From a virus, in the IMG/VR virus record IMGVR_UViG_3300036760_001538, positions 1-64,000 of that record: a stretch of DNA of 64,000 bases. One strand, written 5' to 3'. The translations under genes were made by a program, and so were the position numbers. Below, piece after piece: positions 1 through 64,000 of the stretch. How positions within the stretch are numbered: the stretch's first letter is position 1; each line of letters begins with the position of its first letter. A model generated the notes under the pieces. The model did not search any database. It was not told where the DNA came from and worked only from the letters and a program-made list of their open reading frames with translations.

Positions 1-189
1 ATGTCGAACCCACTGGACCCCGAGGTGATGTCCCCGGCTGAGCGGCTTGAGGAGGCGGCCTCCCTGCTGGCCAGGGGCATCCTTCGCCGCCGACTGAGGA
101 CGGCGGACGGGAGAAAGAAACCTCTTGATGTTCTTCGGGAAGCGAGGGATGAATGTGTCGAACCCCAGTCGGAAGGGAGAGACACGTGA
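1..189 (+). CDS. Small protein of the recombinase cassette
   Basis: A 62-residue reading frame opens with ATG at the first base, so the true start could lie outside the window. The sequence is short, charged and probably helical, with no domain I can name. Its stop codon overlaps the GTG start of the DUF2924 gene (GTGA), which points to translational coupling with that gene and the serine recombinase. Function unknown; it is best described as the leading member of the integration cassette. Confidence 0.55.
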   Translation: MSNPLDPEVMSPAERLEEAASLLARGILRRRLRTADGRKKPLDVLREARDECVEPQSEGRDT

Positions 190-656
190 GTGACAGCACG
201 CTGAGGCAGATCGCTCAACTGAACAAGCTGAGCTTCTCGGAATTGCAGGCCCGGTGGCGCTCACTTCTCGGCACCGAGCCGCCCGCCTATCATCGGCGCT
301 TCCTCGTGAAGCGACTCGCCTACCGCATCCAGGAGCTGGCCTACGGGGGGTTGTCCGAGACCACCCGCGCCCAGATGGCTGGCATCTTGCAGGACGCCGG
401 TCTGGACGAGCAGGCCTCCATCCCAGGTAGAGGCCGGACACAGAAGCGGCCTAATGACCTGCCCTTGGCGGGGACGCGCCTGGTGCGAGAGTGGAATGGC
501 AGGCGCTACGAAGTCACCGTCGCCTCCGGCGGATTTGTCTTCGAGGGACGCCGCTACCGGTCGCTGACCGCCATCACCAAGGCCATCACTGGCACCCACT
601 GGAACGGCCGCGCCTTTTTCGGCCTGCGTAACGGCACGCCCAAGGAGCGGGAGTGA
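186..656 (+). CDS. DUF2924 family protein, recombinase-associated
   Basis: This encodes 156 residues. I chose GTG 186 because it overlaps the upstream stop and follows a purine-rich stretch; an in-frame ATG at 153 lies inside the previous gene. The N-terminal half matches the DUF2924 pattern (QIAQLNKLSFSELQARW, then RRFLVKRLAYRIQELAYGG). The C-terminal half is a small beta-rich module with GTRLVREW, GRRYEV, FVFEGRRYRSLT, ITG and AFFG. DUF2924 proteins are commonly encoded next to phage serine recombinases, as here, where the recombinase starts at the stop codon. Their biochemical role is unknown; a recombination accessory or DNA-binding role is inference. The C-terminal module reappears in the minor head protein at 34905-36971. 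Confidence 0.85.
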   Translation: MSDSTLRQIAQLNKLSFSELQARWRSLLGTEPPAYHRRFLVKRLAYRIQELAYGGLSETTRAQMAGILQDAGLDEQASIPGRGRTQKRPNDLPLAGTRLVREWNGRRYEVTVASGGFVFEGRRYRSLTAITKAITGTHWNGRAFFGLRNGTPKERE

Positions 657-2224
657 TGAAGCGTCATCGGGAGAGTGAGAAAACGGAACTCCGGCGCATC
701 CGCTGCGGCGTCTACACTCGCAAGAGCACCGAGGAGAACCTGGACAACGACTTCAACAGCCTGGACGCGCAACGGGAGGCGGCCGAAGCTTACATCACCA
801 GCCAACGGCATGAGGGATGGGTGGCGCTTCCCACCCGGTATGACGACGGGGGGTTCTCCGGAAGCAACATGGAGCGGCCGGGGTTACAGCGCCTGCTCGA
901 AGACCTGGGAGCCGGGCGCATCGACTGCGTGGTCGTCTACAAGGTGGATCGGCTCTCTCGCTCGCTGCTCGACTTCGCCAGGATCATCGAGATCTTCGAC
1001 CGGCGAGAAGTCTCCTTCGTTTCAGTGACCCAACAGTTCAACACCACCACCTCGATGGGCAGGCTGACCCTCAACATCCTGCTTTCGTTCGCCCAGTTCG
1101 AGCGCGAGATCATTGCGGAGCGCATCCGAGACAAGGTGGCCTCGGCGCGGCGCAAGGGCAAGTACATGGGAGGGATGCCTGCGCTCGGTTACGATGTGGA
1201 CAGGGCGAATCGCAGGCTGGTGGTCAACCCGACCGAGGCCGAACTCGTCCAGCGAGTGTTCCGCCGGTTCGTGCAGATCGGCTCGACCACCGAACTGGCA
1301 AAGGAGTTGAATGCTCAGGGCTTTACCACCAAGACCTGGACGACGCAGAAAGGTCGAGCCCGCCCGGGCAGCCCCTGGAACAAGGACCACATCTACCACC
1401 TGCTCAACAACCCTCTCTACATCGGCGAGGTCAGTTACAAGGGGCAGCGTTATCCGGGTGAGCAGGAGGGCATCATCAGCCGGGAACTGTGGGATCGGGC
1501 GCACGCGATCCTGGCGAGCAACCACCGCGTCCGAGCCAACCGCAGCAGGGCCGCCACGCCGGCCTTGCTGCGCGGCATTATCCGGTGCGCGCACTGTGGG
1601 AGCGCGATGGGGCCGACCTTCACCAAGCGCCGTGGCAAGTTCTACCGCTACTACCTTTGCGTCCATGCTTCCAAGAACGGCTACGGCTCCTGTCCCGTCC
1701 GCACAGTTCCGGCGGCCGACATCGAGCAGGCGGTGGTGGGGCAACTACGAGCTATCTTCGGCTCTCCTGAGATGGTGGCGGCCACTGTGCGCTCTGCGCG
1801 ACAGCAGGCCGAAGAGCGGATCGAGCAACTGGCCCAGGAGCGCGACAGCGCCGAGGTGAAACTGGGCGAGCTCAAGCAGGAGGCGCTTCGCCTGGTAGCC
1901 GCGCGGGAGAGCGATGATGCACCCACCTTCATCTCCAGTCAACTGCGGACGCTGAACGCTCAGATCGAGGAACGGGAACAGGCGCTCGAACGTATCACCT
2001 GTGACCGAGAGGCTTTGGGCGGCAGCCGCATCACCGAGCAGGAGGTCATTGAAGGCCTGACCTCTCTCGACTCGGTGTGGGAGGAGCTATACCCTGGTGA
2101 ACAGGAGCGCATCGTGCAGCTGCTGGTGAGTCGGGTGGATGTCGGCACTGATGGTCTGGAACTCCAACTGAGAGCCGATGGCATGGAGAGTCTCGTTCTC
2201 GAACTGCGTGACCGCGATGAGTGA
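656..2224 (+). CDS. Large serine recombinase (phage integrase)
   Basis: This 522-residue site-specific recombinase should integrate and excise the phage by attP x attB exchange through a 5'-phosphoserine intermediate. The catalytic domain begins at about residue 16 with VYTRKS (nucleophile Ser24) and contains DRLSRS and the helix-E region LSFAQFEREIIAERIRDK. A recombinase domain follows (about 180-290), then a zinc ribbon with RCAHCG and later paired cysteines (about 310-370), then a coiled coil (about 395-460) typical of large serine integrases. Start is ATG 656 overlapping the previous stop; GTG 653 is possible. The attP core should lie close to this gene but cannot be recognised without the host junction. 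Confidence 0.95.
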   Translation: MKRHRESEKTELRRIRCGVYTRKSTEENLDNDFNSLDAQREAAEAYITSQRHEGWVALPTRYDDGGFSGSNMERPGLQRLLEDLGAGRIDCVVVYKVDRLSRSLLDFARIIEIFDRREVSFVSVTQQFNTTTSMGRLTLNILLSFAQFEREIIAERIRDKVASARRKGKYMGGMPALGYDVDRANRRLVVNPTEAELVQRVFRRFVQIGSTTELAKELNAQGFTTKTWTTQKGRARPGSPWNKDHIYHLLNNPLYIGEVSYKGQRYPGEQEGIISRELWDRAHAILASNHRVRANRSRAATPALLRGIIRCAHCGSAMGPTFTKRRGKFYRYYLCVHASKNGYGSCPVRTVPAADIEQAVVGQLRAIFGSPEMVAATVRSARQQAEERIEQLAQERDSAEVKLGELKQEALRLVAARESDDAPTFISSQLRTLNAQIEEREQALERITCDREALGGSRITEQEVIEGLTSLDSVWEELYPGEQERIVQLLVSRVDVGTDGLELQLRADGMESLVLELRDRDE

Positions 2225-2236
2225 GGAAGTGCTCGC

Positions 2237-2656
2237 GTGAACAAGCCTGATCGTCCGACCCTCACGACAGATGGTGGGTGCCTGCGCGTGCGCGTGCCGA
2301 TGACCTTCAAGCGGCGAGGCGGGCGCAAGGAGATCGTCGTGTCGGAAGGCCTCGATACCGCGCGTTCGCCGGCACCTAGGTCGGGCGATCATCTCATCCT
2401 CGCCATCGCTCGCGCACATCGCTGGAAGGAACTGCTGGAGATCGGTCGCTACGCCGACATAACGGAGCTGGCGCAGACGATGGGAGTGAACGCCTCGTAC
2501 GTCGGCCGCCTGCTCAACCTGACGCTTCTCGCTCCCGATATCATCGAGACCATTCTGCTGGGACGAGATCCCGGCGGCCTGTCACTGGAGAGGCTGTATC
2601 GGCTGCCCCTCGCCTGGGAAGAGCAGAGACGGGCGCTGGGGTTCCCGGGAACGTAG
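2237..2656 (+). CDS. Small HTH protein downstream of the recombinase
   Basis: A 139-residue protein with a GTG start preceded by GAGGAAGT. Residues about 73-110 (ITELAQTMGVNASYVGRLL) form a convincing helix-turn-helix of the kind found in ParB/KorB-like and phage regulatory proteins; the N-terminal part is basic (MTFKRRGGRKEI). It lies 12 bp after the recombinase and completes a four-gene integration cassette. Likely DNA-binding and possibly a directionality or control factor for the recombinase, but that role is inferred from position only. Confidence 0.7.
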   Translation: MNKPDRPTLTTDGGCLRVRVPMTFKRRGGRKEIVVSEGLDTARSPAPRSGDHLILAIARAHRWKELLEIGRYADITELAQTMGVNASYVGRLLNLTLLAPDIIETILLGRDPGGLSLERLYRLPLAWEEQRRALGFPGT

Positions 2657-3036
2657 CGCGCCCACGCTCGGCCAAACGGCGCGTTGCCCGTGTCGAGGGC
2701 AGGGATGATACCTACCCCGACCTCTGTTGGGGCACACAGGGGCTTCAGGCGCGGATTCTGGGGCAACGTTGGGGCTGGCGCCTAGTGGTGCGTCCCAGGA
2801 GTGCCTTTACAATACACGGCCTTGGACGAGATCCGCTCGCACGAGGCCGCACCAGCGCCCTTCCACGCGGGCGCCGTGGCAAACTGTAAAGGTTCTTCAG
2901 GGACGGTGCACTAGCCCTCGGGGGCTGCCTACTGGAGGCCGGCCGAAAGCCGACCGGCACTGCCTGCGGAACGGCACTCCCCTGGACGGAGACCGGGGCA
3001 AGAGCGCAGGAGGACGCTGGCTGGGAAAAATGACTC
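2657..3036. other. Non-coding stretch after the integration cassette
   Basis: The 496 bp between the small HTH gene and the repressor contain no supportable gene. One frame is open through much of it but lacks codon logic and a ribosome binding site. Several GC-rich inverted segments occur (for example around 2938-2962) without a T tract. A large serine integrase often lies beside its attP site, so this is one place to look for the attachment core. The consensus promoter of the repressor starts at 3037. Confidence 0.5.
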
Positions 3037-3065
3037 TTGACAGGCAGTCTGGCGTGAAGTATAAT
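3037..3065 (+). promoter_or_regulatory. Consensus sigma70 promoter of the repressor operon
   Basis: TTGACA at 3037-3042 and TATAAT at 3060-3065 are separated by exactly 17 bases, a perfect consensus promoter. It lies about 85 bp upstream of the repressor start and runs straight into an operator-like palindrome, consistent with autoregulation. Confidence 0.9.
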
Positions 3066-3078
3066 GTAAACAGGTTAC
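3066..3078. promoter_or_regulatory. Repressor operator O1 (near-palindrome)
   Basis: GTAAAC-A-GGTTAC directly abuts the -10 box of the repressor promoter. It matches the perfect palindrome at 4288-4300 with the same 6-1-6 geometry and a single arm mismatch. Two like sites flanking the repressor/protease pair strongly suggest operators for the XRE repressor. Confidence 0.7.
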
Positions 3079-3152
3079 AGAGGCAGCCCCCCGCTGTGGG
3101 GAGCGCCACCATAGGCCGGCCCAGCCGCGGCCGACGAGAATGGAGGAGCAGA

Positions 3153-3530
3153 ATGGCTGGTAATCCGGAGTTCGGAAAGAGAATAAGGGAGCTGCGGGAG
3201 GCGAAGAAGCGAACCGACCCGGCTTTCTCACTGCGGCGGTTCGCCCAGGCGCTCAAGATGAGTGCGACCTTCATCAGCAAGATGGAGACGGGGCAGTTTG
3301 ACCCTCCGCGCGCCGAGAACATCAAGAGAATGGCCGAGCTGCTGGGAGCGGACCCTTACGAGTTGCTCCATTTGGCGAAGAAGGCTGACCCGGAGCTGGT
3401 CGAGATGGTCAAGGAGCAGCCGAAGGAGATGGCTGACTTCCTGCGCACGGCTCGCGAGCAGGACGTCACAGCCGAGCAGCTGGCACAGTTCACTCGCTCG
3501 CTTCGTTCCCGGAAGAGGCAAACGCCGTGA
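3153..3530 (+). CDS. XRE-family phage repressor
   Basis: 125 residues starting at ATG 3153, eight bases after a GGAGG ribosome binding site; upstream in-frame codons are ignored because they precede the promoter. An XRE/Cro-type HTH occupies about residues 8-65 (FSLRRFAQALKMSATFISKMETG, with the usual SKxExG end of the recognition segment). The C-terminal tail is helical and charged. It overlaps the downstream HExxH metalloprotease gene, the arrangement of ImmR/ImmA-type switches in which the protease cleaves the repressor after damage. It probably represses its own promoter and the rightward early operon through the two 13-bp operators. Confidence 0.88.
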   Translation: MAGNPEFGKRIRELREAKKRTDPAFSLRRFAQALKMSATFISKMETGQFDPPRAENIKRMAELLGADPYELLHLAKKADPELVEMVKEQPKEMADFLRTAREQDVTAEQLAQFTRSLRSRKRQTP

Positions 3531-4264
3531 CCCGATACCCGATAGGCGGCAGGAGAAGGGTACCATTCGTGAGGCCAGTTGAGATCGAGTCGGCGGCACA
3601 GAGGCTGCTGACAGCCTATGCCGAGAGGTTCAAGGTCGCCCTTGCTCCTCCCATCCCGGTAGACGAGATCCTGGAATCCCACCTCGAACTTGACCTGCGC
3701 TTCGACAATCTGCCGCGGCTTCTCACCGAGCCAAGGGCTCTGGGCGCTACCTGGGTCGTGCAACGGAGAGTGAGAATTGACGAATCTCTCGACCCGTCTG
3801 TGTACCCCGCGATGGAGGGGCGCTACCGGTTCACGCTGAGCCACGAGGTGGGCCACTGGGAACTGCACCGTCACCTCTACCTGGGCCTCAAGGACCAGGG
3901 CCTGCTCTTCGGTGGCCTGGAGCAGCCCTCCGTAATCTGCCGGGCGGGCGAGAGGTTTGACCCGCAGGAGTGGCAGGCTAACCAGTTTGCTGGCTATCTG
4001 CTGATGCCTCGTGACATGGTCATTCATGCCTGGCAGGCGCGACGCGGCGACCTCGAGCCTTACGTTGCTGCTGATGAGATGGCAGATCTCTCGGTTCGCT
4101 GGTCCTTGGGCGAGAACGAGACCCCAACTGTCGAGATTGCCCGAGACCTGGCCCGGGAGTTCACCGTCTCTGGCCAGGCTATGCAAATCCGGTTGATCGG
4201 GATGGGACTGATTGTCACCAGCAAGGCCCAGCCGAGTCTGTTCCACGGGGAGAACACCAGGTAG
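3527..4264 (+). CDS. ImmA/IrrE-type zinc metalloprotease
   Basis: 245 residues if the GTG at 3527 (overlapping the repressor stop) is used; an in-frame GTG at 3569 with GGAGAAGG upstream is an alternative. The zinc-binding helix HEVGH is at residues 106-110 within FTLSHEVGHWELH, followed by the downstream metal-ligand helix EWQANQFAGYLLMP that is typical of the family (PF06114). Members act as anti-repressor proteases that cleave the partner XRE repressor to induce excision and lytic growth. Close overlap with the repressor gene supports this role. No signal peptide is visible, so it is cytoplasmic. Confidence 0.9.
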   Translation: MTRYPIGGRRRVPFVRPVEIESAAQRLLTAYAERFKVALAPPIPVDEILESHLELDLRFDNLPRLLTEPRALGATWVVQRRVRIDESLDPSVYPAMEGRYRFTLSHEVGHWELHRHLYLGLKDQGLLFGGLEQPSVICRAGERFDPQEWQANQFAGYLLMPRDMVIHAWQARRGDLEPYVAADEMADLSVRWSLGENETPTVEIARDLAREFTVSGQAMQIRLIGMGLIVTSKAQPSLFHGENTR

Positions 4265-4287
4265 TGCTCTCTTTTTTTGCCCCTACC

Positions 4288-4306
4288 GTAAACGGTTTAC
4301 TTGACA
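4288..4306 (+). promoter_or_regulatory. Operator O2 and early rightward promoter -35
   Basis: The perfect 13-bp palindrome GTAAACGGTTTAC (4288-4300) is followed immediately by TTGACA (4301-4306), a consensus -35. No good -10 is visible 16-18 bases further on (CGGATG region), so the promoter may be weak or activator-dependent. Binding of the repressor at O2 would occlude the -35. This is the probable start of the early lytic operon. Confidence 0.6.
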
Positions 4307-4394
4307 GATAACAGAGTGCTACGCGGATGAACTGCATAAGGCTACATCGGGCGAGTGCCCGTGACGCAAATTCCATAGAAACGGAGGTAACTGC

Positions 4395-4763
4395 ATGTCC
4401 AGCCCCCCAGTTGTTCGTGTCCGGACCGCCACAACGGAGCAAGTAAGGAAGGCCTGCCTTCCGCCCGCTTGTCAGCGACTAGTGGAGTTGATGCAGGAGA
4501 TCCACTTCGGTCGCATCGAGCGGCTGCTGATCCGTGATCATCAGCCCCAGTGGCGGCCGGCGCCTCGCGTCCTTCGTGATGTCGCTTTGGGCAAGGGAAG
4601 CCGCCCCCGCCGGCGAGGAGCGCGGGGCGACTTCCAGCTGAAGGGCACCGTCCGAGATCTGTTCCGCCATCTCGACAGGCTGTCGGATGGCACCATGATC
4701 AGCCTGATCATCCAGGACGGGCTCCCCGTTCGCCTCATCATCGAGGAACCGATCGAGGCCTGA
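4395..4763 (+). CDS. Conserved-looking hypothetical protein
   Basis: 122 residues, ATG 4395 after a strong ACGGAGGT ribosome binding site. The centre reads LVELMQEIHFGRIERLLIRD, followed by a basic low-complexity patch (GSRPRRRGARG) and a C-terminal beta-rich segment (MISLIIQDGLPVRLIIEEPIE). I do not recognise a named domain. First gene after the second operator, so probably an early gene under repressor control. Confidence 0.65.
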   Translation: MSSPPVVRVRTATTEQVRKACLPPACQRLVELMQEIHFGRIERLLIRDHQPQWRPAPRVLRDVALGKGSRPRRRGARGDFQLKGTVRDLFRHLDRLSDGTMISLIIQDGLPVRLIIEEPIEA

Positions 4764-4936
4764 TCCGGCCTCAACTCTACAACCGAATACCACACCAGAC
4801 ATCGACTGGCCGGACGACGGAGGTCGCTGTGGGTGCCGCCATTCTGGCGTGCCTGCGGCGACCTCTGTTCGTGTAGCCGTCTTCCCCAGTTGGCGGACAC
4901 CCACTCGCCCTCCTCGGCGGCCGCAAGGAGGACGAG

Positions 4937-5536
4937 ATGGGTTCCGATCCCAGCCGCACGGAGCTCGACGCTTATGCCGTTCAGCTCATCAAGCACAGGG
5001 CCCGACAGTTGGTTGGCCGGGCCGGTTATACCAAGGACGAACGAGAGGATATTGAGCAGGACTTGAAGCTCGACCTGCTGCGCAGACTCCGCAAGTTTGA
5101 CCCGTCCCGCGCGTCACGCAACACCTTCATCGCGCGGGTCGTTGAACACGGCGTCGCCCGGCTCATCGAGCGCCAAGAAGCCCCGATGCGCGACGTCCGC
5201 CGCTGCACGGCTTCCCTGAACGACCGGATAGAGGGCGAGGAAGGCGAGCACGTGGAGCGCGGCGACCTGGTTGACCAGGATACCTACCTGGAGAGCATCG
5301 GGCAGCCCACTATGCCCCTGGCCGATCGGGTCGCGCTGCGGGTGGACCTGGAGCGAGTGCTCGCGACGCTGACACCTGAGATGCGCGACCTGTGGGAGCG
5401 GCGCGCGGAAGGGCAGACCATCACCGAGATATCCCGCGAGACTGGCATTCCTCGCGGGACGCTCTATGACCGCATGAAGGAGCTGAGACGGCTGGCCGAA
5501 GACGCCGGATTGCGGGAGTACATGGAGCCCTCATGA
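4937..5536 (+). CDS. Sigma-70-like factor, phage-encoded
   Basis: 199 residues, ATG 4937 preceded by AAGGAGG. The N-terminal half resembles sigma region 2 (DEREDIEQDLKLDLLRRL, then FDPSRASRNTFIARVVEHGVARLIER). The C-terminal half is a region-4-type HTH (LTPEMRDLWERRAEGQT, ITEISRETGIPRGTLYDRMKEL). Size and layout fit an ECF-like sigma factor or close relative. It should direct host RNA polymerase to phage promoters. A bipartite element just 8 bp downstream of its stop recurs twice more ahead of later operons, which makes it the likely target. Being a transcriptional regulator of another type, with only the region-4 HTH active, is the main alternative. Confidence 0.8.
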   Translation: MGSDPSRTELDAYAVQLIKHRARQLVGRAGYTKDEREDIEQDLKLDLLRRLRKFDPSRASRNTFIARVVEHGVARLIERQEAPMRDVRRCTASLNDRIEGEEGEHVERGDLVDQDTYLESIGQPTMPLADRVALRVDLERVLATLTPEMRDLWERRAEGQTITEISRETGIPRGTLYDRMKELRRLAEDAGLREYMEPS

Positions 5537-5543
5537 CCTGGCC

Positions 5544-5574
5544 CGACACTTTCACGGCGGCTCCGGTAAGTAAC
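5544..5574 (+). promoter_or_regulatory. Phage promoter-like element, copy 1
   Basis: CGACACTT (5544-5551) and CTCCGGTAAGTAAC (5561-5574) start 17 bases apart. The same two blocks at identical spacing recur at 14463-14493 and 15352-15382. The blocks resemble -35 and -10 boxes of a non-standard promoter, and this copy lies directly after the sigma-like gene and ahead of the 5622-14172 operon. Confidence 0.7.
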
Positions 5575-5621
5575 ACCTGGAGGCCCAGCCGCAGGCCCCG
5601 ACCTGTGCCTGGGAGGCCAAC

Positions 5622-5933
5622 GTGAACCGAGACATCTACCGATATCGTTTCAACGAGAATGTCCCACTGCGGGAAGCCGAGGAGTCGCTGCTACTGGCAG
5701 TCCTCGCGGTGGAGAGCCTTTACGGCCGCTCCCCGGTTCGCCTCGACGCAGCCTTCTGCCTTGACCGGGAGAAGCGCTCCTGCGTGGTGGACGCGGGAAG
5801 CGAGGTGGGGCGAGCGATCGCCCGTATCTTCACCGGCTTCCTCACCCGCCAGTTCGGCGAGGAGGCGTTCCGCGTTGAGCGGGCCGGGCCTGGAGCGCCG
5901 GAGCCAACGTCCTCGGTGGGGGTGCGCGCGTGA
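5622..5933 (+). CDS. Hypothetical phage protein of the recombination operon
   Basis: 103 residues from GTG 5622, with GGGAGG eight bases upstream. Sequence features: YRYRFNENVPLREAEESLLLAVLAVESLYG, then RLDAAFCLDREKRSCVVDA and FTGFLTRQFGEEAFRVER, suggesting a compact alpha/beta protein. It resembles small proteins I have seen next to phage PD-(D/E)XK nucleases, but I know no function. Stop overlaps the nuclease start (GTGA). Confidence 0.7.
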   Translation: MNRDIYRYRFNENVPLREAEESLLLAVLAVESLYGRSPVRLDAAFCLDREKRSCVVDAGSEVGRAIARIFTGFLTRQFGEEAFRVERAGPGAPEPTSSVGVRA

Positions 5934-6865
5934 CGCCTCGCATGGCCACCACCTATTCCCTGTGGAGCTTGTTCCGCAACTGCCGGAAGGCATGCTACTG
6001 GCGCTATATCCGAGAACTTGCGCCGATCAGGCGTGATCCTCGTCTCGGCTTCGGGACGCTCATCCACGAGTGCCTGGAGCGATGGCACCGTGACCGTGAC
6101 CTCACGGCAGTTCTGGGACACCTTGACCGAAGACTCCCCAACCGGAACCAGGATGATGAGCAGTGCCGGGACTGGCGCCTGGCCACCGCTATGATGGCTG
6201 GCTACGCCAACCGCTACCCGGTCGAGGAATTCGAGGTTCTCGCCCTTGAGCACACCTTCGGAGGGGAGATCGTCAACCCGGCCACTCGTGCACGGTCTCG
6301 CAGCTTCGTGCTCGCTGGCAAGGTGGACGGCCTGGTGCGCATCGGGGACGAGCACTACGTGCTGGAGCATAAGACCGCCTCCAGTCTCGACGGCGGTTAC
6401 CTGGAGCGGCTCTGGACCGACTTCCAGATCACCCTCTACGCCTACTACCTGGAGCAGGCGCTCAGCATTCGCATCACCGGCGTGTTCTACAACCTGCTGC
6501 TCAAGGCGCGGCTGAAGCAGCGCCGCACGGAGAGCGATACCGAGTTCGAGGGGCGCCTGGCAGCCAAGTACGCTCAGCCGGCCATGTTCCACCGGGAGAT
6601 GCTCTACCTCTCCCGCGACCAGTTCACCGTGCTGCGCGCCGAGCTGTGGGAGCTGACCCAGGCCTTCCTCGACGCCAGGCGACGGGACACCTGGTACCAG
6701 AACACCGCCTTCTGCTTTCACCACTACCGGCCGTGTCCTTACTTCGCTCTCTGCCGTTCCGGCGACAGCCCAAACGTGATTGACAACTTCTACCAGCACG
6801 TCTCCCCGCACGAAGAGCTGCGGGAACAGCCGGGTGCTTCCGCAAGCGAGGCCCCCGCATTCTGA
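5930..6865 (+). CDS. PD-(D/E)XK exonuclease, RecB/Cas4-like
   Basis: 311 residues from GTG 5930. The nuclease core is visible as GKVDGLVRIGDEHYVLEHKTAS, with Asp133 and Glu146-His-Lys148 forming the D...(D/E)xK signature. FGTLIHECLERW near residues 41-52 matches the helix preceding the core in RecB-like nucleases, and QITLYAYYLEQ matches the trailing QxxxY motif. Cysteines at residues 18 and 21 and three near the C terminus (CFHHYRPCPYFALC) suggest an Fe-S cluster as in Cas4/AddB. Next to a Sak4-like ATPase and DUF669 protein it probably resects DNA ends for phage recombination. Confidence 0.88.
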   Translation: MTPRMATTYSLWSLFRNCRKACYWRYIRELAPIRRDPRLGFGTLIHECLERWHRDRDLTAVLGHLDRRLPNRNQDDEQCRDWRLATAMMAGYANRYPVEEFEVLALEHTFGGEIVNPATRARSRSFVLAGKVDGLVRIGDEHYVLEHKTASSLDGGYLERLWTDFQITLYAYYLEQALSIRITGVFYNLLLKARLKQRRTESDTEFEGRLAAKYAQPAMFHREMLYLSRDQFTVLRAELWELTQAFLDARRRDTWYQNTAFCFHHYRPCPYFALCRSGDSPNVIDNFYQHVSPHEELREQPGASASEAPAF

Positions 6866-6884
6866 CCGAGGGAGGAGAACCACC

Positions 6885-7676
6885 ATGCTGCCAACCGAGA
6901 AGAGTCCACCCAAGCGGGATCTCGCCGACCTGACCGTGTTGGTCTACGGGCCAAGCAAGATCGGGAAGAGCACCTGGTGCTCGCAGGCTGAGGGCGCGGT
7001 GTTCCTGGCGACCGAGGCAGGCCTGAACAACCTGGAGGTGTTCCAGGTTCCGATCACCACCTGGGAGGAGTTCCTGGTCGCCTGTCGCGAGGTGGCGGAG
7101 GGAAAGCACCCCTTCAAGACGGTCGTCATCGATACCGTCGATAACGCCTACCGCATGTGCGTGGATCACGTCTGCGCGAAGTTCAAGATCCAGCACGAAA
7201 GCGATCTCGGCTTTGGCAAGGCCTACGCCGTGATCAACAACGAGTTTCACCGGGTATTGAACAAGCTCTCTCTGCTGCCTTACGGGCTGTTCCTGGTCTC
7301 CCACTCCCAGGAGCGAGAGATCGAGACTCGCACCGGCAAGCACACCCGGATCGTCCCCACGCTGCCGGACAGGGTGCGACAGATCGTGCTGGGCATGGCC
7401 GATGTCATCCTGTACTGCGACTTCGAGATCACGACTGGACCGGACGGCGGCACGACCACCCGCCGGGTGATGCGCACCAAGCCGCATGTCAACTACGAGG
7501 CCGGCGACCGCACCGGACGGCTGCCGGAAGTGATTGACCTGGACTTCGGCAAGTTCCTCGAGGCGTTCAAGCAGGACACATCCGCCCGAGCTGCGGAGCA
7601 GCCTGACAAACCCACTACCCCGTCCAAACCGGCCGCAGAGAGTCCGCGGCCGAAGCCCGCCTCGGCGGGCAGATAA
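6885..7676 (+). CDS. Sak4/RecA-like phage recombinase ATPase
   Basis: 263 residues, ATG 6885 after GGAGGAG. The Walker A motif GPSKIGKST is at residues 22-30 and Walker B TVVIDT at 79-84; a RecA-like motif FLVSHSQE follows. The last 40 residues are Pro/Lys/Ala-rich and disordered, as in proteins that contact an SSB. This is the AAA_24 / Sak4 group of small single-strand annealing or strand-exchange ATPases. Its neighbours (exonuclease upstream, DUF669 protein downstream) give a complete phage recombination set. Confidence 0.85.
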   Translation: MLPTEKSPPKRDLADLTVLVYGPSKIGKSTWCSQAEGAVFLATEAGLNNLEVFQVPITTWEEFLVACREVAEGKHPFKTVVIDTVDNAYRMCVDHVCAKFKIQHESDLGFGKAYAVINNEFHRVLNKLSLLPYGLFLVSHSQEREIETRTGKHTRIVPTLPDRVRQIVLGMADVILYCDFEITTGPDGGTTTRRVMRTKPHVNYEAGDRTGRLPEVIDLDFGKFLEAFKQDTSARAAEQPDKPTTPSKPAAESPRPKPASAGR

Positions 7677-7699
7677 TCCACTCACAAGGAGAGTGAAAG

Positions 7700-8209
7700 A
7701 TGAGCACCTATGAACCCGATGCCGCAACCCATCCAGCAAGCTCAGGGCAGGCCCACGATGCCGACATTGACCTGGCGCAGTTCGATGACGACTTCGCCGA
7801 GGCCCCCATCGAGGAGCGCGACTTCGAACCGCTCCCCGATGGCAAGTACCAGGTCGCGGTCGAGAAGGTCGAGCTGACCCGTGCCCAGACCTCCGGCAAT
7901 CCCATGTTGAAATGGACTTTGCGCGTGCTCGGCCCCCAGCACAAGGGCCGGCTGCTCTGGCGCAACAGCGTGATGGCCAGCCGCGAGAACCTCAAGTGGT
8001 TGAAGACCGACCTGCACACCTGCGGGCTCGACCTGGAGAAGCTGTCCGACCTGCCGGCCAACCTGGAGAGACTGCTGGATGTTCGGCTTGAGATCACGAA
8101 GCGCACGAAGGACGAGAACGAGAACGTCTACTTCAACCGGCGCATCGTGACCGAGGACGCGGGCCAGGGATACGACGCGGCCGCCCAGGACGCCCTGAAC
8201 CCGTTCTAG
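7700..8209 (+). CDS. DUF669 family protein, probable ssDNA-binding
   Basis: 169 residues, ATG 7700 after AAGGAGAG. The core reads PLPDGKYQVAVEKVELTRAQTSGNPMLKWTLRVLGPQHKGRLLW, then LKWLKTDLHTCGLDLEKLSDLP, which is the DUF669 pattern. Members are phage recombination accessories that likely bind single-stranded DNA. The N-terminal acidic stretch (DIDLAQFDDDFAEAPIEE) contains, in frame, a copy of a short repeat found elsewhere in the window (7737-7752). Same operon as the Sak4-like ATPase. Confidence 0.85.
   Translation: MSTYEPDAATHPASSGQAHDADIDLAQFDDDFAEAPIEERDFEPLPDGKYQVAVEKVELTRAQTSGNPMLKWTLRVLGPQHKGRLLWRNSVMASRENLKWLKTDLHTCGLDLEKLSDLPANLERLLDVRLEITKRTKDENENVYFNRRIVTEDAGQGYDAAAQDALNPF
7737..7752 (+). 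repeat. REP-like short repeat within coding sequence, copy 1
   Basis: CAAGCTCAGGGCAGGC matches copies at 8221-8241 and 25141-25164. Here it is translated as PASSGQA near the N terminus of the DUF669 protein, a likely disordered spot that tolerates insertion. Confidence 0.55.
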
Positions 8210-8210
8210 C

Positions 8211-8681
8211 ATGCGGCCCGTTCGCCAAGCCCAGGGCAGGCCGGTGATCGTGGTTGACACGCGCGAAATCGAGCCTTACTCCTTCGACCCGGAGCGCGTG
8301 GCGGTGATTCGTCGCGCGCTCCCCGCCGGGGACTACTCGCTCGACGGGCTTGAGGATCGGGTCGCGGTGGAGCGCAAGACGCTGGACGATCTGGTCACCA
8401 CCGTCATCCGGAGCAGAGATCGCTTCCGCCGCGAGCTGAAGCTGCTGAGGGAGTACAAAGCGGCCTGCATCGTGGTCGAAGCCGACCTGGCGGAGGTTCT
8501 CGCAGGCCGCTACCACTCCGGCGCCCACCCAAGTGCGGTGCTGGGGGCAGTGGTCTCCATCGTGATCGACTACGGCGTTCCCGTGTTCTTCTGCTCCGAC
8601 CGGCAGGTGGCTCGCCTGTTCACCGAATGCTACCTGCTTCGATTCTATCGAAAGGCTCAGACTGCATGCGAAGTGCCTTGA
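8211..8681 (+). CDS. ERCC4-domain nuclease
   Basis: 156 residues with the XPF/MUS81-type nuclease signature: VVDTRE near residue 12, GDYSLDGLEDRVAVERKTLDDL with the catalytic ERKxxxD, and a downstream SRDRFRRELKLL helix. Such enzymes cut branched or single-stranded DNA structures. ATG 8211 has no clear ribosome binding site; GTG 8243 just upstream of the first conserved strand would remove the segment encoded by a REP-like repeat, so the annotated N-terminal 11 residues may be an artefact. It overlaps the RecD2-like gene. Confidence 0.85.
   Translation: MRPVRQAQGRPVIVVDTREIEPYSFDPERVAVIRRALPAGDYSLDGLEDRVAVERKTLDDLVTTVIRSRDRFRRELKLLREYKAACIVVEADLAEVLAGRYHSGAHPSAVLGAVVSIVIDYGVPVFFCSDRQVARLFTECYLLRFYRKAQTACEVP
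8221..8241 (+). repeat. REP-like short repeat, copy 2
   Basis: Core AAGCCCAGGGCAGGC preceded by TTCGCC, translated as VRQAQGRP at the start of the ERCC4 nuclease. Related to copies at 7737-7752 and 25141-25164. Confidence 0.55.
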
Positions 8682-10858
8682 AGAAACCGGTCACGGTGCG
8701 CGGTCGTGTGGAGGAGGTCTTCTACTCCAGCCCTCGCTTCTCGGCTGGCCGACTGCGCACAGATGACACCGAGACCATCTCCTTCGCCGGGCCGATCATG
8801 GTGAGGGAGCATGACCCGGTCGTCCTTCGTGGCTGCTGGGAGGAGCACCCGAAGTATGGTCGGCAACTCAGGGTCGAATCCCTGGAGTACGACACCGAAC
8901 TTGATGCTGAGGGGCTGGCCAACTACCTGGCCAACCATCCCGACATCAAGGGTATCGGGCCGGTCAAGGCGCGCCGGATCGCGGAGCAGTTCGGAGACGA
9001 CTTCAACCGGGTGCTTTCGGAAGAGCCTGAGATCATCGCCGAGGCCGTCCATCTTTCCGTGGAAGCGGTGCACGCGCTGCGCGAGGAGTGGCTACGCACG
9101 AAAGCGGTCAATGCCGCCCTCATCTGGCTCTCGGCCTTCGGGCTGACCCACCATCAGGTCAGTACGCTCGTCGAGCGCTTCGGCAACAACGTGGTCGCCC
9201 TGCTGCAGACTGACCCGTACCTGATTGCACGGGAGGTGCCGGGCTTCGCCTTCAAGCGGGTGGACAAGATCGCCCGCAAGATGGGAACGCCCAAGGATCA
9301 TCCGTCCCGCATCCGCGCTGGCATCCTGCACTGCGTGGAGGAGCGCGTCGAGCAGGGCGACTGCTGGGTCGAGTACGAGGAGCTGATTGACCAGGCGAAC
9401 GCTCTCCTTGTCATGGACACCCTCGACAGCCGCGCCCGGATCGAGAAGGCGCTGGATGCGCTGATCGAAGACAAGACGCTCTCATGTGCCTCGTGCGGCG
9501 GCCGGTTCCTCGTGGCCAAGCCTATGCTCCGGGCGATGGAGGAAGATCTGGGCAAGATCTTCAGTCGGCAACGCACCGCGAATCCTCACTTCAGCGAGGT
9601 CGGCGACCTCGAGCAACTCATTGACCACGCCGCGCCGCAGTTGAACGTCGGGCAACGGGAGGCGGTGCTCACCACCCTGCGGAACCGCCTGGCCCTGATC
9701 TGCGGCGGCGCGGGGAGCGGGAAGACTTTCACCGTCGCTGCGATCACCGGGCTGTACGAGGAGCAGGGGCTGTCCGTCATCCTCGCCGCGCCGACGGGCA
9801 AGGCGGCGAAGCGTCTCGAGCAGGTCGTGGGGCGAGAAGCCTACACCATCCATCGGCTGCTCGGCTACGACGGCCAGGAGTTCAAGCGCACGGCAGAAGA
9901 CCCCCTCGAAGCCGCCGTGGTGATCGTGGACGAGGTCTCGATGGTTGACGTGCCCCTGGCCTGGCACCTCTTCCAGGCGATAGACCTGGAGCGGACCGCC
10001 GTCGTCCTGGTGGGCGACCACAACCAGCTCCCACCCGTGGGCCCGGGCAATGTGCTCCGGGATCTGATCGACACGCGGGCACTGCCGACAGTTGTCCTCG
10101 ACGAGATCGTCCGCCAGGCCGGGGTGCTCAAGGAGAACTCCATCGCCATCCTGCGGGGCGAAGTGGAGAAGACAGCGCCCGAGAACGGAACCGGGCGTCG
10201 CCCCTGGTATCTCGTGGATCAGTTCACCGACGTCTGGGACATTCAGCGTTTCCTGATCGAGCTGTTCGAGTCCGTGCTGATCGAGCGATTGGACTTCCAC
10301 CTGGTGCAAGACGTTCAAGTCCTCACTCCGACGCGCAAAGGGCCGCTCGGCGTCGAGGAGCTCAACGTGAAGCTGCAGCGCGCGGTGCAGGAGATGCTCT
10401 GGGGCGTGGATGTGCCTCCTCCGAGACCAGGACGCCGGCCGCGTTTCCTGCTGCACGACAAGGTCATCCAGAATCGGAACAACTACCAGCTGGGGGTGAT
10501 GAACGGCGCGGTGGGCCAGGTGACGGCCATCGAGCGCGACGGCGCGATGGAGGTGGTCTTCGATGGTCAGCCGGTCACTATCACACCGGACTCCGGCCGC
10601 CTCTCAGATCTGTCCCTGGCCTATGCTCTCACGATTCACAAGGCGCAGGGCTCCGAGTTCCCCTGCGCTATCGTGCTGGTGCACAAGTCTCATTCCTTCA
10701 TGCATCACCGTAATCTCTTCTATACCGGCGTGACCCGGGCGCAGGAGGTTGCCATCGTGATCGGTGACCGCTGGGGCCTGCGTAACTGCGCCCAGCGCAG
10801 ACACCTGGAGCGGCGCAAGACCTTCCTCTCACTGCTGGAGCGGCCGGCAGCCATATGA
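8666..10858 (+). CDS. recD2: RecD2-like SF1 DNA helicase
   Basis: 730 residues, start ATG 8666 chosen for the purine-rich GAAAGG upstream; it overlaps the nuclease gene by 16 bases. An N-terminal OB/HhH region (IKGIGPVKARRIAEQFG) typical of RecD2 precedes helicase motifs: Walker A GGAGSGKT (about 350), VVIVDEVSMVD (about 420), VGDHNQLPPVGPGN, and C-terminal YALTIHKAQGSEFP and FYTGVTRAQEVAIVIGD. RecD2 is a 5'-3' helicase acting without RecBC. In this operon it likely serves as the replicative or recombination helicase partner of the primase-helicase. Confidence 0.93.
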   Translation: MRSALKKPVTVRGRVEEVFYSSPRFSAGRLRTDDTETISFAGPIMVREHDPVVLRGCWEEHPKYGRQLRVESLEYDTELDAEGLANYLANHPDIKGIGPVKARRIAEQFGDDFNRVLSEEPEIIAEAVHLSVEAVHALREEWLRTKAVNAALIWLSAFGLTHHQVSTLVERFGNNVVALLQTDPYLIAREVPGFAFKRVDKIARKMGTPKDHPSRIRAGILHCVEERVEQGDCWVEYEELIDQANALLVMDTLDSRARIEKALDALIEDKTLSCASCGGRFLVAKPMLRAMEEDLGKIFSRQRTANPHFSEVGDLEQLIDHAAPQLNVGQREAVLTTLRNRLALICGGAGSGKTFTVAAITGLYEEQGLSVILAAPTGKAAKRLEQVVGREAYTIHRLLGYDGQEFKRTAEDPLEAAVVIVDEVSMVDVPLAWHLFQAIDLERTAVVLVGDHNQLPPVGPGNVLRDLIDTRALPTVVLDEIVRQAGVLKENSIAILRGEVEKTAPENGTGRRPWYLVDQFTDVWDIQRFLIELFESVLIERLDFHLVQDVQVLTPTRKGPLGVEELNVKLQRAVQEMLWGVDVPPPRPGRRPRFLLHDKVIQNRNNYQLGVMNGAVGQVTAIERDGAMEVVFDGQPVTITPDSGRLSDLSLAYALTIHKAQGSEFPCAIVLVHKSHSFMHHRNLFYTGVTRAQEVAIVIGDRWGLRNCAQRRHLERRKTFLSLLERPAAI

Positions 10859-13800
10859 GCAACGTCAAGGACTACTATCGGCAGGTCACGGAGGTGGATA
10901 TCGGGGAGATCGCCCGCGAACTCCTCGGCGCACGTGTCGTGCATGAGAGCGCGCGACTGCTCGAGGCCGACTGCCCGCACCACCAGAGCCAGTCGAAGCG
11001 CTCGCTTCACATCATGCTGGACAAGCAGGGATGGTACTGCTTCGGGTGCGGCCTGGGCGGCGACGTGCTCCAGTTGGTGGAGTTCGTGCGCTCCGGCCAG
11101 GTGACACGCGGCCAGTCGGGTTCCATGCCCGAGAGCCACCGCCAGGCACGGGACTTCCTGGCCGCAAAGGTAGGGCTGCCGCCGCTGGCCCAGCACGGCA
11201 TGACACCTGCCCAGGTCGCGGAAGTCGAGGCGGCCCGCGCCTTCGAGCTACGGGTACAGGAAGCGCTGACCGAACTTGCTCGCTACTACCACGCACGGCT
11301 GAAGGCCACCCCCCAGGCCCTGGAATGGTTGCAGTCACGCTACCGGATCGCTGCCGAGACCGTAGATCACCTGCTGATCGGGTTCTCGGCCAACGACCCC
11401 TGGCGTGAGGGAGACGAGGAGCGGCCCGGGGTACTCTCCTGCCTGACCAAGGAACCACATGACTTCACGCCACGCGAGTTGGCAGCAACCGGGGCATTCC
11501 GCCCCACCTCACAGGATGGGCTGACGCCGTTCTTCGAAGGCAGGATCATCTTCCCCTACTGGAAGAGCGGGCGCGTGGTGTTCCTGATCGGCCGGCGCAC
11601 GCCGTGGACTCCCGATCAGCCCTGGGAGCAAGGCAAGTATAAGAAGCTCCCCGTGCACGACGACCAAGCTCGCCGGCACATCGCTCCCTGCATCAACAAC
11701 TCCGTCCTCTACAACGAGGACTGCCTGCTCACACGGCCGGAGCGAGTCATCATCACCGAGGGGGTGACCGACTGTATCTCGCTCATGGAGGCCGGCTTCC
11801 CGACGCTCTCGCCGGTCACGGTCAACATCCGCGAGGCCGACTGGGAGCGGCTGTTGCCGAAGATCGCGGGCGTGAAGACGGTCTACATCTGCCAGGACAA
11901 CGAGGTCTCGCAGGCAGGGATAAACGGGGCGCTGCGCACCGCGCGGGTGCTGAACGAGCATGGCATTGACACGCGGGTAGTCATCCTGCCGTTGGAGGAG
12001 AAGCACCGGAAGGCCCGCCAGGAACTGGCCGACCGCTTCGAACTGGAGGCCGCCGTCGGCCCGCGCGAGCTGGCAAAGCGATTGGAGGGACGGTCACAGG
12101 AGGAGATCGCCGAAGCCGAGCGTCTGCTCTCGGAAGCCAAGTTCGATGTGAACGAGTATTTCGCCGCCGGCCACAGCGCAGAAGAGTTCGAGGCCCTGAT
12201 CGCCAGGGCGCAGACGCCGCTTGAGTTCGCCATCTCGCGCCTGCCCAGGGATTCCCCAGAGGAGGAACGCAACCGGCTGCTGGAACCCATCCTTCACGAC
12301 ATCGCTGCGCTCGCGCCCCTGGAGCAGAACCGTTACCTGAAACTGGCGCAGGAGCACTTCGGAAAGGACGCGCTGCCCCTGGCGGCCGTCCGGGAGCAGG
12401 TGCGTGCCATTCAGAAGCAGCGGCGCGCCCATGCCCGCGAACGGCGTCGCCGGGAGAAGCGCCAGTCGGATGCTCCCGAGGGATCATGCCGCGCCTGTGT
12501 CGAGCAGGTGCTGCTGGCCACGGAGGAGGAAAGCGGCGCGCCCGACTGGGCCCGGGCCGCGGAGGCGGGCTACACCTGGTTCGCGGAACACGGCGCCCGC
12601 TTCTTTCGCACCCTGGCCGGGGAGCCGTTCCTGTTCTTCGAGGAGACCATCTACTGGATGGACTCCTCCGACCGGGGCCGGCGGCGGCTCTTCAATGCCC
12701 TGATCTACAAGCACACCGGCCTGGTGCACACCACCAATGGCGGGCGCACCTTCTACGAGGTGCTCGCCAACCTCGCCGTCCAACGCGGCGAGCTGCGCGA
12801 CCATTTCACTTGGCTGCACACGGATGTCAGTCGTTGCGCTGTCTACTTCAACCTGAATAACCCGGAGCACGAGATCGCGAAGATCTCGCCGGCGGGCGTG
12901 GAGATACTCAGGAACGGCGGAAACGACGACGGCATCATCCTGGAGGGGTCGCGCAAGATACAGCCCATCCGCTACCTACCCGAGGCCGACCTGGAGCAGG
13001 CCGACCGCCTGCTCGTGGAACTGATCGTTGACAACCTGACCTGTCCCTCCGGCGACCGCTTCCTGATCCTCTCCTGGCTCTCGTGTTTCCTGCTCATGGA
13101 CTTCGCCGGCACCCGCCCCATGACTCGCTTCGAGGGGCCGACAGGCTCAGGCAAGACCACCGCCAGCAAGCTGATCTCGGCGCTGCTCTACGGCGAGCCG
13201 CAGCAGAAGAAGAGCACCGACGCCGCCAACTACAGCGACGGCTCCCAGAACCCGCTGATCGTCCTCGACAACATCGAGGCCAGGCAAATGACGGAGGACC
13301 TCACGACCTTCATGCTGACCTCGATCACCGGCATCGCCAAGGAGAAGCGAAAGTCCGGCACCGACTCCGAGACGGTCATCGAGCGCACGAAGTGCCTGCT
13401 CAACACCACCGGCATCGAGCCCCTGGGCGGCGAGCTGGCCGAGATCCTCTCCCGCTCGTTCATCATCCGCTTCGACATGGACGAGGAGGCCCAGGACTGC
13501 TTCCTCGAGTCCCAGGTATTGGCTCGCATCCGCGAGAACCGGGATCTCCTGCTGTCGGCCTTGATGAAGCGAACCAGCCAGGCACTGGCGATGATCCGAG
13601 ACGGGGCGCAGGAGCGGGTCATGCGCCTGCTGCACGCCTCTCTGGGCAACCACAACAAGCGCCGCTGCAACGACTACCTGAGCCTGATGTACCTGATGCT
13701 GCTGGCGGGCGGAGACGAGGAGACGGTATCGGCCGGGCTGGAAGCCGTCCACCCGCGCTTCCTGGAGCAGATCGGCTCCCTGAACATCACCACCCAGGAG

Positions 13801-14172
13801 ACCGCTCGCGAGTCCAATCCGATCGCCACCGCGCTGAACAGCCTGTTTCGCGCCTACCGGCAGGCGCTGGAGGCCGACCGCAATTCCACCGCCGACCACG
13901 TGGTCAAGTCGAACAAGGACGCCTTCCTGGAGCGCTACCAGATCGAGTTCGAGGAAGAGGACGCGATCGGCGGAGTACTGGGGCGCGACCTGTTCGTGGC
14001 GCTGCGGCGAGTGGCGAAGGAGTTCAACCTGTCCTTCCAGATGACCTCGGTGCAGCAGTTCGCCCAGCGTTTCAGCAACGATCTGGCTGCGATCCGGGAA
14101 GGCGGCTTCGAGATCACCATCAACGAGCTGCGCAGCCGCGGGCGCACCTACGATATCCGGCGCTCACAGTAG
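10855..14172 (+). CDS. Primase-helicase (CHC2 zinc, Toprim, SF3-like ATPase)
   Basis: 1105 residues, ATG overlapping the helicase stop (ATGA). Domains: CHC2-type zinc finger (CPHH near 41-44, CFGCG near 62-66); Toprim primase core with VIITEGVTDC (about 298) and YICQDNE (about 345); a long charged linker (about 400-560); and a C-terminal ATPase with GPTGSGKTT (about 761) and Walker B LIVLDN (about 803). It should lay primers and open the origin in one polypeptide. The iteron array immediately after its stop fits a replication initiator locus. Confidence 0.9.
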   Translation: MSNVKDYYRQVTEVDIGEIARELLGARVVHESARLLEADCPHHQSQSKRSLHIMLDKQGWYCFGCGLGGDVLQLVEFVRSGQVTRGQSGSMPESHRQARDFLAAKVGLPPLAQHGMTPAQVAEVEAARAFELRVQEALTELARYYHARLKATPQALEWLQSRYRIAAETVDHLLIGFSANDPWREGDEERPGVLSCLTKEPHDFTPRELAATGAFRPTSQDGLTPFFEGRIIFPYWKSGRVVFLIGRRTPWTPDQPWEQGKYKKLPVHDDQARRHIAPCINNSVLYNEDCLLTRPERVIITEGVTDCISLMEAGFPTLSPVTVNIREADWERLLPKIAGVKTVYICQDNEVSQAGINGALRTARVLNEHGIDTRVVILPLEEKHRKARQELADRFELEAAVGPRELAKRLEGRSQEEIAEAERLLSEAKFDVNEYFAAGHSAEEFEALIARAQTPLEFAISRLPRDSPEEERNRLLEPILHDIAALAPLEQNRYLKLAQEHFGKDALPLAAVREQVRAIQKQRRAHARERRRREKRQSDAPEGSCRACVEQVLLATEEESGAPDWARAAEAGYTWFAEHGARFFRTLAGEPFLFFEETIYWMDSSDRGRRRLFNALIYKHTGLVHTTNGGRTFYEVLANLAVQRGELRDHFTWLHTDVSRCAVYFNLNNPEHEIAKISPAGVEILRNGGNDDGIILEGSRKIQPIRYLPEADLEQADRLLVELIVDNLTCPSGDRFLILSWLSCFLLMDFAGTRPMTRFEGPTGSGKTTASKLISALLYGEPQQKKSTDAANYSDGSQNPLIVLDNIEARQMTEDLTTFMLTSITGIAKEKRKSGTDSETVIERTKCLLNTTGIEPLGGELAEILSRSFIIRFDMDEEAQDCFLESQVLARIRENRDLLLSALMKRTSQALAMIRDGAQERVMRLLHASLGNHNKRRCNDYLSLMYLMLLAGGDEETVSAGLEAVHPRFLEQIGSLNITTQETARESNPIATALNSLFRAYRQALEADRNSTADHVVKSNKDAFLERYQIEFEEEDAIGGVLGRDLFVALRRVAKEFNLSFQMTSVQQFAQRFSNDLAAIREGGFEITINELRSRGRTYDIRRSQ

Positions 14173-14208
14173 CCCCGCTTCCGTATCTCTGCGCCCACCC
14201 CGACCTGC

Positions 14209-14450
14209 CTCGTGGTGAAAGGGGTGAGGTGAAAGGTCGGAAACAACACCCCCCTCTAGCGAAAAAGAAAAAACATGCATGGTCGGCCCGGCGCGTGTTT
14301 TTTCTCGGCCTATTATAGACACACATTTCCTACTTACCCTTTCACCCTTTCACCAAAAATCAAATCAATCAATCAAATCAAGGCAGGAAGCCCGGTGAAA
14401 GGCGTCGGTGAAAGGTCTGTGAAAGGTCTCTGACCCGTCACCCTTTCACC
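14209..14450. other. Iteron array, probable phage replication origin
   Basis: Eight copies of GTGAAAGG or its complement lie in the 352-bp gap after the primase-helicase gene: forward at 14215, 14229, 14395, 14408 and 14419; reverse at 14338, 14346 (directly adjacent) and 14442. Between the clusters is an AT-rich tract (14353-14380) built from AATC steps, a likely unwinding element. Location next to the primase gene, repeat phasing (11 and 13 bases in the right cluster) and low GC all fit an iteron origin. The rest of the gap holds a TATTATAG stretch (14310) and the copy-2 promoter-like element. Confidence 0.75.
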
Positions 14451-14462
14451 TTCTTCGGTTAC

Positions 14463-14493
14463 CGACACTTCGCGCGTTCCTCCGGTAAGTAAC
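14463..14493 (+). promoter_or_regulatory. Phage promoter-like element, copy 2
   Basis: CGACACTT at 14463-14470 and CTCCGGTAAGTAAC at 14480-14493, same spacing as copies 1 and 3. It precedes the TTG-initiated gene at 14525 and sits at the edge of the iteron array. Confidence 0.7.
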
Positions 14494-14524
14494 CTCTGGA
14501 ACCCGATTATCGGAGGATTACCCC

Positions 14525-15388
14525 TTGTCACTGCTTCACGCGATGCTCCGTCATGATGAGAGGTTCGGGGAGCCGGGGGTGACTGGATCTTCTCCTCCGC
14601 CCCCTGGCAACGCGCTGGCTGGGGCGGGCGCCGGACTGCCAGCCGAGGCCGGCTCTTCGGCCTCCGCCCTCTACGTGGCTACCAGCCTGGAGACCTGGGA
14701 GACCTGCACACCGGAGCCCGACCAAGACGCGATCTGCGAGCCCCGTGGGTTCAGACGGCTCGACCCGGAGTACTATGCCTGGCTGCGCTCCAGGATGGCA
14801 CTGGCGCAGAAGCGCTACCAGGCCGGGCGACTACCCCAACGGCAGTATGACGAGCTGCGCACCCGCTTCAATGGCGTTCATGTCTGGGCGGTCGAGCGGT
14901 TCGGGGAGCCGGTGCTCCTGGAGGCGGTGCGGACCCTCGATCCACGGGCCTACCATCCTCCTGCTGTCAAGGACGCAGAGGAAGGCGACTCGTCAGACGT
15001 GGTGGAGGCGCCGCCGCCTGCCCACCTCTACCCTGCCCACGGAGACTGGCGCTTCACGGAGCCCGTACCACCCGAAGCAGTCGCCAAGGCTAACGCCGTC
15101 CGCGAGCAAGCCTTGGCAGCCGGCTGGTCAGAAGCCCAACTGTACCAGAACCGCGGGCGCTACAGCTTTCCCTGCGGCCAGGACTATGGCCTGGTCTGCT
15201 TCCTCCACGGTGATGACCAGGTAGGTGAGATCACCCACCAGTCCATCGAGATTATCAACGCAAGGGGCAGCCGGCTGCGGTTTTACAACCCCAATGTCGA
15301 CCAGCCCTGGCTTCATCACGTGGGAATCTCTGAAGCCACAGCAAGCCGGCCCGACACTTTGACGACTGCTCCGGTAAGTAACTACTGA
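14525..15388 (+). CDS. Hypothetical protein after the origin
   Basis: 287 residues if started at TTG 14525, supported by a CGGAGGA ribosome binding site at about 14511; ATG 14543 is the alternative. The N-terminal 60 residues are Pro/Gly/Ala-rich and probably disordered. The middle has a helical segment rich in Arg/Tyr (YYAWLRSRMALAQKRYQAG) and the C terminus is mixed. No domain recognised. The final codons are encoded by copy 3 of the promoter-like repeat, so the C terminus overlaps a regulatory site. Confidence 0.6.
   Translation: MSLLHAMLRHDERFGEPGVTGSSPPPPGNALAGAGAGLPAEAGSSASALYVATSLETWETCTPEPDQDAICEPRGFRRLDPEYYAWLRSRMALAQKRYQAGRLPQRQYDELRTRFNGVHVWAVERFGEPVLLEAVRTLDPRAYHPPAVKDAEEGDSSDVVEAPPPAHLYPAHGDWRFTEPVPPEAVAKANAVREQALAAGWSEAQLYQNRGRYSFPCGQDYGLVCFLHGDDQVGEITHQSIEIINARGSRLRFYNPNVDQPWLHHVGISEATASRPDTLTTAPVSNY
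15352..15382 (+). promoter_or_regulatory. Phage promoter-like element, copy 3
   Basis: CGACACTT at 15352-15359 and CTCCGGTAAGTAAC at 15369-15382, same geometry as the other two copies but inside the 3' end of the preceding gene. Transcription from it would run antisense through the minus-strand XRE gene before reaching 16141 and the sbcDC genes. Confidence 0.65.
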
Positions 15389-15450
15389 GGAACCCAGAGC
15401 GAATGCTGGCCAGTCTTCAACACGACAACGAGACGGCGACGCAGGGATGG

Positions 15451-15891
15451 TTAGCGCACGGGGGAGCGATACTTCTCCTCCAGGATGCGCACGCCCATGG
15501 TCTGCTCGAAGAGCTCGACCACCTTGAGCCGCTCCTCGAGTCCCCTGGTGTCGTCCTCGCTGCGCGGGAAGGCGGGGTGCAATGCGGAGCCGGCCGGCTT
15601 CCAGGTGGGGTGGCTGACCGCGTACTGGAAGGCGCGGTTGATGGCGCGGGCGCGCTCAGAGGCAGCCGCCTCTCCAGAGAGCGCGTCTTCAGAGACGAAG
15701 TAGTCGAGCGGCTTCGCCACCAGGCGGGCGAAAGAGATGAGCGCCTCCAGGTTGATGCGGGCCAGGCCGTTCGTCCACTGCCGCACCGCCCCGCCGGTCA
15801 CTCCCAAATGGTGGGCCACCTGGTCGCTGGTGAGGCGGGCGTCACTCATCGCCGCCTTCATCCGCTCGCCGATCCGCTTGTAGGTTTCCAT
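15451..15891 (-). CDS. XRE-family regulator on the opposite strand
   Basis: 146 residues, ATG at 15891 on the minus strand behind a GAAAGGA ribosome binding site. The N-terminal HTH is clear: MKAAMSDARLTSDQVAHHLGVTGGAVRQWTNG (residues about 11-43), followed by a helical C terminus with no recognised domain. It is the only minus-strand gene in the phage part. It has its own promoter with an inverted repeat over the -10 box. It may be a second control gene (Cro-like or a copy-number regulator near the origin). Plus-strand transcription from copy 3 would be antisense to it. Confidence 0.85.
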   Translation of the reverse strand: METYKRIGERMKAAMSDARLTSDQVAHHLGVTGGAVRQWTNGLARINLEALISFARLVAKPLDYFVSEDALSGEAAASERARAINRAFQYAVSHPTWKPAGSALHPAFPRSEDDTRGLEERLKVVELFEQTMGVRILEEKYRSPVR

Positions 15892-15913
15892 GCTTCGCGT
15901 CCTTTCGAGACGA

Positions 15914-15936
15914 TTGCGCTCGCCATATTAGCGCAA
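15914..15936. promoter_or_regulatory. Inverted repeat over the XRE -10 box
   Basis: Seven-base arms TTGCGCT and AGCGCAA separated by nine bases cover the -10 box of the minus-strand promoter. This is a typical place for an autoregulatory operator of the XRE protein. Confidence 0.6.
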
Positions 15937-15953
15937 GATGCCCGATTTGGCAA
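15925..15953 (-). promoter_or_regulatory. Minus-strand sigma70 promoter for the XRE gene
   Basis: On the minus strand, TTGCCA (15953-15948) and TAATAT (15930-15925) are separated by 17 bases, with the XRE start codon 34 bases downstream. Confidence 0.7.
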
Positions 15954-16140
15954 GGTAGCGCCTGAAGATTCTTCGCCCCTGGCCTTGACTGTTGCGCCCT
16001 TTCGAGGAAACATTCACGTAACGGCTGCGAGCGCCGCTCCAGCCGAAATCAAAGCCGGAAGGGCGTTAGAAATCGTGGCAGAACCGCTCGCTGAGGACAC
16101 ATTCGCAGCCTGCCCTCCGGCGGAAAGAGGAGGTCATGCT

Positions 16141-17430
16141 GTGAGTACCACTCTCACACCTGCTCCCAGCCAAATGGCGAGCAGGCAAGAACCCATGGGG
16201 GAGAACGGCCGCGCCGAAGGACGGGCAAGCCTGGACCTGTCGAGCTATGACTCGCAGGCCTACAACATCCTCTCCCCTGTCCTCCGACTGGACACGGCCG
16301 CTCCCTACCTGCGCTTCCGCGCAGTGGAGGTGCGGCTCGACCCCGATGCAAACCGGGGCGACTGCTATGCTGCGCCGGGCACGAAGTGGACGAGGGATCG
16401 CCGCACCGGCGAACTGCTGCCCACCCACGTGTCCCCGGCCAAACCTGGCCTGCTGAAGATTGCCTCAGCAACCGGGTTGGTCATTGACCCCCACAACTCC
16501 CGCCGCATCAAGCCGGATGCGTGCGAGCGCTGCATCGACATGGCTCGCGCCACCGGCCAGGCGGTGCGGTGCGGAGACTGTCCCTCCCGCTATGACGTCG
16601 CCTACCAGCAAATCGGTGCGGTGCGCACCGACACCGGCTGGCGCATCGTCAAGGCTTCCTACGAGTGGAACCTCGACGCGCAGCGGCGCAAGATTGTCCG
16701 CGAGGGGAAGAAGCGACTGGCCAAGGCCCAGGAGGAGGGTAAGTCCTTTGACCTGGAGGGCTATGTTGAAGACCGCGTCGACCAGGTCATCACTGAGCGA
16801 TACGGTCTCGCCGAGACCAAATCGCTGCTGCGGTTAGTGCGCGCGATCTGTCACCTGCGGCAAGCCTACTTGCGGGAGGAGATGGCTCGCCCCTTCGTGG
16901 TGGTGCGCACCGAACTCGCGCCCGACTTCGCTGACCCTGCGGTGCGCCAGGCGCTGGCCCAGAAGGCCCTTGCCAGCGGCGCGGAGATCTTCGGCCCGGC
17001 GCACGAAGAGGCACCCGCGGCAGCGCTGCGCGCTGCTGCCGTGGACGCCCAGGTCGTGGAGCAACTGGCCAGCGAGCCGGACTTCACGGATGCCGAGGCC
17101 AAAGCAGAAGAAGCGACGGCTCCTGTAGATGACGAGCCGGCCCCCGACAACGGACAGACGCACGTCACAGACAACGGGCCAACCGCTTCTGCTGATTCGC
17201 CGGTGGCAGATCCGCCAGCCGAGGAATCCTCTGCTGACCACGAGTCAGGCGAGACCCCCGAAGAGGAATCGGACGCTGTCCGCTGCGACGACTGCAACGC
17301 GGCCTTGCCTGCGAACGTGGTCGCCTACTGCCAAAGCGCCAAAGGCCGAGAGGCCTTCGGCGGTGCGAACTACTGCTTCAAGTGCCAGAACAAGCGTCGC
17401 GGCAAGGGCGAGAGAGGTGACGCGCGATGA
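16141..17430 (+). CDS. Zinc-ribbon phage protein upstream of sbcDC
   Basis: 429 residues. GTG 16141 is chosen because AGGAGGT lies six bases upstream; the frame stays open for 246 more codons upstream but that part is antisense to the XRE gene and unlike protein. The middle has paired cysteines (ACERCID, VRCGDCPSR) forming a zinc knuckle and beta-rich sequence around it, an acidic disordered linker (about 300-395), and a C-terminal ribbon (CDDCNAAL, YCFKCQNK). The layout resembles uncharacterised phage proteins of early operons, with possible DNA binding. Stop overlaps the sbcD start. Confidence 0.8.
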   Translation: MSTTLTPAPSQMASRQEPMGENGRAEGRASLDLSSYDSQAYNILSPVLRLDTAAPYLRFRAVEVRLDPDANRGDCYAAPGTKWTRDRRTGELLPTHVSPAKPGLLKIASATGLVIDPHNSRRIKPDACERCIDMARATGQAVRCGDCPSRYDVAYQQIGAVRTDTGWRIVKASYEWNLDAQRRKIVREGKKRLAKAQEEGKSFDLEGYVEDRVDQVITERYGLAETKSLLRLVRAICHLRQAYLREEMARPFVVVRTELAPDFADPAVRQALAQKALASGAEIFGPAHEEAPAAALRAAAVDAQVVEQLASEPDFTDAEAKAEEATAPVDDEPAPDNGQTHVTDNGPTASADSPVADPPAEESSADHESGETPEEESDAVRCDDCNAALPANVVAYCQSAKGREAFGGANYCFKCQNKRRGKGERGDAR

Positions 17431-18650
17431 AGCTCGTTCACACCGCGGACTGGCACCTCTCCTCGCAACGTAGCAGGCTCGACGTCGAGACTGGCCTGAA
17501 CGCGAGGCTCATGGACTTCTACCGCTGCGCGCGGTTCACCGTCGAGGATGGTCTCGCTCGGGGGGCGCAGGCGATCCTTCACGCCGGCGATGCGTTTCAC
17601 GGCTGTCGGCCCACGCCCACGGAAGTGCGGCTCTTCCGCGAGGCGGTCGGGCCGGCCCTGGAGGCCGGGGTGCCCGTGGTGCTGTTGCTTGGCAACCACG
17701 ACGCACCCCGGTCTCCGGTGGAACAGCATGCCCTCGACCTGCTGCGGGAGACCGAGGGGCTGGCAGTAATCGACCAGCCAACGCTGCTGTTCTTCCAGCA
17801 TCTTGAGACCGAACAGCGCGACTTCTTGCGGTCGTGCACGGCGAAGCAGGCTGACCTTCAGATCGCGTGCGTGCCCTGGCCCAACAAGCAGCTGCTGCTT
17901 GCGAGTGAAGAGAACCGCAAACTCGACCCGGGCCAGCTCAACGAGCTGGTGCGGGAGAAGATGATGGACTGCCTGCGGGGACTGGCCGCGCAGCTCACTC
18001 CTGGCATTCCCGCGATACTGCTGGGCCACTTCTCGGTCGACCTGGCGCAGGCGGGCGGCCAGAACCGACTCATGATGCTCGGAGGGGAATGGACGCTGAA
18101 CGCCCACGAGATAGCCGCCCTCCCCTTCTGCTACTTCGCTCTCGGCCATATCCACAAGCCACAAATGGTCGGCGGGCTGCCGCACGTCTGGTACTGCGGC
18201 TCGCCCGAAGCGGTCACCTTCGGAGAGGAGGGAGAGGAGAAAGGCTATCACCTTGTGTCCCTCGAGCCCGCGGGCATCGGGGATATCAAACGCATCAGCA
18301 CGCCCTACCGGCGATTCGTCACCGTGGAACTCGGCGACGGCGCGGCCCTGCCGGCGGCAGATGAACTGGCCGGCGCAATCGTGCGGGTGCGGATTCCGCA
18401 GGCCAATGACGTGGACTTCAATGCTCTCCGCCGCGATCTCGAAGCAGCCGGTGTGCACGAATACCAGGTCGAGACTGAGCGTGCTGAGGCTGTGCGCCGC
18501 AGGGCCGTTGAGGTTTCGTCCGAGATGGCGCTGGAGGATGCGCTCAAGGCCTGGCTCGAGCAGCGCCCCGACCTTCAACCGATGACGGAGGCTCTCATTG
18601 CCGAAGCGCGCACCGTGGAGCAGGCGCTGCAAGAAGGAGGTGCCGCATGA
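17427..18650 (+). CDS. sbcD: SbcD-like nuclease subunit
   Basis: 407 residues with the calcineurin-like phosphoesterase motifs in order: HTADWHLSS (start), LHAGDAFHG, LLGNHDAPRS, LLGHFSVD and FALGHIHKPQ, giving the metal-binding His/Asp set of Mre11/SbcD. With the downstream SbcC-like ATPase it forms an SbcCD/gp46-gp47-type complex that processes DNA ends and hairpins during recombination-dependent replication. ATGA overlaps on both sides place it in one operon. Confidence 0.93.
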   Translation: MKLVHTADWHLSSQRSRLDVETGLNARLMDFYRCARFTVEDGLARGAQAILHAGDAFHGCRPTPTEVRLFREAVGPALEAGVPVVLLLGNHDAPRSPVEQHALDLLRETEGLAVIDQPTLLFFQHLETEQRDFLRSCTAKQADLQIACVPWPNKQLLLASEENRKLDPGQLNELVREKMMDCLRGLAAQLTPGIPAILLGHFSVDLAQAGGQNRLMMLGGEWTLNAHEIAALPFCYFALGHIHKPQMVGGLPHVWYCGSPEAVTFGEEGEEKGYHLVSLEPAGIGDIKRISTPYRRFVTVELGDGAALPAADELAGAIVRVRIPQANDVDFNALRRDLEAAGVHEYQVETERAEAVRRRAVEVSSEMALEDALKAWLEQRPDLQPMTEALIAEARTVEQALQEGGAA

Positions 18651-20968
18651 GACCGGTCCGGCTGACCCTCGACAACTTCCTGTCCTATCGCGGCGAGCAC
18701 ACCATCGAGTTCGACGGCGTCACCCTCGCGGTGCTGAGCGGCCAGAACGGCGCGGGGAAGTCGAGCGTTGTGGACGCGATGCGCTTTGCCCTCTTCGGCC
18801 ACACCCGCGGCGGCCTCGACGGCGTCATCACCGAAGGCGAGCAAGCCTGCCGCGCCGAGTTCGTCTTCGCCTTGGGGGAGGGCACCTACCTGGTGTCTCG
18901 GCAGCGCAGCCGCAAGGGAAATGGTAGCACGCTGCTGTCATTCCAGATGCTTACCCGCCAGAGCCTTGGTGAAGGCGGGTCAAACGGCGATGGTTGGTCA
19001 GTGCTGGACGGCAAGAGCGTGGCCGAGACCCAGGCGCGGATTGAGCAGACGCTGCGCCTAACCGACGACCTGTTCACCGTGACTGCCTGTGCCAATCAGG
19101 GCAATGTCGCCGCCTTCAGTCAAGCCAAGCCGGCAGAGCGCAAGCAGGTGCTCTCCGATATTCTCGACCTCGCCGCCTGGGAGCGCCGTGCCGAGATGAC
19201 GCGGCAGATGGGGCGCGACCTGGCGGGGCAAATCGAGAGCGAACAGGCGCGCCACGAGGCGCTACGTGCGGCTGCCGCTGCAGTGGACGGCTTACGGGAG
19301 CAGATCGCCCAGAACGAGGCGACACAGGGCGACGTGGTGCGCCAGTCGGCGCAACACGAAGGCGACCTTACCCAGGCGCAGGAGGCGAAAGAGGCGCTGC
19401 TGGCCGATCGTGAGGCCGACCGCGCTCGCCGCAAGGAACTTGACGATCTTGCCGCCCGGGCGCAACGGGCGCAAGCGGGCATAGGCGAAGCTGCGTCCCG
19501 GCTGGAGTCGCTGCGGCGGACTGCGAAAGACAAGCCGGCCATCCTCGAAGGCCTGCGGCGGGCCGAAGAGGCGCAGATCTACGCGCAGGAACTCGAAGCC
19601 AAACGCCAGGAGGATGAGTGCCTGCGCCACGAGGCTGAACTCGTCCGCCAACGCCAGCAGTCCGCAGTTGCGGAGCACGCCCGCAAGGTCGAAGCGCTGA
19701 AGGAGCGCGTCACCCACTTTCGCGCTGCCCACGAGCGCGAGGTCAAGAACCTGGAGCAGCGGCTTGCGCTGCTGAGCAAGCAGAGCGAAGTGCTGGACGA
19801 GGTGCCGTGCGCCAACCCGGTTGACGAGGCCACGCGCCCCTCGTTCTTCGCTATTCGAGACAAGTGCCCGCTGATCGCCCAAGCGCGAGACGCCCGGACG
19901 GCGCTGCCCGCGCTCGAAGAGCGAATGCGGAAGTTGCAGTCAGAGCAGCCGTGGGCCGAGGACGAGCGTCGGCTACAGGAACTGCAGGCGCAGACAGCCG
20001 GTGATGAAGAGGCCGCCCGTCTGCGCGAGATCGCCGAGCAACGTGCGGAGGTGGCGTACGAGCCCAAGGAGCACGCCGAGGCGAAGCGCCAGGCAGGGCG
20101 CCTCCAGGAACTCCAGCAGGCACTGCGGGGAGTCGAGCGCGCCGAAGCCCAGATGGCTGAGGTGCAGGTCAACCTCGGCGCGATTCAGGCCGAGGCGAAG
20201 CAGATCGCGGAGCGCAAGGCCGCCTTGGAGAAGGAGCTCGGCCCGCAGCGCAACTGGGATGCGATGCTCGCCCAGGTGGAGCGCAGCCTCAAGGAGACGC
20301 GGGCAGCGCTTGGCGATCTCCAGGCTCGCGTCCAGTCCCTCCGACAGCAGCGCGGAAGCCTCGAGGAGCGCCTGCGAGCTGCTGAACAAGCAGCCAAGGA
20401 AGCCGAGGAGCTTGCGGCTGCACTGCGCGAGAACGAGCGCCGTTTGCAGGTGCTCAAGGTGCTCGCCCAGGCCTTCGGCAAGCAGGGCATCCCTGCCTTG
20501 CTAATCGAGAAGGCCGTGCCCGACCTGGAGGCCGTCGCCAACGACGTGCTGTCGGTGCTGAGCGACGGCCGCATGTCCCTGGAGCTTCGCAGCCAGCGGG
20601 AGACCAAGGCGAAGACGCTCCAGGAGACGCTGGACATCATCATCGCCGACGAGCACGGCTCGCGGCCCTACGAGAACTTCTCCGGGGGCGAGGCGATGAG
20701 AGTCGACCTCGCCCTGCGCATTGCGCTGTCCGTGCTGCTTGCGAGCCGGGCCGGCGCGCGGTGCGAACTGCTTGTGCTGGACGAAACCTGCGCTCCGCTC
20801 GATGCCCAGGGGCGGGCGCTGTTCGTCGAGTCTCTCCAGAAGATCGCAGACCACTTCGCCACAATTCTGGTCATCACCCACGTGGAGGAACTCAAGGATT
20901 TGTTTCCCTTCCGCTTCGACGTCACGAAGAACGCGGAAGGCAGCCGCGTCAACCTTGTCGCCGCGTGA
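18647..20968 (+). CDS. sbcC: SbcC/Rad50-like ATPase
   Basis: 773 residues, short for cellular SbcC (about 1000) but like phage gp46 proteins. Walker A GQNGAGKSSVVD at about 33-44, two coiled-coil arms (about 175-375 and 420-640), an apex with two cysteines (VPCANP and KCPLI) instead of the compact CxxC hook, ABC signature NFSGGEAMRVD at about 679, Walker B LLVLDETCAPLD at about 707. It is the motor partner of SbcD. The separated hook cysteines suggest a variant zinc hook. A terminator-like hairpin follows 13 bases after the stop. Confidence 0.93.
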   Translation: MRPVRLTLDNFLSYRGEHTIEFDGVTLAVLSGQNGAGKSSVVDAMRFALFGHTRGGLDGVITEGEQACRAEFVFALGEGTYLVSRQRSRKGNGSTLLSFQMLTRQSLGEGGSNGDGWSVLDGKSVAETQARIEQTLRLTDDLFTVTACANQGNVAAFSQAKPAERKQVLSDILDLAAWERRAEMTRQMGRDLAGQIESEQARHEALRAAAAAVDGLREQIAQNEATQGDVVRQSAQHEGDLTQAQEAKEALLADREADRARRKELDDLAARAQRAQAGIGEAASRLESLRRTAKDKPAILEGLRRAEEAQIYAQELEAKRQEDECLRHEAELVRQRQQSAVAEHARKVEALKERVTHFRAAHEREVKNLEQRLALLSKQSEVLDEVPCANPVDEATRPSFFAIRDKCPLIAQARDARTALPALEERMRKLQSEQPWAEDERRLQELQAQTAGDEEAARLREIAEQRAEVAYEPKEHAEAKRQAGRLQELQQALRGVERAEAQMAEVQVNLGAIQAEAKQIAERKAALEKELGPQRNWDAMLAQVERSLKETRAALGDLQARVQSLRQQRGSLEERLRAAEQAAKEAEELAAALRENERRLQVLKVLAQAFGKQGIPALLIEKAVPDLEAVANDVLSVLSDGRMSLELRSQRETKAKTLQETLDIIIADEHGSRPYENFSGGEAMRVDLALRIALSVLLASRAGARCELLVLDETCAPLDAQGRALFVESLQKIADHFATILVITHVEELKDLFPFRFDVTKNAEGSRVNLVAA

Positions 20969-20981
20969 ACCGCGGCGACAC

Positions 20982-21013
20982 GCCCCGGCTTTCGGGCCGG
21001 GGCTGTTCTTCTT
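20982..21013 (+). terminator. Terminator-like hairpin after sbcC
   Basis: GCCCCGGC (20982-20989) pairs with GCCGGGGC (20996-21003) across a six-base loop and is followed by TGTTCTTCTTC. Stem and pyrimidine tract fit a factor-independent or partial terminator closing the replication/recombination operon. Confidence 0.6.
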
Positions 21014-21027
21014 CACACGAGGACATT

Positions 21028-21381
21028 ATGCAGACCACATCTCGAAGGCCGCTCCGTCGTGTGCGGTGGGGACGTATCGCCGAGACCGGTTTCCTCGCTC
21101 TCATGCTGTTCTACGTGTTCGGCTATGTCTACTGGCACTTCTGGGCGTTCATCTTCTCGCCCGCGGCGGCCTGGATTATCACCGCGCTCGTGTGCGGCGG
21201 GCTGCCAGCGGCGTTCCTCTGCGGCAGGCTCTGGCGCGCGTCGTGCCACGGCTGCCGGGAGCGCGACGCCACCATCAATCTGCTTGAGGATCGGGTAGTC
21301 GAGCTGCTCCGAGAGCGGGACCGCCTGCGCTTTCGGATTCACAACAAGCTCGCTGAGACCATATGCGGGAAGTCCGAATAG
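21028..21381 (+). CDS. Small two-TM membrane protein
   Basis: 117 residues from ATG 21028 with GAGGA upstream. Residues about 20-40 (FLALMLFYVFGYVYWHFWAFIF) and 46-66 (AWIITALVCGGLPAAFLCG) are hydrophobic and should span the membrane; the rest is a charged helical tail (DATINLLEDRVVELLRERDRLRF) likely cytoplasmic. CHGC near residue 77 could bind metal. Function unknown; possible exclusion or replication-anchoring protein. It overlaps the methyltransferase start by 19 bases. Confidence 0.65.
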   Translation: MQTTSRRPLRRVRWGRIAETGFLALMLFYVFGYVYWHFWAFIFSPAAAWIITALVCGGLPAAFLCGRLWRASCHGCRERDATINLLEDRVVELLRERDRLRFRIHNKLAETICGKSE

Positions 21382-23090
21382 GCCATTGCGTGGATGTGCT
21401 GCGGGAAATGGAGGCAGAGAGCGTCCAGTGTGTTGTCACGTCCCCGCCCTATTGGGGAAAACGCTGCTATGACGGGGAGCAGGAAACGGCCTGGGGAGGC
21501 GGTACCGCCTGCGAACACGATTGGGTCTCTCGCCGCTACTACACCGAACGGTCCGCCGGAAAGAGCGGCAAGGAGGCCTTCGCGGAGGCCGGGGAGGCGA
21601 ATAGCGAACGGCTCAAGGCAGCACGCTGGCGACAAGACGCGGTTTGCACCAGGTGCAGAGCCTGGCTGGGGGCCTACGGGCTGGAGCCGACCATCGACCT
21701 ATACGTGCAGCATACCGCTGAGATCCTGCAGGCGATCCGGCGCGTGCTCCGGCCCGACGGAGTCGTTTGGTGGAATCTGGGAGATTCCCGGGCGGGAAGC
21801 GGCGGCGCACACACCGAGCACCACCGGAACCCCGGGATCTCCAAATCGTGGAAACGCCGCGGCGTCCCCCATTGGGGAGCGCTCGGTCAGCCAGGTAACT
21901 ACCTCGCGCCGAAGGGCCTCAAGCCCAAAGACTTGTGCTTGATTCCTTTCCGCGTCGCGTTGGCGGCACAGGGGTTTGCCGTGGTCTCCGGCGCCGAGAT
22001 CCTCAAGGCGGCCGATCTCCTGGGCGAGGCGCGCCGAGTCGGAGACTGGAGTCTGGTGGAGATGGTGGAGAACCTGCTACGGCAATGGGCGCTGTTGTGT
22101 CTCGTCGCTCCGGAGACGCAGTGGGTCAGGTCGGTGATCGTCTGGGACAAGCCCAACCCCTTACCGGAATCGACGAATGATAGGGCGACCGATGCCCACG
22201 AGTACATTCTCCTGCTGGCGAAGAACGAGCGCTATTTCTATGACGCTGACGCCGTGCGGGAACCGAACCATCCCGACGGCCGGCGGGTAACCCGCGTCGT
22301 CGGCGGCAACGGAAGCATTCAGCATCGGGACGGCGAAAGGTGGCCCAATCCCTCCGGTCGCAATCTCCGGAGCGTCTGGACTTTCCCGACGCGCGGCTAT
22401 CCCGGTGCCCACTTTGCGGTCTTTCCTCCCGAGCTACCGAGACGCTGCATCCTGGCCGGCACGCCTCCCAAGGTCTGCGCAACCTGTGCAACTCCCTGGC
22501 GGCGTCAGACGCGGCGGGAAGTTGATAATACGGGGTACCCGGGCGGACCCGGCGGCAACTACGCGTCGAAAGGCCGGCCGCCGGGCGGGCAAGAGCATGC
22601 GGACTCAAGTACGCTCGGCAAGGTTGCACGCTACCGGGTGACTACGCTCGGCTGGCAGCCAACCTGCAGCTGTCATGGGGAGCCATCGACCAAGACGGCT
22701 GACTGCGAAGCCTGCCAGGGAACGGGTATTGAGCAGGCCTATCCCGGCGAAGGGCCGAACACCGCCGACCGCAACAAGGAGCCGTATGCCGGCAACAACC
22801 CCCATCTCCTGCGGCTGGAGAAGCAGCCGACGGGCAAACTGTGTCCAGAATGCGGCGGGACGGGCAAGACAACTGTCGAGGTATGGAGTCAGGAAGCGCT
22901 TGAACGCTGGGCGACACGTCCGGCCATTGTGCTCGACCCTTTCGCAGGTAGCGGCACCACGCTGATGGTCGCCGAGGAACTCGGCCGATGGTGGATCGGC
23001 ATAGACATCTGCGAAGACTACCTGCCGCAGATCCGAAAGCGCACCGCCCAACGGTCGCTGGCTGGAGCCTTTGAGAATGCGACGCACTGA
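21363..23090 (+). CDS. DNA methyltransferase, N4-cytosine or N6-adenine type
   Basis: 575 residues. Catalytic motif IV TSPPYWG occurs near the N terminus (about residue 28), while SAM-binding motif I DPFAGSGTT is near the C terminus (about 525), the order of beta-class enzymes; the SPPY form leans to N4-cytosine. Central conserved segments (VIVWDKPNPLPES, EYILLLAKNERYFYD, WTFPTRGYPGAHFAVFPPEL) are typical of phage and type II methyltransferases. Several CxxC pairs between about 370 and 510 (CATCATPW, CEACQGTG, CPECGGTG) form inserted zinc ribbons. It probably modifies phage DNA to avoid host restriction. No cognate nuclease is adjacent. Confidence 0.9.
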   Translation: MREVRIGHCVDVLREMEAESVQCVVTSPPYWGKRCYDGEQETAWGGGTACEHDWVSRRYYTERSAGKSGKEAFAEAGEANSERLKAARWRQDAVCTRCRAWLGAYGLEPTIDLYVQHTAEILQAIRRVLRPDGVVWWNLGDSRAGSGGAHTEHHRNPGISKSWKRRGVPHWGALGQPGNYLAPKGLKPKDLCLIPFRVALAAQGFAVVSGAEILKAADLLGEARRVGDWSLVEMVENLLRQWALLCLVAPETQWVRSVIVWDKPNPLPESTNDRATDAHEYILLLAKNERYFYDADAVREPNHPDGRRVTRVVGGNGSIQHRDGERWPNPSGRNLRSVWTFPTRGYPGAHFAVFPPELPRRCILAGTPPKVCATCATPWRRQTRREVDNTGYPGGPGGNYASKGRPPGGQEHADSSTLGKVARYRVTTLGWQPTCSCHGEPSTKTADCEACQGTGIEQAYPGEGPNTADRNKEPYAGNNPHLLRLEKQPTGKLCPECGGTGKTTVEVWSQEALERWATRPAIVLDPFAGSGTTLMVAEELGRWWIGIDICEDYLPQIRKRTAQRSLAGAFENATH

Positions 23091-23103
23091 GGTTGGCCCG
23101 GCA

Positions 23104-23412
23104 ATGACTCGGAGGGAGTTCAAGCGCGCTCTGGCTGCGCAGCTCGAGTCCGTCGAAGGTCTGGTGAATCGGCGGAACGCGGCCTACGCCGGCGCCGATG
23201 CTCTCAAGTGCTGGCGGAAGCGGGGCCTCGCCGGCCTGCTGGTACGGCTGGAGGACAAGCTCGCCAGGTTCGACACCTTCATGGAGCGGGGCGGGGTGAC
23301 GGAAGCAGAGTGGCGGGAGTTGCTGAGCGATATCGCCGGCTACGCCCTGTGCGGGCTGGTGTGGCTGGCGCATGGTAGCGATCCCAGCATCGGAGACGGA
23401 CGCGATGAATAG
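23104..23412 (+). CDS. DUF1599-like nucleotide-modification domain protein
   Basis: 102 residues from ATG 23104; in-frame ATG 23077 and TTG 23071 inside the methyltransferase are alternatives. The pattern NRRNAAYAGADAL, then GLAGLLVRLEDKLARFDTF and WRELLSDIAGYALCGLVWL resembles the DUF1599 / nucleotide modification-associated family, often encoded near phage DNA-modification genes. Position after a methyltransferase agrees. Biochemical activity is not established. Confidence 0.6.
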   Translation: MTRREFKRALAAQLESVEGLVNRRNAAYAGADALKCWRKRGLAGLLVRLEDKLARFDTFMERGGVTEAEWRELLSDIAGYALCGLVWLAHGSDPSIGDGRDE

Positions 23413-23614
23413 CCGCCGCGGTCAGAAGACCGACTGCGCACGCTGCCGATACCGGGGGCCGAGGGTGCATGTGAACGGAGCAGTCTATGCGACCTGTCTG
23501 CGCCACCGCATGGATGGCGAGGCGCATGCGCTGCCGCAGGAGTGGCTGGAGGCGATGGAATCCGAGAAAGTGCGCTGCGATCTGTTCCAACCTGCGCTGC
23601 GGAGGGCGGCCTGA
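23405..23614 (+). CDS. Small cysteine-rich protein
   Basis: 69 residues, ATG 23405 overlapping the previous stop. Cysteines at CARC, TCLRH and RCDLF could bind a metal ion. No family recognised. The next gene's ATG overlaps its stop (TGATG), so it is translated as part of the modification operon. Confidence 0.6.
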   Translation: MNSRRGQKTDCARCRYRGPRVHVNGAVYATCLRHRMDGEAHALPQEWLEAMESEKVRCDLFQPALRRAA

Positions 23615-24651
23615 TGCCCTGGCGTGGGTTCGAGGCCCTGCCACCCTATTTCGGCGGGAAGAGGCGGCTCTGCCCGCGCATCTTCCGGGAGATAACGCGG
23701 GTGCATCCGCGCGAGACATGGCCGTCGCTGCGTCTGGTTGACCCGTTCCTGGGCGGCGGGAGCGTCAGCCTCTATGCCAAGGCGCAGGGCTTCGGCGTGC
23801 TGTGCGGCGACCTGGCAGAGCGGAGCGTGATCATCGGGAAGGCGCTGGTTGAGAATGACGGCGTGAGACTGGACGAGCAAGACCTGCTGCGGCTGTTCGT
23901 GCCAGCCGAAGGCAACGGACACGTGATCGAGCGGAACTATGTGCCCGACTGCTTCGCGCTCACCTCGGCGCAGTTCCTGGACAACGCCTTCGCCGTGGTG
24001 GAGCAGGTCGAAGACGCGACGAAGAGGTCGCTGCTGCGCCTGCTGCTGATCAAGTACATCTACTGGCTGCGGCCGCACTCGAAGTTCTCGTCTCCGGGGG
24101 CCTTCAACCGGCCCTTCGCTGAAGGCCGCTACGACGACATCAAGGCGACCTACAAGCACGCCATCGCCGCCAACGCGAGCCACCCGCTGCTGGCAGTGCG
24201 GGCGCTGGCAAAGGATATCAACCGGGCGATAGCGCGTGGCTCACAGCCGTGCCAGACGATGAAGGGCGATGCGCTGGAGACCATCCGCGCCGGCGAGGGG
24301 GCAGAGGTGCTCTACCTGGACCCGCCTTACAGCGGCACGCTTTCCTATGAGGAAGAGTATCGCATCCTAGACGAGATACTGGGAGAGCGCCATCAGCCGA
24401 GCGCGTTCTCCGAGCGCGACGGGCTGAACCACTTCGCTTCGTTGCTGGAGCAGTGTGGAGCCTACCCGCTCTGGGTGATCTCCTACGGGAACGCGGTGGC
24501 CGACCTCGGTGCGGTGCGGGGGGCGGTCGAGCGGTTCCGCCCGACGCAGGCAGTGGAGATCGCCTACTCCCACATGAACGCGGTGGCCACCCAGGCAAAG
24601 CGGGAGGCGAACCGCGAGTTCATCATACTCGCTGGAGAGATGCTGAGATGA
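23614..24651 (+). CDS. Dam-type DNA adenine methyltransferase
   Basis: 345 residues. Alpha-class order: PPYFGGKRRL near residue 10 (motif X region), VDPFLGGGSVS near 46 (motif I, SAM binding), then YLDPPYSGT near 235 (catalytic DPPY). This is the D12-class N6-adenine methyltransferase layout, longer than E. coli Dam owing to a central target-recognition region. It is the second of three methyltransferases and probably marks phage DNA. GGAGGG precedes the ATG and the gene ends in ATGA with the next. Confidence 0.92.
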   Translation: MPWRGFEALPPYFGGKRRLCPRIFREITRVHPRETWPSLRLVDPFLGGGSVSLYAKAQGFGVLCGDLAERSVIIGKALVENDGVRLDEQDLLRLFVPAEGNGHVIERNYVPDCFALTSAQFLDNAFAVVEQVEDATKRSLLRLLLIKYIYWLRPHSKFSSPGAFNRPFAEGRYDDIKATYKHAIAANASHPLLAVRALAKDINRAIARGSQPCQTMKGDALETIRAGEGAEVLYLDPPYSGTLSYEEEYRILDEILGERHQPSAFSERDGLNHFASLLEQCGAYPLWVISYGNAVADLGAVRGAVERFRPTQAVEIAYSHMNAVATQAKREANREFIILAGEMLR

Positions 24652-24992
24652 AGGTCTACGTGGCAGGCCCCTACACCCCACAAGACGGACGCGATGAGTC
24701 GCGCCTGGAGAACATTCGACGCGCGAGCCTGGCTGCGCAGCGGCTACTCAAAGCCGGCCATACGCCCTTTTGCCCGCACACCATGACGGCGGGCTGGGAG
24801 GAGAGCTGCGGTTATGAGGACTTCCTACGGCTGGGCATGGCGTGGCTGGCAACCTGCGACGCCATCCTGCTGCTGCCAGGCTGGGAGCAGAGCAAAGGCG
24901 CGCGGCGGGAGTATGAGGAGGCTGTGACGTTGGGTCTGTTGATCACAGACGACCTGGAGAGTCTGGTTTCCGGAGGTGTGGACCATGTCTGA
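24648..24992 (+). CDS. DUF4406 / nucleoside deoxyribosyltransferase-like
   Basis: 114 residues beginning MKVYVAGPYT, then NIRRASLAAQRLLKAGHTPFCPH, LRLGMAWLATCDAILLLPGWEQSKGARREYEEA. This is the conserved DUF4406/Nuc_deoxyrib_tr Rossmann-like fold, with the GPYT loop and the SKGAxxE signature. Members hydrolyse or transfer N-glycosidic bonds of nucleotides or are uncharacterised. In phages they may adjust nucleotide pools. ATGA overlap with the upstream methyltransferase. Confidence 0.8.
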   Translation: MKVYVAGPYTPQDGRDESRLENIRRASLAAQRLLKAGHTPFCPHTMTAGWEESCGYEDFLRLGMAWLATCDAILLLPGWEQSKGARREYEEAVTLGLLITDDLESLVSGGVDHV

Positions 24993-25674
24993 GATGATCC
25001 CGCGAGAGCGCATTCGACCGAATGACTGGAACGCCAACGCCTTCGATCCGGCCAACTACCCAAAGTTGGTAGAGAGCATTCGCGATAAGGGCATCATGGA
25101 GCCGCTCAAGGTCATGCCCGATCCTGAGCGCGAAGGCGACCCTTCGACCGGCTCAGGGCAAGGCTTCTTGCTGGTGGACGGCTACCATCGCTGGAAGGCG
25201 GCCGGCGACCTCGGCCTCGAAGAGCTGCCCTGCGAGGTGTGGGACATCTCGCCCGAGGAGGCGAAGGTGCGGGGCCTCCAGCTCAACTACCTGCGGGGTC
25301 AGCCAATACCAGTCCGGCTCGCCAACCTGGTGCATGATCTGAACCGCACCTACTCTGTAGACGATCTGGCGAGCATGCTGCCCTGGTCGGAGAGCCAACT
25401 GCGTGATTCGTTGGAGTTGCTGAAGCTTCCGGCCGACCTGCAGGGCAAGCTGGAGGAACAGGCCATGCGGGAGGCTGCCGAAGCGCCAGTTCCGGTGACG
25501 GTGGTGCTGTTGGGCAAGGAGCATGACTATTTCCAACGAGCGATGCAGCAGGCGAAACAGCGACTGGGCAAAGGCGCACGACGCGGAGAGTGCCTGGCCA
25601 CAATCTGCAGTCATTTCATAAGCGGGCACATGCCCTCCGAAGAAACCGCAGAAACGGAGACAGCGGATGAGTGA
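24985..25674 (+). CDS. ParB-like nuclease domain protein
   Basis: 229 residues, ATG 24985 after GGAGGT. N-terminal ParB/sulfiredoxin-like domain: PRERIRPNDWNANAFDP, LVESIRDKGIMEPLKV, FLLVDGYHRWKAAGDLG. The expected GxxR core is VDGYHR. A helical DNA-binding half follows (VHDLNRTYSVDDLASMLPWSESQLRDSLELLKL). Within the ParB core an in-frame REP-like repeat inserts PSTGSGQG before FLLVDG. Next to a ParB-methyltransferase fusion it may act in DNA packaging, partition-like or modification functions; it resembles phage ParB-like proteins upstream of terminase. Confidence 0.85.
   Translation: MSEMIPRERIRPNDWNANAFDPANYPKLVESIRDKGIMEPLKVMPDPEREGDPSTGSGQGFLLVDGYHRWKAAGDLGLEELPCEVWDISPEEAKVRGLQLNYLRGQPIPVRLANLVHDLNRTYSVDDLASMLPWSESQLRDSLELLKLPADLQGKLEEQAMREAAEAPVPVTVVLLGKEHDYFQRAMQQAKQRLGKGARRGECLATICSHFISGHMPSEETAETETADE
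25141..25164 (+). repeat. REP-like short repeat, copy 3, inserted in a ParB gene
   Basis: CTTCGACCGGCTCAGGGCA followed by AGGC, translated as PSTGSGQ within the ParB core. Related to copies at 7737 and 8221. It adds residues between the usual strand leading to FLLVDG. Confidence 0.6.
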
Positions 25675-27031
25675 GCCATTGGCGTCCCCCTCGGCCGCGC
25701 TCGGGGTAAACGTAAGCACTGAGTATGAGATAGAACTCTGGCCTATCGCGCGCCTGCAGGCTAATCCGCGCAACTACCGCTCCCACCCGCCGGAGCAGAT
25801 ACAGGTGCTGCGAGCGAGTCTGCTGCGCCACGGCCAGCAAAAGCCCATCGTGGTGACACCGGAAGGCGTCATCCTGGCGGGGCATGGGGTGCTCGTGGCC
25901 GCAAAGGCTGCTGGCTGGCTCGAAGTGGCCGTCAAGGTCTATACCAGCAGCAATCCGGGAGCCTACCTGCTCGATGACAACGAGACGGTACGTCTCGCGG
26001 TGGACGACGAGCAGATCCTGGCCCGCCTTCTGCAGGAGCGCCAGCAGGCAGGCACGCTGGATTCCACCGGCTGGGATGAAGATTCGCTGCGTGAGCTTCT
26101 CTCCCGTCTGGAGACCGGACAGGAATCCGGGCTGATCGACCCGGGCCCGGGTGAACCGCCAGCCGAGCCCTTCACCCGGAGTGGAGACATCTGGGAGCTG
26201 GGCGAGCACCGGCTGATCTGCGGGGATGCCCGCGATCCGGACACGTTGGAGTTACTTCTGGAAGGCAGCAAAGCCCAACTGGCTATCACCTCGCCTCCCT
26301 ACGGCGTCGGCAAGGAGTACGAGGAGAAAGGCATTACGCCCTGGTTTGAGACCGTCAAGCCGGTGATCGAGAACCTGGGCCGGTGTGCCGAGATCGTCTG
26401 CTGGCAGATGGTGGACTTGTATGCGACCGGCACCCAGTTCATCGAGCCCACGCTCGCCTATTCCATCCAACTCTTCATGCAGGCGGGGATGCGGCCCATC
26501 TGGATTCGTATCTGGGAGAAGCAGGGCTTGAACTTCGGAGTGGGACCCTATCACCTCGTCTCCAACAAACCGGCGCAGCAGTACGAGTATGTGGCGACGT
26601 TTGCAGAGGAGAATGCAGCTCTCGAAATGCCCGAAGAGCGGCCCTATGCCTTCGTCACGGCTTTCGCCCAGGCGCAGCATCGCTTTGTGCAACGGCTGAC
26701 CCAGGTGGAGCGCAAGGCCTGGGGATATGCGGGCGTCTGGAAGATCAACACGGTGCACGCCAACGATCTGCATCCGGCAATGTTCCCCGTCGAGCTGCCG
26801 GAACGCTGCTTGAAGATGCACTCGGACGTGGGCGGGCTGATCCTGGAGCCGTTCTGCGGCGCGGGCACGACGCTCATCGCGGCCGAACGGCTGGGACGGC
26901 GTTGCCGCGCGGTGGAACTGCAGCCGGCCTACTGCGATGTCACCATCGTGCGCTGGCAACAGATGACGGGCAAGGAGGCGATCCGCGCGGGCGACGGGGC
27001 GCGGTTTCCCAGGCGTGCGGAGGCGGGATAA
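25667..27031 (+). CDS. ParB-DNA methyltransferase fusion
   Basis: 454 residues. N-terminal ParB-like domain (ELWPIARLQANPRNYRSHPPEQI, LRHGQQKPIVVTPEGVILAGHGVLVAAKAAG, about residues 20-90) linked to a methyltransferase with DIWELGEHRLICGDA, motif IV TSPPYG near 207 and motif I LEPFCGAGTT near 392. This ParB-Mtase fusion is common in phages just upstream of terminase. Modification is probably N6-adenine or N4-cytosine. It starts eight bases before the ParB-like gene ends. Confidence 0.9.
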   Translation: MSEPLASPSAALGVNVSTEYEIELWPIARLQANPRNYRSHPPEQIQVLRASLLRHGQQKPIVVTPEGVILAGHGVLVAAKAAGWLEVAVKVYTSSNPGAYLLDDNETVRLAVDDEQILARLLQERQQAGTLDSTGWDEDSLRELLSRLETGQESGLIDPGPGEPPAEPFTRSGDIWELGEHRLICGDARDPDTLELLLEGSKAQLAITSPPYGVGKEYEEKGITPWFETVKPVIENLGRCAEIVCWQMVDLYATGTQFIEPTLAYSIQLFMQAGMRPIWIRIWEKQGLNFGVGPYHLVSNKPAQQYEYVATFAEENAALEMPEERPYAFVTAFAQAQHRFVQRLTQVERKAWGYAGVWKINTVHANDLHPAMFPVELPERCLKMHSDVGGLILEPFCGAGTTLIAAERLGRRCRAVELQPAYCDVTIVRWQQMTGKEAIRAGDGARFPRRAEAG

Positions 27032-27068
27032 TGGCGCAAAATGACGCGCCCAGGGGGATGATGAGCTG

Positions 27069-27638
27069 ATGCCGCGAGGGACGCCGGAAGAACGAGAGGC
27101 GATTGCGCGCCGGCAGGAGCGGGTCTGGCACTTGCGCGTGGTGCGCAAACTGACCGAACACGAGGTCGGCCAGCTCATGAGCATCTCGCGGCGCACCATC
27201 ACCCGCGACCTGGCGGCGATGCGAGCGCGAGGGCAGTCCGCGGTAGCCCTTTCGGCGGCTTCAGAGAAGGCGGTGGTGGACGCGGGGCTGCAAGCGGCCT
27301 CGGAGTTGGACGCCATCGTGCGGCAGGCCTGGACCGACTGCATGGCCGCTCCCGACGGGTCGCTGGCGCGGGTGGGCTATCTCAACCTCGTTCTCAAATC
27401 CATCGGGGAACGGCTGCGCATCCTGCAGTCCCTTGGACTGATGAAGAAGGTTCCGGAGGAGGTGTTACTTGGTGACCTCGATTTGCGACGACTCAGCGAC
27501 AGGGAGGCCGAATCTGCCCTTACCTTCCTCCGCGCGTGTGCGAGAGGCGCTGGAGGCCCGGCTGGCGGCCCTGCTGGAGGAGCGGCGGAATCCCAGGCCG
27601 TGGATCGAAGCGAACCTGTGGATTCGCACGAAGGATAG
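27069..27638 (+). CDS. terS: Terminase small subunit
   Basis: 189 residues, ATG overlapping the stop of a 12-codon mini-frame. N-terminal HTH (VVRKLTEHEVGQLMSISRRTITRDLAAM, about 25-55) for recognising the packaging site, a helical oligomerisation core (about 60-130), and a Gly/Ala-rich tail. The last 165 bases overlap the start of the large subunit in another frame, a longer overlap than usual. Assigned from HTH, size and position. Confidence 0.8.
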   Translation: MPRGTPEEREAIARRQERVWHLRVVRKLTEHEVGQLMSISRRTITRDLAAMRARGQSAVALSAASEKAVVDAGLQAASELDAIVRQAWTDCMAAPDGSLARVGYLNLVLKSIGERLRILQSLGLMKKVPEEVLLGDLDLRRLSDREAESALTFLRACARGAGGPAGGPAGGAAESQAVDRSEPVDSHEG

Positions 27639-29094
27639 ACGAGTGATTCCGTTCCTGCTCAACGCGGCCCAGGTAGATTACTGGGATCACCGCACGCTTC
27701 GGGACATGATTCTGAAGCCGCGGCAGCTCGGCTTCACGACACTGATCTGCGGCCTGTTCTTCGCGGACACTTTGCTGCGACTGAATACGACTTCGGTGAT
27801 CGTGGCCCACGATACTGACTCGAGCGAGAAGATCTTTCGGATCGTGCAACTGTTCTGGGAGCGGCTGCCAGAGGAGGAGCGCCGACGAGTAGGGCCGCCT
27901 CGTTTCTCAAACCGCAGAGAGTTCCTGTGGCCGAAGATCAACAGCCAGTTCTACGTGGGCACCGCCGGCAGCCTGACGTTCGGACGGGGACAGACCATCA
28001 ACAACCTGCACTGCTCGGAGTTCGCCTTCTGGCCGAAGCCTGAAGAAGCCCTGACTGCGCTGACGGAAGCGGTGCCAACCGGTGGGCGGATCGTCATGGA
28101 GTCCACCGCAAATGGGATGGGCAACTTCTTTCACAGCCTTTGGACCGAGGCCAAAAGCGGCGGCAATGACTTTGCGACGGCGTTCTATGTCTGGTGGGAA
28201 GACCCAGCCTATCGGATCGCGGGCGAGCCACTGACCGACCTCAGCCAGGAGGAGACGCGGCTCAAGCGCGCGTGGAGCCTTGACGACGATCAGATTCGTT
28301 GGCGGCGCGATAAGCAGCGGCAGCTTCGAGACCGCTTCAAGGCCGAATACCCTGAGGATGATGTGACTTGCTTCCTAGCGAGCGGGCGCTGCTGCTTCGA
28401 CACCCAGTCGCTGCTGGCAATCCAGGCCCGCATCGTCACCGAGCCCGCGCCGGTTGTGCTTGCTTCGCTCAAGGGCACCAGGAGCAGCGACCTCAGCGTC
28501 GCTCCTGCGCGTTTGTTGATCTGGAAAAGGCCGGAGGCGGGTCGGCAGTACGTCATTGGCGCGGATGTCGGTGAAGGACTGGCCGGTGGGGATGCCTCCT
28601 GCGCCTGTGTGCTGGATCGGGAGAGCGGAGAGCAAGTGGCGGAACTGCACGGCCGTATCTCGCCGGATCGCTTTGGCCACCTGCTGGATGCCCTGGGCCG
28701 CTCCTACAACCTCGCGACGGTGGCAGTGGAGCGAAACAACCACGGGCACTCGACGCTGAACACGCTGCGGAACGTATGTCGCTATGCGCGGCTTTACTAC
28801 CACGTGCGCTATGACCAGACGGGCAGAGGGAAGCCCATGCTCGGCTGGCCGACCGATCAGGCCACCAAGCCCATCCTGGTGGACGACCTGGCAGCGGCGA
28901 TTGCGGGCGGGCACCTGCTGATTCACTCGCCCGACCTGGTGGACGAATGCCTGACCTTCGTGACCACGGACAGCGGCTCCCAGGAGGCGCAAGAGGGCAA
29001 GTTCGACGACCGGGTCATGGCGGCTGGTATCGCCTGGCAGGCGCGCAAGCGCGGTGTGTCTCGCGGCACGACTCAACGACCGGCGGGATGGTAG
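27472..29094 (+). CDS. terL: Terminase large subunit
   Basis: 540 residues from GTG 27472 (TTG 27469 just before it is also possible), supported by GGAGGAGGT eight bases upstream. ATPase: LKPRQLGFTT is the variant Walker A, VIVAHDTDSSEKIF the following strand, INNLHCSEFAFW Walker B with the catalytic Glu. Nuclease: VIGADVGEGLAGGDAS, VAVERNNHG and FDDRVMAAGIAW hold the metal-binding acids of the RNase H-like fold. It pumps DNA into proheads and cuts it. Downstream structural genes follow after the cargo region. Confidence 0.93.
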   Translation: MTSICDDSATGRPNLPLPSSARVREALEARLAALLEERRNPRPWIEANLWIRTKDRRVIPFLLNAAQVDYWDHRTLRDMILKPRQLGFTTLICGLFFADTLLRLNTTSVIVAHDTDSSEKIFRIVQLFWERLPEEERRRVGPPRFSNRREFLWPKINSQFYVGTAGSLTFGRGQTINNLHCSEFAFWPKPEEALTALTEAVPTGGRIVMESTANGMGNFFHSLWTEAKSGGNDFATAFYVWWEDPAYRIAGEPLTDLSQEETRLKRAWSLDDDQIRWRRDKQRQLRDRFKAEYPEDDVTCFLASGRCCFDTQSLLAIQARIVTEPAPVVLASLKGTRSSDLSVAPARLLIWKRPEAGRQYVIGADVGEGLAGGDASCACVLDRESGEQVAELHGRISPDRFGHLLDALGRSYNLATVAVERNNHGHSTLNTLRNVCRYARLYYHVRYDQTGRGKPMLGWPTDQATKPILVDDLAAAIAGGHLLIHSPDLVDECLTFVTTDSGSQEAQEGKFDDRVMAAGIAWQARKRGVSRGTTQRPAGW

Positions 29095-29104
29095 GGAAAA
29101 GGCA

Positions 29105-29365
29105 ATGCAAACATTGAAAGCACCAGCCACGAGTCTCAAGTCTCTGGGAGAGGCCCTCCTCCAGATCAGCGACGAGTTGCCAGTGAAACTGCCTGCCGGT
29201 TGTGAGCTGCGAGTCGTCTCCGCCGCCCAGGCGGCGCTGCTCGACTTCTTCGCCGACAATCCCTACTGCACCATCGAGGGTCTCGACGTGCACGCGGGCG
29301 AACCGGAACTGGTGCGGCTGCGGTTGTCGGAGGCGGCGGTAAAGAAGATCAAGCTCGCCAGGTGA
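29105..29365 (+). CDS. Small hypothetical protein after terminase
   Basis: 86 residues, ATG 29105 ten bases after the terminase stop, with GGAAAAGG upstream. Helical N terminus (LKSLGEALLQISDEL) and a mixed C terminus ending KKIKLAR. Not recognised. Probably co-transcribed with terminase; a new promoter follows it. Confidence 0.6.
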   Translation: MQTLKAPATSLKSLGEALLQISDELPVKLPAGCELRVVSAAQAALLDFFADNPYCTIEGLDVHAGEPELVRLRLSEAAVKKIKLAR

Positions 29366-29428
29366 CGGCAATCACGCGAGCCTGCATGCCTGGCTCCCGA
29401 ATTCCTGTCCCACCCTGCTACAGCTATC

Positions 29429-29457
29429 TTGACCATTGTTTCGGTATATGGTATAGT
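29429..29457 (+). promoter_or_regulatory. Sigma70 promoter of the AbiE-like operon
   Basis: TTGACC (29429-29434) and TATAGT (29452-29457) with a 17-base spacer, 61 bases upstream of the AbiEi-like start. It separates the cargo genes from the packaging genes. Confidence 0.8.
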
Positions 29458-29477
29458 TTCACCGAGACGGTGAAACT
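29455..29477. promoter_or_regulatory. Palindromic operator of the AbiE-like operon
   Basis: Nine-base perfect arms AGTTTCACC and GGTGAAACT separated by five bases overlap the end of the -10 box and the expected transcription start. AbiEi antitoxins are known to repress their own promoter through inverted repeats, so this is the likely site. Confidence 0.75.
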
Positions 29478-29518
29478 GGCGACTTGGCGAAACACCTCGG
29501 CGGTTCGGCAGGGCGGCT

Positions 29519-30646
29519 ATGTTCACCGTTACGGTGGAGCAAGCCATGCCAGCGATCAAAGAGCGAGACCTGACAGCAGAGACCGCGCAGCGCCTTCGTG
29601 AGGTGCTGGAGGGAGTGCCATTCGTGGATGTATTGCGGATCGAGCAGCAGGTCCCCATCGCGCCCGGGCGCGTGTCCGACCTGGTGGTGGAGATTCAGAC
29701 GCCCGTCGGAGCGCGCCGGCTCCTGGTGGAGGTGAAGACAGAGGGTCTTCCGAGGACCCTGCGTAATGCAGGAGAGCAGCTCAAGGCTTATGTCGCGAGT
29801 GTGCCAGATGCCTACGGGGTGGTGGCTGCTCCCTACATCAGCGACCGGGGCCGGGCTCTCTGCCAGCAGTTCGGGGTCGGCTGTCTCGATCTGGCTGGGA
29901 ATGTTCTGCTCGCCTTTGACCAAGTGTTCATTGAGAAGACCGGATACCCCAATCCCTCGCCCGTGCGGAAACTTCGGAGGGCGCTGTTCTCACCGCGGTC
30001 CACGCGGGTCTTGCGTGTCCTACTCGCCGACCCTACGCGGCGGTGGTACGTCCGCGACCTGGCGGCCGAAGCGCGGATCAGTCTTGCGCAGACGTCCAAC
30101 TTGAAGCGGGCGCTGCTCGAACAAGAGCTGCTGGGCGAAGAGCGCCGCCGCTTCTGGCTGGCGAAACCTGAAGACCTCCTTCGCGATTGGGCGCAGGCCT
30201 ACACCTACGAAGTGAACGACGTGCGGTCTTTGTACTCGATGCTCCGCATTCCAGAAGTGGAAGAGCGCCTTGCCGCGGAGTGTGAACGGAGAGGCATGCG
30301 CTACGGCTTGGCCCTGTTTTCGGGTGCAAGCCGGGTCGCGCCGTTCGCTCGCTATGACCGCGCCTTTGCATTCGTTGATGAGAGACCCGAGGAGATTGCA
30401 GCGGCATTGGAGTTGAAGCCAGTCCCCACGGGGGCCAACGTGTTCCTGCTCCGCCCCTACGATGAGGGCGTCTTCTACGGGCTCCAGGAGGTCGGGGGAG
30501 CGAAGGTCGTGTCGGACATCCAACTTTACCTCGACTTGAGGAGCTACAAGGGCCGTGGCGAAGAGGCCGCAGACTTCCTCTACGAAAGGCGCATCAAGCC
30601 GCGATGGAACCCAGAACCCGATCAGACTACACAGCCAGAGCAGTAG
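29519..30646 (+). CDS. abiEi: AbiEi-like antitoxin / transcriptional repressor
   Basis: 375 residues from ATG 29519; ATG 29546 with GGTGGAG upstream is a strong alternative. N-terminal PD-(D/E)XK-like fold (SDLVVEIQTP, RRLLVEVKTEG, LKAYVASVPDAYGVVAAPYIS, residues about 40-125), then a winged HTH (STRVLRVLLADPTRRWYVRDLAAEARISLAQTSNL, about 160-200). This is the layout of type IV antitoxins of the AbiEi group. It overlaps by 43 bases a nucleotidyltransferase gene, the usual antitoxin-toxin order. Should neutralise the toxin and repress the operon. Confidence 0.78.
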   Translation: MFTVTVEQAMPAIKERDLTAETAQRLREVLEGVPFVDVLRIEQQVPIAPGRVSDLVVEIQTPVGARRLLVEVKTEGLPRTLRNAGEQLKAYVASVPDAYGVVAAPYISDRGRALCQQFGVGCLDLAGNVLLAFDQVFIEKTGYPNPSPVRKLRRALFSPRSTRVLRVLLADPTRRWYVRDLAAEARISLAQTSNLKRALLEQELLGEERRRFWLAKPEDLLRDWAQAYTYEVNDVRSLYSMLRIPEVEERLAAECERRGMRYGLALFSGASRVAPFARYDRAFAFVDERPEEIAAALELKPVPTGANVFLLRPYDEGVFYGLQEVGGAKVVSDIQLYLDLRSYKGRGEEAADFLYERRIKPRWNPEPDQTTQPEQ

Positions 30647-31461
30647 ACGCGGCCTTCTCGGTGCTCATCGAGTTGTTCGGCATGCTCGGCGAGTTCCGCG
30701 AACACATCGCGGTCATCGGCGGCTGGGTGCCGCACCTGATCCTCCGCGATGCAGACACGGAGCCAGCGGGCACCTTGGATGTTGATCTGGCGATAGACTT
30801 TGCGCACATCTCAGACGATACCTACAGCACGTTCCTCAAGGCGCTTGAGACGCGCGGCTACCGACAAGACCACGAGCAGCCCTTCCGATTCTTCAAGGCG
30901 GTCACCATCGGAGATGGCCCGCCGGTCGAGGTCGAAGTTGATCTCCTGGCCGGAGAGTACGGGGGGACCGGGAAGGGGCGTCGCACGCAAGTCGTCCAGG
31001 ATGTCCGAGCCCGCAAAGCACGTGGGGCTGACTTGGTCTTCGACCACTGCGTCCAGGTTCGCGTCGAGGGACGGCTGCCGAACGGTGCGCTTGACACGGT
31101 GACCGTGAAGGTCGCAGACGTGGTGGCCTTCCTCGTGATGAAGGGAATGGCTCTTCATGACCGGCGCAAGGAGAAGGATTGCTACGACATCTTCTACTGC
31201 GTCGCCAACTACCCAGGAGGTGTTGCTGCCTTGGTAGAGGCCTTCCGGCCTCATATCGACAAGCGGCTGGTGGCTGAAGGCTTGTCGAAGATACGGAGCA
31301 AGTTCCTCTCACCTGAGCATTTCGGGCCGGTCGCGGTCGCTGAGTTTCTTGAGATCGCCGATCCGGAGGAGCGTGCCATCGTGACTCGCGATGCCTATGA
31401 GCGCCTGAATGCGCTCCTGGAGCAACTGCAAGTCAGGCTCTGGGAGGATTCCCCGGCGTAA
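30604..31461 (+). CDS. abiEii: AbiEii-like nucleotidyltransferase toxin
   Basis: 285 residues. The nucleotidyltransferase signature is visible as VIGGWVPHLIL (GG motif) followed by TLDVDLAID (paired aspartates), with a third acidic strand in PPVEVEVDLLAGEYG. A helical C-terminal half contains a KEKDCYDIFYCVANYP segment typical of AbiEii-family proteins. These enzymes transfer nucleotides, for example to tRNA, and block growth of infected cells. Paired with the AbiEi-like gene, so probably a phage-carried type IV toxin-antitoxin/abortive infection module. Confidence 0.8.
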   Translation: MEPRTRSDYTARAVDAAFSVLIELFGMLGEFREHIAVIGGWVPHLILRDADTEPAGTLDVDLAIDFAHISDDTYSTFLKALETRGYRQDHEQPFRFFKAVTIGDGPPVEVEVDLLAGEYGGTGKGRRTQVVQDVRARKARGADLVFDHCVQVRVEGRLPNGALDTVTVKVADVVAFLVMKGMALHDRRKEKDCYDIFYCVANYPGGVAALVEAFRPHIDKRLVAEGLSKIRSKFLSPEHFGPVAVAEFLEIADPEERAIVTRDAYERLNALLEQLQVRLWEDSPA

Positions 31462-31555
31462 CATGATCAGATTTGGCGTCCGGCAGTCCTTCAACACAGT
31501 CGTTCAACAGGAGAGGGTTCTTGCTGAACGAACTGGGAGCGAAGAGGGGTGAGCA

Positions 31556-31990
31556 ATGAGCAAGGATGTGACGGTAGGATATAGGCACGCTGGCAACCTG
31601 GAAGATCTTCTGAGTGCCGTGAAGCAAGCGATAGGTGAGATGGGTCTGGTGCTCAGGAATGAGCAGGCGTCAGACGAGTCGTTCAGGATCGAGGCCGGCG
31701 AGAGAATGAGGTGGCTCACTACGAACTGGCCAGTGAAGTTCGACATCAAAGCCGTTCGAGAGGATGACTGCAACAGACTGATCATCCACGCGTGGGCGTC
31801 TCTCTTCTCCATCACGCAGGAGTTCAGCACCAACGCCAAAGCACAGGAGTTCCTTGGGCTCATCAAGCTACACGCACCAGAAGCGCCTGGGCATGCGACC
31901 GACGGCGTAGAGAGAAAGGCCTGCCCCAGGTGCGGCGAGATGATAGCCAAGACCGCGAAGATGTGCCGCTTCTGCAAGTCTGAATTGTAG
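31556..31990 (+). CDS. Protein with C-terminal zinc ribbon, cargo region
   Basis: 144 residues, ATG 31556 after GAGGGGTGAG. N-terminal about 110 residues are an unrecognised alpha/beta domain (LLSAVKQAIGEMGLVLR, IIHAWASLFSITQEF). The C terminus is a zinc ribbon CPRCGEMIAKTAKMCRFCKSEL-type (two CxxC pairs) as in UPF0547-like tails. The 94 bases upstream hold an inverted repeat (TCGTTCA and TGAACGA) that could be regulatory. Lies between the toxin-antitoxin pair and a HEPN-motif gene. Confidence 0.65.
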   Translation: MSKDVTVGYRHAGNLEDLLSAVKQAIGEMGLVLRNEQASDESFRIEAGERMRWLTTNWPVKFDIKAVREDDCNRLIIHAWASLFSITQEFSTNAKAQEFLGLIKLHAPEAPGHATDGVERKACPRCGEMIAKTAKMCRFCKSEL

Positions 31991-32024
31991 ACCTGGCGTA
32001 GCGGGCAGAATACAAGGACCCAAC

Positions 32025-33170
32025 ATGGATCACGAAACGCCACCTGCACTGCTCCCTCAGATGGAAGTCGAAGCGACCATCGACGGAACTCCTGGGATAC
32101 TGGCGATGGAGGTGGGGCCGTTCGGCCAGACTAAGGTTCTGTTCAGGACCGAACGGATGCTTGTTCAGACCGACTCGGCGGAAGACAACCTGACGGACTG
32201 GACGGCCGATCTTGCCGATGGCCGGAGGGTAACAATGCATCGCTGTTACCCGACCCGTGTGTGCTTCTCGCTCGGTGCCAACGCCGGTAAGGGATGTAGC
32301 ACAAGCCTGCTCCCCGCGGGAGGCATAACCATCGAGAGACCAGCGTCTCATTATTCAACGGCCGAGTTCGCACTGGCGAACCTCTGGCTTCCCGCTATCG
32401 CGCCACTCAAGTTCGACGCCTTGGACGTCGAGTTTGTGCCTGCTGCATGGGGCGGCCCTCACTACGTCGACCTTCCGAAGGGTAGTGAAGCAAGAGTAGT
32501 CTGGTGGATGCGGGTTCAGCTTGGTGGGACCACCAGGATTGAGGAAGCATACGAAGCTGCCCTGTGCTTCTCCGATCTCGCGTCGCTCTTCCTTGATGAA
32601 AGGGTCAGAGTGCCCGCGTACAGAGTGCTGGATGCTGAAGGTAACGAAGTGCTCTCTCACTTAAACAGCATCCGTTGGCCAGTCATTACGAAGCGTGGAC
32701 GGGACTACACCGACCGGGTACAGGATGCTCTGCTGGCGGTCGGAGCCGCACCTGTGCGCGCCGAATTTGAGGGCCTCCACCTCCACCGCTACGTCGACAC
32801 AGTGCTTGAGGCCTGGCGCGAAGACGTGTTCCTGGAGACCAGTCTCGCGTGCATCCTGATGGCACTGGAGGGGATCACGTACCGATGGGAGATCACTAAG
32901 GGAGGCATGTCACCGGAGGAAGCACAGAAACGGAATCTCGTAGAGAAACTGCGCTTCATGAACACGTCGCTGCAGTTCATAGATAAGAGATACATGAGCG
33001 ACCCATTGCGCGAGGACCTTCGTAACCCCATTGTCCACACTGGAGCCGTGCCATCTATGACGGCCCAGGAGTTGCATCGATGGGTTGATGACTTAGTGCT
33101 TCTGGCTCGTGATGTTTTCTTCCGGGTACTGGGCTTCAGTCGAACCTTTGTCGGGACGAGCACTCCTTGA
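32025..33170 (+). CDS. HEPN-motif protein, ApeA-like layout
   Basis: 381 residues, ATG 32025 after AAGGACC. The N-terminal two thirds look beta-rich (EVEATIDGTPGILAMEV, WTADLADGRRVTMHR). The C-terminal part is helical and carries LREDLRNPIVHTG: Arg-Asn-x3-His, the HEPN RNase signature, near residue 331. A beta-rich N-terminal domain with C-terminal HEPN is the layout of ApeA-type anti-phage proteins. Likely an RNA-cutting defence or exclusion factor; function is inferred from motif and context. Its stop overlaps the -35 of the portal promoter. Confidence 0.6.
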   Translation: MDHETPPALLPQMEVEATIDGTPGILAMEVGPFGQTKVLFRTERMLVQTDSAEDNLTDWTADLADGRRVTMHRCYPTRVCFSLGANAGKGCSTSLLPAGGITIERPASHYSTAEFALANLWLPAIAPLKFDALDVEFVPAAWGGPHYVDLPKGSEARVVWWMRVQLGGTTRIEEAYEAALCFSDLASLFLDERVRVPAYRVLDAEGNEVLSHLNSIRWPVITKRGRDYTDRVQDALLAVGAAPVRAEFEGLHLHRYVDTVLEAWREDVFLETSLACILMALEGITYRWEITKGGMSPEEAQKRNLVEKLRFMNTSLQFIDKRYMSDPLREDLRNPIVHTGAVPSMTAQELHRWVDDLVLLARDVFFRVLGFSRTFVGTSTP

Positions 33171-33195
33171 CGCTGCCGCACCCCGGGCATAGAAT
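33167..33195 (+). promoter_or_regulatory. Sigma70 promoter upstream of portal
   Basis: TTGACG (33167-33172), 17-base spacer, TAGAAT (33190-33195). It feeds a structured leader before the portal gene. The same TAGAAT box precedes the homologous leader at 37316. Confidence 0.7.
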
Positions 33196-33303
33196 GCTGA
33201 CAATCGAATAGACGCTCGGCGACCGGATAACCGGAGGCGAGCCGCAGGTTCCCTGACAGGACCTCGGCTCGCTTTTGCTTTCCCAGCGGAAAGGAGATAT
33301 GTA
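33196..33303 (+). ncRNA. Structured leader RNA A (attenuator-like)
   Basis: Between promoter and portal start. Early stem: CTCG-region arms 33214-33218 / 33238-33242 enclosing a CCGG-ATAA-CCGG hairpin (33223-33234). Late stem: 33237-33248 with 33262-33272, 11 pairs and one bulge, followed by TTTTGCTT (33273-33280), terminator-like. The two stems share 33238-33242 and exclude each other. The 5' half aligns without gaps to 37316-37368 with compensatory base changes, so the fold is supported. Confidence 0.6.
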
Positions 33304-34803
33304 GTGGCACTTGATCTGAGCACATATTCGCCCAAGGGGCACCAGGAGCGGATCGCCGCCTACCAGCGGTATGAGCGGCTGTTCCTGGGGCAGCACAAGC
33401 TGGTCTTCGCGGTAGTGCCGCAGCCCTACCAGATGAAGCGCTATATCGTGGCCAACTTCGCCGGGCTGATCTCGCGCTTATCCGCAGATCTCCTGTTCGG
33501 CGAGCAGCCGGACTTCCTTTCGCCTTCGCTCAAGGCAGGCCTGGCAACACAGGAGGATGAGAAGGCGCAGGAAGCGCTGGCCCAGGTCGTCAGTCGCAAT
33601 AACCTGCACGCCGTCAACTACGAATCGGCTCTGTCCAACTCGTTCCGGGGGGATGCAGTCTACAAGGTGCGCTGGGGGAAGCGGACTCCGCAGGCGCAGC
33701 AACCTGAAGCCATCATCGAGGAGGTGCCTGCGAGCATCTACTTCCCCGAACTAGATGACGATGATGTGCGCAAGGTGATCCGCGTCACCCTCGCCTGGGT
33801 GAAGCGTGATCCGAAGGATACCAAGCGTGCCTACCTTCGGGCAGAGGTGCACGAGCCAGGCGTCATCCGCCACCAGCTCTTCGACCTTGGCAGCGTCTCG
33901 ACCCTGTCTGTGGCTGGCAGTCAGGTTGGCACGATCACGATTGGAGGCAAGACGCTCCAGCAGATTCCCCTCAAGACCCTCGAGGCCTACCAGGACCTGC
34001 CGGAGGAAGAGCAGACTGGTCTCGACCACATCCCGATCTTCCACGTGCCGAACTTCCGCTATGGGTCTCGCTTCTGGGGCATCTCGGACTACGAGGGACT
34101 GGAGTCACTCTTCGAGTCCTTGAACAACCGCGTCTCGCAGATCGACGAGGTGCTGGATAAGCACGTGGCTCCGAAAATCGTGGTGCCGCCCGGCTTCGTG
34201 GACGAGGATGGCAAGATCCGCTTCGACCGGATGGAGACCATCGAGTTGGGCCCGGGCGATCAGCCGCCCTCCTACATCACCTGGGACGCCCACCTGACCG
34301 CGGCGTTCACGCAGTTTGAGAAGCTGCTCGACCTGCTGTTCATGCTCTCAGAGACTGCGCCTTCTGCGTTTGGCCTGGATAAGTTCGGCGTCGCCGAGAG
34401 CGGGCGGGCGCTGCGCCTGCGGCTGCTCCGGACGCTCGCGAAGATCAATCGCAAGCGGCTCTACTACGATACTGCGCTCAAGGCGGCGCTGCACACCGCC
34501 CAAATTCTCGATGTGACCCATGGCTCAGGAGAATACGAGCCTGCCGAGCCAACCATCCAGTGGGCAGACGGGCTGCCGGAGGACATGGTCGAGATGGCGG
34601 AGATCGAAAGCCAGCGCTTGGCGGCAGGCAACACTTCGGTCGAGTCCTCGGTGCGCCGCCTGGACGGCCCAGACGCGGTGGAGGCTGAGATGGGGCGGAT
34701 CGGCGAGGAGACGGGACAGGCAATCGCTCTCACCGGGGCGGCCGGCGGTAAGGGGCAGGAAGCCCGCACCGAGGAGCAGCCGGAGGCCGGGGCAGAGCAG
34801 TGA
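33304..34803 (+). CDS. Phage portal protein
   Basis: 499 residues from GTG 33304 after AAAGGAG. SPP1 gp6-like portal features: N-terminal YQRYERLFLGQH, VVPQPYQMKRYIVANFAGLISRLSADLLFGE, conserved LDHIPIFHVPNFRYGSRFWGISDYEGLESLFESLNNRVSQID, a helical crown region and an acidic tail (EEQPEAGAEQ). It forms the dodecameric DNA channel at the capsid vertex and docks terminase. First gene after the cargo and the leader RNA, starting the head module. Confidence 0.9.
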   Translation: MALDLSTYSPKGHQERIAAYQRYERLFLGQHKLVFAVVPQPYQMKRYIVANFAGLISRLSADLLFGEQPDFLSPSLKAGLATQEDEKAQEALAQVVSRNNLHAVNYESALSNSFRGDAVYKVRWGKRTPQAQQPEAIIEEVPASIYFPELDDDDVRKVIRVTLAWVKRDPKDTKRAYLRAEVHEPGVIRHQLFDLGSVSTLSVAGSQVGTITIGGKTLQQIPLKTLEAYQDLPEEEQTGLDHIPIFHVPNFRYGSRFWGISDYEGLESLFESLNNRVSQIDEVLDKHVAPKIVVPPGFVDEDGKIRFDRMETIELGPGDQPPSYITWDAHLTAAFTQFEKLLDLLFMLSETAPSAFGLDKFGVAESGRALRLRLLRTLAKINRKRLYYDTALKAALHTAQILDVTHGSGEYEPAEPTIQWADGLPEDMVEMAEIESQRLAAGNTSVESSVRRLDGPDAVEAEMGRIGEETGQAIALTGAAGGKGQEARTEEQPEAGAEQ

Positions 34804-34904
34804 GCTGTACGTGGCGGATCTGTATGGCCCCATGTGCGCCGTGCGCAGTCTGGTTTGGGGCCTGTGGACACAGTGTCACAGCCTGTCGTGAGGAGTGTTG
34901 AGGC

Positions 34905-36971
34905 GTGCCTCCTCCCATCGGGCGTCGCAGCATTGAGGAGTTTCGGCGGGCGTTCACCGGCGAGATAGACTCGCTGGCCGCCCTTTACCGCGATGCGGCC
35001 GCAGATATGATGGATGTGCTGGCCGACGCGGCCGCCCTGGCCGGCCAGCGAGCGCGCGCTGTCGCCCACCTTCGCCAGTATCAGACCATCCTCGCCAACC
35101 TCGGTGACGAGGCGGCTGCCTGGATAGAGTTCAACATCCCCCGCGCCTACGAGGTCGGGATCGAGTTTGCGGACGAGGGAATCAGGAACATCCGCCGGGC
35201 GGGAATCAACCTGCGTCGTCGAGGCACGACGATAACGGGTCGGCGTGAGAGAGATGTATTCTCCCAGGTGCACCGGGAGGCGGCGCACGCGATCATGCAG
35301 TCCATGCTCCAGACCACCAGTGTAGCACTGGCGCAGATTGGCCGACGCGTGGACGATGTTTTCCGCCGCGAGGGAATGCTGGCTGTTGCCAGGGGGATTG
35401 CAGGCGGGCGTGCTCGCATCGACGTAAGCCGCGAACTGGAGCAGCGGCTGCTCGCTGCGGGCAGGCCGACGTTCGTGGATGCGCTGGGGCGGCAGTGGCC
35501 CCTTGACCGCTACGCCGAGATGGTGGCTCGCACCACCACCCGCGAGGCGATGACCCAGGGGACGATCAACCGTCTGCGGGAGCACGGCGTTACTCTGGCC
35601 CAGGTCTCGGCCCATAACGCGGAAGACTTCTGCCGCTACTACGAAAACGCCATTGTCTCCCTGGACGGCTCGCACCCTGTCTACCCGCCGATCTCGGCGA
35701 TCAACGGCCCCCCGCCCTGGCATCCGAACTGTATCCACGTGCTCACGCCCTTCGTGGAGCGCCTAGCGACTGACGAGGAGAAGAAACGGGGCATCATCTC
35801 GCCCGACCTGCTCAACAAGCCTCCGGCCGAACTCCAGCGGCGCTTCCGCAAGGAGTTTCCTGGCGTGGCCCGGGCCGCGGGAAAGCGAGGGCTTGCACGG
35901 GCGGGGCGGGCAAGGGTTGCCGCGGCGCGAGGGCGGCCCAAGCCCACACGGGCGCATGCCCCCGAGCCTGAGCTGCGCGCCCTGGAGGAGGGGACTGTCC
36001 TGCGCCGCACCTACAAGGGCCGCGAGTACCTCGTCCAGGTGGTGGAGGGAGGCAAGGTCTACTTCGAGGGCGGCGTCTATCACTCGCTGACCGATGTCGC
36101 CCGGATCATCACTGGGCAGAGGGCAATCAGCGGGCCGGCTTTCTTCGGCGTGGCGGAGCGCGGCAAGCGCACCGGGCAGGCCGTGGCCGCCGCGCGGCCC
36201 GTCGCTGCTCCGCCCAAGCTGCCGAAGCCGAAGACAGACCTGGAACTGACGGGGCGCACTTGCGATGACTTGGCTGAGATGATGGGCGCGAAGCATGGAT
36301 GGAATGGAGACTTGCGCACCGGTCGAGGCGCCTTCGGCGGGCACAAGGACTGGGACTGCGCCATCAGCATCGGCTCGGAGGCAAGGGATCGCGTGGATGC
36401 GATGCTGAAGCACGATGCAGCTTCCTGGGCAAAGCTTTCCCGGAACCAGAAGATGGAAATGACCTCTTCCTTCAACACCCTGGTGCATGAGGCGACTCAT
36501 GCTATGGGGGTGGAGGGGGCAATCAAGACCCACGAGTACGCGACGGCGGCGCAGCGGTGGATAGAGGAAGGCCTTACCGCCGCGGGGGCCGACGAGACGG
36601 CGCCGAAGCTCTTCGAGCGGATCATGGGGTTCCCCTCCGGCCTGGACAAGCGCGACTTTGCCGGGATGGCAAGCTACAGCGATTACCAGCAGGCCCTGGC
36701 GAAGGCGCTCGGCGGGCCTTATGCCGGGCGCTCGATGTCTGAGCCAATGCGGGGGATTGACCCAAAGCTCTACCTGGACTTGGCCTACCGCACGCCTCGC
36801 GACCAGCGGCTCTGGGAGCTATCGAAGCGCATGGAGAGCTACTACGGACGAACAGAGCGCGGCGTGAGAACGGCGGTGGAGATAGAAGCCATCGTAGGGC
36901 ACTCGGCAGACCACAAAGTGGTGGTGAATTTCGCCGAAGAGGCCCTGGCACTACAGCAAGCGAGGCCGTAA
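34905..36971 (+). CDS. Minor head protein with DUF2924-like and HExxH domains
   Basis: 688 residues from GTG 34905. Residues 1-290: SPP1 gp7/Mu F-type head morphogenesis domain (TTREAMTQGTINRLREHG, HNAEDFCRYYE, HPNCIHVLTPF). Residues about 358-418: a module (GTVLRRTYKGREYLVQV, VYFEGGVYHSLTDVA, AFFGV) matching the C-terminal half of the DUF2924 protein at 186-656. Residues about 430-688: a domain with LVHEATHAMG (HExxH, about 526) and WIEEGLT (about 551), the ligand pattern of zinc metallopeptidases. The first part should be an ejected or connector-associated head protein. The protease could process head proteins or act on the host after ejection; no separate prohead protease is seen. Confidence 0.85.
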   Translation: MPPPIGRRSIEEFRRAFTGEIDSLAALYRDAAADMMDVLADAAALAGQRARAVAHLRQYQTILANLGDEAAAWIEFNIPRAYEVGIEFADEGIRNIRRAGINLRRRGTTITGRRERDVFSQVHREAAHAIMQSMLQTTSVALAQIGRRVDDVFRREGMLAVARGIAGGRARIDVSRELEQRLLAAGRPTFVDALGRQWPLDRYAEMVARTTTREAMTQGTINRLREHGVTLAQVSAHNAEDFCRYYENAIVSLDGSHPVYPPISAINGPPPWHPNCIHVLTPFVERLATDEEKKRGIISPDLLNKPPAELQRRFRKEFPGVARAAGKRGLARAGRARVAAARGRPKPTRAHAPEPELRALEEGTVLRRTYKGREYLVQVVEGGKVYFEGGVYHSLTDVARIITGQRAISGPAFFGVAERGKRTGQAVAAARPVAAPPKLPKPKTDLELTGRTCDDLAEMMGAKHGWNGDLRTGRGAFGGHKDWDCAISIGSEARDRVDAMLKHDAASWAKLSRNQKMEMTSSFNTLVHEATHAMGVEGAIKTHEYATAAQRWIEEGLTAAGADETAPKLFERIMGFPSGLDKRDFAGMASYSDYQQALAKALGGPYAGRSMSEPMRGIDPKLYLDLAYRTPRDQRLWELSKRMESYYGRTERGVRTAVEIEAIVGHSADHKVVVNFAEEALALQQARP

Positions 36972-36973
36972 GC

Positions 36974-37201
36974 ATGTCCGATTTCATCGACGAACTACTG
37001 CGTGGAAGGAGGAAAGGGCACCGCATCCGGCCCGGCTTCATGGAAGAGGCGAGCGCCGCGATTATGCGGGCCGCTGGCACGCCGGAGGCCCGGCGGACCC
37101 TCCAGCGCTATCTCCGACGAGCCCGAGGCGGCCTGGAGCGCGCCCAGCTCATGCGCATGGAGGAGATGCTTGTCATGGCGGAGGGCGCCGGCGAGGATTG
37201 A
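36974..37201 (+). CDS. Small helical head-module protein
   Basis: 75 residues, ATG two bases after the minor head stop. Basic and helical (FIDELLRGRRKGHRIRPGF, RRTLQRYLRRARGGLERAQLMRMEEML). No family recognised. Probably translated by coupling with the minor head gene. Confidence 0.6.
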   Translation: MSDFIDELLRGRRKGHRIRPGFMEEASAAIMRAAGTPEARRTLQRYLRRARGGLERAQLMRMEEMLVMAEGAGED

Positions 37202-37293
37202 CAAGCCCCCTCGGATCAGGTCAGGGGCGGACAGCAAGGCGCTGGCACGCAGCAGACCACCCCGCCCGGGACACAGGCCGCGGGAAGAGGGTA

Positions 37294-37321
37294 TTGACAC
37301 CTGGCCCGGGTGCGATAGAAT
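37294..37321 (+). promoter_or_regulatory. Sigma70 promoter before the capsid genes
   Basis: TTGACA (37294-37299), 16-base spacer, TAGAAT (37316-37321). It starts the second structured leader and should drive scaffold and capsid genes. Confidence 0.75.
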
Positions 37322-37445
37322 AGGGTGAACTGAATAGCATACCGCCGACTCGATAACGAGAGGCGGGCTTTCTGAGAGCTGTGCCTGGTAGCCCCAGGCG
37401 GCTCAGAGAAAGCCCGCCTCTTTGCTTTTTCAGGAGATGCTGGAG
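37322..37445 (+). ncRNA. Structured leader RNA B (attenuator-like)
   Basis: Early stem CCGCC (37342-37346) / GGCGG (37362-37366) encloses CTCG-ATAA-CGAG (37349-37360). A long late hairpin pairs 37360-37376 with about 37402-37420, capped by GCCTGG / CCAGGC, and is followed by TTTGCTTTTT (37421-37430), an excellent terminator. The strands at 37362-37366 belong to both folds, so they are mutually exclusive. Sequence and covariation match leader A at 33196. Function as an attenuator or antitermination (put-like) element is inference. Confidence 0.65.
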
Positions 37446-37799
37446 ATGGCGATCCGGATTGACAACTCGACGGTTTCGGACAAGGCGTGGGGCGACGTGG
37501 ACAAGGCCGCCCTGGCGCGGCGGCTTGCTGAGAACGGCGACGCCGCCGTGATACGGGAAGCCTTTGCCTACGTGCCTGACCTGGAGAACCGCAGCGAGTG
37601 GGGCGGGCCGCACCACGAACTCCAGGGAGACACCCTGGTGGTGAACCGCAACGGCGTGCATGCGCTCGCAGCCGCGCTGTCCGGCGCGCGCGGCGGGGTG
37701 AAGTGGCCTCGCTCGGCGCGGGTGGCAGCGCTGGCCCACGTCCGCAAGCACTACGGCGCAACGGATGAGGAGCCGCCGGAGGGCATGAGTGCCGAGTAA
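37446..37799 (+). CDS. Head-module protein, conserved in phages
   Basis: 117 residues; ATG 37446 chosen for spacing from AGGAG at 37432 (ATG 37437 is too close). Pattern: RLAENGDAAVIREAFAYVPD, PHHELQGDTLVVNRNGVHALAAALSGARGGV, ALAHVRKHYG. It recalls the small domains found at the ends of some phage prohead or head-associated proteins. No catalytic motif seen. Position between leader RNA and scaffold suggests an assembly role. Confidence 0.65.
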   Translation: MAIRIDNSTVSDKAWGDVDKAALARRLAENGDAAVIREAFAYVPDLENRSEWGGPHHELQGDTLVVNRNGVHALAAALSGARGGVKWPRSARVAALAHVRKHYGATDEEPPEGMSAE

Positions 37800-37800
37800 C

Positions 37801-37861
37801 GGCTTCCCGCCATAGGCGGGCAAGCCTCTGAGATAACCGCTCGCCGGAGCGATATCCGGCG
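37801..37861 (+). promoter_or_regulatory. Two intergenic hairpins before scaffold
   Basis: First: 37801-37811 pairs with 37815-37826 around an ATA loop (GGCTTCCCGCC against GGCGGGCAAGCC, one bulge), directly after the stop codon. Second: CGCCGGA (37842-37848) with TCCGGCG (37855-37861), six-base loop. No T tract, so RNA processing, stability or translation control fits better than termination. A similar hairpin (CCCGCC 38769-38774 / GGCGGG 38789-38794) precedes the capsid gene. Confidence 0.5.
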
Positions 37862-37895
37862 CACCCGCCGCGGGGCGTTAAACCGGAGGGAGACC

Positions 37896-38759
37896 ATGAG
37901 CGAAGGAACCGAGAACCAGCAGGGACAGCAAGGAACTGGCAGCCAGGGTCAGGCCGACGCCCAGTCGGTCGGCTCAGAGCAGGCCGTCCAGGGCGCTAAC
38001 GCCGCTCAGTCGGCAAGCGCCGGGCAGGCGGGCCAGCCCGCCGCGCAGACAGGCCAGTCCAGCACAGGCGGACAGCAACCTGCCCAGGGACAGCAAGCCG
38101 AGGGTGCCCAGACCCGCCAGACTGAGGGCGGGCAAGCTCAATCGCAAACGCCGGCGACACAGGCGAAGGGCATTCAGGTGAAGCTGAGCCAGGAGCAGAT
38201 CGACCGCCTGGTCAAGGACGGCACCCTGGAGTTGAGCGACGACACGTTCACCGGCGCGGTGCGGGATCGCATTGCGCAGTTGACTGCCCGCGCGAAGGGT
38301 GCCGAGCGGCGGCTGGCCGAGATCGCCGCCGCGCAGGAAGAGACCGAGCGTAAAGCCCTGGAGGAGCAGGAGCGCTTCAAGGAGCTTTACGAGAAGGAGC
38401 GCCAGGCGCGGGAGAAAGAGGCATCCGGCCGTAAGGACGACGCCATCCGCGCTCGCTTCCTGCTCGCTGCTCAATCGAAGGGAATCGTTGATCCCGATGT
38501 CGCCTTCATCATCGCCAGGTCGCTGCCTCCTTTCGGAGCGGTGCAGGTGGATGATGAGGGCAAGGTCACGGGGATCGACGAGGTCGTCGAGACGCTGGTC
38601 AAAGAGAAGCCCTACCTGGTCTCCCAGCCACAACAGCAACCCAAGCCGCAGAGCGTGGGGGCGGCAAGCAACCCGGCTCAGCAGAGCCCGCCGCCTCCCA
38701 AGAATCTCGCCGAGGCCGGAGATCGCCTGGAGCAAGCATTGCGCACCGGCGTGACCTAA
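37896..38759 (+). CDS. Capsid scaffolding protein
   Basis: 287 residues, ATG after GGAGGGAG. Residues 1-90 are Gln/Gly/Ala-rich and disordered, followed by a coiled coil (RAKGAERRLAEIAAAQEETERKALEEQERFKELYEKE-type, about 130-185, split here by description only) and a C-terminal segment with low-complexity Gln/Pro. This composition and the place directly before the major capsid gene are typical of phage scaffolds. It directs prohead assembly and then leaves. Confidence 0.82.
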   Translation: MSEGTENQQGQQGTGSQGQADAQSVGSEQAVQGANAAQSASAGQAGQPAAQTGQSSTGGQQPAQGQQAEGAQTRQTEGGQAQSQTPATQAKGIQVKLSQEQIDRLVKDGTLELSDDTFTGAVRDRIAQLTARAKGAERRLAEIAAAQEETERKALEEQERFKELYEKERQAREKEASGRKDDAIRARFLLAAQSKGIVDPDVAFIIARSLPPFGAVQVDDEGKVTGIDEVVETLVKEKPYLVSQPQQQPKPQSVGAASNPAQQSPPPPKNLAEAGDRLEQALRTGVT

Positions 38760-38768
38760 CCCGGCACA

Positions 38769-38794
38769 CCCGCCGTCGCCAAGGCTATGGCGGG
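38769..38794 (+). promoter_or_regulatory. Hairpin before the major capsid gene
   Basis: CCCGCC (38769-38774) pairs with GGCGGG (38789-38794) in the 53-bp gap ahead of the capsid gene, with AGAAGGAG after it. It may protect or tune the abundant capsid mRNA. Confidence 0.45.
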
Positions 38795-38812
38795 CTAAAG
38801 AAGGAGTGAGAA

Positions 38813-39751
38813 ATGGCTGCGACCACAACCACGCTGGCCGAACTGATCGTCCAGCTCTACAAAGGGCCGTGGGTGGAGGCCCTGTTCACCAACACCTTCC
38901 TGCTCGCGCGCATCGGACAGAAGCCAGGGGCGGGCGAGGGAGTTCGCTGGCCGGTGCGCTATGCCGGCAACAGCTCGGCTGGGTCCTACGCGGAGGGCGA
39001 CTCCGGGGCGGGCGCGGGCAACCAGGGCTTCAAGAAAGCCTTCCTGGGCTGGAGACTCAACAAGGTCGAGGTGGAGGTCTCCGGCCTGGCGCAAGCGGTA
39101 GGTGATGCAGGCGGGATGATCGTCCCCGCACTGCGCACCGAGCTTGACCTGGGCCTCTCCGACGTCCGGGGCAACATCAACACCCAGTTGATGTCCGATG
39201 GCACCGGCAACTCGGGCAAGGACATCACCGGCCTGTTCGCGGGGATTGCCGACACCGGCACTTACGCCGGTCTGGATCGCGGCACCTATACTTGGTGGAA
39301 GGCCTACGTCAACGCCAACGGCGGCACCCCGCGCAACCTCACCGAGGAGCTGATGCGGGATGTGAAGTCGGCCGCGGAGGCGCGAGGCGGACGCATCAAG
39401 GCCATCTACTGCGGCTCCAAGCAGTGGTATCGCTACGGCGACTTGCTGCGCGCTGAGCGGCGTCAGTTCACCCCGTTCACGGTGAGCCAACAGCAGACTG
39501 CCAACGGCCTGACGGGCGGCTACCAGGCGCTGGACTTCGAGGGCGTGCCGGTGATCAAGGTGCCCGGTTATCCGCAGACCCGGATGGACTTCGTGGACGA
39601 GGAGTTGCTTGAGTACGTGGTGCTCAAGGACTTCGAGGCCAAGCCCATGGCGAAGACCAAGGACTCCGACGTGATCTGGGTCACCCACTATAGCCAACTG
39701 GTCTGCCGGAACCCCTACCGCATGGGGAGCCTGCAAGACCTGGCGCAGTAA
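38813..39751 (+). CDS. Major capsid protein, HK97-like
   Basis: 312 residues, ATG 38813 with GAAGGAG upstream. Starts MAATTTTLAELIVQLYKGPWVEALFTNTFLLARI, has VRWPVRYAGNSSAGSYAEGD (E-loop region), an extended spine (DLGLSDVRGNINTQLMSDGTGNSGKDITGLFAGI) and the A-domain strand VPVIKVPGYP. Length, order and neighbours (scaffold before, small head protein and connectors after) support an HK97-fold coat protein. No long N-terminal delta domain is present, in line with a separate scaffold. Confidence 0.85.
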   Translation: MAATTTTLAELIVQLYKGPWVEALFTNTFLLARIGQKPGAGEGVRWPVRYAGNSSAGSYAEGDSGAGAGNQGFKKAFLGWRLNKVEVEVSGLAQAVGDAGGMIVPALRTELDLGLSDVRGNINTQLMSDGTGNSGKDITGLFAGIADTGTYAGLDRGTYTWWKAYVNANGGTPRNLTEELMRDVKSAAEARGGRIKAIYCGSKQWYRYGDLLRAERRQFTPFTVSQQQTANGLTGGYQALDFEGVPVIKVPGYPQTRMDFVDEELLEYVVLKDFEAKPMAKTKDSDVIWVTHYSQLVCRNPYRMGSLQDLAQ

Positions 39752-39762
39752 GGAGGTGAGAC

Positions 39763-40065
39763 ATGGCGAGCGTCGCGCGGATCATCTCTGACTGCCGGGA
39801 CGGGCGCAAGATCGCCCGCGGGGTGACCTCGGTCACCGGGTCGGCCACCAACATCGCCACCGGGCTTTCCCAGGTGGAGGATGTGCTGGTCTCGATCAAG
39901 CGGTCGACCGCTCCGGCCCTGGAGGTCGCGTTGGCGACCTGGGGACTGGGCGGAGCCGCGGGTCAGATCAACCTCTACTGCTGGAAGCACACGGCGGCCA
40001 ACGACTGCACGCTGATCGCTGCCACGGTTGCTGTAGACGTGGAGTGGCTGGCGATCGGCAAGTGA
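39763..40065 (+). CDS. Small head protein, possible decoration protein
   Basis: 100 residues, ATG after AAGGAGGTGAG. Beta-rich (NIATGLSQVEDVLVSIKR, ALEVALATWG, GQINLYCWKHT, DVEWLAIGK). Position straight after the capsid gene and a strong ribosome binding site suggest an abundant cement or decoration protein. Not identified by sequence. Confidence 0.65.
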   Translation: MASVARIISDCRDGRKIARGVTSVTGSATNIATGLSQVEDVLVSIKRSTAPALEVALATWGLGGAAGQINLYCWKHTAANDCTLIAATVAVDVEWLAIGK

Positions 40066-40115
40066 ACGACCGGGGCCGGTTGAGCCCGGCCCCGGACTGA
40101 CTCTGGGAGGTCAAC

Positions 40116-40484
40116 ATGCGAAAGGAAACGAGCATCCTGCCTGGGGACGCCGAGAGCGATCCCACCGCAGGCCAAGAGCCGGCAGTGAACGAGGCAGGGG
40201 TTGCGACGGCAGAACCAACGCCCGTGCCAACGAGAGGGAAGCCGGGCAGGCTCGCCGCCTTGATGGCGTTGGAGGAACCGGCGCGCACTGAGGCCTTGGA
40301 GAAGGCCGCGAACTCCGGCCTCACTGTGAACCTGCGCAGCAGGACGGGCGAGGACGTGCGCTGGCGCTACGGCGAGCACATCCTGACGGTGCCGCCGACG
40401 CCCAAGCCGTTCGCTGCTCCGCATGCGATTCACCTGCTCTTCTGCGCGGCCGACTTGGTGGAGGAAGTCGAAGACACTCCATAG
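40116..40484 (+). CDS. Hypothetical head-tail region protein
   Basis: 122 residues, ATG after GGGAGGT. N-terminal 55 residues are Pro/Ala/Glu-rich and disordered; the rest is short alpha/beta (RLAALMALEEPARTEALEKAA, GEDVRWRYGEHILTVPPTPKPF). No named family. Its stop codon lies inside hairpin family-2 copy 1. Confidence 0.6.
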   Translation: MRKETSILPGDAESDPTAGQEPAVNEAGVATAEPTPVPTRGKPGRLAALMALEEPARTEALEKAANSGLTVNLRSRTGEDVRWRYGEHILTVPPTPKPFAAPHAIHLLFCAADLVEEVEDTP

Positions 40485-40521
40485 CCTTCATGCGCCTTGC
40501 GCGCATTGGCGACGGAGTGTC
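40473..40521 (+). promoter_or_regulatory. Intergenic hairpin family 2, copy 1
   Basis: GACACTCC (40473-40480) pairs with GGAGTGTC (40514-40521); inner GCC/GGC and TGCGC/GCGCA pairs extend it. The 5' arm context AAGTCGAAGAC(A)CTCCATAGCC recurs at 47585-47606 with an A-to-G change matched by T-to-C in the opposite arm. Confidence 0.6.
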
Positions 40522-40533
40522 GAGGGGTAAGCG

Positions 40534-41124
40534 ATGGCCATCGACGCGACGCCGGGAGGCGAGAGCAGCAACTCCTATGTGACGCTCCAGGAGGCGGAGG
40601 CCTACTTCGCCGACCGTTTGCGCGTCGATGCGTGGAGTGGCGCGAGCAGCGCGGACAAGGAGAAGGCGCTGTTGACAGCCTGCCGCCACGTCGAGGCCTG
40701 CCGCATCCGGGTTCATAGACGGCCTCACGGCTATCCCGGCGAGCCGCCGGACGCGATGGGCCGGCCCTATGATCCGCTCGCTCCTTCCAACCCCAATCAA
40801 GCGCTCTCCTTCCCGCGCCAGCGGGACAAGGACAGCGATGGCAACTACGCCATCCCCAAGCGTGTGAAAGATGCGCAGCGCGAAGAGGCGCTGGCGCTGC
40901 TGGCGCGAGGGGCCGAGCACGAACGCAGGCGCGCCTTGCAGGCTGCGGGCGTGTCCTCATTCTCGGTGGATGGGCTGAGCGAATCCTATGGCTCGCCAGC
41001 CACAGCGCATCCGTTAGAAAGCGCAGAGGCAAGGGCATTGCTCGGACCTCTTGTCGACAAAGGTGGTGTGATCGCTACTTCAGATCTTCCCGACGGCGAG
41101 TGGTCGCCAGGGAGCGCGACATGA
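40534..41124 (+). CDS. Head-tail connector / head completion protein
   Basis: 196 residues. N-terminal pattern ESSNSYVTLQEAEAYFADRLRVDAWSGASSADKEKALLTACRHVE with a later LSFPRQRD resembles the phage family annotated as DnaT-like ssDNA-binding proteins (NSYVs..eAdaYf), which sits at the adaptor position after the capsid gene. The C-terminal half is helical then disordered. Probably an adaptor that binds the portal. Confidence 0.75.
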   Translation: MAIDATPGGESSNSYVTLQEAEAYFADRLRVDAWSGASSADKEKALLTACRHVEACRIRVHRRPHGYPGEPPDAMGRPYDPLAPSNPNQALSFPRQRDKDSDGNYAIPKRVKDAQREEALALLARGAEHERRRALQAAGVSSFSVDGLSESYGSPATAHPLESAEARALLGPLVDKGGVIATSDLPDGEWSPGSAT

Positions 41125-41426
41125 TCGGGGACTACCTGGCTCAGGACATCTGGCGCAAGGCGAGGACAGGCGTTGACGGTTACGGCCAGCCGACCTTCGG
41201 CGCGGCGGTTCAGACGAAAGGCCGCTGGCTGGAGAAGCGCCGTCTCGTTCGGAACGCCGAGGGCGAGCAGGTGATCTCGGAGGTCACCGTCAGCCTGAAG
41301 CCTGATGAGCCAGCGGTTGTCGGAGATCAACTGTCTGCCGACGGTGCGACTTACCTGGATGTGATCGCCGTCTCGGTCTCCCGAGGTCTGGGAGGCGAGG
41401 CGGCTCTGAAGAGGGCCTATCTGTAG
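41121..41426 (+). CDS. Head-tail joining protein
   Basis: 101 residues, ATG overlapping the previous stop (ATGA). Beta-rich: GYGQPTFGAAVQTKGRWLEKRRLV, EVTVSLKPDEPAVVGDQL, GATYLDVIAV. This resembles the stopper/head closure proteins of siphoviruses in size and position. Family assignment is by context. Confidence 0.65.
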   Translation: MIGDYLAQDIWRKARTGVDGYGQPTFGAAVQTKGRWLEKRRLVRNAEGEQVISEVTVSLKPDEPAVVGDQLSADGATYLDVIAVSVSRGLGGEAALKRAYL

Positions 41427-41447
41427 GCTCGAACGGAGGAACGCAAG

Positions 41448-41648
41448 ATGGGACTCAACTGGAAACTGACCCTGACCAAAGGGCTTGTTGTAGGAGCGCT
41501 GGCTGCACTGGGAGTCTGGGCTGCCGATATTCAGTCGGTGTCCGCCTGGTGGGCCGGCGCGGCGGTACTGGCTATCGAGGCCGTGCGCGATCTGGTCAAG
41601 TCGCGCTTCGGCAGTTTCCCTGGCCGGGCAGGCGTTCCAAGCGGATAG
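41448..41648 (+). CDS. Small membrane protein in the connector region
   Basis: 66 residues, ATG 41448 after CGGAGGA. One or two hydrophobic helices (TKGLVVGALAALGVWAA and AWWAGAAVLAIEAVRDLV) suggest membrane insertion, which is unusual between connector genes. It could be a second holin, a superinfection-exclusion protein or a virion-associated pore component. Not recognised. Confidence 0.65.
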   Translation: MGLNWKLTLTKGLVVGALAALGVWAADIQSVSAWWAGAAVLAIEAVRDLVKSRFGSFPGRAGVPSG

Positions 41649-41651
41649 CCC

Positions 41652-42155
41652 ATGCCCACCATTCGCCGCCAAACCTACGGCAAGTTCGGAGTCGCCCTCA
41701 AGGGGCTGGAGGAACTCTCGCGGCAGATCGCTCGCGACGGCGAGGTGTGGCAGCGCGTTCAACAGGCCGCCGTCAAGGGCATGATCGAGAACACCGAAGA
41801 CCTGCTCGGTCGGGCCATGCGGGACGCTCCGGTTGATGAGGGGACGCTGCGCGCCAGCGGCTCGGCGGCGGTCTACGCGAATGGCCGGGCGGTCGCTCGT
41901 CGCGGGTTCCGTGAGGTTGGCGGACAGCCCGAGGCTCCGGAGATGGTGGAGCGCAAGGTGGTCGAGGGCGGCCTGGGCGACGCGGTGGTGGGCGAGGTGG
42001 GCTTCAACACTCCGTATGCGCTGGTGCAGCACGAGCGCCTGGACTTCAACCATCCCAAGGGCGGGAAGGCCAAGTACCTGGAGGACAATCTCAAGGAGCA
42101 GGCTGACCGCTACCAGGGCAACCTGAACGACCATCTGCGAGGGGCGCTTGCATGA
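41652..42155 (+). CDS. HK97 gp10-like tail completion protein
   Basis: 167 residues. Matches the gp10-like pattern: LKGLEELSRQIAR, AMRDAPVDEGTLRASGSAAVYANG and EVGFNTPYALVQHERLDFNHPKGGKAKYLEDNL, the last being the signature of the family. It helps join the tail to the head. Stop overlaps the next start. Confidence 0.85.
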   Translation: MPTIRRQTYGKFGVALKGLEELSRQIARDGEVWQRVQQAAVKGMIENTEDLLGRAMRDAPVDEGTLRASGSAAVYANGRAVARRGFREVGGQPEAPEMVERKVVEGGLGDAVVGEVGFNTPYALVQHERLDFNHPKGGKAKYLEDNLKEQADRYQGNLNDHLRGALA

Positions 42156-42553
42156 GCCTGCTCATTGACCAACTGGCAACCTACCTGGAGAGCCAGGGCG
42201 AGGGAACGGTGGGGACAGACATCTTCAAGCTTCACCGGCCCTCCTCGCCGCTTGCCTGCGTGAGCCTGCACGCCACCGGGGGCTATCCGCCTGACCGATA
42301 CACGGAGCGCGAGCACCCCACAGTGATGCTCTTCGCGCGGGCGGCGACTCCTGATGCAGCCCTGCGAAAGGCCTACAGCCTCTACGGCAGGCTGCACCGC
42401 AAGCAGAACCTGGACCTGGGCGGAGGCCTGTGGGCGCTCACCATCGAGGCGGTGGCCAGCCCCGCATACACGGGGACCGAACAGGCCGCCAACCAGACTG
42501 CGCACCTCGCATCTTTCAACATCGCCCTTGATCTGCGGAGGCCGTCTTCGTAG
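42152..42553 (+). CDS. Tail terminator / minor capsid-type protein
   Basis: 133 residues. Starts LIDQLATYLESQGEGTVGTDIFKLHRP, then VMLFARAATPDAALRKAYSLYGRLH and ALTIEAVASPAYTGTEQ, the pattern of phage tail-terminator proteins (DUF3168-like/minor capsid). It caps the tail tube and sits directly before the tube gene, as usual. Confidence 0.78.
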   Translation: MSLLIDQLATYLESQGEGTVGTDIFKLHRPSSPLACVSLHATGGYPPDRYTEREHPTVMLFARAATPDAALRKAYSLYGRLHRKQNLDLGGGLWALTIEAVASPAYTGTEQAANQTAHLASFNIALDLRRPSS

Positions 42554-42574
42554 GCGGGGCAGGGAGGAAACAAC

Positions 42575-43393
42575 GTGGCAACCATCACCGACGTATATCC
42601 GAGCTACGCGAAAGCGGGAGACTCGGCGATCAAGATCATCGGGACCGGCTTCCTGGATGCGCCGAGCGAGACCAAGGTCTACCACCGCAAGCACGGCCAG
42701 ACCGCCTGGGAGAACGTTGACCCATCGCGCGTGACGTACGTCTCGGCGACGGAACTCACCATCGCCATCGACGCGGCCAACACTGACGGCTTGGACAACG
42801 GCCTCAACGACGTGGGCGTTTCTGATTCCGGAGAGAGCACGCCGGACGGTTCCGTCGCCCAGGCGCTGTTCTTCTTCACCGCAGGCGCGTTCGCGCCCGA
42901 CGACGTGATCAAGGGAGCGGTGGAGGAGCTCTACATCGAGGGGCTGTTCATGGGCCACACCCACGGCTCCCTCGATGTGGAGCATGGCGTCGAGACCTCG
43001 GACATCGAGGTCGACCAGTCGCTGCTTCCGGTGCGCACCATCAAGGCGGGCGAGACCTTTTCGCTCGCGGTGCCGCTGGCGGAAGTGACGCTCGAGCACA
43101 TCAAGGAAGTGTGGGGCATCTCGGCTTCCATCGAGGACCTCGGCACCGGACGCCGGCGTTTGACCTTCGGCGGCGACACCGCGATCACCGAGAAGTCGGT
43201 GATGCTGGTGCTGCCGGCCGGTTCCGGCAAGAAGTTCGCCCTGACCTTCTACCGCTGCGCGGTGCTGGCCTCGGGCACGCTCTCCTGGAGCAAGGAGGAG
43301 CAGGTTGACCTGCCAGTTCAGCTCACCGTGCTGGCAGACACCAGCCGACCTGCCGGTGACCAGGTTGGACGGTGGGAGGAGTACACCGCGTAG
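42575..43393 (+). CDS. Major tail protein with N-terminal IPT/TIG domain
   Basis: 272 residues from GTG 42575. Residues about 1-100 form an Ig-like IPT/TIG repeat (ITDVYPSYAKAGDSAIKIIGTGF, TYVSATELTIAID). The rest looks like a tail-tube protein (VKGAVEELYIEGL-type region, EEVTLEHIKEVWG-like helix, KKFALTFYRCAVLASG, EQVDLPVQLTVLAD). Position between the tail terminator and the frameshifted chaperone fixes its role. The N-terminal Ig domain may decorate the tail tube and bind carbohydrate. Confidence 0.8.
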   Translation: MATITDVYPSYAKAGDSAIKIIGTGFLDAPSETKVYHRKHGQTAWENVDPSRVTYVSATELTIAIDAANTDGLDNGLNDVGVSDSGESTPDGSVAQALFFFTAGAFAPDDVIKGAVEELYIEGLFMGHTHGSLDVEHGVETSDIEVDQSLLPVRTIKAGETFSLAVPLAEVTLEHIKEVWGISASIEDLGTGRRRLTFGGDTAITEKSVMLVLPAGSGKKFALTFYRCAVLASGTLSWSKEEQVDLPVQLTVLADTSRPAGDQVGRWEEYTA

Positions 43394-43497
43394 CGTGAGC
43401 GCATGACCAGATGAGCCGGGGACAGCCGGGCTTCGCAGGCGGCTCGCAGCATTGCCTGGCCGTCCCCGGTCACAGACCTGTGGAGGCAACGAAGAGC

Positions 43498-43911
43498 ATG
43501 ACAGAGATAGACATCAAGCCACCGACTCCGGATGAAGTCGTGATGCCCCAGGAGCGGCGCTTCCAGGTTGGCGAGCGTGAGATCGTGGTTCGCCCCCTGG
43601 TGATCGGCGACTTCAAGCGCATCGCGGCAGATCTGGGCGCGATCGCACAGCGAGTGGCACGGGAGCATCCAGAGATTGATCTCGCCAAACCGGACGAGCA
43701 CCTGGAGGCGATCTTCCCGATCCTGGGCGAGGCCGTCGGGCGGCTGTTCCAGCGTCTCTTCGGGGTCGAGGAAGCCTACCTGGACGAGCACCTGACCCTG
43801 GCGCAGGCGGCGCAGATCATCGCCGCCGCGCTGGAAGTCAACCAGCTCCCGGACATCCGAAAAAACGTGGGGCGCGCCCTCCAGTTAGCGAAGACAACGG
43901 CGATTCCCTGA
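43498..43911 (+). CDS. Tail assembly chaperone (gpG-like, zero frame)
   Basis: 137 residues, ATG 43498. Pattern ERRFQVGEREIVVRPLVIGDFKRIAADLG, then ILGEAVGRLFQRLFGVEEAYLDEHLTLAQAAQIIAAALEVN. Typical of the first protein of the siphovirus tail-chaperone pair before the tape measure gene. Its mRNA contains a perfect -1 slippery heptamer at 43860-43866 in the correct phase, giving a longer gpGT-like product. Confidence 0.85.
   Translation: MTEIDIKPPTPDEVVMPQERRFQVGEREIVVRPLVIGDFKRIAADLGAIAQRVAREHPEIDLAKPDEHLEAIFPILGEAVGRLFQRLFGVEEAYLDEHLTLAQAAQIIAAALEVNQLPDIRKNVGRALQLAKTTAIP
43860..43866 (+). promoter_or_regulatory. -1 ribosomal frameshift site AAAAAAC
   Basis: A-AAA-AAC lies with its codons AAA and AAC in the frame of the upstream chaperone. 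After a one-base backward slip the new frame is open from 43866 to the stop at 44232-44234. A GC-rich stretch (GGGGCGCGCCC) follows seven bases later and could stall ribosomes. Confidence 0.85.
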
Positions 43912-44234
43912 GTCTGGGCTGGGCGGGCGCGTTCGATCTGCTGCAGAGCGAGTACGGGTGGACGCACGAGTACATCCTTTGGCACGCAACCCCGGCGCAG
44001 GCGCTGGTGTGGGCGGAATGCATCCGCCGCAGGCGAGCGCTGTGTCTCGCCGAGGAGGCGGAGTTGGCCTATATCGCGGCCGCGGCGGCACAGGGAGGCA
44101 AGAAGGCCTACCAGGCGCTGCGCTCGGTCGTGCGCAGGCTGCGTAGAGACGCGGGCGCCGTCACGTCCACGAAGCCAGAGGAACTCGCGCGCTCGCTGGG
44201 GCTGACTGACCGCAGACGAGAGAAGACAGAATGA
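43866..44234 (+). CDS. Tail assembly chaperone extension (gpGT-like, -1 frame)
   Basis: The -1 frame is open for 122 codons after the slip site and reads SLGWAGAFDLLQSEYGWTHEYILWHATPAQALVWAECI, which I give in pieces: a DLLQSEYGWTHEYIL block, then ALVWAECIRRRR and a basic tail. This is the usual composition of the T part of phage G-T proteins. No good independent start exists before GTG 44007, so expression as a 43498-44234 fusion is the best reading. It ends in ATGA with the tape measure gene. Confidence 0.82.
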   Translation, partial: RGARPPVSEDNGDSLSLGWAGAFDLLQSEYGWTHEYILWHATPAQALVWAECIRRRRALCLAEEAELAYIAAAAAQGGKKAYQALRSVVRRLRRDAGAVTSTKPEELARSLGLTDRRREKTE

Positions 44235-47200
44235 CTGTTGGTGCGATCACCGCCCAACTGCGGCTGGACATGACGAACTTCCGGGCGGGACTGGGCAAGG
44301 CCAACTCCCTCCTGGAGCAATACAGCGCCGCAACCATGAAGGCGAGCGCGATGCTGGGTGGCTTCGGCGCAGCCGTGGCCGGTGGCATGGCCCTGGCGGT
44401 GAAGGCCTCGGCGGAGTTCGAGGCCCAGATGCGCAACGTCAACTCCATCCTCAAGGAGAGCGAGCCGGCCTTCCGCGCGCTTTCAGAATCGGTGCTGGCG
44501 CTTTCGGGCAAGGTAGGGCAGGCTCCCGAAGTCCTCGCTCGCGGCCTCTACGACATCGCCTCTTCGGGGTTCAATGGCGCTGCGGGTCTGAAGGTGCTGG
44601 AGGCCTCCGCGGTCGCCGCCACTGCGGGAATCACTGACACCGCCACTGCCAGCCGGGCAATCACCGCTGTCCTCAATGCCTATGGCCTGTCCGCCGACAA
44701 GGCGGGCTATGTCTCGGATGTGCTCTTCAAGACGGTGGAGCGCGGCGTGCTGACCTTCGGGGAACTCGCCCAGAACATCGGCGACGTGATCTCCACGGCG
44801 GCGCAGGCGAAGGTTCCCATTGAGGATGTGGGCGCGGCTATCGCCACCATGACCCGCGCCGGCGTGGTGCCAGCGGAAGCGGTTACCTCCCTGAACCAGG
44901 TGCTGCTGTCGTTTATCTCCCCATCGGAGCAGGCGAAAGCCGCGGCCACCAAGCTCGGCATCCAGCTCACCGCCACCAACCTGGCTGCCAAGGGGCTGGG
45001 CGGCGTGGTGCAGGAGATGGCGGCCGCGCTCAAGCTCGGCGGAGACGACCTGGAGGCGATGCAGAAGGCCGGGGCCTCCGACGCGGAGGTCATGGCCCTG
45101 GTGGCGCAGCGTTCGGGGATGGCGACCGAGTCCCTGGCCGCGCTCTTTCCCAACGTCCGCGCTCTTCGCGGCGCGTTGGCGTTAGCCTCGCAGGGAGGCA
45201 AGAACTTCTCCGAGGACGTGCAGGCGATGGCCCAGGCGACCGGCGCATCGGCCGCCGCCTTCGCCGAGCAGAGCAAGTCCTTCCAGGTGCAATGGGCAAA
45301 GACCTGGGCTGGTATGAGAGCCTTCATGGTGCAGGTGGGGTCGACCTTCCTGCCCGTGCTCAAGGCGCTGGCGGAGGTGCTGAAGACCGTGGTTCAGATG
45401 GCCCAGGCAATTCCCGCGCCACTGCGCACTATCCTGGCAGTAGTGGCGCTGCTGGCGGCCGGATTCGCGTCTCTCACCGCCGCCTTCATCCTCTACAACG
45501 CCTACCTGAAGGAGGCCGTGGTTCTCTCCGGCGGACTCGTCGGCGCGATGCGCCAGATGATGGCGAGCATGGCCGCCGCCAATGTCGAGATCAACCTGAC
45601 CGGACTCTCGCTTGGCAAACTCGCAGCGGGCGCGAAGACAGCAGGGGCGGCCCTGCTCTCCAGCCTGCGTGGCGGGGCGCTGGGATTCGTCGCGATCACG
45701 GTCGGCCTGGGACTGCTCTACCGCCAGTTCTCCGAGGCCGACCGGATGGGAAAGGAGTTCTCCCAGACGCTGCTCGATCTGGACAGGCGCGCCTTCAAGG
45801 TGAAGGTGCGCCTGGAGGAGATCAAGACGCCCTCTTTCTGGAGCCGGATGATGGAGTGGGCCGGCTACCGCACCCAGGATATGGATCGCTTCCTCGCGCA
45901 GATGAACCAGTACAAGCAGAAGGTCGAGGGAGCAGAGAAGGCCCAGCAAAGCCAGGAGGCACGCACTGCCAAACTCAAGCAGATCGAGCAGGAGCTGGCG
46001 CGCTTCCGCGGCGAGGCGCACGAGGCGCGCTTGAAGCAGATCGCCGAGGAGGCGCAGACGCTGGAGAAAGACCTGGCCCAGGCAGGGATGAAGCCCGAAG
46101 AGGCCAGGGCGCAGGCGGCAAAGTGGGCAGCAGCAGCGCGGGCGGCAGCGGAGCGTGAAGCCAGCAAGGACATCCAGGAAGCCGAGATCAAGCTGCTCGA
46201 ATTGCAGAGCCGCAACCACGAGGCGCGCATGCGCCAGATCGAACTCGAGGCCCAAGCGGTCAAGGAGAAATACCTGGCCGCCGGGCGCGGCGAAGAGGCG
46301 GAGGAGGCAGCCCGACAGTATCGCCTTGCCGCCATCGCCGCCTACGAGCGTGAGCGCAAGGACATCGTCCTCCAGGCCGAGCAGAAGCTCGTCGAGGCGC
46401 TGGTCGGCCACGAAGATCAGATCGCTGGCGCACGAGAGCGCATCCACCGCGTCCGCCTCCAGCAGATCCAGTCGGAGGCCGAGGCGATCAAGAATCAGCT
46501 GATCGGCGCCGGGGAAGATGCGACGAAGGCCGAACTCGCGCGGAAGCAATTCCTCGCGGCGAAGACAGCCGAACTCGCCAAGCAGGAAGCGACAGAGAGG
46601 GCTCGCATCTTCGAGCAAGGCGCGGAGGCCATCGTCTCCACCTGGATTGCCGCGGTGGAGGGGATGCGCCAGGCCGACCGACTGCAGACGGGCGAATATC
46701 TCTCGCAGCTCTCTCGGATTCTCGAGCTGATTCGCCAGGTCAATGCTGCGCGGGCAGACGCTGGCCAAGGCCGTCTCTTTCAGCAGGAGGAACTCCGCCT
46801 CGCCCAAACCATCTTCTCCGAGCGCCAGCGCATGCAGCGCGAGTTGACGACGGACGAAAAGAAGCTCGCGGATGAACGCAAGCAGTGGGGACAGGCAGAA
46901 CTGGAGCAGCGCACTCGCCTGCATGCCTACGAAATGTCCCTGATCGACCTCACCTTCCAGCATCGCCGCGATCTGGCGCGCATCACGGGCGAGGAAGATC
47001 AGCAGACCATGGCTCGCATCGCGGCCGACGAGCTTGCCGCGCTGCAGCAGCGACGCGCCGAGGAGCAGCTCAGCGCGCAGGAGCGCCTGGATTCCCTGGA
47101 GCGCGAGCGCCAACTGATCCTGGAGATGGCGCAGTCAGGCGAGATGCCGGAGCCTGCGGCTACCGCGGCATTGGAGTCAACTTTCGCCGAGATGCAGAGG

Positions 47201-47572
47201 GCGAAGGAAGAACTGGCGGCCCAGGACCGGGCGGCCTTCGAGGAGCGTCAACGCCAGCACGCGGAGACGCTCAAACAGATCGAGACCGAGCAGAAGACGC
47301 TGCGCGACCAGCTCTCTCAAACAGGTGGGCGAATCGTGCAGATCGCGCAGCAAGTCTTCGATGGTTTGCAGCAGCGGCTCCAGGCACTGGCTTCGGTGAA
47401 GCTGCAACCGGCGTTGGCAACGGGCGGGCTACCGGGTCCGGCGCAGGGCGCACCGCGCACCTACAATTTCTACATCGGCGGGCGGCAAGTGGCTGCCGGA
47501 GCGGACATCAGCCGGATCGCCGACCAGCTCGCGGAGGTGCTGGAACGCGAGCACACCTACGCGAGGGATTGA
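44231..47572 (+). CDS. Tail tape measure protein
   Basis: 1113 residues. N-terminal TP901-type core (QLRLDMTNFRAGLGKANSLLEQ, AEFEAQMRNVNSILKES, VEILARGLYDIASSGF-like and AGVVPAEAVTSLNQVLLSF). Hydrophobic segments near 390-430 (LRTILAVVALLAAGFASLTAAFIL), then long charged coiled coils with repeated ARMRQIELEAQ-type heptads from about 560 to 1060. Sets tail length; at about 0.15 nm per residue it predicts a tail near 165 nm, so a siphovirus. The opposite strand also has long open frames, which are shadows. Confidence 0.93.
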   Translation: MTVGAITAQLRLDMTNFRAGLGKANSLLEQYSAATMKASAMLGGFGAAVAGGMALAVKASAEFEAQMRNVNSILKESEPAFRALSESVLALSGKVGQAPEVLARGLYDIASSGFNGAAGLKVLEASAVAATAGITDTATASRAITAVLNAYGLSADKAGYVSDVLFKTVERGVLTFGELAQNIGDVISTAAQAKVPIEDVGAAIATMTRAGVVPAEAVTSLNQVLLSFISPSEQAKAAATKLGIQLTATNLAAKGLGGVVQEMAAALKLGGDDLEAMQKAGASDAEVMALVAQRSGMATESLAALFPNVRALRGALALASQGGKNFSEDVQAMAQATGASAAAFAEQSKSFQVQWAKTWAGMRAFMVQVGSTFLPVLKALAEVLKTVVQMAQAIPAPLRTILAVVALLAAGFASLTAAFILYNAYLKEAVVLSGGLVGAMRQMMASMAAANVEINLTGLSLGKLAAGAKTAGAALLSSLRGGALGFVAITVGLGLLYRQFSEADRMGKEFSQTLLDLDRRAFKVKVRLEEIKTPSFWSRMMEWAGYRTQDMDRFLAQMNQYKQKVEGAEKAQQSQEARTAKLKQIEQELARFRGEAHEARLKQIAEEAQTLEKDLAQAGMKPEEARAQAAKWAAAARAAAEREASKDIQEAEIKLLELQSRNHEARMRQIELEAQAVKEKYLAAGRGEEAEEAARQYRLAAIAAYERERKDIVLQAEQKLVEALVGHEDQIAGARERIHRVRLQQIQSEAEAIKNQLIGAGEDATKAELARKQFLAAKTAELAKQEATERARIFEQGAEAIVSTWIAAVEGMRQADRLQTGEYLSQLSRILELIRQVNAARADAGQGRLFQQEELRLAQTIFSERQRMQRELTTDEKKLADERKQWGQAELEQRTRLHAYEMSLIDLTFQHRRDLARITGEEDQQTMARIAADELAALQQRRAEEQLSAQERLDSLERERQLILEMAQSGEMPEPAATAALESTFAEMQRAKEELAAQDRAAFEERQRQHAETLKQIETEQKTLRDQLSQTGGRIVQIAQQVFDGLQQRLQALASVKLQPALATGGLPGPAQGAPRTYNFYIGGRQVAAGADISRIADQLAEVLEREHTYARD

Positions 47573-47592
47573 TTCTCCTTCGCCAAGTCGAA

Positions 47593-47620
47593 GACGCTCC
47601 ATAGCCTTGGCGACGGAGCG
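47593..47620 (+). promoter_or_regulatory. Intergenic hairpin family 2, copy 2
   Basis: CGCTCC (47595-47600) pairs with GGAGCG (47615-47620). Shares the AAGTCGAAGAC context, CTCCATAGCCTT and GGCGACGGAG with copy 1 at 40473-40521, and lacks the inner hairpin of that copy. Confidence 0.55.
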
Positions 47621-47638
47621 GCTACGGAGAACAAGGCG

Positions 47639-48013
47639 ATGGCTGCCTGTTATATGAGCAAGCCTGACGATACCGAGAAGACGTATCTCGACGAGGACCC
47701 GTCCTCCTATGACGACGGGCCGGCGGAGCGGCGAGCATCCTCGCACGCCACCTTCGGCGGCAGCCGCGTCTGGCAGGACTTCGGGGCGAAGGACGTTGAC
47801 CGGCAGATCAGGCTGCGGACGGACTGGATGACACAGACGACGCTGGACGCGCTCAAAGCCAAGTTCGCCCAGGCGGCCATGGTCTGGAAGTGGCTGGATC
47901 ACAGGGGGCATGAATACCGTGTCTTCTTCCGAGGGCTGAATCCGGAGCGCATCCGGGGGCACGACGCCTACCGGGTGGAGATGCTGCTGGATGTGGTGCA
48001 GGTGGTCGTCTGA
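47639..48013 (+). CDS. Distal tail region protein
   Basis: 124 residues, ATG 47639 (ATG 47654 possible). Acidic N terminus, then GGSRVWQDFGAKDVDRQIRLRTDWMTQTTLDALKAKF and HEYRVFFRGLNPERIRGHDAYRVEMLLDVVQVVV. The small size and place right after the tape measure suit a distal tail or baseplate protein. Family not recognised. Confidence 0.65.
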   Translation: MAACYMSKPDDTEKTYLDEDPSSYDDGPAERRASSHATFGGSRVWQDFGAKDVDRQIRLRTDWMTQTTLDALKAKFAQAAMVWKWLDHRGHEYRVFFRGLNPERIRGHDAYRVEMLLDVVQVVV

Positions 48014-48077
48014 GGAGCGGACTGCCCGACACAGGGCGACGTGCGGCGAAACGCGGGCTACGTGAGAGAGGGAGACG

Positions 48078-48788
48078 ATGGCGAAGCAGGTCACGAAATA
48101 CGAGAGCGACGGCGTAACACCAGCCGCTGCGTCCTATGATGAGGGCAGCGTCCTCGACGGCGCGCAGACCACGCCGCGGCGCATCTGGTGGAAGAACACC
48201 TCCACCGCCTCGGAGATCCTGCAGAACTGCCGCTTCCGGCGGGTGCAGAGCGGGGCAAACGACGGCCTGAACTTCCTCCAGACTGCCCAGGACGTGCCCC
48301 TGAGTCCTCCCGGCGCGCTGACGCTGGCCCTGGCCGCCGGAACCGAACTGGGCATCGGCCTCTACCAGTATGCCATCACCTTCGTAACCGCCAACGGTGA
48401 GACGACTCCTGGGACGCAGGCACAGATCACAACTACTTCCGGAAACCAGCGCGTGCAGCTCAGCAATATCCCTATCGGGCCAAGCGGCACGACCGCGCGG
48501 AGAATCTACCGCAGCGCAGTCGGCGGCGGGCAGAAGAAGCTCGTCACCACCATCGCCGACAATATAACGACAAGTTATCTCGACCAGATCCCCGATGCGA
48601 GTCTGGGGGCGAATGCTCCGACGCTGAACACCTCCGGGTCGCCGGGGACCTGGCAGACCGCTAATATCACCATCGGCAGCATGGCCGTGGGCGACTACGC
48701 TCCCTGCTGGATGCGCTACAACGTGCCGGGCGGGACCAGTCAGGTAGGCAATCCACGACGCGCCTACGTGCAGTTCGAGGAAGCTTGA
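48078..48788 (+). CDS. Tail protein with FN3-like RRIYR module
   Basis: 236 residues. Centre: YQYAITFVTANGETTPGTQAQI, GPSGTTARRIYRSAVGGG, LVTTIADNITTSYLDQIPD. This FN3-like module is widespread in phage tail proteins and appears again in 50656-52794. Likely part of the tail tip or fibre. ATG 48078 after GGGAGACG. Confidence 0.7.
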   Translation: MAKQVTKYESDGVTPAAASYDEGSVLDGAQTTPRRIWWKNTSTASEILQNCRFRRVQSGANDGLNFLQTAQDVPLSPPGALTLALAAGTELGIGLYQYAITFVTANGETTPGTQAQITTTSGNQRVQLSNIPIGPSGTTARRIYRSAVGGGQKKLVTTIADNITTSYLDQIPDASLGANAPTLNTSGSPGTWQTANITIGSMAVGDYAPCWMRYNVPGGTSQVGNPRRAYVQFEEA

Positions 48789-49030
48789 TGCTTGGACTGA
48801 CTGACCAACTGGAACTCCTCGTTTCGGTCATCCCGAAGTTGACCGACCAGGTGCGCCTGGATGTGCAGGTGTTCCACGACCGGGTGACAGATGCGGTGCT
48901 GCTGGAAGCTAACGTGACTCCGAAGGTGACCGACGGGGTGCTCTTACTCACGAACGTGGTGAACCAGAGCTTCGAGGCCGGCGCGCAGGCGAAAGTGCTC
49001 GCGCCGACGGCAGAAGTGACTTTCCTATAA
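48788..49030 (+). CDS. Small tail protein with internal repeats
   Basis: 80 residues, ATG overlapping the previous stop (TGATG). Three imperfect repeats around LTDQ, VTDAV and VTDGV (LTDQLELLVSV, LTDQVRLDVQV, VTDAVLLEANV, VTDGVLLLTNV) suggest a coiled or beta-stacked rod. Function unknown. Confidence 0.6.
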   Translation: MLGLTDQLELLVSVIPKLTDQVRLDVQVFHDRVTDAVLLEANVTPKVTDGVLLLTNVVNQSFEAGAQAKVLAPTAEVTFL

Positions 49031-50659
49031 ATGGCGATCACTGTCAAACCGACAACCTGTGAGATCGACTCCCGCCTGGGGAACCTCGCGGACTCGCTCG
49101 ACCTCTCCCTGGTCGAGGAGGACTCCGCCGGGCCGGCTTCGCCTGTCGCGCAGGCCTGGCGCACCCTCAACCAGGGCGACCTGATCCGCGTGCGCCTGGG
49201 GCTGAATGGCTCCGGGCTGCTCGACTACGGACTGTTCCGCGTGGACGAGTGCGCGCTGGAGGCGACCGAATCCTCTTGGCGGGCGCGCATTCACGGACGG
49301 GACAAAGCGGCGCTGCTGATCGAGGAGCGGGCGCAGGAGGGATATGGCTTTGGCACCTGGCCGGACGACGAGCCGAAGGAATACACCTACCCTTCGGCGC
49401 GCAGCCTGGCGAAGAGCATTGCGGCGCGCGTGGGCCTCGGCCTGATCTGGGACGCCCCCAACTACACGCTCACCTCGTTCACCCTCCAGCCCGAAGAGTC
49501 GGCAAGCCAGGCGATCTCCCGGCTACTGGAGCCACTTCGCGCGGGCAGCCGCTACTACACCGACGCCTGTGTGGACGGAGAAAACCTGGTAGTGCGCCGG
49601 CGCGGCAATGGCCCGAACGAAGGAACGATTGACTGCTCCCTGGGGCAGGTCAGAAGCATCCGACGGGCGCGGCAGCCATCGGTGGGCGAGGTTAAGGTCC
49701 ATGGCGCGACCTATGTCTACGCTACCACCTACGAGCACCAGACGAAGGAGTCTAAAGCCGGTTCAGGTGAGACCGGCGAGGGCGAGCCGCAGGCCAGCGT
49801 GCGCATCGTGGAGGACTCGCCCACTCACCGCGTGGTGGAGACCGGCATTGTCCAGGGCAACGGCGAGTTCGTCGTGATCACCAGGGAGACCGAAGACCTC
49901 ACCTATGAGGACGTGACAGACGCCGAGGGCCACTGGCTGGGGCGGGTGCTGAAGAAGAGCGAGGTGCTGGAGGAGCGCGATCTGCACACCGACAAGCCGA
50001 AGCGCTCTCGTAAGAAGATCAGCTTCGGCTATGACAGCCAGTGGCGGCTGGTGCTGCGAGACGAACGCACCAGTGAGTATCAGGACGACGGCACGCTGAA
50101 AAATACCAGCCATGTGGTCACCCGCTTCGAGCAGATCACTCCCACTGACGTGCGCACCGTCACCACGGAGTTCAAGGTCGCCGCCGACGGCACCGAGACG
50201 GTGAAGAAGGGCTTCCCCAAGTGGGAGCAGGCACCGGGTGTGCTGCAGTCCAGCATCCGCCAGGCTCCTGACCCCGAGGGGAAATGGGATGAGAAGCCCG
50301 ACGGCAGCGCCCCCGACAACTCCAAGAAGACCGAGTACACCTCGCAGTACCAGGGCAGCGCGGATGGCGGCGGGAGCATCCCAAGAGTCTATCGCAACGA
50401 GAACCTGGTGGGCAGCACGATCTGCCAGACCATCGCCGACGACCTGGCGGCCGAGAGCGGCAAGTGGCTCTATTCGGTGAGCCTTTTCTGGCCGCGCCCG
50501 TTCTCCTATCGCAAGGGCCAGAAGGTGACTCTCACCAACCTGCCCGGCGTCTGCCCTGACCTGATGGACGCAATCATCGTCGGCGTGCGCACCCACTACG
50601 ACGAGGGCGCCGGCATGTGGGCGCATGATGTGGAGTTCGAGTGCTGGAGGGATTCGTGA
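49031..50659 (+). CDS. Baseplate hub / tail-tip protein (gp27-gpD-like)
   Basis: 542 residues. N terminus MAITVKPTTCEIDSRLGN, LNQGDLIRVRLGLNG, FRVDECALEATESSWRARIHGRDKAALL is the beta-sandwich pattern of tail hub proteins; then ISRLLEPLRAGSRYYTDACVDGENLVVRRRG and late GDDLAAESGKW-like and KGQKVTLTNLPGVCPDLMDAIIVGVRTHYDEGAGMWAHDVEFE, typical of late-control D/gp27-like hubs. It forms the ring at the tail tip. Stop overlaps the GTG of the next gene. Confidence 0.8.
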   Translation: MAITVKPTTCEIDSRLGNLADSLDLSLVEEDSAGPASPVAQAWRTLNQGDLIRVRLGLNGSGLLDYGLFRVDECALEATESSWRARIHGRDKAALLIEERAQEGYGFGTWPDDEPKEYTYPSARSLAKSIAARVGLGLIWDAPNYTLTSFTLQPEESASQAISRLLEPLRAGSRYYTDACVDGENLVVRRRGNGPNEGTIDCSLGQVRSIRRARQPSVGEVKVHGATYVYATTYEHQTKESKAGSGETGEGEPQASVRIVEDSPTHRVVETGIVQGNGEFVVITRETEDLTYEDVTDAEGHWLGRVLKKSEVLEERDLHTDKPKRSRKKISFGYDSQWRLVLRDERTSEYQDDGTLKNTSHVVTRFEQITPTDVRTVTTEFKVAADGTETVKKGFPKWEQAPGVLQSSIRQAPDPEGKWDEKPDGSAPDNSKKTEYTSQYQGSADGGGSIPRVYRNENLVGSTICQTIADDLAAESGKWLYSVSLFWPRPFSYRKGQKVTLTNLPGVCPDLMDAIIVGVRTHYDEGAGMWAHDVEFECWRDS

Positions 50660-52794
50660 GTCGGCTGTCCTCCATAGTGCAGCGCATCCTGGCAGCGCAC
50701 CGAACTTGCGGTTGGGGCAGAGTTGCTCAGGTGCCACGACCCGGTGAGGCGCGCCTGGAGAATCGCAACGAGCGGGTGCTCGTGGCCGGCAACGCCGCGC
50801 CCGCAGTCGGCGAGCACGTTCCCTGGCTGCGCCTTGACCGCGGCACGCTGGTGACCACCCGCAACATCCGGCCCCGGCCGCCTCTGGTTCTTCCACCGGG
50901 GAAGGCGCTGCCAACCTGGACAGGCGAGTGGGGGCGCGTCATCACTTCGTCGTTCGACAACGGGCAATACGATAACGCCTCCCCCTGCTGCGCGGCGGAC
51001 AGCGAGGGGCACGCGTGGACGGCAGTCTGCGAGTCAGTGGGTGACGTCTTTCGCCTGCACTTTTATCGCGGCGACAAGGACAACCTGCTCTCGCCGGGAG
51101 GCTGGATCAGCAAAGGTCACATCGACTTCCCCTACATCGGCGATCCCTACTACCGCACCAGCGGCCCGGGCTGGAGGACGCCTTGCCTGCTGGTGGACGA
51201 CCAGGACAACCTCTTCGCCTGGTGGCACCGACAGTTCCTCTGGGAAGCAGGGCAGCAGACTGCGAATGCGCTCCAGGGAGTGAAGGGCGCGATCAATCCC
51301 GACACCAGCGCGCTCAGTCTGGACTCGCCGGTTGATCTCGGCCTGCCTTACGTGGACGGCTTCGGGCCGGGCTACACTCCGGACTACAACGGCCTGCAGA
51401 TCGCCCCGGACGGCTTCCTCTGGCTAATCACCTCACCGAAGGTGACGGTGCAGACTCCAACCGTGGACTTGCTCTACGGCGATGATCTCCTGGTGGGCAA
51501 CTACCGCTACGCTCTCGCTTACCAGTCGGCGAGCAGCGAGCTGGGATGCGGTTACTACCGGCAAGTGACGACTCGCGCGCAGGCCGCTCTCCCCGGCGCG
51601 CCCAGTCAGTTCTCCAATCCGAACGTGGGCACATTCCAGGCCGGCTACCACTACTTCAAGGTGACCTTCTACAAGAGCGATGGCAGCTCAGGGGATGGCG
51701 AGACCACGCCAGGCAGCTATGGACCCTATAACCTGCCGGCGAACAACCGCTCCATCCGCATGGCGATTCCCCGCTCGCTGCGCAACGGCGGGCGGAAGGT
51801 CTACTATGCGACCTCCGCAGGAGGCCCATACTACCTGATCCACACGCAGCCAGACTGGAACACCGACTATATCGAAGTGTTCAACCCGGTCTCCAGTGGA
51901 CCGCAGCCGCCGGCCGCGAACACCCTTCCCGCCAAGCGCACGCGTGTCTGGAACGTTGACCAGGGGCCGCCGGGAGCCACCGCACGGCGTATCTATCGCA
52001 CCCAGGCCGGCGGTAGCGTCTATGGCCTGGTGCACACTGTCAACAACAATCAGAACGACGAGGAGTGGGTTGACGATACGGGCGACTCCATCGGCGCGCC
52101 TCCACCGAACAATCCCACGAACCAGTCCTATCGCTGCCTGGCAGTAGGGCGCTCGAACGCGCCGCGCTCCTGGGCGAGTGGGGTGACCTGGGAGAAGGTC
52201 TTCGGCTGGTATCCCTGGTCGTGGCTGGGAGATCGCTGCGGCATTGTGGCACTCGGCGTCGGAGTGGCCGCCGTGGTCTACCAGAACACTTCCTGGGGCC
52301 TCTCGGCTCGCCGACGTACCACCGGCGGCGTCTGGGGTGACGAGGTCAATCTGGCTACCGAGAGCGGCCGCAGTTTCCGCCTGGGAACCATCTTGCTCCA
52401 CGAAGGCGAGGCCCATCTTTGTTTCCTGGAATCCGGCGGCTATCCCAGCCTTGATGAGTGGTACTACGCGCCGCTCTCAGTCAGCGACGACGGCATCAGC
52501 ATTGGCAGCCCCGTGCTTGCAGGCGACGGTTGGCCCTACAGCGAGGAGCCGCCGCGGCTGTCCTGGGACGAAGACCAGGAAGTCATGGTGATGCACGGTG
52601 GCGGGTTCAACGACTACTGCCACATCTTCAACGTCGACGAGGGCGAGGTGGAGAGCGGCGGCGATGATCTCTCCACTGCTGGCGCAGACACCTCGTGGTG
52701 GACGGCTCCGTACCGCGTTCCCGGCCCGAGACTGTGGGGTCTCTTCATTGACTGGGACGGCTATCACGGGGCCGTGGAGTGGACACCTGAATGA
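50656..52794 (+). CDS. Large tail fibre / tip protein
   Basis: 712 residues from GTG 50656. N-terminal about 80 residues look like a small OB-type adaptor (ENRNERVLVAGNAAPAVGEHVPWLRL). Then repeated beta-rich, aromatic and Gly-rich segments resembling propeller or sheet repeats (PCCAADSEGHAWTAVCESVGD, DDQDNLFAWWHRQFLW), FN3-like modules including GATARRIYRTQAGG, and a propeller-like C terminus (DEDQEVMVMHGGGFNDY). Probable receptor-binding or adhesion protein. Confidence 0.72.
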   Translation: MSRLSSIVQRILAAHRTCGWGRVAQVPRPGEARLENRNERVLVAGNAAPAVGEHVPWLRLDRGTLVTTRNIRPRPPLVLPPGKALPTWTGEWGRVITSSFDNGQYDNASPCCAADSEGHAWTAVCESVGDVFRLHFYRGDKDNLLSPGGWISKGHIDFPYIGDPYYRTSGPGWRTPCLLVDDQDNLFAWWHRQFLWEAGQQTANALQGVKGAINPDTSALSLDSPVDLGLPYVDGFGPGYTPDYNGLQIAPDGFLWLITSPKVTVQTPTVDLLYGDDLLVGNYRYALAYQSASSELGCGYYRQVTTRAQAALPGAPSQFSNPNVGTFQAGYHYFKVTFYKSDGSSGDGETTPGSYGPYNLPANNRSIRMAIPRSLRNGGRKVYYATSAGGPYYLIHTQPDWNTDYIEVFNPVSSGPQPPAANTLPAKRTRVWNVDQGPPGATARRIYRTQAGGSVYGLVHTVNNNQNDEEWVDDTGDSIGAPPPNNPTNQSYRCLAVGRSNAPRSWASGVTWEKVFGWYPWSWLGDRCGIVALGVGVAAVVYQNTSWGLSARRRTTGGVWGDEVNLATESGRSFRLGTILLHEGEAHLCFLESGGYPSLDEWYYAPLSVSDDGISIGSPVLAGDGWPYSEEPPRLSWDEDQEVMVMHGGGFNDYCHIFNVDEGEVESGGDDLSTAGADTSWWTAPYRVPGPRLWGLFIDWDGYHGAVEWTPE

Positions 52795-53033
52795 GCAGAC
52801 TCTATTCCGCAATCAAGCGTCTGGCGCAGAAAGGCGACCGCGCCGCGATTGGGACTGTTGCCGGCTACGCGGGCGGCGGCCGTTACCGCGTGCAGGTGGC
52901 GGGAAGCGAGTATGAAGTCCCGGCCGCCGGGGATGCGCAGGCGATGGACGGACAGAGCGTGGCTCTGCTGGTGAGCGGCGAGACCGGAAAGCCCATCGCC
53001 ATGCTCGGCCCGGTGAGACAGACGGGAGCGTGA
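52791..53033 (+). CDS. Small OB-fold-like tail protein
   Basis: 80 residues. RAAIGTVAGYAGGGRYRVQVAGSEYEVPAAG, then SVALLVSGETGKPIAMLGPVR suggests a compact beta barrel like baseplate spike-associated domains. ATGA overlap with the fibre gene. Role assigned by position. Confidence 0.6.
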   Translation: MSRLYSAIKRLAQKGDRAAIGTVAGYAGGGRYRVQVAGSEYEVPAAGDAQAMDGQSVALLVSGETGKPIAMLGPVRQTGA

Positions 53034-53034
53034 A

Positions 53035-54213
53035 GTGGCAAGCCAGCAGATCCTGCTGTCAACGAAAGCGGCGGACATCCAGCAGGGCCAGCCGGACTAC
53101 AACCACGGCAGCCATGCCGATATCGCGGTGCGCTGGCACGCCACCATTGCCAACTACCACTACCGCGCTCTGATCGAGTTCGACCTGGCGCTGCTCAGCC
53201 CGCAGCAGGCCTCCCAGATCGTCCAGGCGCGCCTGCGCGTGAGCTTCAACGGGGCGCTCAACAACCACAGCGACGCCGCCTACAACATCTCTTGCCACCG
53301 GCTGACCGCTGCCTGGGTCGAGGCACAGGTCACCTGGAACAGCAGGCAGACAGGAACGCCCTGGGGCAGCGCAGGCGGCGACTTCGTTTCGCCCGCGGTG
53401 GTAACCATCTCCAGCCCTGACAACCCCAGCGGCTGGGCGACCGACTACCTCGACATCACGCAGTTACTCAAGGACTGGCTGAACGGCACCTACCCGAACT
53501 GCGGCGTCATTCTCAAGTGCGAGGTGGAGAGCGACCTGAAGTGGAGCATCTACGAGTCGGACGATTCCGCTCAGGGCGAGCAATACAAACTAGCCCTGGT
53601 GGTTGATTACCTGGCCCCGCCAGCAGCTCCGTCGGGTCTCTCGGCGACGCCCAATGGCGCGAACCGGATCGACCTTTCCTGGACTGACAACTCCAACAAT
53701 GAGACAGGCTTCAAGATACAGCGCAAGTTGGGGGCAGGCGGCACCTGGAGCCAGATCGATACGGTGGGGCCGAACGTCACCAGCTTCACGGACACGGCGG
53801 TCATGGGCAACGCCACCTACTACTACCGGGTCTGCGCCTACAACGCGGACGGCGATTCGGCGTGGAGCAACGAGGCCAACGCCACTGCGATCCAGGCTGC
53901 GCCCACCGCCCTCTCGGCCACGCCGTCGGGCTTGACGGTCGACCTGGCGTGGACGGACAACGCTACCGACGAGAGCGGCTACAAGGTGGAGCGGAAACCG
54001 GAAGGCGGGGCCTATTCCCAGATAGGCACGGCCGGGCAGAACGCCACTTCCTACGCGGACGAGGGCGTGTCGCCCGGCACTTACTACTACCGCGTCAGGG
54101 CCTACAACGACTACGGCAACAGCGCCTACAGCAACGAGGCGAGCGCGACCGTTCAGGCCTTGGCTGACAACCTGGCGGACATCACGACGCTGATCCGAAG
54201 ACGAAGGAGATAA
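53035..54213 (+). CDS. DNRLRE-FN3 tail fibre protein
   Basis: 392 residues from GTG 53035. Residues about 1-185 match the DNRLRE carbohydrate-associated pattern (RALIEFDLALLSPQQASQIVQARLRV, WVEAQVTWNSRQTGTPW, LDITQLLKDWLNGTYPNCGVILK, EYKLALVVDY-like end). Two FN3 domains follow (SGLSATPNGANRIDLSWTDNSNNETGFKI, and ALSATPSGLTVDLAWTDNATDESGYKV). A short tail LADITTLIRRRRR ends it. Such fusions are cell-surface or polysaccharide-binding; probably a receptor-binding fibre. Confidence 0.85.
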   Translation: MASQQILLSTKAADIQQGQPDYNHGSHADIAVRWHATIANYHYRALIEFDLALLSPQQASQIVQARLRVSFNGALNNHSDAAYNISCHRLTAAWVEAQVTWNSRQTGTPWGSAGGDFVSPAVVTISSPDNPSGWATDYLDITQLLKDWLNGTYPNCGVILKCEVESDLKWSIYESDDSAQGEQYKLALVVDYLAPPAAPSGLSATPNGANRIDLSWTDNSNNETGFKIQRKLGAGGTWSQIDTVGPNVTSFTDTAVMGNATYYYRVCAYNADGDSAWSNEANATAIQAAPTALSATPSGLTVDLAWTDNATDESGYKVERKPEGGAYSQIGTAGQNATSYADEGVSPGTYYYRVRAYNDYGNSAYSNEASATVQALADNLADITTLIRRRRR

Positions 54214-54218
54214 CGCAT

Positions 54219-54557
54219 ATGCCCACCTATCACGAGAGCGTCACGAAGAACGGAGTCTCCCAGGCGGCACTGGAGGTCATCCTTCCGCCGCGCGACCTCG
54301 GGGAATATCCGATGAAGACGATCACCCTCAACAACGCCGCTGGTGGTGCGGCGCTGGCCGATGCGAAGATCGAAGTCGGCCCCACGGCAAGTGGCCCCTG
54401 GCTGGCCGAAGATCTGACGGGAACGGGGATTCCTACCCTCGCGCCCGGGGCGAGCGCGGCCTACCGCATGACGAAGGTTGATCGCTGGCTCCGGGTGCAG
54501 GCGAAGGCCACCGGAGCAGGCTGCAATCTCACTGTCTATCTCGACGCTGTGGGGTAG
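54219..54557 (+). CDS. Small beta-rich tail-end protein
   Basis: 112 residues, ATG after GAAGGAG. Beta-rich (AALEVILPPRDLGEYPMKTITL, AKIEVGPTASGPW, SAAYRMTKVDRWLRVQAK, CNLTVYLDAVG). Possibly a fibre-associated domain. Not recognised. Confidence 0.6.
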   Translation: MPTYHESVTKNGVSQAALEVILPPRDLGEYPMKTITLNNAAGGAALADAKIEVGPTASGPWLAEDLTGTGIPTLAPGASAAYRMTKVDRWLRVQAKATGAGCNLTVYLDAVG

Positions 54558-54561
54558 ATCG

Positions 54562-54804
54562 ATGGTCGAGTATCTCAAGTACGGTGCGACGGGGTTGATC
54601 GCCGTCATCATCCTGGTGGTGATGGTGCCGGTCATCCGCGCCTTCATCGAGGAACTCAAGGAGAGCCGCCGCGAGCGCCAGGAGATGAGAAAGGAGCACA
54701 ACGACTTCGTCATCAACCACGCCCGCCATACCACCGAGGCCCTGCTCCAGGTGAAGGACGGACTGGAGCAGGTGTGTCGTCGGCTCAACGGTGAGAAAGA
54801 ATGA
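54562..54804 (+). CDS. Holin-like protein, BhlA/UviB type
   Basis: 80 residues, ATG 54562. One N-terminal transmembrane helix (YGATGLIAVIILVVMVPVI) followed by a charged amphipathic coiled coil (EELKESRRERQEMRKEHNDFVINH, VKDGLEQVCRRL). This one-TM plus coiled-coil layout is that of BhlA/UviB bacteriocin and phage holins. ATGA overlap with the endolysin gene strongly supports a lysis role. Confidence 0.8.
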   Translation: MVEYLKYGATGLIAVIILVVMVPVIRAFIEELKESRRERQEMRKEHNDFVINHARHTTEALLQVKDGLEQVCRRLNGEKE

Positions 54805-55277
54805 AGCCCTGGAAACCAACGAAAGCAGCCCACCTGCTGGTGCTTGCGCTCAAGGAAGTCGGCAAGCCGTATGTGCTCGGAAGTGAGGGACAGCCGGAAG
54901 AATCACTTCGCACCTGGGACTGCTCCGAACTGGTGCAGCACTTGCTCGCCCAGGTCGGCGTCATGCAGGTGACGGATTCAAAGGGGCGAGTCACTAACAT
55001 CGCCGCGTTCGACGGCGCTGGCTTCCAGTGGGAGCGGACGCGCTCAATTCCCTTTGAGGCCGGTGTGAAACTCCCTGGCGCTCTGCTCTTCATACAGTCG
55101 GCCTCCGCCTACCCGCGCAAGCCCCACAAGATCGGTCACGTGGCGATCTCGTTGGGAAAGAGCTACATCCTGGAGGCGCGCGGTCGCGCCTATGGCGTGA
55201 CCATCGGGCCAGTCCGACCCTCGTTCAACCTCGCCAGCAAAGTGCAGGAGCTGTACGCCCCAGCAGTGCTGGGGTGA
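54801..55277 (+). CDS. NlpC/P60-like endolysin
   Basis: 158 residues. Catalytic cysteine in WDCSELVQH (about residue 40) and histidine in KIGHVAISLG (about 113), with a polar third residue in ILEARG, matching NlpC/P60 papain-like peptidases that cut peptidoglycan peptides. GKPYVLGSEG precedes the cysteine as usual. No signal peptide, so it needs the holin encoded just upstream. Confidence 0.85.
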   Translation: MKPWKPTKAAHLLVLALKEVGKPYVLGSEGQPEESLRTWDCSELVQHLLAQVGVMQVTDSKGRVTNIAAFDGAGFQWERTRSIPFEAGVKLPGALLFIQSASAYPRKPHKIGHVAISLGKSYILEARGRAYGVTIGPVRPSFNLASKVQELYAPAVLG

Positions 55278-55312
55278 CTTCACAGCCCGAAAGGGCAGAA
55301 GGGAAGAACAGA

Positions 55313-55555
55313 ATGTGGACGTGGATGAAGTACCTCTATCTCGCCATCCGGTTGGGGACTCTCTGGGAGAACCTCAGGGGCATCCGCTCGGGCGACCCTT
55401 CAACCACCAGCGAGTCCTACCAGCCGGCCGCGGCCGCCATCCTGGATGATCCTGGGGTGCAGCGGTGGCTGGGCCGGCTCTCGCCAGAGGAGCAGGCGCG
55501 CTTCACCGAGGGCCTGCCGGTCTTCGTCTGGGGGCTGGACGCGCTCACCGAGTAG
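55313..55555 (+). CDS. Small lysis-module protein
   Basis: 80 residues from ATG 55313 with GGGAAG upstream; GTG 55274 overlapping the endolysin stop would add 13. Aromatic N-terminal helix (WTWMKYLYLAIRLGTLWENLRG) may associate with membrane; C terminus LSPEEQARFTEGLPVFVWGLDAL. Function unknown, perhaps a second lysis factor. A terminator follows. Confidence 0.6.
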   Translation: MWTWMKYLYLAIRLGTLWENLRGIRSGDPSTTSESYQPAAAAILDDPGVQRWLGRLSPEEQARFTEGLPVFVWGLDALTE

Positions 55556-55582
55556 GGCAGCCGCGGCAGAATCAGGAGGACA

Positions 55583-55614
55583 GGCCCCGCTAAGCCGCGG
55601 CGGGGTCTTTCTTT
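55583..55614 (+). terminator. Rho-independent terminator after the lysis genes
   Basis: CCCCGC (55585-55590) pairs with GCGGGG (55600-55605), then TCTTTCTTTCT. It ends the late structural and lysis transcript. Confidence 0.75.
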
Positions 55615-55737
55615 CTGCCTCACCCCCTCAGAAACCACTCACTTCGGCCTTGACTTCCTTGGCGAACAGCGTGATTCATGTGTCGCCCGGACGGAACGGG
55701 CCTCAGAAAGGACCACGGGTTCTGGCGAATTGCAGGC

Positions 55738-56745
55738 ATGACTCACATGAGCGGCGAGGAGCCGCCAGAAAGTAGGGACGGCAAGAAGATGGGTCAGAAG
55801 CAGATAGCAAGCAGCAAAGCGGAAGCTTACCGATTCGGTTGTGAGATAGAGTGCTTCCTGCCCGATCAGGCGATCAGGGATCTCCGCATCAGCATCGGCG
55901 CCTATCACCACGGTCACCCGCTGCCCTCGCCCTTCCCGCAGGGCTGGACAGCGGAGGGTGATGGCAGCCTGCGCACCGACCGCCGCGGTTACGTGCCCGT
56001 CGAGATTGTGAGCCCGATACTCCAGGGGCGTGCCGGAATCGAGCAGGTCAAGCAGGTGGCGCAGACGCTCAAGGGCCTGGGGGCAGTCGTGAATACCACA
56101 GCGGGGCTTCACGTGCACTGCTCAGCGGAGGCCGTCGCCGGCGAGAGCTTCACTAAGGTCGCCGAGTGGGTGGCCAAGCTCCTCTACCACGTGGCGATGC
56201 ACGAGACGGCGCTCTATGCCTCCACCGGAACCCACCGCCGAGAGAACGGCGGCTATGCCCGCAGCATCAAGGCGCAGAAGAACGCCGCCGATAGGGTGCG
56301 CCGCGCTCCCGATACTCGCAAGCGGGAAGCGCTCCAGGATGCAGTCTACGGACTGGCTCGCTATCACACGCTCAACCTCACCAACCTCTTCACTCGCAAG
56401 GCCACCGTCGAGTTCCGCCACGGTGCCGGGACGGTCGAGTGGACGAAGATGGTGGCCCACATCCAGATGGCGCTCGCCCTCTGCGAGCGGGCCACCGAGA
56501 CCGCGAAGATGGACTGGGACGCCCTCGCCAGCGAGCGCACCTACCACGTAAGGGGCAAGGGCCTGCGGGAACTCAACCGGTTCTTCTACCTGGCGGGCTG
56601 GACGCTGGGCCGGCGGGATGTGGGCAAGCCGCAGGTGGAGATGGCCGGCTGGATTGCTGACCTGGCTGACCTGAAGCCGGTGAAACGGGAATTGAAGCGG
56701 CTCGCGCGCCGGTATGATTCTGCGGCGACGGAAAGGGCGGCCTGA
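55738..56745 (+). CDS. Amidoligase-like enzyme
   Basis: 335 residues from ATG 55738; ATG 55678, 55747 and 55789 are alternatives and no ribosome binding site decides. Glutamine-synthetase-like amidoligase pattern: FGCEIECFLP, AEGDGSL, VPVEIVSPIL, NTTAGLHVHCSAEAV and TVEFRHGAGTVEW hold the conserved acidic and histidine residues. These enzymes form amide bonds with ATP, and phage members are predicted to modify peptides or cell-wall components. The next gene is an amidotransferase that could supply ammonia, a known neighbourhood type. Confidence 0.85.
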   Translation: MTHMSGEEPPESRDGKKMGQKQIASSKAEAYRFGCEIECFLPDQAIRDLRISIGAYHHGHPLPSPFPQGWTAEGDGSLRTDRRGYVPVEIVSPILQGRAGIEQVKQVAQTLKGLGAVVNTTAGLHVHCSAEAVAGESFTKVAEWVAKLLYHVAMHETALYASTGTHRRENGGYARSIKAQKNAADRVRRAPDTRKREALQDAVYGLARYHTLNLTNLFTRKATVEFRHGAGTVEWTKMVAHIQMALALCERATETAKMDWDALASERTYHVRGKGLRELNRFFYLAGWTLGRRDVGKPQVEMAGWIADLADLKPVKRELKRLARRYDSAATERAA

Positions 56746-56746
56746 G

Positions 56747-57472
56747 ATGTGCGGGGTCTTCGGATTCGCAGGCACCCTGAGCCGCCGCGAGTGGGCGCTC
56801 GCCCATCGCCTGATGGTGGAACTCGCGATTGCCTCCGAGGAGCGCGGGACAGACGCGGCCGGCTTCGCCGCTCTCACCGCCAGCGGCGAGCTCCTCTGGC
56901 AGCGGCAGCCAGGGCCGGCGCGGCTGCTCTTCCGGGGCAAAGAGTTCGCTGCGCTCCGGCGCAGGAGCGTGGTCGTGGCCATCGGCCACACGCGGCTCGC
57001 CACTACGGGAGCGCCCGCAGTCAACGGGAATAACCACCCTCATCTGGCAGGTGACTTCCGCGGGGGGCGGGCGTGGGCGGTCGTGCACAACGGATTCATC
57101 CCGCTACACGACCGCAAGGCGGCCGCGCTCGGCATTCGCCTCAAGTCCCAGTGCGACTCGGAGATTCTCGCGCAAGTCCTCGACCGCTACGGCGAGGCGG
57201 AAGGGCCGGACGTGTGCTTGGCCCTCGGTGGCAAGCAGTCCGTACTCGCCATCAACGGCACTGCCCACGCGATGCTTGCCTGGACGAACGGGGAGATGCC
57301 CCTGGTCGCCTTTCGCGTCGAGGATATGCCCGCTGTCTGGTGGGCGTCCACGGAGGAGATAGCGGAGAAAGCGCTGTGCGAGGCGGGGCTGCTGGCGAGC
57401 TTCGCACGGGTCGAGCCGGGCGTGGTCTATCGCCTGGAAGCCACGACCGACCTGGCATGGGAGGGGCTGTGA
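56747..57472 (+). CDS. Class II glutamine amidotransferase
   Basis: 241 residues. Starts MCGVFGF: Cys2 is the N-terminal nucleophile after Met removal. GHTRLATTG, VVHNGFI and SQCDSEIL are the glutamine-binding motifs of the Ntn amidotransferase domain. No partner synthase domain is fused, so it may deliver ammonia to the amidoligase just upstream (one base apart) or act as a standalone glutaminase. Confidence 0.9.
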   Translation: MCGVFGFAGTLSRREWALAHRLMVELAIASEERGTDAAGFAALTASGELLWQRQPGPARLLFRGKEFAALRRRSVVVAIGHTRLATTGAPAVNGNNHPHLAGDFRGGRAWAVVHNGFIPLHDRKAAALGIRLKSQCDSEILAQVLDRYGEAEGPDVCLALGGKQSVLAINGTAHAMLAWTNGEMPLVAFRVEDMPAVWWASTEEIAEKALCEAGLLASFARVEPGVVYRLEATTDLAWEGL

Positions 57473-58152
57473 TGCGGGAGTTTCTGTATCACGGGACAAC
57501 GGAGGGCGCGGTGAAGGCGATTCTGCAGGACGGAATCATGCCGCGCCGCGGCGAGCGGCCAAGCACATGGGGCACCGTGCCGTCGGCCCCTGACCGAGTA
57601 TACCTGGCCGAGGGATACGCACCCTATTTCGCGGCCGCAGCCGCGGCGGAAGGCGAGCGGCACGCGCTGGTAGAGGTGAGGCTGGCTGCCCTGGACGAGC
57701 GCCTGCTGCGACCCGATGAAGACTTCATCGCCCAGGTGCTCAAACGACAGGAACCGGGTTGCCGCGAGATGTCCTGGGCTGACCTCAACCGCCTGGTGTT
57801 GTCGCTTGGGCGATGGGACGGGCTTTGGAAGGAGTCCCTGCAAGCCCTGGGAACCTGCGCCTACGCCGAGACGATTCCGACCGAGGCCATCAGCCGTGTC
57901 GCCCTTTATGACCCGGCTGACAACCCCCAGATGGCGATGGCGGCGCTGGACCCGGCGATCTCCGTGCTCAACTGGCAGCTATGCGCCGAGAAATACCGGC
58001 TCCTCACACGTTGGCACATGGGCGACGAGTTGACCTTGGATGAGTGGCTGGAGGTGGAACCGGGCTTGAGGTCTCTTCTCGGGGAGGAGCACGTGTCGCA
58101 GATTGCTGCCGCGCTGAGGCGCCAGAGGATTGAGGTGAGGTGGAACCGATGA
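57472..58152 (+). CDS. ADP-ribosyltransferase-fold protein
   Basis: 226 residues, ATG overlapping the previous stop codon. LYHGTTEGAVKAILQDGIMPRRG, then DRVYLAEGYAPYFAAAAAAEGE and ALVEVRLAALDERLL match the ART fold shared by Tpt1/KptA RNA 2'-phosphotransferases and toxin ARTs (His of HGT, Tyr of VYL). The C-terminal half is helical and unassigned. It may use NAD to modify a host or phage target. Exact activity cannot be told. Confidence 0.72.
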   Translation: MREFLYHGTTEGAVKAILQDGIMPRRGERPSTWGTVPSAPDRVYLAEGYAPYFAAAAAAEGERHALVEVRLAALDERLLRPDEDFIAQVLKRQEPGCREMSWADLNRLVLSLGRWDGLWKESLQALGTCAYAETIPTEAISRVALYDPADNPQMAMAALDPAISVLNWQLCAEKYRLLTRWHMGDELTLDEWLEVEPGLRSLLGEEHVSQIAAALRRQRIEVRWNR

Positions 58153-58373
58153 CTGCTACCCAGGCAAAGGAACGCATCGAGCGGCACCTGCTCGGCAAGG
58201 GCTACAGCCGCAAAGAGGGTCAGAAGCACACCTATCTCGTCCACCCTGACGGGTCGGCGCGCTACATGCTGACCAGCCGCACGATCAAGCGCCAGAAGCG
58301 CTTCGAAGACGGCTGGGTGAACGTGAGTCGCGCCGCCTCGCTCATCGAGGTGGCCAGGAGGTTGGGAGAGTGA
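58149..58373 (+). CDS. Small basic hypothetical protein
   Basis: 74 residues, ATGA overlap with the ART-like gene. RIERHLLGKGYSRKEGQKHTYLVHPDGSARYMLTSRTIKRQKRF, given here in part, suggests a small beta-rich nucleic-acid-binding fold. No family recognised. Confidence 0.55.
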   Translation: MTATQAKERIERHLLGKGYSRKEGQKHTYLVHPDGSARYMLTSRTIKRQKRFEDGWVNVSRAASLIEVARRLGE

Positions 58374-58603
58374 TGTGGGTCGAGCCGATGGGCAGCGACA
58401 ACCAGGGCGAGGACAAGCGGCACCCCGATGAAGCCTTGTGGCGACGCATTCGAGAGGCCATCTACAAGGCCGTGTACGCGGTCTTCAAGCCGCCTCCACC
58501 GGACGTCATCGAGAAGATAGAGGACGTCCTCGGGAGAGCGGAACGCGAGTGGAAGAAGGAGGAAGAAGAGCAATGCCAAGACGAAGCCAACGGGAAGCAG
58601 TAG
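58373..58603 (+). CDS. Small helical acidic hypothetical protein
   Basis: 76 residues, ATG overlapping the previous stop. Helical (WRRIREAIYKAVYAVF, DVIEKIEDVLGRAEREWKKEEEE). The last 31 bases overlap the next gene. Not recognised. Confidence 0.5.
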   Translation: MWVEPMGSDNQGEDKRHPDEALWRRIREAIYKAVYAVFKPPPPDVIEKIEDVLGRAEREWKKEEEEQCQDEANGKQ

Positions 58604-58983
58604 CAGAGAGGGCGGAAGCCCGGCTGGAGGAGCAGCGTCAGCGTCGTCGGGAAGCGGCGCAACGAGGCGCACAGACGCGCCGACAACGGCGCGAAGCGCA
58701 GGCAGCCGATCCACAGCCGCAGGGCGGGGCCGAAAGCCGCACACAGGGGCACGTGGCCCGCCGTTCGCGGCCCCGTGCGCACCCCGACCTTCTGACGGTG
58801 GCAATCCGCGGCCACTTCGCCGAGCGAATGCGGGCACTGTCCGAGAGCAGTGGGATGAGCCTGGCGAAGATCCTCAAGGACGCCCTGCTCGTCTACGAGC
58901 GCGAGGTCGAGGGCGGCTATGAACCAGGCACGAGCCTGCGGAGGTGGCAAGAGAACGCGGCAGAGGGCGGAGAGCAAACATAG
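58573..58983 (+). CDS. Basic protein with ribbon-helix-helix-like end
   Basis: 136 residues from ATG 58573. Residues 1-75 are Arg/Gln/Ala-rich and disordered; the C terminus LLTVAIRGHFAERMRALSESSGMSLAKILKDALLVYE looks like a ribbon-helix-helix DNA-binding fold. Possibly a regulator of the late accessory genes or a plasmid-like CopG protein. It is the last gene before the island promoter. Confidence 0.6.
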   Translation: MPRRSQREAVAERAEARLEEQRQRRREAAQRGAQTRRQRREAQAADPQPQGGAESRTQGHVARRSRPRAHPDLLTVAIRGHFAERMRALSESSGMSLAKILKDALLVYEREVEGGYEPGTSLRRWQENAAEGGEQT

Positions 58984-59006
58984 CAGTGCTACATCCGCTT
59001 GGAACT

Positions 59007-59022
59007 CACCGGGTTTCCGGTG
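59007..59022. promoter_or_regulatory. Hairpin after the last phage gene
   Basis: CACCGG and CCGGTG pair around a GTTT loop. There is no T tract, so it is only a possible terminator or boundary structure. Confidence 0.35.
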
Positions 59023-59049
59023 GGCCCTCGTCATGGAGGCAAGACGTAG

Positions 59050-59104
59050 ACTGTGAAAAACTGTGATGGATCTGCGATATCGGTAATTAACTGAAATTAA
59101 CTGA
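59050..59104. promoter_or_regulatory. Direct repeats upstream of the island promoter
   Basis: ACTGTGA occurs at 59050 and 59060 (10-base period) and AATTAACTGA occurs twice in direct tandem at 59085-59094 and 59095-59104. Helically phased repeats before a strong promoter suggest a regulator-binding region or an AT-rich UP element. Confidence 0.55.
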
Positions 59105-59111
59105 TCTACTC

Positions 59112-59140
59112 TTGACAAAACTGTGCTTCTCTAGGATAAT
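59112..59140 (+). promoter_or_regulatory. Strong sigma70 promoter of the island operon
   Basis: TTGACA (59112-59117) and GATAAT (59135-59140) with a 17-base spacer, 25 bases before the GTG of the HTH gene. The surroundings are much more AT-rich than the phage genes. Confidence 0.85.
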
Positions 59141-59165
59141 ACGCCAAATACTGGAGAACACTATC

Positions 59166-59456
59166 GTGAACTTGGCCTCTGCAATGGGCAATGGGCCTGA
59201 GCTGCTGACCGTTAAGGAGGCAGCTGATCTGCTGCGAATGAACCCGAGCTACTTGGCGAGTCGGCTCGCGGCTGGCGAATATCCAGTAGAGGTAGCGTTT
59301 CGAGTGGGCCGTACTTGGCGGGTGGATCGCGCTCGCCTGCTAGAGTGGTTCCAGAACCGAGAGCAGCTCAGGCGACGCGCCGGCAGTAGGAAGGCTACAG
59401 CTGCGGCTCCTTCTCTTGCCAATATGGCGAACGGCAAGCGTAGGAGGCGGGCATGA
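59166..59456 (+). CDS. Excisionase/MerR-type HTH protein
   Basis: 96 residues from GTG 59166, with TGGAGA nine bases upstream; codons further up precede the transcription start. LLTVKEAADLLRMNPSYLASRLAAGEYPVEVAFRVGRTWRVDRARLLEWF is the HTH_17/excisionase pattern (given in parts: VKEAADLLRMN, RTWRVDRARLLEWF). Basic tail. ATGA overlap with the radical SAM gene shows it leads the operon; probably its regulator. Confidence 0.82.
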   Translation: MNLASAMGNGPELLTVKEAADLLRMNPSYLASRLAAGEYPVEVAFRVGRTWRVDRARLLEWFQNREQLRRRAGSRKATAAAPSLANMANGKRRRRA

Positions 59457-61051
59457 GGGTCCTTCTTGTTGAGCCTGAGTATCGGCGGTTGTCTGCCTCG
59501 AAAAAGCGACTTGCTTCGGAGCCCTGCGTTGCGCCTTCCGTAGATGCGCGTGAGTCGCGAGACGACGAAACCCTCTGGTACCCCCCTTTGGGTCTGATGA
59601 AGCTCTCCCGATTCCACAAGGACCGCGGCGATGAAGTGCGCTTCGCGAGCGGCTGCGATCCGAGCATCGCCGTACAGCAGACTCTTCTCTCTCCGCCGGC
59701 GTTGTGGGACAGAGTCTACATCACCACCCTCTTCACTTACGACTTCGCTAAGATCGTGGAAACCATCAAGTTCTACAAGAACGCCGTAGGAGGAACCTCT
59801 CATCGGGTTTACGTCGGTGGCATCATGGCATCACTCATGCCGGACGCCGTGTATGAGGAGACCGGCATCTATCCCATCACCGGAGTATTGCATTCGCCCG
59901 CGCCTCTCGGTCTAGATGACGACGTTGACATCGACGCGTTGCCGCCGGACTACGACATCGTCGACCCCCGCCTATATGCCGTCAATGACACTTATTACGG
60001 CTACACATCGCGAGGGTGCGTTAACACGTGTCCCTGGTGCGGAGTGCCGAAGGTCGAACCTGAGTTCGTTCCCTATATTGATATCAAGCCGGTCATCTGG
60101 GCGCTGCGAGCTCGGTACGGCGACAAGGCCAAGCTCAAGCTGATGGACAACAACGTACTGGCCTCACCGGCACTAGAGCAGATCGTGGCCGACCTTCTGA
60201 AACTCGGCTATGGCAAGGAGCAGTACACGGACACCGAATCCAAGAGGGCTAGGGTCATCGATTTCAACCAGGGCTTGGACGCCACGTTCATCACCGAAGA
60301 GCGGATCAGGCTCTTGGCACAACTGAACATCAAGCCGGTACGGATAGCGTTCGACCGGGTCAGGGAGAAAGCGACTTATATGCGCGCGGTGGAGCTTGCA
60401 CAGAAGTGCGGCTTCACGCAGTTCTCGAACTACATGCTCTACAACTTCGATGACTCCCCACGGGATCTATATGAGCGGCTCCTCGTTAACATCGGCATCA
60501 ACAGGCAGTGGTTGGGTGAGGACGGTAACCGAGCAGGCGAGATCTATAGCTACCCAATGCGATATGCCCCGATAGATGAAACAAACGGCTCTAAGACAAG
60601 GGAGCGCCGCGATCATGTCCCTGCGGTGATGACAGAATCACGAGACTGGTTGCAGAACCCTGCGTGGACAAGGCGGTTCATTCGGAATGTCGCGATCATG
60701 ACGGGTGCTGCGCACGGTGCCATTTCCCCGACCCCAAGCCTCGCACTCCGCACCATTGGTGAGTCATTCGAGGAATTCGTGGCGAATCTCTACATGCCAG
60801 AGGAGCTTCTGCGGAACAGGAACAAGCACGAGCGCCGGCTCTATGAACATGAGCCAACTCGTGAGCCAGGCACTGGGCTGGTAGAGGGATTTCGTCAGTT
60901 CATCCTGCGCCTACTAGCCAAGCAAGGCGACGTTTTTCGTGCCTTCCATGAGGCGGTGTCGGAAAACCGCGCTGAGGCCGTAAAGCGCTATCGGAACGAA
61001 TGCACGGACGAAGAGACTCGGAAATGGCTAGATCTGTACCTGAAGAGATAG
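59453..61051 (+). CDS. B12-domain-like radical SAM protein
   Basis: 532 residues. N-terminal VLLVEPEYRR, then LWYPPLGLMKLSRFHKDRGDEVRFASG and a Rossmann-like region (VYVGGIMASLMPDAV) resemble B12-binding radical SAM enzymes. Residues 183-197 GYTSRGCVNTCPWCG carry CxxxCxxC (Cys189, 193, 196) for the 4Fe-4S cluster. KLMDNNVLAS, DFNQGLDATFITEERIRLLAQLNIKPVRIAFD (in parts) follow as the TIM-barrel strands. The last 100 residues are helical. It may modify nucleic acid or another target; no close family function known. It overlaps the GHKL gene. Confidence 0.85.
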   Translation: MRVLLVEPEYRRLSASKKRLASEPCVAPSVDARESRDDETLWYPPLGLMKLSRFHKDRGDEVRFASGCDPSIAVQQTLLSPPALWDRVYITTLFTYDFAKIVETIKFYKNAVGGTSHRVYVGGIMASLMPDAVYEETGIYPITGVLHSPAPLGLDDDVDIDALPPDYDIVDPRLYAVNDTYYGYTSRGCVNTCPWCGVPKVEPEFVPYIDIKPVIWALRARYGDKAKLKLMDNNVLASPALEQIVADLLKLGYGKEQYTDTESKRARVIDFNQGLDATFITEERIRLLAQLNIKPVRIAFDRVREKATYMRAVELAQKCGFTQFSNYMLYNFDDSPRDLYERLLVNIGINRQWLGEDGNRAGEIYSYPMRYAPIDETNGSKTRERRDHVPAVMTESRDWLQNPAWTRRFIRNVAIMTGAAHGAISPTPSLALRTIGESFEEFVANLYMPEELLRNRNKHERRLYEHEPTREPGTGLVEGFRQFILRLLAKQGDVFRAFHEAVSENRAEAVKRYRNECTDEETRKWLDLYLKR

Positions 61052-62583
61052 GAAAACCGATTCCGGTTCGGGGGACCCTTGGAGCCCAGCTCCTGGAGGT
61101 AGTCACTGCCGGGATGTATAGTGACCCCAGGATGATTCTCAGGGAGTACATTCAGAACGCGGTGGATTCGCTTGACCTAGCAGAGGAGAAGGGTGTGATT
61201 GGGTCGACCGAGGGGATTGTCGACATTCGCCTGGAGGGGCAAGCGAGGACAATCACGATCGAGGACAACGGCCTCGGAGTCCCCCTCGATGAGCTGTCCG
61301 AAAGGCTGGGCAGCCTTGGGCGCAGCGAGAAGGAGGGTATGAGGTGCAGAGGCTTTCGAGGGATCGGGCGACTCGGCGGCCTGGCCTACTGCGATGAGAT
61401 CAGATTCGAGACCAGAGCGGACCGTGATCGGAAGATTGGTATTGTAACCTGGGACGGTGTGGCTACCAGGGAGTTGATTCGGGAGACTCGAGGCAGGGGC
61501 AGGCTCGCCGACATAGTGCAGCGTGTCGCCAGCACATATGCTCGAAGGCCGTCCTCCGCTGATCCGTCGCGCTTCTTCCGCGTCACGCTTTCGAAGGTGC
61601 GGCCTTTTCATAGTGACGATTTGATGAACCTACACCGAGTGCGGGACTATCTCTCGCAGGTCGCACCTGTCCCGTTCGACCGAGAGCGATTCCGGTTTGC
61701 GGACGCGATAGACGAGCGGCTTAACGACCTTCCTGGGTATCGCAGCTATGAGATCCGCGTCAATGACCGCCGGATATGCCGACCATATAGCGATCAAATC
61801 CCGGTGAACGATGCGCGCACTGAGCGAATCCAGGCGGTTGAGCAAATGGATTTTGAGGGAGCCGATGGAAGGCTGATGGGTCGCGGCTGGTACGCGATCA
61901 CCGATCTCTGCGCTGCCTTCCCCCCTAGTCTGATCGCGCGCGGTATCCGAATGCGGCAAGGCAACATAGGAGTCGGTGAGGAGTCCTTCCTGGAGCACTG
62001 CTTCACCGAGCGGCGCTTCGCCGCCTGGCACATCGGCGAGATACACGTGGACACAGGCATCCGGCCAAACGCCCGGCGCGACGGTTTTGAGCACTCGGCG
62101 GATTACGAGCGGTTCCTGGAACAGGCGCGAGTATTGGGGACTCACCTGAGTGCCCTATGCAGACGTTCATCCAAGAACAGAAGCATGGTCCGAACCGTGG
62201 GCGCACGACTCCTTGAACTCGAGCGGCAGGTCAGCGCAATGTTGTTCCCTAACCAGACACACTTGGAGTCGTTTCTGACCGGCTTCGACCGGTGCCTGCT
62301 CGACCTAGAGACGCGCATGGGAACGCTTGATGTAGACCATGGCTTGCGCGACCGTCTGCGCAGATTGAGGCGCAGGGCGGACGACATCCGTCGATGCCCA
62401 AGATACCTGTCGGACTCGCTCGACCGCCGCAAGCTCCGTCAGCTAGAGCCGGCCGAACTGCTGAAGCGGATCAGCGAGTCCATTTTGGCCGATCCGGCCA
62501 ACGGCCTTGCATCCAAAGAGCTGCTGAGGACCATACTGGACCCGTATCTGAAGCCGTCTCTCCGAAGGCGGCTCCGTCACTAG
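61024..62583 (+). CDS. Hsp90-like GHKL ATPase
   Basis: 519 residues from ATG 61024, overlapping the radical SAM gene by 28 bases. Bergerat fold motifs: LREYIQNAVDS (N box, Asn45), ITIEDNGLGV (residues 77-86), LGSLGRSEK and RGFRGIGRLGGLAYCDE (G2 region, about 109-125). Later regions are helical and unassigned. This resembles Hsp90/MORC-type ATPases seen in prokaryotic defence islands. Its stop is 14 bases from the ParB-like gene stop on the other strand. Confidence 0.85.
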   Translation: MARSVPEEIGKPIPVRGTLGAQLLEVVTAGMYSDPRMILREYIQNAVDSLDLAEEKGVIGSTEGIVDIRLEGQARTITIEDNGLGVPLDELSERLGSLGRSEKEGMRCRGFRGIGRLGGLAYCDEIRFETRADRDRKIGIVTWDGVATRELIRETRGRGRLADIVQRVASTYARRPSSADPSRFFRVTLSKVRPFHSDDLMNLHRVRDYLSQVAPVPFDRERFRFADAIDERLNDLPGYRSYEIRVNDRRICRPYSDQIPVNDARTERIQAVEQMDFEGADGRLMGRGWYAITDLCAAFPPSLIARGIRMRQGNIGVGEESFLEHCFTERRFAAWHIGEIHVDTGIRPNARRDGFEHSADYERFLEQARVLGTHLSALCRRSSKNRSMVRTVGARLLELERQVSAMLFPNQTHLESFLTGFDRCLLDLETRMGTLDVDHGLRDRLRRLRRRADDIRRCPRYLSDSLDRRKLRQLEPAELLKRISESILADPANGLASKELLRTILDPYLKPSLRRRLRH

Positions 62584-62597
62584 GCGACCGCTGGCAT

Positions 62598-63590
62598 CTA
62601 CGCGAATCTGGAGAGGAGCTTAGCTACGGCATCCCTGATCTTCTTCAACTCATAGATGCACTTCTTCAGATGATCCTCACTCATCTCGTGAAAGTCGTCT
62701 CTCGTGTCCGGGTCACATATGTGATCGCGGAATTTCTTCAGTCTCTTCACCCATTCGTTCGTCGCTCCGCGACTTACCGCCCGCTCGTAGCACCTCTCGA
62801 GACTCCCCTTTGTTCCGATGAAGGTCGCGAGGGTCTTGCCCCCTGCACGACAGATGGCCGTGACCTTTTCCCGAACGTCGACTGCTCGGGGTATCTCACC
62901 TGACTTTATCTTCTGGACGATCACCTTATCGAACGTTGGCTCTGTCCTCCGCGCCCTCCTGATGTACTGGGACTTCAGGAGTTCGTCGTAGTAGCTCCAT
63001 CTCGAGACGTCATTGTCGCCATGTTCCCTCATGTAGGAATAGACCATAATCAGGTGCGACACGAGCTTGGCTGAGAGGCCCATCTCCGATGCGATTCTCG
63101 ATGCATCAACGCCATGAACCTTACAGCGGCGCCACAGGTAACCGGCCTGTTCGTACGGAGCCCAGTCTTTGCGACCGATTATGTGATACTCGCCCAGTAG
63201 GGCGAACACAACGTCGTCGCTCACGTCGGAGGGCAGGAGCTTCACCTTGATCTTGCCCCACTTGATCGGGTCCCCTTTAGCCAGCACCCGATAGGCTGCT
63301 AGTCGGCTGTTCCCTTCGAGCACGACGAAGTCGCCATCCCTGACCAGGACCGGGTCGGTTAGGCCACCGTTAGCCTTGATTGACTGGACCAACGCCTTTA
63401 CATGGTCCACCGAGCTCAAACGCCGCTCGATCTCAGCCTGTGATGCCTCCTCCTCTCCGTTGAGTATGGAGTAGACTCTCGGGTTTTCAGTGTAGAATTG
63501 CAGTTGGGTCTGGCGCATGTGCCCGCACCGGACTACAATCTCCTGGTTTGCTATCGTAAGCGAATCCTCAATCCATTGGACTCTTTCCAT
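62598..63590 (-). CDS. ParB-like nuclease domain protein, island
   Basis: 330 residues, start ATG 63590 on the minus strand (GTG 63593 directly before it also in frame). ParB/sulfiredoxin fold: RLSSVDHVKALVQSIKANGGLTDPVLVRDGDFVVLEGNSRLAAYRVL (in parts: LVRDGDFVVLEGNSRLAAY, with the GNxR core). A helical half follows (DASRIASEMGLSAKLVSHL) with an HTH-like stretch, and a C-terminal helical domain. It precedes the SNF2 helicase stop by only three bases, so they share an operon; it faces the GHKL gene. Confidence 0.82.
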   Translation of the reverse strand: MERVQWIEDSLTIANQEIVVRCGHMRQTQLQFYTENPRVYSILNGEEEASQAEIERRLSSVDHVKALVQSIKANGGLTDPVLVRDGDFVVLEGNSRLAAYRVLAKGDPIKWGKIKVKLLPSDVSDDVVFALLGEYHIIGRKDWAPYEQAGYLWRRCKVHGVDASRIASEMGLSAKLVSHLIMVYSYMREHGDNDVSRWSYYDELLKSQYIRRARRTEPTFDKVIVQKIKSGEIPRAVDVREKVTAICRAGGKTLATFIGTKGSLERCYERAVSRGATNEWVKRLKKFRDHICDPDTRDDFHEMSEDHLKKCIYELKKIRDAVAKLLSRFA

Positions 63591-63596
63591 CACGGC

Positions 63597-64000
63597 TCAT
63601 TCCCCTTGTTCAATGTTCAGAATCTCCCGGAGAACATGGCCGAAGTCATAGGACATCTGGCTCTGATAGTACTCCAGCGAAATGTCCCCTTGTGCCAATT
63701 GCGCCGCTAGCTGCTTGCTGTGAAGCAGAACGTCGACCCACTCGTCTATGGAGTCCTGCATAATTAGGTTGGTGACATAGCAGGTCTTGCTCTGCGATAT
63801 CCTGTGTATCCTGTCCTGGGCCTGCAAGTAGTCGTCCAGGCCGAAAGTCCGGTCGTAAAAGATCACGTGGTTGGCGACGGTAAGCGTGAGCCCCTCTCTT
63901 GCGGCGCCAGGCGTGGCAACGAGAACTCGACAGGCGGGTTCGGAGGTAAACCTATCGATGGCCCGATTCCTGGTCTGCAGTGCCAGCTTGCCGTGAACCC
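63597..64000 (-). CDS. SNF2-family helicase, C-terminal end (partial)
   Basis: Only the end of the gene is in the window; the start lies beyond 64000. The visible frame contains RVLVATPGAAREGLTLTVANHVIFYD (in parts: VATPGAAREGLTLTVANHV), the SNF2 motif V region, then AQDRIHRISQ, motif VI. This is a Swi2/Snf2 ATPase translocase. SNF2 proteins partner with ParB-like or methylase genes in many defence and modification systems. Confidence 0.9.
   Translation of the reverse strand, partial: VHGKLALQTRNRAIDRFTSEPACRVLVATPGAAREGLTLTVANHVIFYDRTFGLDDYLQAQDRIHRISQSKTCYVTNLIMQDSIDEWVDVLLHSKQLAAQLAQGDISLEYYQSQMSYDFGHVLREILNIEQGE

Follow-up and report, generated by a model that had tools for sequence, protein, structure and literature searches.

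What brings a radical SAM (rSAM) enzyme, an Hsp90-like ATPase, ParB-like proteins and a SNF2-family translocase together in the last stretch of a temperate-phage contig, and what might they do together? The window analyzed here is the stretch of 64,000 bases at positions 1-64,000 of virus record IMGVR_UViG_3300036760_001538, which is 66,555 bases long in total. The end portion of this contig carries most of a previously unnamed module of six to seven genes, with HTH–rSAM–Hsp90-like ATPase convergent with ParB2–SNF2–PD-(D/E)XK-type nuclease–ParB1 (Table 1). An earlier note on this DNA had described HTH, rSAM, GHKL, ParB-like and SNF2 genes and a stop-to-stop gap of 14 bases between the GHKL and ParB2 genes, all of which were found (gap at 62584-62597). 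The module runs beyond base 64000, with six genes in the record, and the DNA past this point contains the remainder of the SNF2 gene, a putative nuclease gene and a second ParB-like gene, which are part of the same system and not of the unrelated one that the note had considered. The genes listed there are real, but two members, the putative nuclease and the second ParB-like gene, were missing from that list, and it included an HTH gene that is not constant. No DGQHR protein is seen in the record, which ends at ParB1. A circular contig joining the left-end recombinase to ParB1 was ruled out, as there is no terminal repeat of at least 10 bases. The G+C content of the gene region is 57% vs 65% in the phage.

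Table 1. Features of the module in record IMGVR_UViG_3300036760_001538; numbering continues past the end of the window.
Feature	Position	Strand	Basis
Promoter-like site, sigma-70-like	59112..59140	+	Pattern scan, TTGACA-17-GATAAT
HTH_17/excisionase-type DNA-binding protein	59166..59456 (ORF from 59112)	+	Pfam HTH_17 E 2.8e-8
Radical SAM enzyme, 532 aa	59453..61051	+	PF04055, phrog_9298, AF2 fold, cysteines
Hsp90/HtpG-like GHKL ATPase, 527 aa	61000..62583	+	HATPase_c_3, AF2 fold, invariant residues
ParB2, ParB/Srx-superfamily, 331 aa, EGNSR motif	62598..63593	-	PHROGs, TIGR00180, orthologues
SNF2-family translocase, 517 aa from TTG	63597 to about 65150 (3' part in window, to 64000)	-	
PD-(D/E)XK-type putative nuclease, 135 aa	65122-65529 (past window)	-	Motif
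ParB1, ParB-like, 339 aa	65536-66555, start codon at contig end	-	ParB_N, orthologues

The genes form one coherent system with near certainty. Among 46 genome loci from many phyla, comprising those with sufficient flanking DNA, the rSAM gene adjoins the ParB/SNF2 core in every case (46/46), the opposite of the rare co-occurrence that would have spoken against the set, and ParB1–Nuc–SNF2–ParB2 occur in this order in 44. The rSAM gene lies on the strand opposite to the core in nine of the loci. The Hsp90-like ATPase is encoded in 31 loci and missing in 15, and a DpdB-like DGQHR protein, which bears out a suggested link to dpd, is found inside the rSAM cassette in 16/46. With no DGQHR protein in the window or in most loci, and no Hsp90-like ATPase in 15, neither is essential to every variant. 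The HTH gene is likewise no constant member. Using SNF2 and ParB1 as independent tblastn anchors, we recovered the same 7 of 72,556 plasmid records. Among these is the cultured strain Rhizobium leguminosarum bv. trifolii WSM1325, which carries the complete seven-gene set (RLEG_RS34150 to RLEG_RS34120), and on R. leguminosarum plasmid pR132505 the DGQHR gene lies directly ahead of the rSAM gene. Overall, the module is present, with little change, on virus contigs, plasmids and chromosomal contigs across many bacterial phyla, with serine or tyrosine recombinases nearby in about 15 loci. Searches of phage records at the DNA level and with ParB1 gave no match. PADLOC and Pfam analysis of 107 flanking genes returned scattered AbiE, AbiL, type IV/HNH restriction enzymes, PDC-S01/02/54 and resolvases; made without an enrichment control, these matches are not usable as proof of defense islands.

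The rSAM enzyme contains a CX3CX2C motif formed by C189, C193 and C196, read directly from the sequence and in agreement with the CxxxCxxC noted earlier at residues 189-196. These predicted 4Fe-4S ligands are invariant in 33/33 sequences. The PF04055 match (E 7.6e-6) is slightly short of the Pfam cut-off, and phrog_9298 is matched at 8.8e-40 in PHROGs. The AF2 model (pLDDT 88.7) has an N-terminal B12-binding-like Rossmann domain nearest to those of MgmA and AprD4, with a weak Pfam B12-binding match (E 0.025), and a fold search identified MgmA, AprD4 and MiaB as the closest folds, with matches to rSAM enzymes at E 1.6e-10. The cysteine motif within a modeled radical SAM barrel places the protein in the radical SAM superfamily. 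The fold is closest to C-methylating, dehydrating and methylthiolating enzymes but points to no single substrate: among the nearest solved relatives, MgmA has a protein as its target, AprD4 an aminoglycoside precursor and MiaB tRNA. Profile searches found a single rSAM copy, located within the module, in each of 10 carrier genomes. In the viral scan, the window rSAM as a single-sequence query gave no match; an rSAM alignment query of viral data did give matches, the weaker of which mostly represent a broad phage rSAM family lacking the module.

The GHKL protein matches HATPase_c_3 (Pfam E 4.5e-9), and E49, N53 and D89 are invariant across 38 sequences. Its AF2 model (pLDDT 90.1) has Hsp90/TRAP1 structures as top Foldseek matches (E down to 4e-17 over 420-500 columns, TM-score about 0.45), in line with the Hsp90-likeness suggested before. 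The predicted combination of a Bergerat GHKL ATPase and an Hsp90 middle domain identifies the protein as Hsp90 (HtpG)-type. This Hsp90-like fold rules out a MutL/MORC-like identity. The start of the gene overlaps the rSAM 3' end, with ATG 61024 as an alternative start. At the 5' end of the rSAM gene, the ATG overlaps the HTH stop by 4 bases. The TTGACA-17-GATAAT element matches the promoter consensus at 11/12 positions and is the sole site in the region, where a pattern scan is expected to pass 1.5 +/- 1.2 sites by chance. Its -35 box takes in the TTG at 59112 with which the HTH ORF opens, so the true start is probably GTG 59166 or ATG 59184. The HTH protein, which matches mad1 of MADS at E 8e-4, is a probable local regulator.

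The core proteins are predicted to act on DNA. The SNF2 protein contains SNF2-rel_dom (3.1e-26) and Helicase_C (1.9e-18) domains, with SsoRad54 (1z63, 5e-53) as its best solved relative and ZorD (1.5e-46) as the nearest defense model, followed by DpdE (2.1e-34). The 135-aa putative nuclease has no profile match, and its PD-(D/E)XK assignment is based on a D...(E)xK motif whose residues D51, E66-A-K68 and Q81 are invariant in 41/41 orthologues. ParB2 has ParB-like matches in PHROGs and a TIGR00180 match of 1.1e-5; its orthologues in loci L008 and L012 occupy the same position and are 38-46% identical. ParB1 matches ParB_N at 0.0009 and has orthologues 40-47% identical in the same two loci. An EGN[ST]R motif is (nearly) invariant in the ParB-like proteins, with weak matches throughout to ParB_N, SbnI, Noc and TIGR00180 and best PDB E-values of 0.0037 and 0.058. 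An N-terminal domain with this G-x-x-R-type motif suggests that they fall in the ParB/Srx superfamily. The predicted active-site residues are intact across the module proteins.

The rSAM-Hsp90 pair had been taken for part of a fixed set. It does occur with the ParB/SNF2 core but is separable from it. In five loci (L094, L101, L110, L189, L193) the rSAM gene, mostly together with that of the Hsp90-like ATPase, follows NurA–HerA, with the gene order GHKL-rSAM, and Marinitoga camini virus 1 is among the HerA-NurA cases with the same rSAM family. DrmA-DrmB and a NERD-helicase accompany the pair in one locus, IMGVR_UViG_2619619281_000003; DrmA-DrmB was found only in contig L009/L010, beside the pair, and in the rSAM tree this case is nested among ParB-SNF2 cases. 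In L188, L195 and L090 the pair has no recognized partner, and a HerA-like protein of another context matches mad8 (3e-6). Joined to NurA–HerA and DrmA–DrmB as well, the pair looks like a portable, exchangeable cassette. The DGQHR protein scores 132 bits against TIGR03187 (cut-off 58.85) and 59 bits against the DpdB model (cut-off 300). Known DGQHR proteins accompany DNA-modifying enzymes, as in dpd and Dnd.

We propose that the module is a mobile two-part anti-invader system, in which the rSAM enzyme would place a self-mark on DNA and the core would cut unmarked DNA, a reading to which we assign a probability of about 0.5. It is based on the constant gene set and order, the intact active sites, the opposite-strand parts in some loci, the mobility and the cassette exchange. 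Counting against it are the varied substrates of the nearest rSAM relatives, the loci that lack the DGQHR protein or the Hsp90-like ATPase, the weak sequence matches of the ParB-like proteins and the rSAM-Hsp90 pairs with no recognized partner. The marking cassette would comprise the enzyme of B12-rSAM architecture, an Hsp90-like ATPase that loads or remodels as its partner and often the DpdB-like DGQHR protein. In the DNA-acting part, the two ParB/Srx-fold proteins may serve as NTP-dependent DNA clamps or sensors, SNF2 as a double-strand DNA translocase and the small PD-(D/E)XK-type nuclease as the cutter; their complex would scan DNA and cut unmarked molecules, much as modification/restriction systems such as dpd do. 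A defense function is likely. That the rSAM enzyme modifies DNA is an evenly balanced call, and the mark would most likely be placed on the carrier's own DNA. More tentatively, the rSAM-Hsp90 pair could represent an unknown radical-chemistry DNA mark plugged into at least three DNA-destroying machines (ParB-nuclease-SNF2-ParB, NurA-HerA and DrmA-DrmB).

Defense could also proceed through an rSAM enzyme whose target is RNA or protein, or whose product is an antiviral small molecule as with viperin, with the Hsp90-like ATPase as client chaperone or sensor and SNF2-nuclease-ParB as DNA-degrading arm. The substrates of the nearest rSAM structures, the Hsp90-like nature of the ATPase and its co-segregation with rSAM type (present with 31/36 DNN-type and 0/10 DDN-type enzymes) are consistent with such a scheme, but it is rather unlikely given that the DGQHR partner suggests DNA modification and that every recognized partner machine of the cassette is DNA-processing. 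Phage contigs, plasmids and neighboring recombinases, together with partition as the best-known role of ParB folds, would fit a non-defense fitness module of phages or plasmids, for example one in which rSAM modification shields the element's DNA from host restriction while ParB and SNF2 segregate or repair it. The presence of the module on chromosomal contigs, the apparently intact nuclease as a constant member and the pairing of the cassette with DrmA-DrmB, a defense core, make this improbable. Modification-dependent (type IV-like) restriction, with ParB or rSAM sensing or processing modified phage DNA and no self-marking, would agree with the separability of cassette and core and with the ParB/Srx domains described for type IV enzymes such as GmrSD (PMC12839542); we consider it more doubtful still, as the rSAM enzyme is the most constant partner and has complete catalytic residues, which fits a maker and not a reader of marks. 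Chance assembly of unrelated genes at a prophage edge, to which the G+C difference and convergent orientation might point, is refuted, as the same genes come up together in dozens of loci and several arrangements when independent anchors are used.

If the cassette marks DNA, the proposed self-marking system would add a chemistry to the known nucleic-acid modifications and tell self from non-self in a new way, and with one mark shared by at least three machines, modification-based immunity would gain a new class. By exchanging effector machines, nature has in effect run an experiment on the division of labor among the parts, and WSM1325, cultured, named and carrying the full set, opens the question to direct testing.

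To our knowledge, no named immune system is built around a radical SAM enzyme paired with an Hsp90-like ATPase. The gene set is named by none of the PADLOC or NCBIfam models, the main texts of open-access papers yielded no description of it and it goes unmentioned in passages of Dnd and BREX surveys. The earlier note had set the genes apart from Dnd, BREX and dpd by gene content; the defining genes of dpd, Dnd, BREX, DISARM, Zorya and MADS are absent, ruling out membership in any of them; judged by gene content, the set is previously unnamed, unlike these systems. PglZ and BrxC were not found, SNF2 giving only helicase-level BrxH matches, and of mad1-mad8 only mad1 is matched, by the HTH protein. 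ZorD is the nearest SNF2 among defense models, but ZorA/ZorB motor proteins have no match and the module's nuclease is a separate small protein. DISARM likewise has a SNF2 member (DrmD), and the rSAM-Hsp90 cassette adjoins DrmA-DrmB in the one locus above, whereas the window module lacks both Drm proteins. HerA-NurA loci contain an rSAM enzyme, and mostly an Hsp90-like ATPase, of the same families, but employ NurA-HerA as DNA machine instead of ParB-Nuc-SNF2-ParB and have the reverse cassette order. Dnd/Ssp systems similarly place ParB/Srx and DGQHR-type proteins next to a DNA-modifying iron-sulfur enzyme; however, no module protein matches DndC, DndD or DndE in PADLOC or NCBIfam, and DndC does not belong to the radical SAM enzymes (PMC10853773). 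In dpd there is no rSAM-Hsp90 pair, while the module has no match to the TGT-like transglycosylase DpdA in the same model sets and its SNF2 is short and stand-alone, the putative PD-(D/E)XK-type nuclease being a protein of its own; yet both possess a SNF2 protein (DpdE in dpd) and, in those module loci that have one, a DGQHR protein (DpdB in dpd), and both appear to join a modification part to a restriction part.

The right end of the window holds most of a converging gene unit. Sequence and profile reading recovered at 59050-64000 the genes listed in the earlier note (HTH protein, radical SAM enzyme or rSAM, Hsp90-like GHKL ATPase, ParB-like protein and SNF2 helicase), together with the CX3CX2C motif at rSAM residues 189-196 and the 14-base gap between the GHKL and ParB stop codons. 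The HTH stop codon is overlapped by the rSAM ATG and the rSAM end by the GHKL start, as would be expected in an operon. A pattern scan places a promoter-like site, TTGACA-17-GATAAT (11/12 matches), just ahead of these genes, which makes the TTG codon an improbable start for the HTH ORF. G+C content falls from about 65% to 57% in the last part of the window. The IMG/VR virus record extends to 66,555 bases, the window covering 1-64000, and the further genes that the earlier note had sought past 64000 are there: the minus-strand operon continues with the rest of SNF2 (full length about 500 aa), a protein of 135 aa in which a D...ExK motif is invariant (Nuc) and a second ParB-like protein (ParB1) that has its start codon right at the end of the contig. 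The unit therefore is HTH-rSAM-GHKL converging with ParB2-SNF2-Nuc-ParB1.

The module is a real unit. In two virus contigs, L008 and L012, all six genes run in one direction (ParB1-Nuc-SNF2-ParB2-rSAM-GHKL), with protein identities of 27-57%. A ParB1 alignment run against 84,980 species genomes yielded 69 loci in Pseudomonadota, Nitrospirota, Chloroflexota, Bacillota, Bacteroidota, Acidobacteriota, Planctomycetota and others. Neighbouring genes were labelled with iterated profiles and counted in the 46 loci with enough flank. On co-occurrence across genomes, raised in the earlier note, the four core genes lie in order on one strand in 44 of the 46 loci and rSAM is present in all 46. Of these rSAM genes, 22 are on the same strand and downstream, 15 on the same strand and upstream, and 9 on the opposite strand. 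The Hsp90-like ATPase is found in 31/46 and a DGQHR protein (TIGR03187, related to DpdB) in 16/46.

Two rSAM types can be distinguished. DNN-motif enzymes have an Hsp90-like partner in 31/36 loci and DDN-motif enzymes, a distant branch of the rSAM tree, in 0/10. Several DDN-type loci encode a 222-227-aa protein after ParB2 in place of the Hsp90-like ATPase, which it may replace; in L066, the gene at this position keeps C-x3-C-x2-C and RQG motifs. This family-unassigned protein is found in L042, L051, L057, L062 and L069, with longer forms in L043, L047 and L066.

The rSAM model (AF2, pLDDT 88.7) comprises a B12-binding-like Rossmann domain at the N terminus, a radical SAM barrel and a helical tail; among solved structures, MgmA, AprD4 and MiaB are closest to it. 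The GHKL model (pLDDT 90.1) best matches Hsp90/TRAP1, with an HtpG match by sequence too. SNF2 is SsoRad54-like, Nuc is putatively of the PD-(D/E)XK type on its motif, and ParB1 and ParB2 belong to the ParB/Srx superfamily, weakly resembling ParB, Noc and SbnI. No variation was seen across the alignments in cluster ligands or catalytic residues.

When plasmids were searched by tblastn, the SNF2 (E <= 1e-40) and ParB1 queries both hit the same seven records, at neighbouring positions, and in ten carrier genomes the rSAM profile found a single copy each. A broader search for rSAM across three taxa added 11 genomes besides the centres: five with the full module (one, L186, outside the ParB1 set), two with the rSAM-GHKL pair behind NurA-HerA, two with the pair lacking a recognised partner and two with distant rSAM relatives only. 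The core thus implies rSAM, but rSAM can occur without the core. At E <= 1e-60, rSAM was detected in 0/384 other Alphaproteobacteria sampled, which marks the module as rare.

The record encodes a portal, a tape measure, recombination genes and integrase-type matches, and the recombinase pair at its left end has counterparts directly adjoining the module in L008 (61% and 52% identical). The module is therefore probably temperate-phage cargo near an attachment site, but since the record lacks a terminal repeat and stops within the module, it may instead lie in host flank. A second G+C dip (58% at 31-33 kb) adjoins the AbiE-like genes, and the amidoligase cluster is a possible amide-forming or peptide-tagging phage cassette.

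Coordinates of additional features in the window and in other module loci
Locus	Position	Feature
Window	153-2224	Large serine recombinase and DUF2924-like neighbour
Window	21363-27031	Several DNA methyltransferases
Window	25667-27031	Methyltransferase with ParB-type N-terminal domain
Window	29519-31461	Overlapping gene pair, AbiE-like by eye (DNA-binding protein, nucleotidyltransferase)
Window	55678-58152	Putative amidoligase (PF12224), class-II glutamine amidotransferase (PF13522), function-unassigned gene
L042	13882-14556	222-227-aa protein after ParB2
L166	18823-22339	Second two-gene unit beside module: distinct GHKL ATPase, PIN-like-domain protein

The system has no name in PADLOC 2023, NCBIfam 2026 or the annotation of the plasmid loci, and no description turned up among 5.39 million open-access papers; an earlier mention, conceivable because subscription papers and supplementary tables lay outside the search, seems unlikely. 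We give a probability of about one half to the module being a two-part modification/restriction-like system. The chief doubt about DNA as the target is that rSAM substrates are not predictable from fold; DNA marking is preferred mainly because a DGQHR partner sits in the rSAM cassette and because an intact rSAM is constant across loci.

The rSAM-Hsp90 pair looks like a portable cassette. In five loci, viral and bacterial, it comes directly after NurA-like and HerA-like genes, and in Marinitoga camini virus 1 the rSAM accompanies homologous genes annotated as HerA and a NurA-type exonuclease. In IMGVR_UViG_2619619281_000003 the pair follows DrmA, DrmB and a NERD-helicase; this DISARM-like island (L009/L010) has two distinct Hsp90-like GHKL genes, of which one is paired with rSAM. 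In the rSAM tree, which was built by a quick method and has flagged long branches, the DrmA-DrmB case is nested among the ParB-SNF2 cases at 95-100% support and the NurA-HerA cases fall in two places. The GHKL/PIN-like unit also lies next to the module in L168, L023, L029 and L074. L168, a plasmid of Bradyrhizobium sp. 187, carries a divergent variant: three ParB2-like genes precede a SNF2 that is more distant (34%), and GHKL-rSAM-DGQHR converges with them. The simplest reading is that one function resides in the rSAM-Hsp90 pair and another in its variable partner. The partners that could be recognised are, without exception, a DNA translocase with a nuclease or a defence helicase.
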